Part shown: positions 1 to 30,287 of the stretch, piece by piece
Layout of the letters: the number at the start of each line of letters is the position of its first letter
How positions within the stretch are numbered: the first letter of the stretch is position 1
Source: a virus
IMG/VR virus record: IMGVR_UViG_3300050821_002972
Span: 1 to 30,287 of that record
Strand: one strand, 5' to 3'
DNA length: 30,287 nucleotides
Position numbers and translations under genes: made by a program
The notes under the pieces: model-generated
Database searches by the model: none
Told to the model about the DNA's origin: nothing
The model's input: only the letters and a program-made list of their open reading frames with translations

Positions 1-1901
1 TTTCCGATGGCCAACTGGACTGGCGTAAGTGCGTTGCCGCCATCTAGCGCCGCCAATGCCGCGGCTTTGAACGATGCGGTCATTGCATCGGTCGCGGCGG
101 CGCTTTGCGTTCCCGACTTTTGCAACTTGTCCAGTTCGCCAGCCCACGCCGTAGTCATGGCCGTGGCACCCGGAACGATGCCGGTAAACAGATCCACCGC
201 GTCTACTATTTGGTTGATGCCCTTCGCAACAAGCGAGTACGTGTTGTAGTTTTCGAATGCCGTGAGGACCGTATTCCACGCGCTCTTGAGATCGGTGGCG
301 ACCGTTCCGAGAGTTCCGCCTGCCGACGAAACTGCCGACATGTATCCAGGTAACTGCTGAATCGTACCGGACACATTGGCGAAGGTCGAAGCCGCTTGAT
401 TCCAGCCATCCTTGAGGCTGGCGGCAGTGAGCACCAGCAATCCAGTGATAGGGCCGATGGACATTAATGCCAGGCCGGTTGCCCCGACATCGGTAGTGAG
501 CGCGGCGAGTCCCGTTCCAACGCCCTCTATTCCCGGCAGCAATTCGAGGCTGAACTGCTCGCCCACCAAGCCGACAGCGGGCAAAAGCTCACTCGCGAAT
601 CCGAAACTGAGTTGTTGCTCGGCAACGGCCAGCGCTTCGACTTCCGGCACGGCAGAAGTTGCAGCGATGCCCATTTCGGTGGTAGCGACTGCCTGTGCGT
701 GCTCACCCGCTGCTGCCGCTTCGGCTTCGCCACCAATGGTGGCCATGAGTGCGCCGAGCGCCGGAAGCAACCCCTCAAGTCCGGTTACTGCGAGGCCCAC
801 GGCCGCGAGCGCGCCGGTAACCGGAATGACGGCAGCCGCGAGAATCCCAACGGCTACCGCCGCGTCTTTTATCGGCGCGGGCAGCGAGTTGAATTCGGCA
901 AGCGCTCCCTGTAAAAACGGAACGATATCTGTCTTCGTGAGTTGCAGCAGGTCAGAGACTACGGGCAGAATGGCCTGCCCCACTTGGACCATGATGCCTT
1001 CCCAGGCGTTGGCTAACTCTTGCCATTGGCCACCGAAGGTCTGATTGGCAACTTGCTCAGCGGTCCCTGCAAGTCCCTGCAATGCCTGTTGGAGCACTTG
1101 TATGTGCTCCGATTGGTCCATCGTCTTCCACAGCGCCGACACGCTGTCTGCGGTGGCGTTGGCCGCTGGATCCACTTGATTCATGGCGCTGACCACGGAT
1201 GTCAGCGTCAAACCGAACGTGCCCAGTTGTTTCGCGGAAAGCGAAGTGGAGTTCGTGAGCCGGTCGAAGACATTGGCCGCGGACTCGATGTCCGTACCCA
1301 TCACAGCCGCACCGTCTGCGACCTTGCCGAGCAGCGCTACCACGTCCGTGCCTGGTGGCAGCATCTGAGTCATGCGCGTGGCAGCGGACAGCAACGACGG
1401 CATGGCCAGCCCGTCAGACATGCCGAGTTGCTCAAGGCCCTCGATGGTCTCGTGTGCCGTGTCGCCGGATCCGGTAATGTTGGTCAGCGCGATGGAGGCT
1501 TTGGTGATGCCGTCGGCTGCCGACAGAGCCTCGCTGCCGAGCTCCGTCAAACCTTCGGTGATTACGAGCGCCTCACCAACCGCCGCGAGTTGCTCAGCCA
1601 TCTCCGCGAGTTTGGATCCAGCCTCGCCGGCCGCTTCGCCAGCTTCGCCCGCGGACTCCCCGAAGTCATCGAGACCGGACGCCGCATCGTCGCCGGCCGG
1701 CCCGATTCCGCCGAGAGCTTCGGTGACGACATCCGCCGCGTCACTCACGCCGGAGACTCCCTGGTTGAACGCGTCCGCGATGGCTTCGCCCGCCTGCTGC
1801 GCCTGGTCTTGCGCGGAGGAATAGCTTGCGGCGAGGGACGAATAGTCGCCGGTCACCGAGACGCCTATGGCCCCGATTACTTCTTCGTTCGCATCAGCCA
1901 T
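1..1901 (-). CDS. Tail tape measure protein, N-terminal part (runs off the left edge)
   Basis: An open frame begins at ATG 1901 (MADANEEVIG) and continues for 633 complete codons to the window edge, so the C-terminus is missing. The product is rich in Ala, Gly, Ser and Gln with long helical stretches, and has hydrophobic segments around residues 320-360 and 450-470. Typical tape measure stretches such as ALWKTMDQSEH and EFNSLPAPIKDAA are present. In siphoviruses this protein sets tail length and helps DNA enter the cell. The ATG directly abuts the TAA that ends the frameshifted tail chaperone reading frame (TAAATG), which is the conserved position for tape measure genes. The identification rests on position, length and composition rather than on a catalytic motif. 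Confidence 0.88.
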   Translation of the reverse strand, partial: MADANEEVIGAIGVSVTGDYSSLAASYSSAQDQAQQAGEAIADAFNQGVSGVSDAADVVTEALGGIGPAGDDAASGLDDFGESAGEAGEAAGEAGSKLAEMAEQLAAVGEALVITEGLTELGSEALSAADGITKASIALTNITGSGDTAHETIEGLEQLGMSDGLAMPSLLSAATRMTQMLPPGTDVVALLGKVADGAAVMGTDIESAANVFDRLTNSTSLSAKQLGTFGLTLTSVVSAMNQVDPAANATADSVSALWKTMDQSEHIQVLQQALQGLAGTAEQVANQTFGGQWQELANAWEGIMVQVGQAILPVVSDLLQLTKTDIVPFLQGALAEFNSLPAPIKDAAVAVGILAAAVIPVTGALAAVGLAVTGLEGLLPALGALMATIGGEAEAAAAGEHAQAVATTEMGIAATSAVPEVEALAVAEQQLSFGFASELLPAVGLVGEQFSLELLPGIEGVGTGLAALTTDVGATGLALMSIGPITGLLVLTAASLKDGWNQAASTFANVSGTIQQLPGYMSAVSSAGGTLGTVATDLKSAWNTVLTAFENYNTYSLVAKGINQIVDAVDLFTGIVPGATAMTTAWAGELDKLQKSGTQSAAATDAMTASFKAAALAALDGGNALTPVQLAIG

Positions 1902-2536
1902 TTAGTTCACCCATGACGGAACCTGGACCTGCACGGGCCCACGCATGCGCTTGAGATTATCGCGCTGCTCTGGGGTCAACTTGTCGAGAGCAGCGCCCCA
2001 CATCTCCATGATTTTGTGTTTGCCCCACGCGAGATTCTCCTTCTGCTCATCCGTGAGTGGGGCAGGCACGCCGTGAGCGCGCTCCCATTGGCGTAGATGG
2101 GCGTCGTACTCACGCCGGGTGAGCCGCCAGAACTTACGTTCTGACAGCCCAATTCCCCAGCGGGATGTGCCGAACGCTTCGAGTTCCAGCCAGGGATCTA
2201 CTCCGCTGGCGGAGTTGTCGGCTGGTCTAGAGACGATTCCGCCAATGCTTTTTTTATCGCTTCGTCAATTGCGGCATCGATGGCTGGCCACTCCGATCGT
2301 TGGACTTCCTGCGACCACTTCAGCCAGCCTGGAGACTTGAGAGGCTCCGGGAATGTGTCGGCTTGCGACGATGCCAGCAACTGCATGCGCTGGAGTTTGT
2401 AGCCCGCGTTCTCTTTCGGTAAGAGATTAGTGAGCGTGATTCCCCAGGTGCCCAACAAGCATTCAGCGAGCAGCGAGAATCGGATAGTAATATCCTTTCC
2501 CGCTACCTTGACGGTAGGGTACGTGATTGCGAGCAT
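1902..2536 (-). CDS. Tail assembly chaperone, -1 frameshift long form (lambda gpGT-like)
   Basis: The short chaperone frame can continue by a -1 slip on the heptamer at 2255-2249. Ninety-six codons are read in frame 0 and then 115 codons in the -1 frame, which begins with AGC at 2249 and stays open to TAA at 1904-1902. The fusion would be 211 residues. The extension has the charged, aromatic character of T domains (FWRLTRREYDAHLRQW, then LTPEQRDNLKRM). There is no independent start with a ribosome site for this extension, and its stop touches the tape measure ATG. I checked every codon of the -1 frame and found no stop. That frameshifting occurs is inferred from architecture, not shown. Confidence 0.82.
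2198..2536 (-). CDS. Tail assembly chaperone, short form (lambda gpG-like)
   Basis: This 112-residue protein starts MLAITYPTVKVAGKDITIRF and lies between the tail tube gene and the tape measure gene, the invariable slot of siphovirus tail assembly chaperones. An AGGAG box lies nine bases before the ATG. Near its 3' end the frame crosses seven consecutive A residues on the coding strand, where a -1 slip makes a longer form. By analogy with lambda G and GT, the short form would coat the tape measure protein during tail assembly and be absent from the virion. Sequence similarity alone is weak; the call rests on position and on the slip site. Confidence 0.82.
   Translation of the reverse strand: MLAITYPTVKVAGKDITIRFSLLAECLLGTWGITLTNLLPKENAGYKLQRMQLLASSQADTFPEPLKSPGWLKWSQEVQRSEWPAIDAAIDEAIKKALAESSLDQPTTPPAE
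2249..2255 (-). promoter_or_regulatory. Programmed -1 ribosomal frameshift slip site
   Basis: The coding strand reads ATA AAA AAA GCA in frame 0, so A-AAA-AAA followed by G forms an X-XXY-YYZ heptamer, the standard layout for tandem tRNA slippage by -1. It sits 48-54 bases before the frame 0 stop (TAG at 2200-2198). I did not identify a convincing stimulatory pseudoknot downstream. Confidence 0.8.
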
Positions 2537-2548
2537 GACTTGGCTCTC

Positions 2549-3004
2549 CTATACCGGACCGGCGCCATAGACGACACTGATGGTGTTGTCAATGGTGATT
2601 TCGCACGCGCAGGTCAATGCTTTCGCAATCGACGCGTCGGGCGTGAACTTGCTCAGATAGCCGTTGAACAGCCACGCGGTGCCATCGGTGCCGAGCGCCC
2701 AGACCACCTTCCATTGCTGCAACGCGGGCGGAGGCGTGATGATGATGTTGAAGAGCGACTGGTCCTGAGTGGCAGCCGGTTCCCAGTACAGCGTGAAAGT
2801 CAGCGCGCCCGACTTGAGCAATGTCCCGAGCATGCGGTGCGCTTGGCTCGTCTGGTTCGAGACGTCCACCATGTCGATGGACACGCCGTTGAATTTGATG
2901 TCTCCGATGCGCCCCTGGAGAACGTAAGTCGGGGGGCTGGTGGGACCGCCGAGGTAAAGACTCGTGTTGTAACTTGCAATTGCTGGAAGTGCGAGAGTGG
3001 ACAT
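2549..3004 (-). CDS. Major tail tube protein
   Basis: The protein has 151 residues, beta-rich, with segments such as GDIKFNGVSIDMVDVSNQT and ALTFTLYWEP that fit the tail tube fold of siphoviruses (lambda gpV and related). It precedes the tail chaperones by 12 bases and follows the tail terminator candidate, the standard order. AGGAG lies eight bases before the ATG at 3004, the strongest kind of ribosome site in the region, as expected for an abundant structural protein. It would polymerise as hexameric rings around the tape measure protein. Confidence 0.78.
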   Translation of the reverse strand: MSTLALPAIASYNTSLYLGGPTSPPTYVLQGRIGDIKFNGVSIDMVDVSNQTSQAHRMLGTLLKSGALTFTLYWEPAATQDQSLFNIIITPPPALQQWKVVWALGTDGTAWLFNGYLSKFTPDASIAKALTCACEITIDNTISVVYGAGPV

Positions 3005-3046
3005 TGTGCTATCTCCTGTTCGAATGTGATGCGGTTCGTGAAGCGG

Positions 3047-3511
3047 TTAAATGTTCGTGTTGTTGGCAACACGGAAATCGAGGATCTCGGTCCATGCCGG
3101 CGTTGGCATAACACTGAAATCGAGTACTCCTCGCTGCGAAAGCTTGAAGTTTGCCGCGCTCAACGGCGGTCCCGGAGGCGACTGGAATTGCGAATCGGTC
3201 ACACAGTCCACGCGCGGCATCCATGAATTCTGGATGTAATTCGCGAGGTTCTTGGCGACGACCGAATCCATGTCCCAAACGCTCAACTGAACTCGCACCC
3301 ATTCGAGCGACAGCGGGCCTGTCTGCACGTAGTCGAGCACGCTAGACACGACCATGGCAGTCACGCACGTGCCCTGCCCCACGTAGCCCTTCGGAAGCTG
3401 CGCGTCAAAGAATCGGAATGTCCCGTTCGTCCCGAGCAGGTAGCTCTGCATGCCGGCGTCGGCCATGGCCAGCGTTCGAAGTTTCTGTTGTAGGGGCATT
3501 GGGCTGCTCAT
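3047..3511 (-). CDS. Tail terminator / tail completion protein candidate
   Basis: The 154-residue product starts MSSPMPLQQKLRTLAMADAG. It has an N-terminal helix followed by a short beta strand and RFFDAQLPKG, resembling the DUF3168 and gpU-type tail terminator layout (helix, then a description of an output value and a proline-containing turn). It sits directly upstream of the tail tube gene. Proteins of this class cap the tail tube and dock the tail to the head. Family assignment is tentative because the motifs are weak; position gives most of the support. The ATG at 3511 follows the stop of the preceding gene by two bases. Confidence 0.55.
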   Translation of the reverse strand: MSSPMPLQQKLRTLAMADAGMQSYLLGTNGTFRFFDAQLPKGYVGQGTCVTAMVVSSVLDYVQTGPLSLEWVRVQLSVWDMDSVVAKNLANYIQNSWMPRVDCVTDSQFQSPPGPPLSAANFKLSQRGVLDFSVMPTPAWTEILDFRVANNTNI

Positions 3512-3513
3512 AT

Positions 3514-3942
3514 TTACACCGTCGCGAGCGTAACCTTGACTCGCGTTTGCGTCGTTTGACTGTCCGATTCAACGCCACTGATCTCATAATTGAACCCGTC
3601 GATCTGAGCGATCCATGCGCCCTTGTCGTCGTTGTTCTCGCCGCGCCACCCGGCATCGAGTTGCGGGTACCAGGCATCCAGGAGCACATGTCGAATTTCG
3701 GACGCCGTAATTTCGGTCAGCGCGCGCACCTCTGTCGCTACGATATTCGCGGGGCTCTCAGGCGCCGCAATGCACGGGATGTTGACAAGCCCACTCACAG
3801 GCGTGTAGTCGAACTCCACCGCGCCAGTCACTCCAATCGTGGGTACCGGTTCCATCGCCGTGAACAGCGAGACGAACAGACCTGTCGCGATAGCCGCGGG
3901 CATCACACCGGCGATGGCCAACGCTATGGCGTCCTGATTCAT
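3514..3942 (-). CDS. Head-tail joining (head closure / neck) protein candidate
   Basis: The frame remains open further upstream, but ATG 3942 (MNQDAIALAIAG) is the best start because it forms an ATGA overlap with the stop of the upstream gene. The resulting 142-residue protein has an N-terminal hydrophobic helix (residues 5-25), a central region ATEVRALTEITASEIRHVLL, and a C-terminal beta-rich part (IDGFNYEISGVESDSQTTQT). It occupies the slot between the head connector and the tail terminator where siphoviruses place stopper and neck proteins. I see no diagnostic motif, so the function is inferred from context. Confidence 0.5.
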   Translation of the reverse strand: MNQDAIALAIAGVMPAAIATGLFVSLFTAMEPVPTIGVTGAVEFDYTPVSGLVNIPCIAAPESPANIVATEVRALTEITASEIRHVLLDAWYPQLDAGWRGENNDDKGAWIAQIDGFNYEISGVESDSQTTQTRVKVTLATV

Positions 3943-4316
3943 TTGTTGAGCGCCACCAGCGCGGGGAGCAATGCCAGCACTGGCACGTCGGCCGGCAGTT
4001 TCGTCCACGCCAAAACGTTCACCAAGTACGTGGGGTTGCCGGGGTCCCACTGCTCGATGATCTGTCGTACCGTCTGCCCTTGCGCGACCTGCAACCACAA
4101 CTGGCGGTAGAGCGCGGCGACGCCGAGCGGCAGGCTGGCGAACACGGCGAGCGACGGGTCAGGCGATCCCGGCTGCGGCCGCGTGGCACCGAGTTGGCTT
4201 GCATAGTCCAGGTCGCCTGGATTGTTGCGCAGCGCGGGTATAGTCGCGCCGACGAAGAATCCTTCCTGTGTCGCGATGGCACAGGCGAGCAGCGATACTG
4301 GATCGGTTGGTTTCAT
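3939..4316 (-). CDS. Lysozyme-like / peptidoglycan hydrolase domain protein (possible endolysin)
   Basis: This 125-residue protein starts MKPTDPVSLLACAIATQEGF. It contains the pattern seen in small phage muralytic proteins annotated as lysozyme-like or PRD1 P5-like: a helix ending in QEGF with a candidate catalytic Glu at residue 18, then IPALRNNPGDLDYA, then a short loop, FASLPLGVAALYRQL, and a terminal QTVRQIIEQWDPGNP segment. It would cleave cell-wall peptidoglycan either as an endolysin or as a virion-associated enzyme. It overlaps both neighbours by four bases. The upstream membrane-anchored coiled-coil gene makes a lysis pair plausible. The location between head-tail connector genes is unusual. 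Confidence 0.5.
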   Translation of the reverse strand: MKPTDPVSLLACAIATQEGFFVGATIPALRNNPGDLDYASQLGATRPQPGSPDPSLAVFASLPLGVAALYRQLWLQVAQGQTVRQIIEQWDPGNPTYLVNVLAWTKLPADVPVLALLPALVALNK

Positions 4317-4699
4317 TTCGCGTCCTGTTTCTTCTCTTGCGGCTCTATGGTTAGCCCGCGAATCTCAACGGATTTGCGCCCCAGAATCTCGGTCAACAGA
4401 CTCACCACGGTTGCGGATTCGACTGTGCGTTTGTCCATTTCTTCGAGCTTCTTGATGCAACTCTCCAGAGCCATGTTGACCATTTTGTTAGTCACCGTCT
4501 GCTCGGAGATAAACGTCTTCAGCAGGACGAACATTTCCGCGACATCCTTAGCCGCCCTGTCCTCCCTCTCCTCATGCTTCTTGGTCTGTTCGGAAAGGGT
4601 ACCCATGTTCGTTCTCATCTGCACAATGACGGCCGTAACTGCCACCACGGAAGTTAGGAGCGATAGAGCAAGTCCGATGATAGCCAGAGCATTGTTCAC
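4313..4699 (-). CDS. Small membrane protein with coiled coil (holin- or spanin-like)
   Basis: A GTG at 4699 overlaps the previous stop (GTGA). The 128-residue product has one N-terminal transmembrane segment (about residues 5-27, ALAIIGLALSLLTSVVAVTA) and then a long charged heptad-like region (residues 35-100), ending in a basic tail. That architecture fits an inner-membrane spanin or a single-pass holin. No lipoprotein partner with an LXXC box is visible nearby, so a spanin pair is not demonstrated. The downstream gene encodes a probable cell-wall hydrolase. Function is inferred from topology and neighbourhood only. Confidence 0.5.
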   Translation of the reverse strand: MNNALAIIGLALSLLTSVVAVTAVIVQMRTNMGTLSEQTKKHEEREDRAAKDVAEMFVLLKTFISEQTVTNKMVNMALESCIKKLEEMDKRTVESATVVSLLTEILGRKSVEIRGLTIEPQEKKQDAK

Positions 4700-5145
4700 G
4701 AAACCGCGCCTCCTCCGGTTTGTCTCTGTAGTTGGTTAAGCCAGCGATCGCGGAATGCCCACGAAGTCCCGCACTGCTCGAAGATCGCAAAGGCGCCGCT
4801 ATTGTCGTCCATATCCAAATAGGCCTGCGCCTGTGTCTTGAGTGCTGCCGCGGCTGCCGCTGGGTTGAGCTTCACATCCAGCAGTTGCGTCACTGCCGCC
4901 AAGCGCGCGCTGTTACCGGCCAGCGTGTTGAGCGCGAGCGCCGCCGCGCGCAGGAAGTTACTCGGCGTCTGCGGCAGATTCATCGCACCGCCCTGGTAGC
5001 TGTAGTACATCGAGCTTTGCCAGGTTAGTGAGTTGATCTGCATCAGCCCGTTGATTTCGTCGTCACTGAATATCCCAGGCGCAACGGTGTCAGGTATGAG
5101 TAACCTGACATAGAAGATTGGCGTTCCTGGAATGTAGGTGAACAT
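4696..5145 (-). CDS. Head-tail connector (HK97 gp6-like adaptor)
   Basis: The 149-residue protein opens with FYVRLLIPDTVAPGIFSDDE, the signature start of gp6-like connectors, in which a short strand is followed by 'D..p..FsDeEi'. The remaining protein is helical with an Ala-rich helical stretch (about residues 85-112). These proteins form the dodecameric adaptor under the portal. The gene starts 13 bases after the end of the terminator U-tract that follows the capsid gene, so it is probably expressed at a lower level than the capsid. No strong ribosome site precedes the ATG. Confidence 0.68.
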   Translation of the reverse strand: MFTYIPGTPIFYVRLLIPDTVAPGIFSDDEINGLMQINSLTWQSSMYYSYQGGAMNLPQTPSNFLRAAALALNTLAGNSARLAAVTQLLDVKLNPAAAAAALKTQAQAYLDMDDNSGAFAIFEQCGTSWAFRDRWLNQLQRQTGGGAVS

Positions 5146-5157
5146 TTTGACTTACTC

Positions 5158-5204
5158 AAAACAAAAGCCGCTACGCCGCCTCCTACGAGATGACGTAGCG
5201 GCTT
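5158..5204 (-). terminator. Rho-independent terminator after the capsid gene
   Basis: On the minus strand an 11-base perfect stem (arms 5204-5194 and 5175-5165) encloses an 18-base loop and is followed by TTTTGTTTT. It lies 22 bases after the capsid gene's stop and 12 bases before the next gene. It would end most capsid transcripts and let a fraction read through into the connector and tail genes. Confidence 0.8.
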
Positions 5205-5226
5205 GTTACCGCGATCTTACTAAGTC

Positions 5227-6654
5227 CTAGGAGCCGGAACCGTTGGAACCAACAACTGACCTGCCGTCCATAGGAGACGCGCCCATAACGCCCATGATTT
5301 TCAGATTCTGGTTATTGCTCCAGAAATTTCCCATGGTCGGATCGGGTCCGCCGCCCATCCGTTGCGTGGTCGGGATCTCCGTGAACAACTGAGGCTCCTT
5401 GAAGCCTTGCAGGAACCCAACTTCGACGCCCGGCCGCTCTTGCGACATCGGGTCGCACACCATCATCCAGGAGTGCGGATTGTTCGTCGCCACCAACGTC
5501 AGGTACGGGTCGTATACCAGCGTGAGGTTTTCCATCGCCCAGTTTTTCACCCGGGCGAGTTGGCCAATCAGATTCGCGGAAGTTCCAGCCACGCCGCCTT
5601 GGTTGCTCACCATGACATCGAGCATGTTGGCCAGGTTCTTCGCGGTGCCGTAATCCGATGCGCCATAGTACAGCGAGATCTTGCCGCCGATCATGATGGG
5701 GTCGCCGGTCGCGTCGAGCTGCCCGGCGAGAATGTTGTACGCGTCCACAATCGCCTGAATACTCAACCGCGGGTTGTTGCTGCTGGCACCGTTCGCGATG
5801 GTCAACTGATTGTGGTAGCCGCTCTGGAAAAGCGGGTTCGCCGCTGGCGTGGAAGTGTTCGGGCCGTTGACGTCGAAAAATTGCTGGGTGATGAACTTGG
5901 CGATGCCGCGATTACCCTTGATCGACAGGCGCTTCGGCACGTCGCGGAAGATTCCCAGGTCGTCACCGACGAACGCCGCCCAGTTGATCGATGCACTCGA
6001 CTGGTACAGCAATGGCGAGTACGTCACGGCAGCCGTGCTGGTGACAGACGTCGGGGGGATCGCGCCGTTCTGCGGGGCTGGTCCCAACATCGCCTGTTGG
6101 CTCGGGGGCGCGCCGGGGTCGCTGCTGGTGTACGGCGTCACTAGTCCGTCGTACATGTACCGTTTCACGGTGCGGAAGTCGCGCAGGTCGGCAGACTTGA
6201 CGCAGTCCATGTTGGTGATGGGCCACGCCGCGAAATTGCTGTAGTACTGGCGGTCAATCACATCGGCGTACAGCGATTGATAGTCCTGCGAAGACATCGT
6301 TTCCTGCAAGCTCAACTGACGACCGTTAACGCGATAGATTGCCGGATACTCTTGACGCAGCGCCTCGACGATGTACGGATTGCAAGCGCCGGGAGTCAGT
6401 GCGGCCTTCCAAAACAACGGTTCGAGCTTGCCCGCGATGACATCGTTGAGCAAGCGACCGGCTTCCATGACGCGCCGATTGTGCGCGGTCGTGGCGCGCT
6501 GGTGAGCGATCTGATAGCCCTGCACGTGCGGAGTGAGAGCATCGTGACTCCACTCAGCCAACTGACCGGCAAACTCCATGCCGCCGCCACCGCGTGGCAC
6601 CGCGCCGTGCATGTCATTGCCGGGCGTGTATTCGGGAGCTCCAATTCGTAGCAT
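5227..6654 (-). CDS. Major capsid protein (HK97 fold)
   Basis: The 475-residue protein is in the capsid slot, following protease, nested scaffold and decoration genes. It has the composition of HK97-type capsids: an N-terminal helical region (residues 25-90), an extended loop, and a C-terminal half with NLANMLDVMVSNQGG, VKNWAMENLTLVYDPYLTL and SWMMVCDPMSQERPGVEVGF, followed by a strand pair near the C-terminus. GGAG lies nine bases before the ATG at 6654, and a strong terminator follows. The family assignment comes from the order of genes and general character; no exact motif distinguishes it. Whether the N-terminus is cleaved by the protease encoded upstream cannot be read from sequence. Confidence 0.8.
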   Translation of the reverse strand: MLRIGAPEYTPGNDMHGAVPRGGGGMEFAGQLAEWSHDALTPHVQGYQIAHQRATTAHNRRVMEAGRLLNDVIAGKLEPLFWKAALTPGACNPYIVEALRQEYPAIYRVNGRQLSLQETMSSQDYQSLYADVIDRQYYSNFAAWPITNMDCVKSADLRDFRTVKRYMYDGLVTPYTSSDPGAPPSQQAMLGPAPQNGAIPPTSVTSTAAVTYSPLLYQSSASINWAAFVGDDLGIFRDVPKRLSIKGNRGIAKFITQQFFDVNGPNTSTPAANPLFQSGYHNQLTIANGASSNNPRLSIQAIVDAYNILAGQLDATGDPIMIGGKISLYYGASDYGTAKNLANMLDVMVSNQGGVAGTSANLIGQLARVKNWAMENLTLVYDPYLTLVATNNPHSWMMVCDPMSQERPGVEVGFLQGFKEPQLFTEIPTTQRMGGGPDPTMGNFWSNNQNLKIMGVMGASPMDGRSVVGSNGSGS

Positions 6655-6658
6655 GTCG

Positions 6659-7057
6659 TTAGTCTCCGATCTTGATGTTGGTCGCGGTGTTGGTCGCGCC
6701 GGAATTCACGCCGGGCCCGCTGGGGTCGATGTGCCCGAAAGGCGTGTCGCTCGTGGTGCCGGTAATCAGCAGCCCGGTCGTCACGTTGGTTGCGCTGTCG
6801 AGCGTCCCGCTGGCGTAGAGCGGCGCGCCTGGTCCGAGAGCTTCGGGAGTGTACGGCGAGTGGCTCGAAGATCCCACCACGGTTCCGGTGAATGTGCCGG
6901 TGAAGTAGCACGTGCCACCGCCGCTGTTGGCCTGGTAGCCGTTGAGCGAGCACGCGGGTTCGTTGCCGACAAGGATCAAATCGCCGGGCAGAACCGTCGA
7001 AGGCAGGAGCACGAAGCGCGGCGAGGTCGGCGTGCCTTGATAGACTTGGTTTTTCAC
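6659..7057 (-). CDS. Head decoration-like protein (DUF2190-like)
   Basis: A GTG at 7057 opens a 132-residue protein that is glycine-, serine- and threonine-rich and predicted to be all beta. Its opening (MKNQVYQGTP, then STVLPGDLILVGNEPACSLN) and the later TGTFTGTVV, GAPLYASGTL and a terminal NIKIGD resemble the DUF2190 family of capsid decoration proteins, where 'sGd.v.vG' is followed by 'G.f' and 'G..vYw'. These proteins stabilise the shell by binding outside. It sits one base after the protease/scaffold stop and four bases before the capsid start. Confidence 0.6.
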   Translation of the reverse strand: MKNQVYQGTPTSPRFVLLPSTVLPGDLILVGNEPACSLNGYQANSGGGTCYFTGTFTGTVVGSSSHSPYTPEALGPGAPLYASGTLDSATNVTTGLLITGTTSDTPFGHIDPSGPGVNSGATNTATNIKIGD

Positions 7058-7058
7058 G

Positions 7059-7478
7059 TTAGTTGGCCCGTCCTTTCATGGCCCGCTCCAGGATCTTCGG
7101 GTCATTCGTGCCGAGCAGAGCGGCCCAGGATTCCTTGTAGGTGTCGGCCTCGGCTTTCTCGTTGGCCGCGATGGTCGCGCGTTGCGCCTCAGTGAGTTCG
7201 ACCGGAGGCGGCGCGCCCATGCCGGTGACCCGCGGACCCGCGCCGATAGCGCCGCCGAACCGGCGAGCCTCAGCGTTGACCGCCTCGACGAACTTTTTGC
7301 CGTCGAGCGCGCCCGCTTCTTTCGGGACGCCGCGGTCAACCACCGTCTCGATGATGTACATCTTGGCCGACTCGTTGAGCGACACGCCTTCGAGCGTGCG
7401 CGCGCCGAGTTCGATCGCTTCGCGCCTGACATCCTTCTCGACGAGACGCGAAAGTAGCGCCTTCTCTTCTGCGTTCAT
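7059..7478 (-). CDS. Nested scaffold protein from an internal start in the protease gene
   Basis: Within the protease frame, ATG 7478 (MNAEEKALLSRLVEKDVRRE) is preceded by AGGAG with a six-base gap, a better ribosome site than the protease itself has. The product would be the 139-residue C-terminal part: charged, helical, and ending in KAEADTYKESWAALL and a basic tail. This matches the arrangement of lambda C and Nu3, where a scaffold is translated from inside the protease gene in the same frame. The existence of the separate product is an inference from the ribosome site and the family precedent. Confidence 0.68.
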   Translation of the reverse strand: MNAEEKALLSRLVEKDVRREAIELGARTLEGVSLNESAKMYIIETVVDRGVPKEAGALDGKKFVEAVNAEARRFGGAIGAGPRVTGMGAPPPVELTEAQRATIAANEKAEADTYKESWAALLGTNDPKILERAMKGRAN

Positions 7479-8831
7479 AGACGACTCCTGTTGTTGGGCG
7501 CCGCGCGCCGATTCGGTCAAAATCATTCCACCTGCGCCGGCGCGAGTGACGATATCCACGCTCTCGGCGCTTGTGAATTTCTTGAGTACGGGAACGCCCT
7601 CACGCAACTGCGGCCGGCCGCTGGATTCCATGACGGCATCGCCATTAGCGCGAATCGACATCCCGGAAATCGCCGCCTTTGCTCGAACCTCGGGCGCATA
7701 CTGCGGCGTGAACACAGCCTTGCCGTACAACCCCGGGCCTTGTTTGTGGGATTCCAGGTAGTACGGCTTGCCCTTAATTCCCCCCGCCAGATCATGCCAG
7801 TTGCCCTCGGGACGCTCCGACTCTTCGGCCCTGGTGGCGTGGTTGATGTAAATTTGCGCATTGTCGAAAATGCCATCGACCACAGATTGCTTGAGGGCTT
7901 CGGGGGTGTAGAAGGCAGAAGAGCCTTTACCGGGAGCAATGAGCTTGACTTCCATCTCCGCACCGGCCGCGGACTCGATCAATTCGAGCACGGCATCCGA
8001 AGCGCGCATGGTAGTCTCAACCAACTTCAGTCCGCCGGCAGTGGAGGCGCGAGATTCCTTCGACTTCGCGAACATTGGGACTTTCCCCGTTCCGCCGCAC
8101 GTGTCACAGTCATCATCGTCTTTGCCGTCGCCCGTGCCGTCGCAGTCGGGACAATCCTTCATCGGCTTGCGTGCTTCGCGAGTGCGCCGCGACTCGCTGG
8201 TGTCCGTCGCGCCGTCCTGCCACGCCTTCGGTAACTCGCTCGCCCAGCCCTTCGCCTTCGCGATCCGGATGATGTTGCGCTTGATGACGTCGGTGGAGTA
8301 GTTGTCGCTGCCCGCGCGCCCGATGCTCGATGCGGCAGCCGACACATCGGCAGCCTTGAGGATCGGGAAGGACTTGTTTTTGCCCGCGAAGTCACCGCTG
8401 CCCGCCGCGTCACGCTCTTTCTTGCTCACGAATCGCTCGCAGATCGGCACCGCGCCTTTGGTGTACAGCTTCGCGGACTCCATCGCGCTGTAGTGGTCCG
8501 CTTCGTCCGGCTGCTCGACGTACGACATGCGCGGCGCAACCTTGACGGACTTCGAAGTGTCGACCGTGTAATCGGAGTCGCTCGTGTCAGTGCCCTTGCT
8601 GTAGGGCGCTTTCATCGTGTTCGACTCGCCGTTGCCACTGCACTGGTAAATGCAGTCTCCGCTGTCTTCGTCGCCGGTGTGGTCGATGTAATTGCCGTAC
8701 GATGCGGTGCCCTCGTGCGCCTTCGAGACGGCGTCCGCGAGCTTACTGCGGAGTTCATTTGACGAGAGAGATTCGCTTGCTTCCTGGAGGCGTTGCGCCA
8801 GAATCAAGTTACCCGCACGGAGCATGCTCAC
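7059..8831 (-). CDS. Head maturation protease fused to scaffold, with zinc-finger insert
   Basis: I place the start at GTG 8831 (590 residues) because TATCAT lies exactly six bases upstream, the leaderless layout of neighbouring genes; TTG 8867 and ATG 8825 are alternatives in the same frame. Regions in order: a Ser/Asp-rich N-terminus; a segment around residues 154-203 like DUF6582 (SFPILKAADVSAAASSIGRA); a DnaJ-like CPDCDGTG...CDTCGGTG zinc motif (residues 227-249); a protease domain (about 294-440) with YINHATRAEE (His331) and ISGMSIRA (Ser392), reminiscent of the His and Ser of prohead proteases; and a helical C-terminal scaffold (452-590). It would cleave scaffold and capsid N-termini during head maturation. 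The zinc motif inside a head protease is odd. Confidence 0.7.
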   Translation of the reverse strand: MSMLRAGNLILAQRLQEASESLSSNELRSKLADAVSKAHEGTASYGNYIDHTGDEDSGDCIYQCSGNGESNTMKAPYSKGTDTSDSDYTVDTSKSVKVAPRMSYVEQPDEADHYSAMESAKLYTKGAVPICERFVSKKERDAAGSGDFAGKNKSFPILKAADVSAAASSIGRAGSDNYSTDVIKRNIIRIAKAKGWASELPKAWQDGATDTSESRRTREARKPMKDCPDCDGTGDGKDDDDCDTCGGTGKVPMFAKSKESRASTAGGLKLVETTMRASDAVLELIESAAGAEMEVKLIAPGKGSSAFYTPEALKQSVVDGIFDNAQIYINHATRAEESERPEGNWHDLAGGIKGKPYYLESHKQGPGLYGKAVFTPQYAPEVRAKAAISGMSIRANGDAVMESSGRPQLREGVPVLKKFTSAESVDIVTRAGAGGMILTESARGAQQQESSMNAEEKALLSRLVEKDVRREAIELGARTLEGVSLNESAKMYIIETVVDRGVPKEAGALDGKKFVEAVNAEARRFGGAIGAGPRVTGMGAPPPVELTEAQRATIAANEKAEADTYKESWAALLGTNDPKILERAMKGRAN

Positions 8832-8843
8832 GCGAAGATGATA
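8832..8843 (-). promoter_or_regulatory. Candidate leaderless promoter of the head protease gene
   Basis: The minus strand carries TATCAT at 8843-8838 and then six bases before GTG 8831. A transcript started about seven bases after the -10 box would begin at the GTG itself. No convincing -35 is seen. Confidence 0.45.
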
Positions 8844-8904
8844 AGCGTATTGTTTCCACCGTTCCAAGAAATGGCACGATTATTTTTAAAAATCGAATCT
8901 GCGA

Positions 8905-8910
8905 TAGAAT
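8905..8910 (+). promoter_or_regulatory. Candidate -10 box for the plus-strand zinc protein gene
   Basis: TAGAAT (five of six matches to TATAAT) lies ten bases before ATG 8921, with AT-rich DNA upstream. There is no Shine-Dalgarno site, so the transcript leader would be only about three bases. Confidence 0.4.
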
Positions 8911-8920
8911 GTTTTGGCAT

Positions 8921-9226
8921 ATGCCGACAGCCGAAGAAACTGCCGCCGAAAAGGTGTGCTCGAAGTGCAAAGATGCCAATGCTAGCAAGGGCGATGCGTG
9001 GTGCAAGGAGTGCCGGTCCAAGTACCAGAAAGAGTACCGCGACATGCTGGAGTGGCGCGCCGAGCGCCGGGGATTGATACGTGGGATACTCGCGACCAAG
9101 GAAGACGCGGCGGTCTACTTCGGGCAGTACGCCGGCCGGCCGTTCATGGGTGCTGAGGTGGCGTCGATTCTTCGCGCGCTACCAGGGCCCGCGGTAGCAG
9201 ACGAGAGCGCGTCGAAGACTCAATAA
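8921..9226 (+). CDS. Small zinc-finger protein on the opposite strand
   Basis: The 101-residue protein begins MPTAEETAAEKVCSKCKDAN and has a CSKC...CKEC motif (residues 13-31) followed by a basic helix KYQKEYRDMLEWRAERRG. This C-x2-C / C-x2-C plus helix form is common in small phage proteins of unknown role, some related to HNH enzymes, but no HNH residues are present here. It is read against the surrounding operon, divergent from the head protease gene, and its last seven bases overlap the end of the next minus-strand gene. An upstream ATG at 8909 is in frame but lies in the -10 box. Confidence 0.65.
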   Translation: MPTAEETAAEKVCSKCKDANASKGDAWCKECRSKYQKEYRDMLEWRAERRGLIRGILATKEDAAVYFGQYAGRPFMGAEVASILRALPGPAVADESASKTQ

Positions 9227-9516
9227 CCGTACGTGATTGACACCTTGTCTGTGCTGGCGCCGTACACGTTGATCTTGCTCAAGTCGTACGGACTCTGCGG
9301 ATTGTCACCGCGAGGACACGCAAGAAACGGCACGCCGGTCGTGAGCGCCTGCCCGCGGGTCGCGCCTACGTTCGCATCGCCGTAGCGGATGCTCGTGCCA
9401 CTGGCCGTCATGTTGACCCAGACCGCCCGGGTCGGAGCTCCGGCGGAAGTCGCAGCAGTGCCGAGGTTGACCACAGATCCGGCTGGCGTGATGTCAGGCA
9501 GCGTGTAGCATTGCAT
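9220..9516 (-). CDS. Small beta-rich protein, probable virion component
   Basis: The 98-residue protein starts MQCYTLPDITPAGSVVNLGT and is rich in Ala, Gly, Thr and Ser, with a repeated strand-turn pattern (AVWVNMTASGTSIRYGDANV, then SKINVYGASTDKVSITYGY). It has no Cys pair, signal or membrane segment. Such small beta proteins near head genes are often structural, but I do not recognise the family. Its ATG lies six bases after TACAAT, itself part of an extended -10 (TGATACAAT), so it is probably translated from a leaderless transcript. Confidence 0.65.
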   Translation of the reverse strand: MQCYTLPDITPAGSVVNLGTAATSAGAPTRAVWVNMTASGTSIRYGDANVGATRGQALTTGVPFLACPRGDNPQSPYDLSKINVYGASTDKVSITYGY

Positions 9517-9522
9517 GCGGGG

Positions 9523-9531
9523 ATTGTATCA
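9523..9531 (-). promoter_or_regulatory. Extended -10 promoter, leaderless
   Basis: The minus strand reads TGATACAAT at 9531-9523: a TGN extension and five of six matches to TATAAT. ATG 9516 follows after six bases, where transcription would begin. No -35 box is apparent, as is usual for extended -10 promoters. Confidence 0.6.
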
Positions 9532-9538
9532 GATTTGC

Positions 9539-9613
9539 GGTGCAGGCGCGGACTCGAACCGCCTTGGCTTGCGACTCATCGCCGCGCCGGACACCCATCC
9601 GGCTTACCCGCCC
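9539..9613 (-). tRNA. tRNA-like element, probably a degenerate tRNA remnant
   Basis: A 75-base minus-strand element has tRNA proportions. Bases 9613-9607 pair with 9546-9540 in six of seven positions (one G-A mismatch, one G-U). TA follows at positions 8-9, then a D-arm-like GCC...GGC hairpin with GG in the loop. The T arm contains GGTTCGAGTCC, a perfect match to the conserved T-loop core. The anticodon arm, however, does not fold into five pairs with a seven-base loop, so no anticodon can be assigned and CCA is not encoded. It is therefore either a decayed tRNA or a tRNA mimic. The rest of the 243-base gap (9517-9759) holds promoter motifs only. Confidence 0.35.
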
Positions 9614-9748
9614 CATAAAAAACCGCCGAGCGCCCCAAGGAATTCCACCTCGATTCACGCCCGGCGGGTGCTAGTCGTTTCTCAGAGGAAAATTCAGTTG
9701 ACGCACGAAGTGTATCGCAACGCCCACGCCCGCGCAACTCCCACGCGA

Positions 9749-9754
9749 TACGAT
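9749..9754 (+). promoter_or_regulatory. Candidate -10 box, leaderless
   Basis: TACGAT lies five bases before ATG 9760, in the same relation as at the next gene downstream. The identical hexamer recurs at 9915-9920. Confidence 0.45.
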
Positions 9755-9759
9755 GAGGC

Positions 9760-9897
9760 ATGATTATCTACTTGTCGCTTCTGATCGCGCTCATTGGTCT
9801 GCTGGTGTACGCTTTTGCCGCCAGCCCCAAGTTGTCGGAGATCGGGCGCATCTGCTTCGGGTTGCGGGCTGCTCGCGTTCCTGCTGCGAGTCACTGA
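9760..9897 (+). CDS. Small single-pass membrane protein
   Basis: This short gene encodes 45 residues beginning MIIYLSLLIALIGLLVYAFA. A transmembrane helix covers residues 2-20 and is followed by SPKLSEIGRICFG and a short basic tail. Similar tiny membrane proteins with 'KL.EIGRI.F' after the helix are common in phage genomes; their role is not known, with holin-like or superinfection functions often guessed. The start follows TACGAT by five bases without a Shine-Dalgarno site. It is read on the plus strand just ahead of the gp10-like gene. Confidence 0.65.
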   Translation: MIIYLSLLIALIGLLVYAFAASPKLSEIGRICFGLRAARVPAASH

Positions 9898-9911
9898 GGG
9901 CGCGGTGTCGG

Positions 9912-9920
9912 TGTTACGAT
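9912..9920 (+). promoter_or_regulatory. Extended -10 promoter, leaderless
   Basis: TGTTACGAT combines a TGN extension with TACGAT. GTG 9927 starts six bases after the box, so the start codon would be the first transcribed triplet. Confidence 0.55.
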
Positions 9921-9926
9921 AGAGCC

Positions 9927-10325
9927 GTGAATTTTCGCGCGAAATCGACGTTCAAAGCGGGATCGTTCTCGCGTCTCGAAGCGCTGCTGGTGCCCAAGCT
10001 CATCGCGGGCGCGACTGCGGCCGCCGCTGCCGTGCTTGAGATCAGCCAATCGCGCGTGCCGGTCAAGACCGGGCGATTGAAGAGTTCGGGATCTTATTCG
10101 GTCACGTGGAGTGGACAGCGCGTCACCGGACTGATAACGTACTCCGCTCCCTACGCGCCATATGTAGAGTTCGGCATCCGCCAGCGCGGCGCAGCGGGCG
10201 AGTGGGCGGGACCGTTCAGCTATTCCGAGGGCACTGGATTCGCGGGGTTCGGTTTTATGCGGGGCGCGTTGGATATTGGTCGTTCGCAGGTTGTCACCGC
10301 TTTTCAAGAGGCGCTGGGAGTTTAG
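9927..10325 (+). CDS. HK97 gp10-like head-tail / tail completion protein, on the plus strand
   Basis: GTG 9927 is chosen because a leaderless promoter precedes it; earlier in-frame codons encode an implausible Cys/Arg-rich stretch. The 132-residue product starts MNFRAKSTFKAGSFSRLEAL and carries the hallmark of the HK97 gp10 family: an amphipathic helix rich in Ala, then SRVPVKTGRLKSSGSYSV, then GLITYSAPYAPYVEFGIRQR. The C-terminal FMRGALDIGRSQVVTAFQEA is also typical. Members join head and tail. Nearly all other virion genes here are on the minus strand, so the orientation is unusual. The last 32 bases overlap the end of the convergent minus-strand gene. Confidence 0.78.
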   Translation: MNFRAKSTFKAGSFSRLEALLVPKLIAGATAAAAAVLEISQSRVPVKTGRLKSSGSYSVTWSGQRVTGLITYSAPYAPYVEFGIRQRGAAGEWAGPFSYSEGTGFAGFGFMRGALDIGRSQVVTAFQEALGV

Positions 10326-11097
10326 GGTCAACTTCCCAGGGCGCTCCGAATTCCCGCGTGCCGTCCTTCAGGCTAGTGATCATGCGGGCTTTGAATTCCT
10401 CCCTTGCTTCGTTCTGCCATCGGCAGAACTTCTCAAACCGCTCCTGTCCTGGCACGTGCAGCACGTGGTCATTCAAATACGGACACCTCGCATTATCTTC
10501 TCGCACGATCTCAGCGGTCAGGAATTGCATGAGTGGAAGCATAGTTGCGGGATGCACTTCTACGGGCGGCGTGTACGGTGGGATATCTTCGATATCTTCG
10601 TCAAGCGGGGAAGTTCGGCTGTGATGCGGAAAATCATCGTCAAAAGCGCAGTCTCTCATCAGCGCAATAATGCTTGAAAGATCCGTCGTCACGGTCCCAT
10701 CGGCATCAACGCACGCCCCAGATTCCAGCAGTTTGCCGTAGTACGGCAGATCCTCATCGATAGCCATGAACCGACAGACGCAGTTCCTAAGCATTCCGCA
10801 GCGCTGGCATGCCGAAGTAGTATCAACAATCTTCACTGGGTGCGATGGTTTCTCTGACTCGACGTACCAGCCGGGTTCTGAATCGTCCAGCTTGACCTCC
10901 AAGTGAACACGATCAAGTTTTGAGTCGCGGCCCTGGCGCTTCTCGAATTCATGTGCCCGCACCATCGCCGACTTGATGTTGAGCCACACTGCGCGGTGCT
11001 GGTGGTCCGCCACGATAACGATTGGGTCCGGGATGGAAGCCAGGGCGTTTAGATCGTTCACAAAACCATGCAGTGTCTGGTATTTGGTTATCCTCAC
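10294..11097 (-). CDS. Hypothetical protein with a CxxC-CxC cluster
   Basis: A GTG at 11097 overlaps the stop of the upstream gene (GTGA). The 267-residue acidic protein has a CQRCGMLRNCVCRF cluster (residues 97-110), which may bind zinc or another metal, and a proline-rich DIEDIPPYTPPVEVHP linker near residue 170-185. No family is recognised. It is the last gene of a three-gene run (11596 to 10294) inserted between the minor head protein and the inverted island. Its 3' end runs into the gp10-like gene on the other strand. Confidence 0.6.
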   Translation of the reverse strand: MRITKYQTLHGFVNDLNALASIPDPIVIVADHQHRAVWLNIKSAMVRAHEFEKRQGRDSKLDRVHLEVKLDDSEPGWYVESEKPSHPVKIVDTTSACQRCGMLRNCVCRFMAIDEDLPYYGKLLESGACVDADGTVTTDLSSIIALMRDCAFDDDFPHHSRTSPLDEDIEDIPPYTPPVEVHPATMLPLMQFLTAEIVREDNARCPYLNDHVLHVPGQERFEKFCRWQNEAREEFKARMITSLKDGTREFGAPWEVDPKLPAPLEKR

Positions 11098-11366
11098 TGC
11101 TTACCCTCCAGGCGGTTGAAATCGTCTTTCCATGCAGTCGCCTCCCACTCTTCGAACCGCCGCAGGGAGTCCGCATCCATCCTCTTGACAGCCATTGTGG
11201 CGGTTTTCTTGCTCTCGCCACGCCTGACGAGTGCAGCCACGGCACGCCGCCTGCGAGATGCATCGGCCCAATCGTTCAGGTGCTGTCCGACTCTGCGAGA
11301 GACACCGCTAATGAACATCCCGACAGCCATTCCTAGAATGAAAGCCTGGGAGGTTATGTCCATCAT
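11094..11366 (-). CDS. Small membrane-anchored basic protein
   Basis: The 90-residue product starts MMDITSQAFILGMAVGMFIS. One transmembrane helix (about residues 8-22) is followed by a strongly basic region (SRRVGQHLNDWADASRRRRA) and a C-terminal helix with Arg, Lys and Glu. The likely topology is N-out with a cytoplasmic basic domain. Function is unknown. Starts and stops overlap both neighbours, so translation is probably coupled. Confidence 0.6.
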   Translation of the reverse strand: MMDITSQAFILGMAVGMFISGVSRRVGQHLNDWADASRRRRAVAALVRRGESKKTATMAVKRMDADSLRRFEEWEATAWKDDFNRLEGKQ

Positions 11367-11596
11367 GCTGCTATCCTCCGTAGCACATCGCCCAGGAAGC
11401 GGCGTGCGTAAGCTTCAGCGCCTTTCCGCGTTTTGAACATCCGGCTGCGGATGAACGTGGGGTCTGCGCTCTCATAGTTGCAGTAGCATACCGCCGTAAT
11501 TCCGCGTCCGTCACGGTGCAGTTCAAGAACTACGCAAAGGCCTTTCTGCGCTTCGTTTTTCATCTCTTCTCGGGGGTTTATCATCAGGGCGTCCAT
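11363..11596 (-). CDS. Small hypothetical protein
   Basis: The 77-residue product starts MDALMINPREEMKNEAQKGL and ends with an amphipathic basic helix RKGAEAYARRFLGDVLRRIA. Its middle part (LCVVLELHRDGRGITAVCYC) looks like a small beta hairpin. GATACT lies six bases before the ATG, a weaker example of the leaderless layout seen elsewhere. M12 is an alternative start. No family is recognised. Confidence 0.5.
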   Translation of the reverse strand: MDALMINPREEMKNEAQKGLCVVLELHRDGRGITAVCYCNYESADPTFIRSRMFKTRKGAEAYARRFLGDVLRRIAA

Positions 11597-11665
11597 AAAT
11601 CGAGTATCTGATGAATCTGTCGCGCGCAGAGAAAATTCCTGAAAATGTTCTGTTTTCAGAACACG

Positions 11666-12484
11666 CTACTCTTCGTCGCCGCTCGACTTCCGATAATCGC
11701 ATCCGCAATCGCAACCTGGGTGTGCGGTCGGCGCATCGTCGCCGCTGTCGAAGGAATCCTCGATGTCTATCCAGCCCTGATCGGCGTTCGCCTGACACTC
11801 GGGGCACGCATCGCCGTCCGGGTCCCAACGCTTCTCGTCGAGCCCAGCTTCGACAGCGATCTGTTGGCGCGCTCCCGAATATGCGTCATTCGCCTCAGTC
11901 CTCGCGATTAGTTCGGCCCGGGTGGTGGTAAAGTCTTCGAACTCATCTGTAATCGCTTTGACCATCGAGTCGTAGTCGCCGCCCTTGTCCCAACTGGTCG
12001 CCAGCGCGTCCTGCAATCGCTCGATGCTAGTGCGATCCAGACCGCCAGTGAGCTTGCTCAGCGAGTGCTCAGCCAAGTAGTCGCCCGCGAAGTCGGGACC
12101 TGCCGTGGCTCCCAGACTCTTCGCGGCAGCGCCGATCAGATCCGTGATGGCCTCGTTGTACTCGCTGGTTTCGCCGGCGGTCGGCGAGAATGACAGCGGG
12201 TGCAGCGATGTCGGCATGAGTTGACGCGCGAAGGTCTTTCCTTGCTGCGACGACTCTTTGAGGTTCGGCGGGTAGAGCACGAGCTCGCGCTTGATCTTCG
12301 GTGCGACGGCCGCGAGCACAGCCTTGCGTTGCCGCTCGAAGAAATGCACCATCACGCGCTTTATCGCGGCGCGCGCTGGCTTGACGTGGACCGCGTGTTT
12401 CGGATGGCGCAGTCCTTTCGGCGCGCTCTTTTCGAGCAGCGCGGCCAGCTCGTTCGCGGCCTCAGTGATGGCGCGCAGGCTCAT
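11666..12484 (-). CDS. Mu F-like minor head (head morphogenesis) protein
   Basis: ATG 12484 (MSLRAITEAANELAALL, 272 residues) overlaps the upstream stop as ATGA. The C-terminal third carries the family signature: ELIARTEANDAYSGARQQIA, then KRWDPDGDACPECQANADQG, IDIEDSF, and HPGCDCGCDYR. The Arg-Thr-Glu motif and the Cys/His set are those of Mu gpF and SPP1 gp7 proteins, which bind the portal and enter the prohead with it. Position close to the portal agrees. The N-terminal basic helical region is variable in the family. Confidence 0.85.
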   Translation of the reverse strand: MSLRAITEAANELAALLEKSAPKGLRHPKHAVHVKPARAAIKRVMVHFFERQRKAVLAAVAPKIKRELVLYPPNLKESSQQGKTFARQLMPTSLHPLSFSPTAGETSEYNEAITDLIGAAAKSLGATAGPDFAGDYLAEHSLSKLTGGLDRTSIERLQDALATSWDKGGDYDSMVKAITDEFEDFTTTRAELIARTEANDAYSGARQQIAVEAGLDEKRWDPDGDACPECQANADQGWIDIEDSFDSGDDAPTAHPGCDCGCDYRKSSGDEE

Positions 12485-12612
12485 TTCGGTGCCCCGCAAT
12501 TACGACAATATCCAGTCACTTTAGCGTTCTCTGTCTTGCAGTAACTGCAAGACCACGTGCTTTTTGGTGGCAACGGAACTGTCTTCCATGGGACAGGCGG
12601 AGGTGGCGGCAT
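12481..12612 (-). CDS. Tiny zinc-ribbon protein
   Basis: A 43-residue gene fits exactly between its neighbours: ATG 12612 lies four bases after the TAA of the KTSC gene, and its TGA overlaps the next ATG. The protein starts with MPPPPPVPWKTVPLPP, a proline-rich tail, then a zinc ribbon CSYCKTENAKVTGYCRNCG and ends APK. The CxxC...CxxC spacing and the exact overlap argue that it is real despite its size. Role unknown; a proline-rich arm plus zinc ribbon suggests protein-protein contact. Confidence 0.65.
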   Translation of the reverse strand: MPPPPPVPWKTVPLPPKSTWSCSYCKTENAKVTGYCRNCGAPK

Positions 12613-12616
12613 GTAT

Positions 12617-13138
12617 TTACCATCGCGGCTTCACAATCGCCACCGCTGGCTTGCATCGCCAGTATCGATTTGGCCAGAGGATCTCGAGCGCAAACTCCTG
12701 TCCGCACTGGCCGCACGACATGATCGTCGCGTTGGGGAACTTTGCAAGGCTCTTGTCCAGCGACATGCGACAACACGGGCTTGCTTCCTCGTCGATCACG
12801 TTGAGCGGGCCGGGCGACGGTGACGCGTTGCCGCCCGGCTCAGCTACTGAAACGGGGTCGACATCGTTTGGCCGTTCAGTTGGCATCACCCCTTTCGAGA
12901 TCATGATTCCCGGCATCGCCGTGACGCGCGCCCAAGTGGCCATCCATTGGCCTTTGCTCACGGCCATCTGGAGAGATTCCCAATTCGGTGGTTGCACGCC
13001 ACCCCACGCCCACAGCGCGCCGTCTTTGTACCGCACGAGCAGCACGCGCTCTGCCTGCAAGTACCCGATAGCCGCGATGTGCGAGGATTCAACGGGCGTG
13101 AGTGCGAGAGCAACTCCGGGTGCAGGCTGTAAAGTCAA
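12617..13138 (-). CDS. KTSC-domain protein with C-terminal zinc ribbon
   Basis: A TTG at 13138 is the start, preceded by GGAGG with a four-base gap, and overlaps the portal stop (TTGA). The 173-residue product has a KTSC-like domain at residues 14-75 (ESSHIAAIGYLQAERVLLVR, then KDGALWAWGGV), a Pro/Gly linker, and a zinc-ribbon-like region with SPCCRMSL and SCGQCGQEF (about 118-150). KTSC domains occur in small bacterial and phage proteins, often fused to nucleic-acid enzymes; their biochemical role is unsettled. Placement directly after the portal suggests a packaging or head role. Confidence 0.65.
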   Translation of the reverse strand: MTLQPAPGVALALTPVESSHIAAIGYLQAERVLLVRYKDGALWAWGGVQPPNWESLQMAVSKGQWMATWARVTAMPGIMISKGVMPTERPNDVDPVSVAEPGGNASPSPGPLNVIDEEASPCCRMSLDKSLAKFPNATIMSCGQCGQEFALEILWPNRYWRCKPAVAIVKPRW

Positions 13139-15135
13139 TCGTCCTCCTTATCGTCTGCCAGATGCACCGCGACAGCCTCATTCAGTCGCGCCGTGGCCCG
13201 CAATATCGCCTCTTTGACCGCAGGCTGCGCGGGCTGCTCGCCGGTCTGTGTTGCCACAGTCGCCTGCACCGCGCCGGGTTGCGGCTGCACACCCGCGACA
13301 GGCTGAGCCTTTTGGATCGGCGGCGGAAGCTCTTCTTTGGCCCTATTGGGGTCGTACTTGTCTTTGCCGCTCGTCGGGTACATTTTCTCGATCAACTCTT
13401 CGGCATTCTCTAGGCCAAGTTGCTTCATCAGCCAGAGGATACCGGCCCGCTCATCCACGCCGACGATCTGACCGCCCTTGTTGGCCAGAGTCAACGCTTG
13501 CACGCCCGCGCCGATCAACGTTGCCATGTCGCCCTCGCGGATCGCAGGGAACTGCACACGCACCTCGATGACATCGGGCTGCTTTTGCTTCGCTTCACGG
13601 AATCCCCAATAGCGCGCGCCAGACGGCGTGGTTGCGATCTTGCGCTCTGCCGCCACGATGCGTATCTTCACGCCTTTCGCAACTTCGCGCAGTTTCCCGC
13701 CCGGCGCTTTCGCACTCTGCGACAGCATGTACGACATTCGGACGGTGATATCCTCAATCCACTCTTCCTGGATGCTGAGGAACACGGTTTCTGTCGGCCG
13801 ATCCAAACTGGTGGCCGTCGCCAAGTTGCCGGTCGACACGTCGCCCAAAAATGTTTCCGGCATGCCGAGGCACATGCAACAAAACAGCAGATAGCGGCGC
13901 ACCTTCTCGGGGTCAAGCCCGGCGCCCTGCGTCGAGAATGCCTTCAACGTGGTGCCGGGGCCGCTCACGAATCCGCCGCCCGCTACCGCCTCCGGGTTGG
14001 TGTCGTAGATCGGCGAGCCGGGGCCCACCTGCGTTTGCATCTGCTGTTTGATGCCCTCGATGGCTTGTTGGCCACCCTTCGTGGTCACCACCGTGGCCCA
14101 CTGTGCCAGCGATTGCGCCACCGATGCGCACGACTCCAGATAGTGGCGCGACTCCTTCGCCCAGTCGATCATCGGGTACATCGGCGGGCAGCCAAACAGC
14201 CACTTACCCACTGTGCCGATCTTGCGGTGGTAGACCGGCGAGCCCCACATGACCTCATCGCCGTTGATCGTCGGTGGCTTTACTGGCGGGTCGAAATTGA
14301 TCGCCGGGTACCACGCCTTACGGGTGCGCGTAGCACTCGATCCGCTCTCCGCGTCGTGCGCACGCTGTGTCCAGATGCGCTGGTAGTATTGCGGTACGTC
14401 GGCGTCTTCGGGGTCCGTCCAGATGTCTTGGATCTCGGTCGCGTCGATCAAGCGTTCTTCGCACTCGCCGGTGCCAGGGTCAGTGAAATAGACCCAGAAC
14501 AGATTCCCGTCCGTGACCTTCGAGCGCTGCTGCGCAGTGAGCGCGACGTGGCCAAAGGTCTTCGCATTGTTTTGCAAAATCTGCTTAATTACGTCGTTGG
14601 CGTCTTCGTCGTCCGTCGTGACATCGAACCCTCGGGCGAACGTGTATTGCGCGATCACATCCACCAAGCGGCGCGGAATCGGATTCTTTATGTAGTACAG
14701 GCGACAAATGAGAATGATTTGCTGAATGCCCCACCGCGTGAATTCGAGCCACGAGTAGTTTATCTCGCGTTGCCACTGCACGTTTTGCAGGATCAACTCG
14801 TACATGCCGTAAGCGCCGATTGGGTTCACGTCGCCGATTGGTCCCGCCTCTTGCAGACCTAGCGATTCCGCCACGCGCACGGGCAGCCGCACCTGGGGCA
14901 CATCGCGGCCGCCGAGGTTCTGCGCTTGCCACGGGCCCGAGCCGCACATGCTCTGCGCCTCGACGATCTCAGCCAAAAACTGGCGTGCCTTTTCGAGTTG
15001 CTCATCTTGGCGCGACTGGCGGGAGGCGAGAGCTTGCGACAGTGCGCGATTCTCAGCGACAAGTGCGGGAACGGGATTGCGCGGGTTGAGCTTGCGCCAA
15101 GCGGCGGCAAGCCAGCGGTTCAGCGTGGCCTTCAT
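13135..15135 (-). CDS. Portal protein
   Basis: ATG 15135 (MKATLNRWLAAAWRKLN) gives 666 residues. It overlaps the preceding stop as ATGA and lies seven bases after an extended -10 box. Typical portal segments include FTRWGIQQIILICRLYYIKN, the helical VDVIAQYTFARGFDV, the stem region RYLLFCCMCLGMPETFLGDV followed by NLATATSLDRPTETVFLSIQ, and a C-terminal Pro/Gln-rich tail. The portal is the dodecameric ring through which terminase pumps DNA. Unlike most phages, the gene does not directly follow terminase: a cassette of about 6 kb separates them. Confidence 0.85.
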   Translation of the reverse strand: MKATLNRWLAAAWRKLNPRNPVPALVAENRALSQALASRQSRQDEQLEKARQFLAEIVEAQSMCGSGPWQAQNLGGRDVPQVRLPVRVAESLGLQEAGPIGDVNPIGAYGMYELILQNVQWQREINYSWLEFTRWGIQQIILICRLYYIKNPIPRRLVDVIAQYTFARGFDVTTDDEDANDVIKQILQNNAKTFGHVALTAQQRSKVTDGNLFWVYFTDPGTGECEERLIDATEIQDIWTDPEDADVPQYYQRIWTQRAHDAESGSSATRTRKAWYPAINFDPPVKPPTINGDEVMWGSPVYHRKIGTVGKWLFGCPPMYPMIDWAKESRHYLESCASVAQSLAQWATVVTTKGGQQAIEGIKQQMQTQVGPGSPIYDTNPEAVAGGGFVSGPGTTLKAFSTQGAGLDPEKVRRYLLFCCMCLGMPETFLGDVSTGNLATATSLDRPTETVFLSIQEEWIEDITVRMSYMLSQSAKAPGGKLREVAKGVKIRIVAAERKIATTPSGARYWGFREAKQKQPDVIEVRVQFPAIREGDMATLIGAGVQALTLANKGGQIVGVDERAGILWLMKQLGLENAEELIEKMYPTSGKDKYDPNRAKEELPPPIQKAQPVAGVQPQPGAVQATVATQTGEQPAQPAVKEAILRATARLNEAVAVHLADDKEDD

Positions 15136-15284
15136 GTGGCTGAGTTTAGCACTGCCCAAACGTACTTGCGCGTGCAACCACCAACCCACTTGGCGATGTC
15201 TCCATGGGTGAGCCACGGAGCCGAAGCCGCGATTAACCGAATCATGCGCTTGCGATTGATCGACGTAAGCTTCTCGGGGATCAC
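15132..15284 (-). CDS. Tiny helix-turn-helix-like protein
   Basis: A GTG at 15284 overlaps the previous stop (GTGA), with AGGAG nine bases upstream. The 50-residue basic protein reads MIPEKLTSINRKRMIRL and then ASAPWLTHGDIAKWVGGCTR, with a spacing that fits the two helices of a DNA-binding HTH (HGDIAKWVG...RKYVWAVLN). Its stop overlaps the portal ATG. It could be a local regulator or a terminase-like DNA-binding fragment. It is too short for a family call. Confidence 0.5.
   Translation of the reverse strand: MIPEKLTSINRKRMIRLIAASAPWLTHGDIAKWVGGCTRKYVWAVLNSAT
15143..15151 (-). promoter_or_regulatory. Extended -10 promoter for the portal gene, leaderless
   Basis: The minus strand reads TGCTAAACT at 15151-15143, and ATG 15135 follows after seven bases. 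It lies inside the coding sequence of the tiny HTH-like gene and would restart transcription of head genes after the glycan cassette. Confidence 0.5.
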
Positions 15285-16129
15285 GGTAGCGGACTCCTCG
15301 TGTCTTTCCAGTACAGCAGTTTCGCCGGATCCCACGTGAAGTCGAACCCAGGAGGGTATTGGTCGTAGTGGACTCCCCAACCCTTCGCGTGCTCCTCCAT
15401 CCGGCGCCGGGCGAGTCGCGTTTCCATCTTTCGCCGCGCCTGCTCGGGCGTGCGGAACGGGTAGTGCTTCATGGTGAACTTCTGCGGGTAGACGCGCATG
15501 CCGGGGAATGTGACCTCGTGGCCACCGCCGGCCAACTGCACGCGACCCACGTTCTTCCAGAGCTTGCGGTTAGGGATTCGTGATATGCAGTCGGACTCGT
15601 CGTAGCGCGTGAAGTACTTCTCCGGGTCCATGGCTTCCTGGTGCCATACGCCATCTATCATTTTGCCGCACCTGGGCCATCCGTCGTCGATGCAGTAGAA
15701 TTGGAACACGCGGAAGTCGATGGCGTTGTAGCGCATCGCGTCGATACGGTTGACTTCCTGCGACAGCGTATAGATCGCCTGCGGAGCGGCAGACCTTGAG
15801 AACCTTAACGGGGGATCAAAGGAAACTGCGCGCCGCCACTCATCCGCGTCCGTGTAAAGGCACCAGTCGGCGTCGGACTCCGCAGCCAGATCCTCGATGC
15901 GCTTCAGAATCGCGGTGCAATTCTGTATCGAGTCGCGACCGGTCGCGGGAAATCGTTCGCACGTCACGCCGATGCAGCCCGCGCTGGCTTGCTCCGCAAT
16001 CTCCCAACTGCCGTCGGTCGACCACCCGTCGATCACATGCACCGCGCAGCCCTGCTCATGCAGATGGCGCAGCGTGTGCGGGAGGACGTCGGCCTCGCAA
16101 AAAACAGGAACAAACGCTTGTATCTTCAC
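15281..16129 (-). CDS. Glycosyltransferase, GT-A fold (family 2-like)
   Basis: The start is a GTG overlapping the upstream stop. The 282-residue protein begins MKIQAFVPVFCEADVLPHTL, a GT-A opening strand, then HVIDGWSTDGSWEIAEQ, the usual 'D..StDgt.e' nucleotide-sugar loop. The metal-binding DxD motif is in DWCLYTDADEW (about residue 90). The C-terminal part has PYR-type aromatic residues and a basic helix RRKMETRLARRRMEEHA. It would transfer a sugar from a nucleotide donor; acceptor unknown. It is the last enzyme gene of the cassette before the portal. Confidence 0.75.
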   Translation of the reverse strand: MKIQAFVPVFCEADVLPHTLRHLHEQGCAVHVIDGWSTDGSWEIAEQASAGCIGVTCERFPATGRDSIQNCTAILKRIEDLAAESDADWCLYTDADEWRRAVSFDPPLRFSRSAAPQAIYTLSQEVNRIDAMRYNAIDFRVFQFYCIDDGWPRCGKMIDGVWHQEAMDPEKYFTRYDESDCISRIPNRKLWKNVGRVQLAGGGHEVTFPGMRVYPQKFTMKHYPFRTPEQARRKMETRLARRRMEEHAKGWGVHYDQYPPGFDFTWDPAKLLYWKDTRSPLP

Positions 16130-16389
16130 TGCGGCACTCCGTCACAACGGATCTCATCAATAGCACTGGCATCCATCGCGAGCACCGCGTATCCAGTTGG
16201 ATTACATAGGCTACCGTCGACGCGCCCTGTGACTCCGATGAATGCCCCAACAGCCCACCAAGACGGAGACCATTCGCCCATGCCTGCGGAGTTTCGGTAA
16301 TCGATCAACGTGACGCCGCGCCGCGCGCATTTCTGAATAGGCCCTGTGGGCTGTCCCGCCACGTGTACTCTGGTCTGAAGTTCCTTCAC
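16126..16389 (-). CDS. Hypothetical protein in the glycan cassette
   Basis: An 87-residue product starting MKELQTRVHVAGQPTGPIQK from a GTG that overlaps the epimerase stop; its own stop overlaps the next GTG. It contains a short Trp-rich hydrophobic stretch (EWSPSWWAVGAFIGVTGRVD) and looks like a small beta domain. No family is recognised. The two four-base overlaps with enzyme genes show it belongs to the cassette. Confidence 0.55.
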   Translation of the reverse strand: MKELQTRVHVAGQPTGPIQKCARRGVTLIDYRNSAGMGEWSPSWWAVGAFIGVTGRVDGSLCNPTGYAVLAMDASAIDEIRCDGVPQ

Positions 16390-17240
16390 AGGGCCAAGCC
16401 CTCCTCGATGCTCTTGAATTCGTACGCCCCGATGATCGACAGCAGCCGCGTTGTGTCGGCGCGCGTGAAAAATTGGTAGCTCGCCGGATCGGGAATTGCA
16501 CGGTATTCGATCTTAGGCGTAGGCTTCTGATCGACGCCGATCAGTGCAGCGAGCCCATTGAAGCCTGTCGCCACGCCCGTGCCCACGTTGACGATGCCGG
16601 TCGCGTCCGACTCGATCAGCCGCATGATGCACTCCACGACATCCGACACGTGGATAAAGTCCTTGGCCTGCGTCCCGTCGCCGTAGATCACGATTGGCTC
16701 GCCGCGTTCTTTCGCGATGCGCATCCACGTCGGCGGCGCTTGCTTGCCGGGTGCCTTGAGTTCGTCGCCCGCGCCGTACGCGTTGAAGATCCGCAGCCCG
16801 AGGCAGTTAACGCCAGCGGTCTGGTATGATGCCGCCATCATCTCGTTCATGAGTTTCGATTTCGCGTAGTGGCTGTGAACGTCGCGCGGGTCGATTGTGT
16901 CATGCTCCCAGTTATCCCTGATGTCAGGACGGTATACCGCGCTGCTGCTGGCGTACACCACGCGAGCGCCACTCTGTGCAGCGAGTCGCAGCACGTTCCA
17001 CGTGCCCATCACGTTGCAGGCGTAGTTGTCGGCCATATTGTCCGCGAACCCCGCGTTGCTGCTGTACGCCGCGAGGTGCAGCACGACGTCGCACTCCATG
17101 CGGGTCAGAAGCCGCACATCGGCATTGCGCGGTGGTCGAGCGCGGATGTCCAGCGAGTCAACCTCCCACCCGCGTGCGAGCGCTGCTTTGACCGCGTACG
17201 AACCGATGAATCCGACTGAGCCGGTGATTAGGAGCTTCAT
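16386..17240 (-). CDS. NAD-dependent nucleotide-sugar epimerase/dehydratase
   Basis: The 284-residue protein is an extended short-chain dehydrogenase of the UDP-sugar epimerase type. It has the Rossmann motif GSVGFIG (7-13), Asp31 at the end of strand 2 for NAD, VLHLAAYSS (54-61), YASSSAVY with the catalytic Ser region (97-103), and the Tyr125-x3-Lys129 pair in HYAKSK. LRIFNAYGAGD and IYGDGTQAKDFIHVSDV are typical of sugar epimerases. It would make or interconvert a nucleotide sugar used by the neighbouring glycosyltransferases. The exact sugar cannot be told. It is slightly shorter than GalE. Confidence 0.85.
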   Translation of the reverse strand: MKLLITGSVGFIGSYAVKAALARGWEVDSLDIRARPPRNADVRLLTRMECDVVLHLAAYSSNAGFADNMADNYACNVMGTWNVLRLAAQSGARVVYASSSAVYRPDIRDNWEHDTIDPRDVHSHYAKSKLMNEMMAASYQTAGVNCLGLRIFNAYGAGDELKAPGKQAPPTWMRIAKERGEPIVIYGDGTQAKDFIHVSDVVECIMRLIESDATGIVNVGTGVATGFNGLAALIGVDQKPTPKIEYRAIPDPASYQFFTRADTTRLLSIIGAYEFKSIEEGLAL

Positions 17241-17405
17241 TTAGTCTTCTCTTGGTATGGCTCGGATGGCCCGTACCACACGCCACCATGCGAAACACAC
17301 GATGCCGCTGAATGCCTCCAGCGGAACATTTCCCCAAGCCATCTTTGCCATAAAGGCTAATATCACCACTCCCGTCAATGCCAGCACAAAATTGAGTATT
17401 TTCAC
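17241..17405 (-). CDS. Tiny two-segment membrane protein
   Basis: GTG 17405 with GGAG eight bases upstream gives 54 residues. Two hydrophobic segments are seen (ILNFVLALTGVVILAFMA at 3-20, and AFSGIVCFAWW at 31-41), followed by a basic tail. The TAA abuts the epimerase ATG. It could anchor cassette enzymes to the membrane, but there is no direct evidence. Confidence 0.55.
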   Translation of the reverse strand: MKILNFVLALTGVVILAFMAKMAWGNVPLEAFSGIVCFAWWRVVRAIRAIPRED

Positions 17406-17410
17406 GCCTT

Positions 17411-17959
17411 CTACTCCCTCCACCAAAACCTTCCGTGCGTCTGCCGATCCGGCACGCACTCATCGACCGCGCGAATCACACCGGCCACGCTCGGCAGTTC
17501 GACGTCGTAGTCATCGCCGCACAGTACCTTGCGTGCGAGTGGCCCGTACATCTCGATATCTTGCTTCGCGCCTTCGTAAGTGTGGTCACCGTCAAGGTAC
17601 ACAAGGTCGTAAGACGAGGCGATGGGCAGCACGTCATGAGAATTCGCCACCATCCAGTAGAGCCGGTCGCCGTCGTACAGGCCAGCGGCTATCGTGTTGG
17701 CGATGAATTTCTTGTAGACGCTGTACAGTCCGTGCTCGGGGATGTCTCCCCAGGTGTCAATGCACGTCACGCGCTCGACGCGCTGTGCAAACCAGATCGC
17801 TGAGCAGCCGTAGCACGTGCCGATCTCCAGCACCGTGCGGATGTCGTGCTTGCGTATCAACTCTTCGAGCTTCTGCGCCACGTGCGGGTACAGCCACGCG
17901 TCCATCGGTTCGCCGTAGCGCCACGGCGTGAGCGGTAGGTGGGTCACTTCCTCCTCCAT
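17411..17959 (-). CDS. SAM-dependent methyltransferase 1 (Methyltransf_24-like)
   Basis: The 182-residue class I methyltransferase has VLEIGTCYGCSAIWFAQRV as the SAM-binding loop (about residues 43-61), VTCIDTW after strand 2 with an acidic residue, and DLVYLDGDHTYEGAKQDIEM (about 117-136), the signature of the TylF/Methyltransf_24 group. Members methylate hydroxyls of sugars in antibiotics and surface polysaccharides. It is paralogous to the gene at 18039-18656, sharing SAIWFAQRVE/SAVWFAQRVE and a terminal FWW/FWYW. It probably methylates the product of the cassette's glycosyltransferases. Confidence 0.8.
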   Translation of the reverse strand: MEEEVTHLPLTPWRYGEPMDAWLYPHVAQKLEELIRKHDIRTVLEIGTCYGCSAIWFAQRVERVTCIDTWGDIPEHGLYSVYKKFIANTIAAGLYDGDRLYWMVANSHDVLPIASSYDLVYLDGDHTYEGAKQDIEMYGPLARKVLCGDDYDVELPSVAGVIRAVDECVPDRQTHGRFWWRE

Positions 17960-18042
17960 CGAATATCGTCTAGGATCAGTCGCACTAACATGTAAGTCGT
18001 GCCTACAATTATTGCCAGATCCCTGAAACCCGCAATGGTCAT
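17944..18042 (-). CDS. Possible 32-residue membrane peptide between the methyltransferases
   Basis: ATG 18042 overlaps the stop of methyltransferase 2 (ATGA). The reading frame gives MTIAGFRDLAIIVGTTYMLV followed by RLILDDIRWRRK and stops 16 bases inside methyltransferase 1. It has one hydrophobic segment with a basic end. The overlap pattern is the same as that of the neighbouring genes and supports it, but it is small enough to be chance. Confidence 0.4.
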   Translation of the reverse strand: MTIAGFRDLAIIVGTTYMLVRLILDDIRWRRK

Positions 18043-18656
18043 GGTCGCACCCAGTACCAAAACGGCCCTACGTGCTGCGCGTCTGGCAGTAGTCTGTTGA
18101 CAGCCTCGATGACACCGAACGCTGGGGTTACTCCGTCGGACTCATAGCGCACGGAGTAGTCGTCGCCGCATAAACAAACCCGCGCCTTGTCCTGGTAGAT
18201 CTCGATGTCGCGGCACACCGAGCGGTAATCGTGGCGCGCATCCAGATACACCAGGTCGGCCACAGGCACCTCACCGTGGACGTAGTGCGAGTCGCCTTTG
18301 ATCGGCGTGATCTTGTGCCACACGCCCGAGCGCATCACGTTGGCGCGGAACAGTGGGAAGAAATCGCGCGGCAGGTCCCATCGGCGCAACGTGCCTACGA
18401 GGTTATTTTCCGACTCATAAGTGGCTCCTTCGAACCACGTGTCGACGCAGTGGACTTGTTCGACGCGCTGCGCGAACCAAACAGCCGACAGCCCGAGGAA
18501 AGAACCAACCTCGACTACCGATTTGATATTGCACTTGATTATCAACTTTGCCAGATTCAAGCGGTTCTCGCGGGCGAACCAGCCCGGTATTGGGATTGAC
18601 TGACCCAAAAGCAAATCATCATCGTAGACCGGATAACTGAGAGCAGAATACTCCAT
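18039..18656 (-). CDS. SAM-dependent methyltransferase 2 (Methyltransf_24-like)
   Basis: The 205-residue protein shares architecture with methyltransferase 1: VVEVGSFLGLSAVWFAQRV as SAM loop, VHCVDTW, and ADLVYLDARHDYRSVCRDIE in place of DGDH. It ends in GPFWYWVRP. The GDH to ARH change in the acidic loop may alter metal or substrate binding, although related phage proteins carry DARH too. The ATG overlaps the preceding glycosyltransferase stop by one base (TAATG). Two diverged paralogs in tandem suggest methylation at two positions. Confidence 0.78.
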   Translation of the reverse strand: MEYSALSYPVYDDDLLLGQSIPIPGWFARENRLNLAKLIIKCNIKSVVEVGSFLGLSAVWFAQRVEQVHCVDTWFEGATYESENNLVGTLRRWDLPRDFFPLFRANVMRSGVWHKITPIKGDSHYVHGEVPVADLVYLDARHDYRSVCRDIEIYQDKARVCLCGDDYSVRYESDGVTPAFGVIEAVNRLLPDAQHVGPFWYWVRP

Positions 18657-19399
18657 TACTTTGACCTCGACTTTCCCGGCGCGAAGCCGTGCCCTTCCGG
18701 CCAGTGGCCGTGAATCTCCGTGAACAGGTCTTCGTGCGCCCTCACATCGTGCGGGTGCGCGGGGTCGTGCCGGAACGTGGACTTAAGCCCCGTGGACTCT
18801 GGCAGGTGGTCGACCAGCACGCCATCGTACACGCCGAGCTTCAGTCCAGCCTGACAGATGCGCAGCGAGTAGTCGTCGTCCTCGAGCCCGTAACCGCGGG
18901 CGCCCGGACCGCCGGCGTTCACGCCAAACCGCTCGTCGAGCAGTCCAACGTGATCGATGGTGCTGCGCGGGATGTAGACGCACGCGAACACGAGCATCGG
19001 ACTGGCCTCGCGCAACTCGCCACGACCGCGATTGACCAGGCTTGGCGTGCCCACTGACCCGTGCGTGAATCCTGGACAGATCGCGCCGAACGCGGGGTGC
19101 ATGATGCGCTGGAGCAACTCGAAACCGCGCGTCGTCCGCAGAAGCGCATCGTCATTCATCAGCACCACGTCGTCAGTGCCTGCCGCGCGGATGCCTTGAT
19201 TGACTGCGCGCGCGAACACAAAGGGATCGAGTCCCTGAATGAGGTCGATTGGGCCAAGCGAAAAGTACTCTTGCCATGAACTGTTAAGGCCGTCGTCAAT
19301 AACGATGATGCGTCCCGCTTCGCCCATCGCGCGGATCTGCCGCACGCACGCGGTCAGGTTGGCGATGCTGCGGCTCGGTATGATTACGCTGTAACTCAT
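18656..19399 (-). CDS. Glycosyltransferase, family 2
   Basis: ATG 19399 (MSYSVIIPSRSIANLTACVR) overlaps the HNH stop. The 247-residue protein has the GT2 pattern: SVIIPSR at the start, RIIVIDDGL (acidic donor-binding residues), FARAVNQGIRAAGTDDVVLM and then NDDALL as the metal-binding motif. Further on, CVYIPRSTIDHVGLLDERFG and GLEDDDYSLRICQAGLKLGV are characteristic of rhamnosyl- and related transferases. It would extend a glycan from a nucleotide sugar. Confidence 0.82.
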   Translation of the reverse strand: MSYSVIIPSRSIANLTACVRQIRAMGEAGRIIVIDDGLNSSWQEYFSLGPIDLIQGLDPFVFARAVNQGIRAAGTDDVVLMNDDALLRTTRGFELLQRIMHPAFGAICPGFTHGSVGTPSLVNRGRGELREASPMLVFACVYIPRSTIDHVGLLDERFGVNAGGPGARGYGLEDDDYSLRICQAGLKLGVYDGVLVDHLPESTGLKSTFRHDPAHPHDVRAHEDLFTEIHGHWPEGHGFAPGKSRSK

Positions 19400-19782
19400 C
19401 TTGCCATCTCCAAGCCTGTCCACACGCGAGTGCGCGAAGTACCGCCGCGCGAACGCCCTCTTGAGTGTCGGTCTTTTACGTTAGCGATATTGTCACCGAA
19501 GTAAAGATGGTCCGGGTTGAAGCATCGCGGTTCGTCACACTTGTGCAGGACGTGAATGTCACTGCGGGAAAGATCTAGCCCCATCCATACGGCGGCAGCA
19601 ACGCGCTGTACTTGAACCGCCTTGGACGTCTTGTCAGTGCGACTGCCGATGTGGATGTAACCGTATGGCAAGTACGGCTTGTTTTTTGTGGCACGCTTTG
19701 TGTAGCCGGTCCACAACCAACAGCCAGAGGCTACAACGGCGCGATGCTTAAGGAGTCTTTCGGCGGCGGTTCCAAGGTTCAT
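19396..19782 (-). CDS. HNH endonuclease (homing type)
   Basis: ATG 19782 (MNLGTAAERLLKHRAV, 128 residues) overlaps the upstream stop, and its own stop overlaps the next gene. It has the HNH_3 layout: CWLWTG (21-26), PYGYIHIG, the helix VQRVAAAVWMGLDL, then VLHKCDEPRCFNPDHLYFGD with His80, Asn89 and His92, and a C-terminal NVKDRHSRGR. Such enzymes nick DNA and often spread themselves between phages. No intron or intein borders are visible, so this is a free-standing gene inside the cassette. Confidence 0.82.
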   Translation of the reverse strand: MNLGTAAERLLKHRAVVASGCWLWTGYTKRATKNKPYLPYGYIHIGSRTDKTSKAVQVQRVAAAVWMGLDLSRSDIHVLHKCDEPRCFNPDHLYFGDNIANVKDRHSRGRSRGGTSRTRVWTGLEMAR

Positions 19783-20366
19783 TTTATGGCTTCCAGAATG
19801 GCGGTGAATTTCCAGACCTCGCACTTACAAGATCCAGCCATCTCAGTGTAACTTCTCTCAGTGATGGAATGGACTTTGAATCGTGCAGAAATACCGTAGG
19901 ACTCATGGAACCTTTTCCATGCTGGCGATCCATCTTGAAAGTACTGGATTCCGTTGGGAGTCCAAGGTTGGACGTGCGTGCAATCCTGCCACTGCCCCGC
20001 GCCCTTCGCCGCGTCGGGGCACTCCATCGCGAGGATGCCGCCGGGCTTCAACACGCGCCACGCCTCATTCATCACGTGGATGCGGCCAGACCAGTGACGA
20101 TATCGTATCTCGTGGTAGTTGGGGCAGCACTTCTGACACTTCATGCGCCACGTGTGATCGCAATCGCCGATGTGCTCGAAAATATCCGCGGCGTAGATCT
20201 CCTCGACGCTGGAGTCTTTCCACGACCAAGGTAGCCCCAGGTCGAATAATGCTATCCTGGCGTCCGCGATGGGCACGTCGGAAGTGCTCTGCGTCGGCGC
20301 GACGAGATCCACGTTGATGCAATCGCCGCCGCGCAAATCGGTAGAGCATCCAAGATTCAAGCGCAT
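19779..20366 (-). CDS. SAM-dependent methyltransferase 3 with cysteine-rich insertion
   Basis: The 195-residue class I methyltransferase starts MRLNLGCSTDLRGGDCINVD (glycine loop and acidic strand 2), followed by DSSVEEIYAADIFEHIG and AWRVLKPGGILAMECPDAA, typical of Methyltransf_11 proteins found in polysaccharide clusters. Between the EHI helix and 'HVMNEAWRVLKPGG' lies an insertion CDHTWRMKCQKCCPNYHEIR with four Cys and two His that may bind zinc. The ATG overlaps the upstream glycosyltransferase by ten bases. The substrate is probably a sugar or lipid-linked glycan by context. Confidence 0.75.
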   Translation of the reverse strand: MRLNLGCSTDLRGGDCINVDLVAPTQSTSDVPIADARIALFDLGLPWSWKDSSVEEIYAADIFEHIGDCDHTWRMKCQKCCPNYHEIRYRHWSGRIHVMNEAWRVLKPGGILAMECPDAAKGAGQWQDCTHVQPWTPNGIQYFQDGSPAWKRFHESYGISARFKVHSITERSYTEMAGSCKCEVWKFTAILEAIK

Positions 20367-21211
20367 CGCATTTTCTCCTCAGCGTACTTGTCCCACTCCG
20401 GCGCCCTTCGCCACAAGTCGGGGTTGCGCAGCATCACGGCGCGGTCGTAGCCCTCAGTGTTACTCGTGTGTATGCCGCAGATCATGCGCGGCCCACACTT
20501 CGTAGCCGTCTGTAGCGGGTCGCCAAGTGGATCTTTCAGCGAAGACACGCTCACGCACTCTCGGCTCACCATCTCCGTGCGCATCCACCGCGTGTCCTCG
20601 TGCGGCGCGTCGTCGAAGGGCTGCCGCTCCCAGAGAGATCTGGCATACATGAGGCTCGCGCCCGCCGCCCAGTTCGCCTGGTGGTTGCGGTAGAGCCACG
20701 CTTTGTTGGTTGGGTCTGCATATGGCGATCCAAGATCAGCCCATCGTGTGTCCCAGAAAAGCAACTCACGAAAGCCGACACACATCTTGCCGGAGGCCTC
20801 CAGCAGCGCGACTTGCTCTTCGAGACGGCGCGCGTGCGAAATATCGTCGCTATCAAAATGCGCAATGAGGTCACATGACATGGCCTGCGCGCCAATGCCA
20901 GCAAAGTTCCTCAAAGCCCCGATGGTTTTGTAGTGGTTGGCAGACACAGTCAACTGCACTTCGCTCGGGATCGCATCGAACGGCATGAACGAGTGTTGTA
21001 CGCCGTGACAGATCGTTTGTGCTAGGCGAGGTGGTCTGCCGGGATTGCCCATCAGCGTGGCATGCGTGACGCCGTTATCGCTGAGATCGGATGCCACGAT
21101 CAGCAGCCGCTTGCGTTCGTAAGTCTGCGCGCGGAAGCTCGCAATCGCGCGCTTGACCATCTCAGGTCGCCCGTTTACCAGCAACACCGCACACACGGTT
21201 GGTTGGCTCAC
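20357..21211 (-). CDS. Glycosyltransferase, family 2 (first of the cassette)
   Basis: GTG 21211 (MSQPTVCAVLLVNGRPEMVK) overlaps the preceding stop. The longer upstream frame is just read-through of the preceding gene. The 284-residue protein has a GT-A core: RPEMVKRAIASFRAQTYERK, then LRNFAGIGAQAMSCDLIAHF followed by DSDDISH as the DxD motif, and GASLMYARSLWERQPFDDAP with HEDTRW as the usual catalytic E-D-x region. The C-terminal part is variable with several Cys. It probably starts or extends a glycan chain. Confidence 0.8.
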   Translation of the reverse strand: MSQPTVCAVLLVNGRPEMVKRAIASFRAQTYERKRLLIVASDLSDNGVTHATLMGNPGRPPRLAQTICHGVQHSFMPFDAIPSEVQLTVSANHYKTIGALRNFAGIGAQAMSCDLIAHFDSDDISHARRLEEQVALLEASGKMCVGFRELLFWDTRWADLGSPYADPTNKAWLYRNHQANWAAGASLMYARSLWERQPFDDAPHEDTRWMRTEMVSRECVSVSSLKDPLGDPLQTATKCGPRMICGIHTSNTEGYDRAVMLRNPDLWRRAPEWDKYAEEKMRCA

Positions 21212-21378
21212 CGCAGGTCCCTCGCTTTCAGCGGCCCGTTGTAGCCTGGGTGCTCGTATTGCTCGCCGCAGACGACGCATTCGTAAGTGCGACCGCCGGC
21301 GAACATAATGCCACCAGCGTGGAAGTATCTGCAGTGCCAGCGCTTGAGCCGGCGCGCCATGCCTCGGATGCGGCGCAT
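21208..21378 (-). CDS. Small basic zinc-binding protein
   Basis: The 56-residue product starts MRRIRGMARRLKRWHCRYFH. It carries an HCRYFHAGG turn and YECVVCGEQYEHPGYNG, giving a possible C/H/C/C metal site. Its ATG overlaps the RHH gene's stop (TGATG), and its TGA overlaps the glycosyltransferase GTG. No family is recognised; the basic N-terminus suggests nucleic-acid or membrane contact. Confidence 0.6.
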   Translation of the reverse strand: MRRIRGMARRLKRWHCRYFHAGGIMFAGGRTYECVVCGEQYEHPGYNGPLKARDLR

Positions 21379-21524
21379 CACTTCGCCGCCTTTCGCTCGT
21401 CGCGCTCTGTCTTCTCTTCGATGGCTTTCGCGACCCATTGCTTGAATACCATCCCGCCCTTGATTGCCACAATCCGAGCGCGTTTGAAAACGTCATCCGG
21501 CACTACCGTGTGAACTTGCGCCAT
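21378..21524 (-). CDS. Ribbon-helix-helix-like regulator, first gene of the cassette
   Basis: The 48-residue protein starts MAQVHTVVPDDVFKRARIVA, then IKGGMVFKQWVAKAIEEKTE. This matches the Arc/MetJ ribbon-helix-helix outline: one beta strand (residues 4-8), helix A with a basic face, a turn 'KGG', and helix B ending in a charged tail. Such proteins bind DNA as dimers and repress their own promoters. Its ATG lies only ten bases after the -10 box, and the promoter spacer contains a short inverted repeat, so autoregulation is likely. The assignment is from pattern only. Confidence 0.55.
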   Translation of the reverse strand: MAQVHTVVPDDVFKRARIVAIKGGMVFKQWVAKAIEEKTERDERKAAK

Positions 21525-21533
21525 ACGAGGATT

Positions 21534-21602
21534 GATACTACACGATACGTTCGGTATCTGTCAATAGCGTTTAGTCCCTAAATACCGTAGGTTTGTATCG
21601 TG
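21534..21602. promoter_or_regulatory. Phased GATAC/GTATC operator
   Basis: The 5-mer GATAC (or its complement GTATC) occurs at 21534, 21544, 21554 and 21595. The first three lie exactly ten bases apart, one helical turn, and cover the -10 box and spacer. 21544-21558 is a perfect inverted repeat with a five-base centre, and CACGATAC at 21541 is answered by GTATCGTG at 21595. Confidence 0.55.
21535..21564 (-). promoter_or_regulatory. Sigma-70-type promoter of the glycan cassette
   Basis: On the minus strand a perfect TTGACA (21564-21559) and TAGTAT (21540-21535) are 18 bases apart. Transcription would start about three or four bases before ATG 21524. Confidence 0.65.
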
Positions 21603-21616
21603 ATGATTCGGCACAG

Positions 21617-21646
21617 TTGACAGGCAGCTCGCAATGTCATTACAAT
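21617..21646 (+). promoter_or_regulatory. Strong promoter facing into the 3' end of the terminase gene
   Basis: On the plus strand TTGACA (21617-21622) and TACAAT (21641-21646) are 18 bases apart. The predicted start, near 21653, would give RNA antisense to the terminase large subunit gene. No plausible plus-strand protein gene follows. The remaining 21525-21742 gap shows no gene. Confidence 0.5.
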
Positions 21647-21742
21647 CGTGCGTTCGCGCGCGATAAGCCCGGAGATTTAATACTCTTGTGTTCTTCTCCC
21701 GCGCTTCGCACGGACGCGACCAGCAAGCTGTGCTTCGTCCCG

Positions 21743-23152
21743 TTATATCGGGCTGATCTGATACCCGCGCGATCCCATCTGGATGACCTGTTCACGGGGC
21801 ACGCACTTGCAGAACGCCATGACTTGCGCTTCTGCCCGATCTGGCGATGCGATTCCGCGTTTGCGCGCATCTTCCTTCGGCTCGACTTGGATTTGTCCGC
21901 GCGAGAGCTCCCGGTACTCGACTGCCGACAGTTGCGCCTTCACGTCCTCGTCAATCGCGCTGGGCATGTGCGACACGTAATTGATTTTGTGGCAATCGCG
22001 CAGCCGGAAATACGCTTCAGCTTTCGCGTTCAGAAACTGCTCTGAGTCCATCGCGGCCGCGCCGGCTTTGAATCCGCGCACATCGAAACGCTGGTCGGCC
22101 AGGTGCAGCGCGATGCCGTGGCCGACGCCAACCGTGTCCACCACCACTGGACCGAGCGCGTAGCCAAATCGCTTCAGCGCATGGATCCAGGCGACCAGTG
22201 ACCCGCGCGGATCCGCCTCACTCCACGCGGCGCGGTCCAGCACTATGCCATTTACGCGGGCGCAGGCTGCCGTTTCGTCGTCGCCGCCCGCCGCGACGTC
22301 TACACCCACCTGAACGAGGCAGCCCTTAGAGCGCCTTATTTCCTCTTCCGTGGGCTCGCGGTCGGCGCGCTCGATCCAGGCAAGCGAAAAGACTGCCCAC
22401 TGGCCCTGTGTCGGGAATTCGCCCATCACGCGGCTTTGAAAGCGGGGATTCTGCGGACCCCACTTGAAGTACATCTCCTTGACCCAGCGGCGCCGTGTGA
22501 GCCACGGGAACGGCGCGTAGTCAAGCGCCTCATCGGGGAGTGCCAGCAACTCTTCGAGCGTCAGGCCTTGCAGGTTAGGTGTGTCGAATGCGGAAATCGT
22601 GATGCACTGGTGGCCAGGAGTGGCGCGGAACTTCGCGAAGTCATCAAACACCGGACCGCTTGGCACGGTCGGATTGCAGAGTTTCACGACACTCACGTCG
22701 CCGGCGGATCGGATTCCCTCGATGGCGTCGTAAACGTCAGGGCCGACTCCGATTGCCTCATCGATGATAATCACGACGCGCTTGCCGTGGTAGCCCTGCG
22801 CATTGACGCCTTTCGCAGAACTGAAGCCCTGCGCGTAGCACTTCGGCGTGATCTCCCATCGCGTGGTGGTCGGGATCGGTACGCGGTACGGCAGCTTGTC
22901 GATTGCCTCGATCACTTCGCCCCAACCGGTCTTTACCTGGCGCAGCGTCGGAGCCATCCACAGCACAACGATTTCATCGTTTCCGCTGCATTGGTATGGC
23001 ACCATTCCCGAGACGACGAAGGTCTTTCCCGATCCGTGGCAGCCCTTGATTGAGACGCTGCGCTTGGTTGCGATAGCGCGACAGATCTGCTGTTGCTTGT
23101 CCCAGAGTCGGCGCCTGAGAAACTTGTGCTGGAAGGTTACTGGGTCAAGCAT
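21743..23152 (-). CDS. Terminase large subunit
   Basis: The 469-residue protein has the two-domain layout of phage packaging motors. The ATPase domain has Walker A GCHGSGKT (37-44) and Walker B VVIIIDEA (Asp131, Glu132). The RNase H-like nuclease has GVDVA (Asp285), VVVDTVG (Asp339) and SPDRAEAQVMAF (Asp438) as the acidic triad. It cuts concatemers and drives DNA through the portal. The ATG at 23152 overlaps the 3' end of the small-subunit gene by eight bases. Its stop codon ends within a short imperfect palindrome without a U-tract, so no terminator is called. Confidence 0.93.
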   Translation of the reverse strand: MLDPVTFQHKFLRRRLWDKQQQICRAIATKRSVSIKGCHGSGKTFVVSGMVPYQCSGNDEIVVLWMAPTLRQVKTGWGEVIEAIDKLPYRVPIPTTTRWEITPKCYAQGFSSAKGVNAQGYHGKRVVIIIDEAIGVGPDVYDAIEGIRSAGDVSVVKLCNPTVPSGPVFDDFAKFRATPGHQCITISAFDTPNLQGLTLEELLALPDEALDYAPFPWLTRRRWVKEMYFKWGPQNPRFQSRVMGEFPTQGQWAVFSLAWIERADREPTEEEIRRSKGCLVQVGVDVAAGGDDETAACARVNGIVLDRAAWSEADPRGSLVAWIHALKRFGYALGPVVVDTVGVGHGIALHLADQRFDVRGFKAGAAAMDSEQFLNAKAEAYFRLRDCHKINYVSHMPSAIDEDVKAQLSAVEYRELSRGQIQVEPKEDARKRGIASPDRAEAQVMAFCKCVPREQVIQMGSRGYQISPI

Positions 23153-23462
23153 CGGGGATAGCTTGCATGTACGCGCGGACGCTGGCCAAGTCGAGCAACT
23201 CGCGGTCGTTACCCTCGCCGTCGACGAAGCGCTGCTCGATGCTGCGTTTCTTCGGGTGGATGTATTGCAAGATCTCGGCGGCCGCGCGAAGTCGAATGCT
23301 CGAATCTTCCTTCGGGTCGCTGTACAGATCGATCAGTACGTCGGCCGGATCGGCGTTGCGCTCAGCCACACGCGCGGCGATGGTGGCCTTGTTTCCGGTG
23401 CCTTTCTTGCGACCGGAATTCGGCGGTTTAGGTGTGCCGGGCTGGAATAATTGTTTTGGCAA
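23145..23462 (-). CDS. Terminase small subunit candidate
   Basis: The only possible start in this frame is TTG 23462, since TAG lies at 23489-23487. The 105-residue product begins MPKQLFQPGTPKPPNSGRKK, a basic stretch found at the start of many small terminase-type and DUF5681-like phage proteins, then helical segments ADPADVLIDLYSDPKED and IRLRAAAEILQYIHPKKRS, a layout seen in TerS proteins where helices precede an oligomerising region. It directly precedes and overlaps the large subunit. It would bind the packaging site. Confidence 0.65.
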   Translation of the reverse strand: MPKQLFQPGTPKPPNSGRKKGTGNKATIAARVAERNADPADVLIDLYSDPKEDSSIRLRAAAEILQYIHPKKRSIEQRFVDGEGNDRELLDLASVRAYMQAIPDA

Positions 23463-23464
23463 AG

Positions 23465-23486
23465 TGTCCGCTATCTGTCCGCTATC
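23465..23486. repeat. Tandem 11-base repeat before the terminase operon
   Basis: TGTCCGCTATC occurs twice without interruption (23465-23475 and 23476-23486), directly upstream of the terminase small subunit start codon. It could be a protein-binding site, for example for the small terminase. Confidence 0.7.
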
Positions 23487-23501
23487 CTACCGCAAACCGC
23501 G

Positions 23502-23597
23502 TCATTTGCGAAGAGCACGCTCGCGTTCCGACTTCCCACAGTGTGGGCACCGCTCTTGCTTGACCTCGACTTTGCAGCGATGGCAGAACCAACTCAC
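23502..23597 (-). CDS. Tiny zinc-ribbon protein (31 residues)
   Basis: A GTG overlapping the previous stop (GTGA) opens a 31-residue frame: MSWFCHRCKVEVKQERCPHC followed by GKSERERALRK. FCHRC and CPHCG make a complete four-Cys zinc ribbon, and a basic tail follows. The exact overlap and perfect knuckle spacing support a real gene. Role unknown. Confidence 0.6.
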   Translation of the reverse strand: MSWFCHRCKVEVKQERCPHCGKSERERALRK

Positions 23598-23719
23598 TCG
23601 CGCCCCCTCGTTTTTCCAGGCGGCTTAATCTCGCGCGAGAACCCACATTCCTGACACGACAAGTATTTTCCGTTACTGACCGTCTTGCGCGAGCCACATC
23701 GAGTGCAATTTCGCTTCAC
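23594..23719 (-). CDS. Tiny zinc-ribbon protein (41 residues)
   Basis: GTG 23719 overlaps the stop of the previous gene. The product, MKRNCTRCGSRKTVSNGKYL then SCQECGFSREIKPPGKTRGR, has CTRCG and CQECG knuckles 13 residues apart, a classical zinc ribbon, followed by a basic Pro/Gly tail. It resembles the nucleic-acid-binding ribbons of transcription proteins. It sits in a chain of small genes linked by four-base overlaps. Confidence 0.62.
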   Translation of the reverse strand: MKRNCTRCGSRKTVSNGKYLSCQECGFSREIKPPGKTRGRE

Positions 23720-24087
23720 CCGCGCCCCCTGGTTTCGCGCAAATCAATGCGAGCGATCTGCGCTTCCACCACACTTCGCGCTTCGGCCAGTGTTTCGAAA
23801 CCCCAAATGTCTAGCGGATACTCTTCGTCCACCCATCGCTGCAGTTTCGCAAGCGCCGTGTCCAGTGCGACCAACTCCGATTTCGTCATGCGTCCGTCGC
23901 TTTCTCGCTCTGCCGCGGCGATAGCGGCGCGCTCGTACTCGCGGCCGGTGCGCACGTCGGCCGGCGTGATGCTGCACTTCCATGCGCGTGGCTTGCTCTC
24001 TGGCGTCCGTGCCAGTGCCGCGCGGATCTGGAGTTGCTCGGCGCGCCGCTCGTTGGCCATGCGCGTCTGATCTGATTTTCGCGTCAT
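23716..24087 (-). CDS. Small charged helical protein
   Basis: A 123-residue protein starting MTRKSDQTRMANERRAEQLQ. It is strongly charged and helical throughout, with CSITPADVRTGREYERAAIA and LDTALAKLQRWVDEEYPLDI in the middle. No known domain. The ATG at 24087 overlaps the previous stop. Probably a DNA- or protein-binding accessory factor of the early module, but that is a guess. Confidence 0.55.
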   Translation of the reverse strand: MTRKSDQTRMANERRAEQLQIRAALARTPESKPRAWKCSITPADVRTGREYERAAIAAAERESDGRMTKSELVALDTALAKLQRWVDEEYPLDIWGFETLAEARSVVEAQIARIDLRETRGRG

Positions 24088-24317
24088 AATTTCCCGTCAC
24101 TCCCACTCGCGTAGCCGCGATGTGCCTTCCTGCCTTGACTGATCTTCCGCACTTGGCCCGGGCCTCCGTGGTCGACGCCAGACACGTGGTAATCGCAGCC
24201 GCGCTGCATGTGGACCTTGTTGCCCCACCGGCCGGCGACGTCAACGCCACCGGGCCCCCAGTAGCCTTCGTCGTGCGGTTCGACGCCATGGAGGGCCACG
24301 TACTCATCGCGCGTCAT
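24084..24317 (-). CDS. Small glycine-rich hypothetical protein
   Basis: ATG 24317 follows an AGGTG ribosome site and lies within the end of the upstream small gene. The 77-residue product starts MTRDEYVALHGVEPHDEGYW and contains GPGGVDVAGRWGNKVHMQRG and several His and Cys residues. No family is recognised. Chosen over an overlapping frame because of its ribosome site and ATGA overlap at the 3' end. Confidence 0.5.
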   Translation of the reverse strand: MTRDEYVALHGVEPHDEGYWGPGGVDVAGRWGNKVHMQRGCDYHVSGVDHGGPGQVRKISQGRKAHRGYASGSDGKL

Positions 24318-24447
24318 TGGTCACCTTCGCTTTCCCGCACTCGCGCTCATGCTCTTCCGTCGCCTTGAGCGATTCGTCCAGCGTGCGACGCTCGAACCGC
24401 GCCAGGCAGTGGCGGCAGAACGTCTCGTAGGTTTCGGTGGTCCTCAT
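24304..24447 (-). CDS. Tiny CCHC zinc-finger protein
   Basis: The 47-residue product starts MRTTETYETFCRHCLARFER and continues RTLDESLKATEEHERECGKA. CRHC plus a later HEREC gives a C-x2-C...H-x3-C finger. The ATG at 24447 overlaps the preceding stop, and its 3' end overlaps the next gene by 14 bases. Similar small fingers are frequent in phage early regions; function unknown. Confidence 0.6.
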   Translation of the reverse strand: MRTTETYETFCRHCLARFERRTLDESLKATEEHERECGKAKVTNDAR

Positions 24448-24863
24448 GCGCTTCTCCTTCGCTGTAGCATTTCACGCTCGCCTTCTCGAATGAACGAACC
24501 GAGGGCGCACGTGCACAACGCCGAATAGTCGGCTTCGTACTCGCCTGCAGCCGTGACAACGCGGCGCGTCGATTGCACCCATCCCGTTCCATTACACGCC
24601 TCGCAGCCTGCGGGTGCACTTGACCGAGGATCGCGGATCGTGTGCGACGAAGCCACCAAATCGGCCGGCGAGATTGCACGATCTCGGGGAGTGTCGATGG
24701 CCGCGTCTACGACGGCTACGCAGTGCTCATCGTTGCGGCAGCAGCCGCGCAACACGCGCCGATACTCTTCGGCTAATCCGCGCAGGTCTTCGGGGTCTCG
24801 CGACGTGTACGGGAGCCTGAGGAGTCGATCTACTTGCTTTTTGAGAACTTGGTTGGAAATCAT
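24444..24863 (-). CDS. Hypothetical protein with CxxCxGTG zinc motif
   Basis: The 139-residue protein starts MISNQVLKKQVDRLLRLPYT and has helical N-terminal and central parts and two Cys clusters: RGCCRNDEHC (about 39-48) and PAGCEACNGTGWVQ (about 83-96) with a later CTC (residues 117-119). The CxxCxGxG knuckle is DnaJ-like. It overlaps the upstream replication gene by four bases (ATGA), so it may work in replication. Confidence 0.55.
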   Translation of the reverse strand: MISNQVLKKQVDRLLRLPYTSRDPEDLRGLAEEYRRVLRGCCRNDEHCVAVVDAAIDTPRDRAISPADLVASSHTIRDPRSSAPAGCEACNGTGWVQSTRRVVTAAGEYEADYSALCTCALGSFIREGEREMLQRRRSA

Positions 24864-25723
24864 TCATCAAATCCTTTCAACGCTTCTGTTATCGCATCGG
24901 ACCTACTCTGCCGCGCTGGTGCCCGTGAGCCATTGCGCGCTACTTCCGGTCCGCATTTATCATTCCACCGCTCTCCGCGCAGCCACGTCGCCGGTAGCAT
25001 TCGTGACTTGAACTCCCACTTGTCTGTTTCCTCGAATCGCTGGCGATACGCGGTCACCTGATCCACCAGGAACTGTGCGCCTTTCTTTTTCACGGCTACT
25101 GGCCATGCTTTGAGCGCGTCTTTCTTCGCGTCGTGGTTCCAGTAGAGCTTCCACCAGTCGTCGAACGTTGGCCCGGCTGGTACAGAGGGTCGAACGGGGC
25201 TTGGTGGAGGGGCGGATAACTGAAATTCTTCCGGCGCGCTGGTCGCGGTAGCGACATGCTTTTGTTCTTTTCCATTCCCTTCCATTCCATTCCCTTCTCG
25301 CGCGCGCGATAGGCACTTTTCCGCATCGTCCTGCGGGATTGTGCGATCTCTTAGATTCCTAACGGTTTCCAGTTCCTCTACCCAGCCAATTTGCACCAAA
25401 CGCGGAATGACCTCAGTGAACACTTTTGTCGGCAATCCAGACACCCGCGAGAGACACCGGCAGGTCGCCGCAAGGTCCTGCGGGATGTCGCCGCGCTCTG
25501 CCGCACTCTCCTGCGGGATTGTGCCGCGCACCTTCTGACGGCTGGAAATCTCTAGAATCGCGTACCACGCGCCGAGGTGGCCGGCGCCGTTCTCGTGGTC
25601 GATCAGTTCGCGGTACCCGGAGCCGTCCATCTTGTTGGGCACAGGAACCCACTCTAGGCGCTTTAGTTCGCGCGTGCGGTTGTTTTCAAAAATCTCGTTC
25701 CAGTCGCGTATGCGGTATGTCAA
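24860..25723 (-). CDS. Replication initiator-like protein (DnaD/replisome organiser type)
   Basis: A TTG at 25723 is preceded by GAGGG with a six-base gap. The 287-residue product has an N-terminal winged-helix-like region (residues 1-115: RIRDWNEIFENNRTRELK, HENGAGHLGAWYAILEISSR, then SGLPTKVFTEVIPRLVQIGW), a long Pro/Ser/Glu-rich linker (about 125-185) and a C-terminal helical domain with TFDDWWKLYWNHDAKKDALK and RMLPATWLRGERWNDKC. This is the architecture of phage replisome organisers that open the origin or recruit a helicase loader. No helicase gene is in the window. Confidence 0.65.
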   Translation of the reverse strand: MTYRIRDWNEIFENNRTRELKRLEWVPVPNKMDGSGYRELIDHENGAGHLGAWYAILEISSRQKVRGTIPQESAAERGDIPQDLAATCRCLSRVSGLPTKVFTEVIPRLVQIGWVEELETVRNLRDRTIPQDDAEKCLSRAREGNGMEGNGKEQKHVATATSAPEEFQLSAPPPSPVRPSVPAGPTFDDWWKLYWNHDAKKDALKAWPVAVKKKGAQFLVDQVTAYRQRFEETDKWEFKSRMLPATWLRGERWNDKCGPEVARNGSRAPARQSRSDAITEALKGFDE

Positions 25724-25841
25724 GTTTACCCTCTGAACTTCCGCGAAGGCGGCCCGGTCGGTTGGCAGCGGTCAGAGGTCGCCCCAACCGAGCCGGTCCG
25801 TACGCGGGGATCAGCCGCGCACTTAATTTCGCACATCCATT

Positions 25842-26039
25842 TTACCGCGCTCTCGCCGCGGCATCAAGGTACATCTTCGCTGTGCCACGAAAGTGTTGTG
25901 AGTTTCCCATGTTTTCCATATTCTTCAGCGCCGCGCGGTACGCCTCGTTCGGGCTGGCGCCGGCGTAGATCAGCGGAATCGCGATGCGGTCGAGCGCGCG
26001 TGCGGTCTTGATGATCGCTTCCTTTTCGGCGTTGCTCAT
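25842..26039 (-). CDS. Small helical hypothetical protein
   Basis: A 65-residue protein starting MSNAEKEAIIKTARALDRIA, followed by IPLIYAGASPNEAYRAALKN and a short basic tail. It is all-helical with one hydrophobic turn. The ATG overlaps the DpdA-like stop (ATGA). Its first residues resemble an 11-residue peptide encoded at the other end of the DpdA-like gene. After it come 118 bases without a gene. Confidence 0.5.
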   Translation of the reverse strand: MSNAEKEAIIKTARALDRIAIPLIYAGASPNEAYRAALKNMENMGNSQHFRGTAKMYLDAAARAR

Positions 26040-26773
26040 ACATAGTCCTCAATCAAATGAGATTGGTACTCGCACTCTTGACTGATCGTGGATACAAACC
26101 CCTGTGCCTCGCGCCAATCATTCGCGTTGCCTCCATTCCGCCGAGCTGCGAAACTCCATGCCATCGAATCAGCGGTCTCCAGTAGAGCGCGGATCACGCC
26201 ATTCGCAAGCGCCGTAGTCTTCAGACCGAATCCGTGTAGCCGTAAGTCCGGGCGCTCCGTTTTTATCGCGATCAGAACGTTGAGAATAGCCCTTGGGTCG
26301 CCGTTGCGCTTGCAGACACTGCCGACACCGACCCACGCACCCGGTTCCAGCCGGTCGCCATACTGACGAATGTGACTCACATAATCGTCAGGCGCATAGC
26401 CCTGCAGCACAGGCATGATGTAACAGCCTGTATCGCAGCGCAACAGGTCGTCATAGCGTGCAATAGTTAGACCCTGGTGGTCTGCAATGGTCATCCCCGT
26501 TTTCGCGAGCATCGCGGGCTCGCACATATAGTCCTGCGCGACGGCCGCCAGCAGGTTACCACACTGTTTCCAGCGCCGAATCTGAGCCGCGTATTCCTCG
26601 ACTGGTTCCGGGTATCCGCCATGCACCAAGATCGTTGAGAATGCCCCGCTATCGAGAATCCAATCCGCAACCTTGAAATCACTCTTGCGGTTTCGCAGGC
26701 GCACCACGGACACGAACGCGGCATTGAAGTGCTGTGCGTCCGATGGTTGGTGGAGTCCGACAAAAAACCTCAT
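26036..26773 (-). CDS. dpdA: DpdA-like deazaguanine DNA transglycosylase (TGT superfamily)
   Basis: ATG 26773 gives 245 residues. Motifs of the TGT/DpdA superfamily follow in order: LDSGAF (Asp41), IADHQGLTIARYDDLL (96-111), PVLQGYAPDDYVSHIRQYGD (121-140), VGVGSVCKRN (148-157), LRLHGFGLK (177-185) and ADSMAWSFAARR (201-212). Phage DpdA proteins replace guanine in DNA by a 7-deazaguanine, an anti-restriction modification. Precursor synthesis genes are not in the window. It is shorter than bacterial TGT and lacks the TGT zinc site. A cytosine methyltransferase gene lies directly upstream, linked by a tiny overlapping peptide. Confidence 0.75.
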   Translation of the reverse strand: MRFFVGLHQPSDAQHFNAAFVSVVRLRNRKSDFKVADWILDSGAFSTILVHGGYPEPVEEYAAQIRRWKQCGNLLAAVAQDYMCEPAMLAKTGMTIADHQGLTIARYDDLLRCDTGCYIMPVLQGYAPDDYVSHIRQYGDRLEPGAWVGVGSVCKRNGDPRAILNVLIAIKTERPDLRLHGFGLKTTALANGVIRALLETADSMAWSFAARRNGGNANDWREAQGFVSTISQECEYQSHLIEDYV

Positions 26774-26805
26774 ACGCAGGTTCGCTCTTTCTCGGCGTTC
26801 GTCAT
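26770..26805 (-). CDS. Possible 11-residue coupling peptide
   Basis: ATG 26805 overlaps the methyltransferase stop (ATGA). The frame reads MTNAEKERTCV and stops with a TGA that overlaps the DpdA-like ATG. It could keep ribosomes on the message between the two modification genes. It also resembles the start of the 65-residue protein after dpdA (MSNAEKEA), so it may be a decayed copy. Confidence 0.35.
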   Translation of the reverse strand: MTNAEKERTCV

Positions 26806-27839
26806 GGCTTGAGCACCCGTGCAATGTAACTCGCTAGGGGAAATGGAATCTTCGCGATCTGGGCGCTTGCTGCCTTGCGGGAGTCGGACTGAGAGGAATG
26901 CTTGGCGATGTCTTGATCGAACCACTCAGGGCCGCTGCCGTGCTGTTTGACGCCGTTCACTGGGTTCTTCCCCGTGCCTGATTCGGTGTTGTGCGCCACG
27001 TCGAACCAGGAGCCTCCGGTATTCTTCGAGCCCGCCAATTGCAGGGCGGCCGCCACGCTCTCTTCGTGCTCTGCCCCGTGGAACGAAGGCGAGGGGATGC
27101 CGTACTTTTCGGGAAAGTGAAAATTCCGGCCGGCCTGTTTCCGCGTTCGCCGCGCTGCCTTCACGGTCTGTCCGAACTGCGGCATTCCCGCGACTACCTG
27201 CCCGCCAACCATGGCCACGTCGCCCCAGAAATAGAAGCTCCCGAAGTTCGCGTTCGCTCTGCCGACCCACGGTTGGGCGCCCTTGACGTTCTCGACTACC
27301 ATCGGGATGTGTCGGCCGGCAGTTTCGCACGCCTCCCGCTGGATGCGAAAACAGGCGTCAAAGAGGGCCTTCAGTTCGGGGATGGTGCGTGAGCCGACGT
27401 ACCCTTCGGGAAACGCACCTTTTCCTCTCAGCGCCGCCGCAATCTGCTTTGCTCGACTCCAGGGCATCGCCATGTACGAATACTCTTGGCAGGGCGGGGA
27501 AGCTACGATGCAGTCGGCATTTCGGAATTGCTTGCCGTCCAGCGTGAGCACGTCTTGGATCACGAGTTGCGCGGGGTATTCTGACCACCCGCCAACAAGT
27601 GGCGATTCGCGCAGCCTGCGGGTATTCGTGGAGTGGAATGTCTCTCCCCTGAAGTCTGGATGCGCGGGGTTCCATATAATATTGCCGGCCTTTATGCCGT
27701 CCGACGAATCCGCCAACGCATGGGCCTGGTAACGGTGGCGCTCGATGTCGAATCCCACCACGTCCCAGCCTTCAGAAAGGAAGCCTTCCGACCAGCCCCC
27801 GAGCCCGCAAAAGAGATCAATGCACAGCGGCTTACCCAC
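26802..27839 (-). CDS. DNA cytosine-5 methyltransferase
   Basis: GTG 27839 (or TTG 27842) starts a 345-residue enzyme. Motif I is DLFCGLGGW (8-16), motif IV SPPCQEYS with the catalytic Cys117, and motif VI ENV (183-185). A C-terminal KIPFPLASYIARVLKP looks like motif X. Between them is a Trp/Gly-rich region with ASPP and FYFWGDVAMVGGQVVAG. It would methylate C5 of cytosine in a specific sequence, protecting phage DNA or competing with host restriction. No cognate endonuclease gene is adjacent. The 3' end is coupled to the DpdA-like gene. Confidence 0.85.
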   Translation of the reverse strand: MGKPLCIDLFCGLGGWSEGFLSEGWDVVGFDIERHRYQAHALADSSDGIKAGNIIWNPAHPDFRGETFHSTNTRRLRESPLVGGWSEYPAQLVIQDVLTLDGKQFRNADCIVASPPCQEYSYMAMPWSRAKQIAAALRGKGAFPEGYVGSRTIPELKALFDACFRIQREACETAGRHIPMVVENVKGAQPWVGRANANFGSFYFWGDVAMVGGQVVAGMPQFGQTVKAARRTRKQAGRNFHFPEKYGIPSPSFHGAEHEESVAAALQLAGSKNTGGSWFDVAHNTESGTGKNPVNGVKQHGSGPEWFDQDIAKHSSQSDSRKAASAQIAKIPFPLASYIARVLKP

Positions 27840-28128
27840 CAATCGCCCCCGCCACCCGCGCCGCGAATCGCTCGTTCAGCCGGGCGAACAGCACTCCCTG
27901 TTTGCGCGCAGCCTCCGACATCACGCCGCCCAGTGCGCACGCCTGCATGCTGCCCCAGCCTCCGTGCGGCTTGGCGAGCGCATCCGGCACAGCGATGGCC
28001 CGCTCTCGCTTCTCGGGCACGTGGGCACCCGCCGCGATGCGCCGGTCGCGCTCGCGGTGCTTGCACGTCGGACAGCGCCCGCACTCGCAGCGGAGGCGTG
28101 AATTGGGAGTGCCTTTAGCGCGTGGCAA
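27832..28128 (-). CDS. Small zinc-binding protein
   Basis: TTG 28128 preceded by AGGAG with a seven-base gap lies inside the end of the resolvase gene and gives 98 residues. Residues 13-21 are CECGRCPTC followed by KHRERDRR, a tight four-Cys cluster with a basic helix, seen in small phage proteins near resolvases. The C-terminus is helical and Ala-rich. Its stop overlaps the methyltransferase start by a few bases. Confidence 0.55.
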   Translation of the reverse strand: MPRAKGTPNSRLRCECGRCPTCKHRERDRRIAAGAHVPEKRERAIAVPDALAKPHGGWGSMQACALGGVMSEAARKQGVLFARLNERFAARVAGAIGG

Positions 28129-28597
28129 TGAGTTGCTCCTGCACTGGGACCATTTCCAGTATTGTAATGTAGATCTCGACGCGCGGTTCACCGAGTAACC
28201 TGCGGCTTCCGTCCCAGTCCGCAATCTGTCGATCATCCTTGATGATGCCGGACTCCTGTAACATGTCACCCACCGCTTCTAGTAAGTTTGATAAGTCGGG
28301 ACAATCGAGGCGCATAAGTCCCGCTTTGGTCGGCGCTAAGTAAAATACCGCCTCGATGCCGATGGGATGCACGATGGGAAGCTCTACGCCGGCCGCGATC
28401 AACTTCGGTTTGATCGTCATGCACTGGCGGATCGCGTCGGCTTCCCAATCGCAATATGCCTGCGACGGCAGCACCTTGGGGAACCCGCCGCGCTTGCCGC
28501 ACACTCGGCACATGGGTCCGATGTTGACCACGCGTGGCGAGTTCTTCTTACTGCGGGTCACGCCGCGAACGACGAAGCCGGGAACGTCATTTGCCAT
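28115..28597 (-). CDS. rusA: RusA-like Holliday junction resolvase
   Basis: The 160-residue protein carries the RusA signature RLDCPDLSNLLEAVGDMLQE (Asp98, Asp101, Asn104, Asp111) followed by SGIIKDDRQI (Asp121, Asp122). These acidic residues bind the metal in RusA, which resolves four-way junctions in replicating phage DNA. An N-terminal CRVCGKRGG (30-38) is an extra Cys pair. ATG 28597 overlaps the exonuclease gene by 11 bases. Length fits the family, which is usually 120-150 residues. Confidence 0.85.
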   Translation of the reverse strand: MANDVPGFVVRGVTRSKKNSPRVVNIGPMCRVCGKRGGFPKVLPSQAYCDWEADAIRQCMTIKPKLIAAGVELPIVHPIGIEAVFYLAPTKAGLMRLDCPDLSNLLEAVGDMLQESGIIKDDRQIADWDGSRRLLGEPRVEIYITILEMVPVQEQLIATR

Positions 28598-29162
28598 TTG
28601 CGAGCCGTCGCGCCAGAGCGGCCGTCAGTCGCACGTCCACCAGGGCATCATGCGCGCCGTCCACGGCGATTCCGAAGTACTCGCACACCGTGCTCAGCTT
28701 CAGGTCTTTCGGTCGCGCGGCTTCCTGGTGCTCATCGAACCACCACATAGCCCGCTGGAGACAGTCTCGCACGTGGTAAGAGACCGGCAGGAACTGCGTT
28801 GCAAACAGTGCCTTGAGTCGCGGCCAGTCGAACGTGAGTGCGTTGTACCCGGCAGCCTTGGCCACGTAGTAGGGCGCTCCTGTGCGTTTCGACATCATCT
28901 CAATGCACAAATGAGGCCGGATGAAGTCCGAGAATTCAGCAGCCACGCGCGGCGCCGGCTTGGCATCCTTCCACGCTTCCTCGGTGTAGTGGTTGATCTC
29001 CAGCGCTTTCGGATCGCACGCGGCCGGATCGAACTTTATCTTTCGCTCGAAGTTGGCCAACTCTTCGCCGGTCGCGTCGTCAATGACGATTGCTGCGAGT
29101 TGAATCGACGGCTGCGTTTCGAGCACGCCACCAGTCTCGAAGTCAAAGTAAACTGTCTTCAC
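28587..29162 (-). CDS. 3'-5' exonuclease, DEDDh family
   Basis: A GTG at 29162 starts a 191-residue DnaQ-like exonuclease. Motif Exo I is FDFETGG (Asp7, Glu9), Exo II YNALTFDWPRLK (Asn107/Asp112), and Exo III AHDALVDVRLT (His171, Asp176). It would remove nucleotides from DNA 3' ends, for proofreading or recombination. No polymerase gene lies beside it; a RusA-like gene follows, so a recombination role fits. The upstream stop ends one base before the GTG. Confidence 0.88.
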   Translation of the reverse strand: MKTVYFDFETGGVLETQPSIQLAAIVIDDATGEELANFERKIKFDPAACDPKALEINHYTEEAWKDAKPAPRVAAEFSDFIRPHLCIEMMSKRTGAPYYVAKAAGYNALTFDWPRLKALFATQFLPVSYHVRDCLQRAMWWFDEHQEAARPKDLKLSTVCEYFGIAVDGAHDALVDVRLTAALARRLANGK

Positions 29163-29163
29163 G

Positions 29164-29886
29164 TCAGTTCACCGTGCCCGATCCGGCGCGGGGCTTGCGC
29201 TTCTGATGCGTGCCGCCCATCGTGACAGCCGACACCAACGGAGCCTCTTTGTCCAGTTCGCCGGCGAACTTCGTGCATTCCACGCCGGTCATGTGAAATC
29301 GATCGTCGCGCATTGGGATGGCGTTGTTGCAGGCTACGCAGCCCGTGTCTGGCTCACCGACGCCCGCTAAGATCTCCTGTGCCAGCGCGTCATCGCCTTC
29401 CTTCGCGCCCGCGATCACACGCTTCAGAAGCTCTCCTGTAGGTGTCACATCGACCCGCGTTCCGCCCTCAAATAACTGCCCCTGGCGCGGTCGTACGGAC
29501 AGCGTAATCACATCCGGAAGCCCCTTGAGGATCTCGTGCAGTTCCTCGGCGCGCACCGTCACGTGAACCGAGAATTCGAGCGTGAATTGCTGCTCATCGC
29601 GCAGCGCGTGAAAGGCGTACAGCACGTCTGGGAAGAATGAACTTAGTCCACCTTCGACGCCCGGCACCGGCACAATAAGCTCGATGTCTTTGAGCTTGTG
29701 CGTCAAGTCCACGCGCTTAGTGTCATTGTCGTAAATGCCGCCGCACTTGAGTTGGTCGGCGAGTAACCTCGGCAGCATCGCGCTAACCGTGAAGTTAACC
29801 TTCAGTCCGTCTTTCTTTGTTCGCCGGTGTGTCCACTCTTCAATGGACGCGTTTTCGATTGTCAGTTGCTCGTTGAGTTGTTCCAC
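29164..29886 (-). CDS. Hypothetical early protein, possible nucleic-acid binding
   Basis: A GTG at 29886 with AAGGAG four bases upstream starts a 240-residue protein. Its first two thirds form a beta-rich domain (KVNFTVSAMLPRLLADQLKC, then VPVPGVEGGLSSFFPDVLYA and FTLEFSVHVTVRAEELHEIL). The C-terminal third has a CVACNNAIPMRDDRFHMTGV knuckle with a later VECTKF, and ends in a basic KRKPRAGSGTVN tail. It lies just ahead of the exonuclease gene, so a role in recombination such as single-strand binding is possible, but I do not recognise the family. Confidence 0.6.
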   Translation of the reverse strand: MEQLNEQLTIENASIEEWTHRRTKKDGLKVNFTVSAMLPRLLADQLKCGGIYDNDTKRVDLTHKLKDIELIVPVPGVEGGLSSFFPDVLYAFHALRDEQQFTLEFSVHVTVRAEELHEILKGLPDVITLSVRPRQGQLFEGGTRVDVTPTGELLKRVIAGAKEGDDALAQEILAGVGEPDTGCVACNNAIPMRDDRFHMTGVECTKFAGELDKEAPLVSAVTMGGTHQKRKPRAGSGTVN

Positions 29887-29887
29887 G

Positions 29888-30100
29888 TTACTCCTTGATT
29901 TCGGTCTTCGGTGTAAGTTCGTTGCGCGCGGCCTGTCGATGGATCACGCCGAGGATCTCCAGCACACCGCGCTGCTGTGCTGGAGTCAGATCGGCGAACG
30001 TGTCGTAAAGAGCATCGAGCGTGGATCGGCGCGGGATACCGGCGTCTTTGCGCTTGCGCCGGGCGATGCCGGACAGAGGTGGTGGGGTTGGATCGGCCAT
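29888..30100 (-). CDS. Small basic helical protein
   Basis: ATG 30100 overlaps the previous stop (TGATG). The 70-residue product reads MADPTPPPLSGIARRKRKDA, then a helical part TLDALYDTFADLTPAQQRGV. The Pro-rich start, basic patch and helix resemble DNA-binding accessory proteins, but no family is recognised. Its TAA lies one base before the next gene, which carries a strong ribosome site. Confidence 0.5.
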   Translation of the reverse strand: MADPTPPPLSGIARRKRKDAGIPRRSTLDALYDTFADLTPAQQRGVLEILGVIHRQAARNELTPKTEIKE

Positions 30101-30252
30101 CAGTTGACCACCTTGCCGTCCGAGAACGCCGCCGCGCACTCGTCGAACGAGCACCCGGCGTCGAGCAACTCCGTGATAATGTCCGCGTCCTCAGCGGACT
30201 GTTGAGCCATCGCGGCGACCAGAGCCGCGTCCTGCTGGCTGGCTATCGGCAT
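30100..30252 (-). CDS. Small acidic hypothetical protein at the right edge
   Basis: The 50-residue product starts MPIASQQDAALVAAMAQQSA and continues EDADIITELLDAGCSFDECA, an acidic helical protein. TATAAA lies nine bases before the ATG (30267-30262) and AAGG gives a ribosome site, so a promoter may begin here. The TGA overlaps the next ATG. No family is recognised. Confidence 0.5.
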   Translation of the reverse strand: MPIASQQDAALVAAMAQQSAEDADIITELLDAGCSFDECAAAFSDGKVVN

Positions 30253-30287
30253 CGTCCGACCTTTATAGACTCACACGAAAACTGCCT

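Follow-up and report, generated by a model that had tools for sequence, protein, structure and literature searches.

A variable candidate glycan locus between the terminase and portal genes of uncultivated phages

Comparison with described glycan loci

To our knowledge, virion glycosylation has been documented in only a handful of cultured phages. Phage-encoded glycosyltransferases also occur in the gtr serotype-conversion operons of enterobacterial temperate phages, small operons that vary among relatives and in which a flippase accompanies membrane transferases of the multi-pass type. The cluster O (Corndog-type) mycobacteriophages possess an O-methyltransferase and three glycosyltransferases beside the portal gene (PMC4351075). 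Their products are reported to modify the capsid and the tail tube (PMC11600133, citing Freeman 2023).

The virus record IMGVR_UViG_3300050821_002972 (30,287 nucleotides, analysed at full length and called the window below) harbours GT-A glycosyltransferases and SAM methyltransferases, three of each, between the genes for the terminase large subunit (TerL) and the portal protein, together with a sugar-nucleotide epimerase, an HNH gene and several small ORFs. Similar to the Corndog-type loci (JangDynasty genes 33-36; Corndog gp35-gp38), this cassette combines an O-methyltransferase of the Methyltransf_24/TylF type with tandem glycosyltransferases in a virion operon, and is embedded on the same strand as the structural genes, with TerL and portal as flanks in about 25 genomes. 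The likeness includes three tandem glycosyltransferases and an HNH gene adjoining TerL, and PF13578 matches JangDynasty gene 33 as well as MT24a and MT24b of the window. However, the Corndog-type loci comprise four genes, situated between those for portal and protease, whereas the cassette described here occupies the TerL-portal site and additionally possesses an epimerase, two more methyltransferases, a universal glycosyltransferase (GTA) and a middle that varies across the clade. The Corndog-type glycosyltransferases belong to other Pfam families, and their comparison with those of the cassette gave no significant profile match, with single sequences on the Corndog side.

Unlike the gtr products, the cassette enzymes are predicted by hydropathy scan to be soluble. 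The organisation is also analogous to bacterial capsule and O-antigen loci, in which conserved end genes enclose a changing set of glycosyltransferases, methyltransferases and nucleotide-sugar enzymes, but the cassettes lack recognised export or polymerisation genes and are flanked by virion genes. Coated particles themselves are already known, but a variable locus of this kind, anchored between TerL and portal, is not.

Organisation of the TerL-portal interval

All genes of the region are located on the minus strand. In transcription order, the left boundary is TerL (21743-23152; phrog_2, E 5.8e-25), with 97, 83 and 77% identity to relatives, and the right boundary is the portal protein (13135-15135; phrog_10963, E 8.5e-51), with identities of 65-99%. 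The two are separated by positions 15136-21742, which bears out the cassette between terminase and portal proposed in a first-pass annotation of the sequence. Fourteen genes had been claimed and twelve are supported. The last proposed gene, an 82-aa ORF (15132-15380, minus strand), is doubtful because it overlaps the glycosyltransferase gene GTC by 100 bases and resembles the corresponding sequence of relative L001 only within that overlap; judged from this pattern of conservation, it is probably not a gene.

Most junctions are overlaps of 1-10 bases, as had been stated for nearly all of them, but gaps of 79 bases (MT24a/MT24b) and 218 bases (TerL/first cassette gene) and longer overlaps of 46-61 bases are also present. 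The promoter proposed for the cassette corresponds to a real consensus match (TTGACA-18-TAGTAT, 21564-21535, minus strand, 10/12 positions) upstream of the first cassette gene. Nevertheless, such matches occur at chance level across the region (four found, 3.2 expected), and the site is kept only partly in L001 and L012. A fresh -10 box for the portal gene could not be established, and Rfam found no matches in the window.

Glycosyltransferases

The Pfam search confirmed three family-2 glycosyltransferases between TerL and portal. The TerL-proximal enzyme GTA (20357-21211, minus strand; PF00535) retains its DSDD and ED motifs, and D120, D122, D123, R101 and N102 are invariant in the alignment; its AlphaFold2 model reached a pTM of 0.81. 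GTB (18656-19399, minus strand), found in 11 genomes, belongs to the same general family PF00535, with intact NDD and EDDD motifs and an AlphaFold2 model with a pTM of 0.85. Its best fold matches were the chondroitin polymerase K4CP (Z 18.9) and the polypeptide GalNAc-transferase T2 (Z 18.7 over 220 residues), so that the predicted fold is no further from the polypeptide GalNAc-transferases (GT27) than from other solved structures, though it does not tell these enzymes apart from polysaccharide synthases. The portal-proximal GTC (15281-16129, minus strand; Glyco_tranf_2_4, PF13704, E 2.6e-7) possesses an intact DADE motif, with D94, D96 and E97 invariant.

GTA was found in 25 of 25 TerL-portal intervals and, when searched on its own, lay directly downstream of TerL in 67 of 70 loci. 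GTC or a second type homologous to it was present in 24 of 25 intervals. GTC-type transferases searched alone had this portal family within 4 kb in 32 of 68 loci; they are thus not tied to it, and the view of a cassette with two anchors holds well at the GTA end and less well at the GTC end.

Methyltransferases and nucleotide-sugar epimerase

Two of the three predicted methyltransferases are tandem Methyltransf_24 paralogues with 39% identity, MT24a (18039-18656, minus strand; PF13578, E 3e-10) and MT24b (17411-17959, minus strand; PF13578, E 5.5e-12), whose motifs are invariant across nine sequences. The third, MTcys (19779-20366, minus strand), is a class I SAM methyltransferase with a Cys/His-rich loop that is missing in L003, L018 and L021. 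It matched Pfam only below the cut-off, but motif I (LNLGC) is intact and invariant in ten homologues. The predicted nucleotide-sugar epimerase was likewise recovered, as an NAD-dependent epimerase/dehydratase (16386-17240, minus strand; PF01370, E 5.3e-41) with intact GxxGxxG and YxxxK motifs; its solved relatives include 6wjb, MoeE5 and UDP-glucuronate decarboxylase. Catalytic residues were inspected for loss, and the motifs of the cassette enzymes proved to be conserved.

Candidate acceptors of the glycan

The best explanation of these genes, which we consider probable, is a phage-encoded glycan locus acting on a virion protein. The epimerase would make or convert a nucleotide sugar in the cytoplasm, and GTA, the best candidate for the first step because it never drops out, would transfer the first sugar onto a head or tail protein, at Ser/Thr or a different residue. 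The chain could then be extended by GTB and GTC, and MT24a, MT24b and MTcys could cap its sugars with methyl groups. Since these genes are part of the late operon, preceded by TerL and followed by portal, the enzymes would be produced alongside the particles that they decorate. That the enzymes form one pathway, the sequence in which they act, their acceptor and any selective advantage are inferred parts of this model, and the GT-A fold that the transferases are predicted to share does not prove a protein acceptor.

Capsid or tail, a host surface glycan and a DNA base had all been named as acceptors, but they are not equally likely, and a virion protein fits best. Modification of host lipopolysaccharide, capsule or teichoic-acid-like precursors, serving superinfection exclusion or the release of progeny from receptors, would be in agreement with the predicted fold of GTA, which resembles the wall-polymer enzymes TarP, RmlT and SpsA, and with the gtr operons, which modify the host surface in enterobacteria (PMC2909390, PMC3688519). 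However, a flippase, a polymerase, a polyprenyl-phosphate transferase or a clear multi-pass protein of normal size was not recognisable in 26 intervals. The hydropathy scan of their 343 ORFs gave one protein of at least 100 aa with more than a single predicted membrane segment, and none among the cassette proteins of the window. The position within the virion operon is moreover kept across TerL types, and for a shared block of genes also in an unrelated phage, and we regard a host-surface role as unlikely.

Attachment of the sugars to a modified base in phage DNA during packaging appears highly improbable, even though the cassette adjoins TerL and the phage also encodes a C5-cytosine methylase and, outside the cassette, the DNA-modifying enzyme DpdA (PF23859, E 5e-44). 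Homologues of thymidylate synthase/hydroxymethylase were found in none of 32 records, which are fragments, and the positive control was detected; Tet/JBP oxygenases were also found in none of the 32, but the control genomes gave no match either. DpdA does not track the cassette, occurring in only 2 of 36 records compared with 30 of 36 for family-2 glycosyltransferases, and simple base glucosylation needs neither an epimerase nor tandem sugar-type methyltransferases. Together, the soluble enzymes and the lack of a recognisable flippase, polymerase or base-hydroxylating enzyme favour a cytoplasmic protein, most likely a virion protein, as the acceptor. The closeness of the GTB fold to polypeptide GalNAc-transferases and the precedent of the Corndog-type phages also speak for this reading.

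Distribution and variability among relatives

About 25 uncultivated relatives possess TerL of several kinds, followed by an interval of 3.7-13 kb and the same portal family. A supposed absence of TerL from many relatives was rejected, as other TerL types sit in the same place. In distant relatives and cultured phages TerL adjoins or lies near portal, which agrees with the adjacency that the first-pass annotation took as the usual state. All close relatives are metagenome contigs. Nucleotide and protein searches with the cassette genes found no recognisable GTA, GTC or MT24b in cultured phages, and a search for a host among 84,980 genomes yielded nothing beyond a TerL match of 29%.

GTA and a GTC-type transferase stand at the ends, and the middle varies strongly among relatives in the manner of a serotype locus; the 343 cassette ORFs fall into 181 clusters, many ORFs being unique. 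Further families found in relatives are FkbM, TylF, GDP-mannose dehydratase, RmlD and GFO/IDH, again sugar or methyl enzymes. The block MTcys-GTB-MT24-GTC is also present, with its order kept, between the capsid and tail genes of the unrelated phage L279.

C5 DNA cytosine methylases in the intervals of L036 and L046 show that the interval does not serve glycans exclusively. Together with the many unique ORFs and the HNH genes, they would also suit a permissive site between TerL and portal that collects unrelated accessory genes, glycan genes being the commonest passengers and yielding no joint product. We find this rather improbable, since GTA is present in every interval and linked to TerL, the opposite end repeatedly holds a GTC-type transferase, the additional families again encode sugar or methyl enzymes, and the four-gene order is kept in an unrelated phage.

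Under virion glycosylation, constant end transferases with an exchanged middle would give related phages different glycans on similar heads. A wider possibility, offered tentatively, is a clade-wide "capsid serotype" locus, in which a TerL-tethered priming GTA and a portal-side transferase frame exchangeable enzymes, near-identical virion proteins carry different methylated glycans, and blocks move into unrelated structural operons. If virion glycosylation is correct, it would be common in the environment, the outer glycan of particles would be under selection outside animals (e.g. from grazers, host lectins, extracellular polymers or proteases), and GTA just downstream of TerL would be a sequence marker predicting glycosylated uncultivated phages. 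The cassette would also be a source of soluble, modular glycosyl- and methyltransferases.

Inheritance and selection

Compared with L001, the cassette proteins are 57-88% identical, and TerL and portal 97-99%. Synonymous divergence was alike in the cassette (MT24b 0.38, epimerase 0.49, MT24a 0.62) and in the other genes (TerL 0.59, portal 0.54, capsid 0.41), and a swap of the L001 cassette by recombination was therefore rejected, except for GTA (0.90) and MTcys (1.07). The cassette proteins thus evolve faster. With dN/dS of 0.15-0.34 against L001, the cassette is under vertical descent, fast evolution and purifying selection between close relatives.

The proposal of a transferable locus for building and methylating glycans agrees with the contents exchanged across the clade and with the four-gene block in an unrelated phage, but not with a recent insertion here, because the interval is common to the whole clade and its synonymous divergence from L001 is flank-like. 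Cassette and portal remain together in L006 and L012, where the capsid protein, encoded at 5227-6654 in the window, is different (67% identity in L006); the comparison therefore does not point to any one virion protein.

Small open reading frames and HNH gene

The first cassette gene encodes a 48-aa protein (21378-21524, minus strand) with a homologue of 49% identity at the corresponding position in L003, and is followed by a 76-aa Cys-rich, possibly zinc-binding protein (21208-21438, minus strand), 52% identical to its L003 homologue. Two tiny membrane proteins had been annotated, but the hydropathy scan predicted a membrane helix in only one small ORF (72 aa, 17241-17459, minus strand), which clusters with no ORF of any relative and is replaced by a different ORF in L001. 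The HNH endonuclease gene (19396-19824, minus strand) was corroborated by a match to phrog_1872 (E 2.9e-20) and is a local insertion between MTcys and GTB, which abut in L001, where the HNH gene is lacking. The 87-aa protein of unknown function (16126-16389, minus strand) has a homologue in L012.

Gene organisation of the late region

The complete IMG/VR record, a linear phage fragment, is the window itself (30,287 b), and the minus strand carries its late genes. These include TerL (21743-23152), the portal (13135-15135), a Mu-F-like head protein and a gene that we read as a possible protease or scaffold gene; a PF25209-family capsid protein is encoded at 5227-6654 on the same strand. TerL and portal are 6.6 kb apart (15136-21742), and the cassette of glycan-building and methylating genes fills this gap. 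In the direction of transcription, it encodes two small proteins (first one of 48 aa, then a Cys-rich one of 76 aa), the glycosyltransferase GTA, the SAM methyltransferase MTcys, an HNH endonuclease, the glycosyltransferase GTB, a tandem pair of Methyltransf_24 proteins, a membrane ORF of 72 aa, a nucleotide-sugar epimerase, a protein of 87 aa and the portal-proximal glycosyltransferase GTC. The 82-aa ORF at 15132-15380 is unlikely to be a gene. Directly after the portal, the window possesses genes for a KTSC-domain protein (12617-13138, minus strand) and a 43-aa zinc-ribbon protein (12481-12612, minus strand). Between the window and its close relative L001, identity is only 45% for the KTSC gene, versus 99% for the portal.

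TerL-portal spacing in related phages

The first-pass annotation considered TerL and portal to be normally adjacent, which holds for cultured phages with related portals and for distant relatives. TerL lies directly ahead of the portal in LuckyBarnes and D_HF5_3, and 755 b from it, with two small ORFs between, in Methanoculleus virus L4768. Among distant IMG/VR relatives (portal identity 30-35%), the two genes are 8 b apart or overlap in L082, L083 and L084, and the gap is 1.6 kb in L075; no family-2 glycosyltransferase was found in the four distant records searched. In closer relatives (portal identity 43-99%), the gap measures 3.7-13 kb wherever both genes were available, read across contig ends in G003, G005, G029 and G039 on the assumption of circular permutation. 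TerL in these relatives is of several kinds, which match phrog_2-like or phrog_979-like groups best. TerL was thus exchanged, and the gap persisted. TerL of another type was observed in L006, L012, L089 and L090 (G003, G006), where portal and glycan cassette are close to those of the window; the L006 capsid is only 67% identical. TerL replacement at this fixed locus is recurrent across the clade.

Content and linkage of the cassette

ORFs were called and clustered in 26 TerL-portal intervals, giving 343 cassette ORFs. The GTA cluster was present in 25 of 25 close intervals. Ahead of the portal, the last glycosyltransferase falls into either of two homologous clusters (hhalign probability 96.5, E 8.5e-10), one with 17 genomes and the other with 7; L003 has neither. 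The middle of the interval is highly variable between genomes: GTB was found in 11, MTcys in 10, Methyltransf_24 proteins of the window's kind, as pairs or singles, in 6, and epimerases in 6. Other intervals encode FkbM-type methyltransferases, TylF, GDP-mannose dehydratase, RmlD, GFO/IDH oxidoreductases, short-chain dehydrogenases and further glycosyltransferases. The interval does not serve glycans alone, because those of L036 and L046 contain DNA C5-cytosine methylases. In addition to the methylase and the conserved glycosyltransferase, both carry a 620-628-aa protein, in L036 without Pfam match.

An independent search of IMG/VR, using only the GTA profile, yielded 80 loci. A same-strand TerL was located 39-2904 b upstream in 67 of the 70 loci with at least 2.5 kb of upstream sequence, which makes GTA a dedicated neighbour of TerL. 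The portal was found downstream in 30 of 39 loci with at least 7.5 kb on that side, and three or more of the nine remaining loci are explained by known gaps of 12-13 kb. GTC-type transferases are linked less strictly (portal within 4 kb in 32/68 loci).

Integrity of the enzymes

All three glycosyltransferases, both Methyltransf_24 proteins and the epimerase score above the Pfam cut-off. Alignments revealed that the window retains the expected motifs, which are conserved among homologues: DSDD and ED in GTA, NDD and EDDD in GTB, DADE in GTC, motif I (VEVG/LEIG), LDxxH and GDDY in the Methyltransf_24 pair, and LNLGC in MTcys. AlphaFold2 predicts GT-A folds for GTA (pTM 0.81) and GTB (pTM 0.85), in agreement with matches to solved structures. 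Between the window and L001, dN/dS is 0.15-0.34 for cassette genes and 0.025-0.04 for TerL, portal and capsid, values indicating purifying selection several-fold looser on the cassette. MTcys (19779-20366, minus strand) has a Cys/His-rich loop (DCxH...CxxC...RH), kept in many homologues and missing from L003, L018 and L021, which suggests an optional zinc-binding insertion.

Possible acceptors of the glycan

A surface glycan as acceptor would need export, but only one protein of at least 100 aa among the 343 cassette ORFs has at least two predicted membrane segments. For DNA to be the acceptor, a hydroxylated base would be required. A search of 32 records gave no thymidylate-synthase-type enzyme, and no Tet/JBP was seen in a search that had no positive control. 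Genes for DpdA (E 5e-44) and a C5 methylase are present in the phage; however, just 2 of 36 records have DpdA, and the cassette is therefore not dependent on it. The DpdA homologue (PF23859), a 7-deazaguanine DNA base-exchange enzyme, and the overlapping C5-cytosine methylase are located at 26036-26824 and 26802-27842 (both minus strand); beyond the window, only G013 among the 36 related records has DpdA.

A virion protein as acceptor fits the operon position, the soluble enzymes and precedent. The GTB fold, equally close to polypeptide GalNAc-transferases and chondroitin polymerase, is compatible with a protein acceptor, though no proof of one. In Corndog, an O-methyltransferase and three glycosyltransferases lie beside the portal, with capsid modification proposed (PMC4351075), and cluster O enzymes are described as modifying capsid and tail tube (PMC11600133, citing Freeman et al. 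2023). The O-methyltransferase of JangDynasty, a Corndog-type phage, shares the Pfam family of the window's Methyltransf_24 pair, whereas its glycosyltransferases belong to other families. The packaging-portal gap holds a real glycan locus, variable and spread across the clade, and we consider it fairly probable that this locus decorates the virion with a methylated glycan.

Descent and mobility

The cassette was inherited vertically between the window and L001. The window HNH gene is missing from L001, where MTcys and GTB abut, and is a local insertion. L279 is an unrelated phage whose TerL (phrog_15) and portal (phrog_21) are of other types than in the window; its protease and capsid genes are fused. 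It possesses homologues of MTcys (41%), GTB (47%), the first Methyltransf_24 protein (65%) and GTC (54%) in the window's order, between capsid and tail genes, and next to them comes a homologue of the window's HNH gene. Part of the locus thus moves as a block, again lodged among virion genes. In L279 (4899-9768), a sialyltransferase-like gene (phrog_4603) precedes these four genes and the HNH gene.
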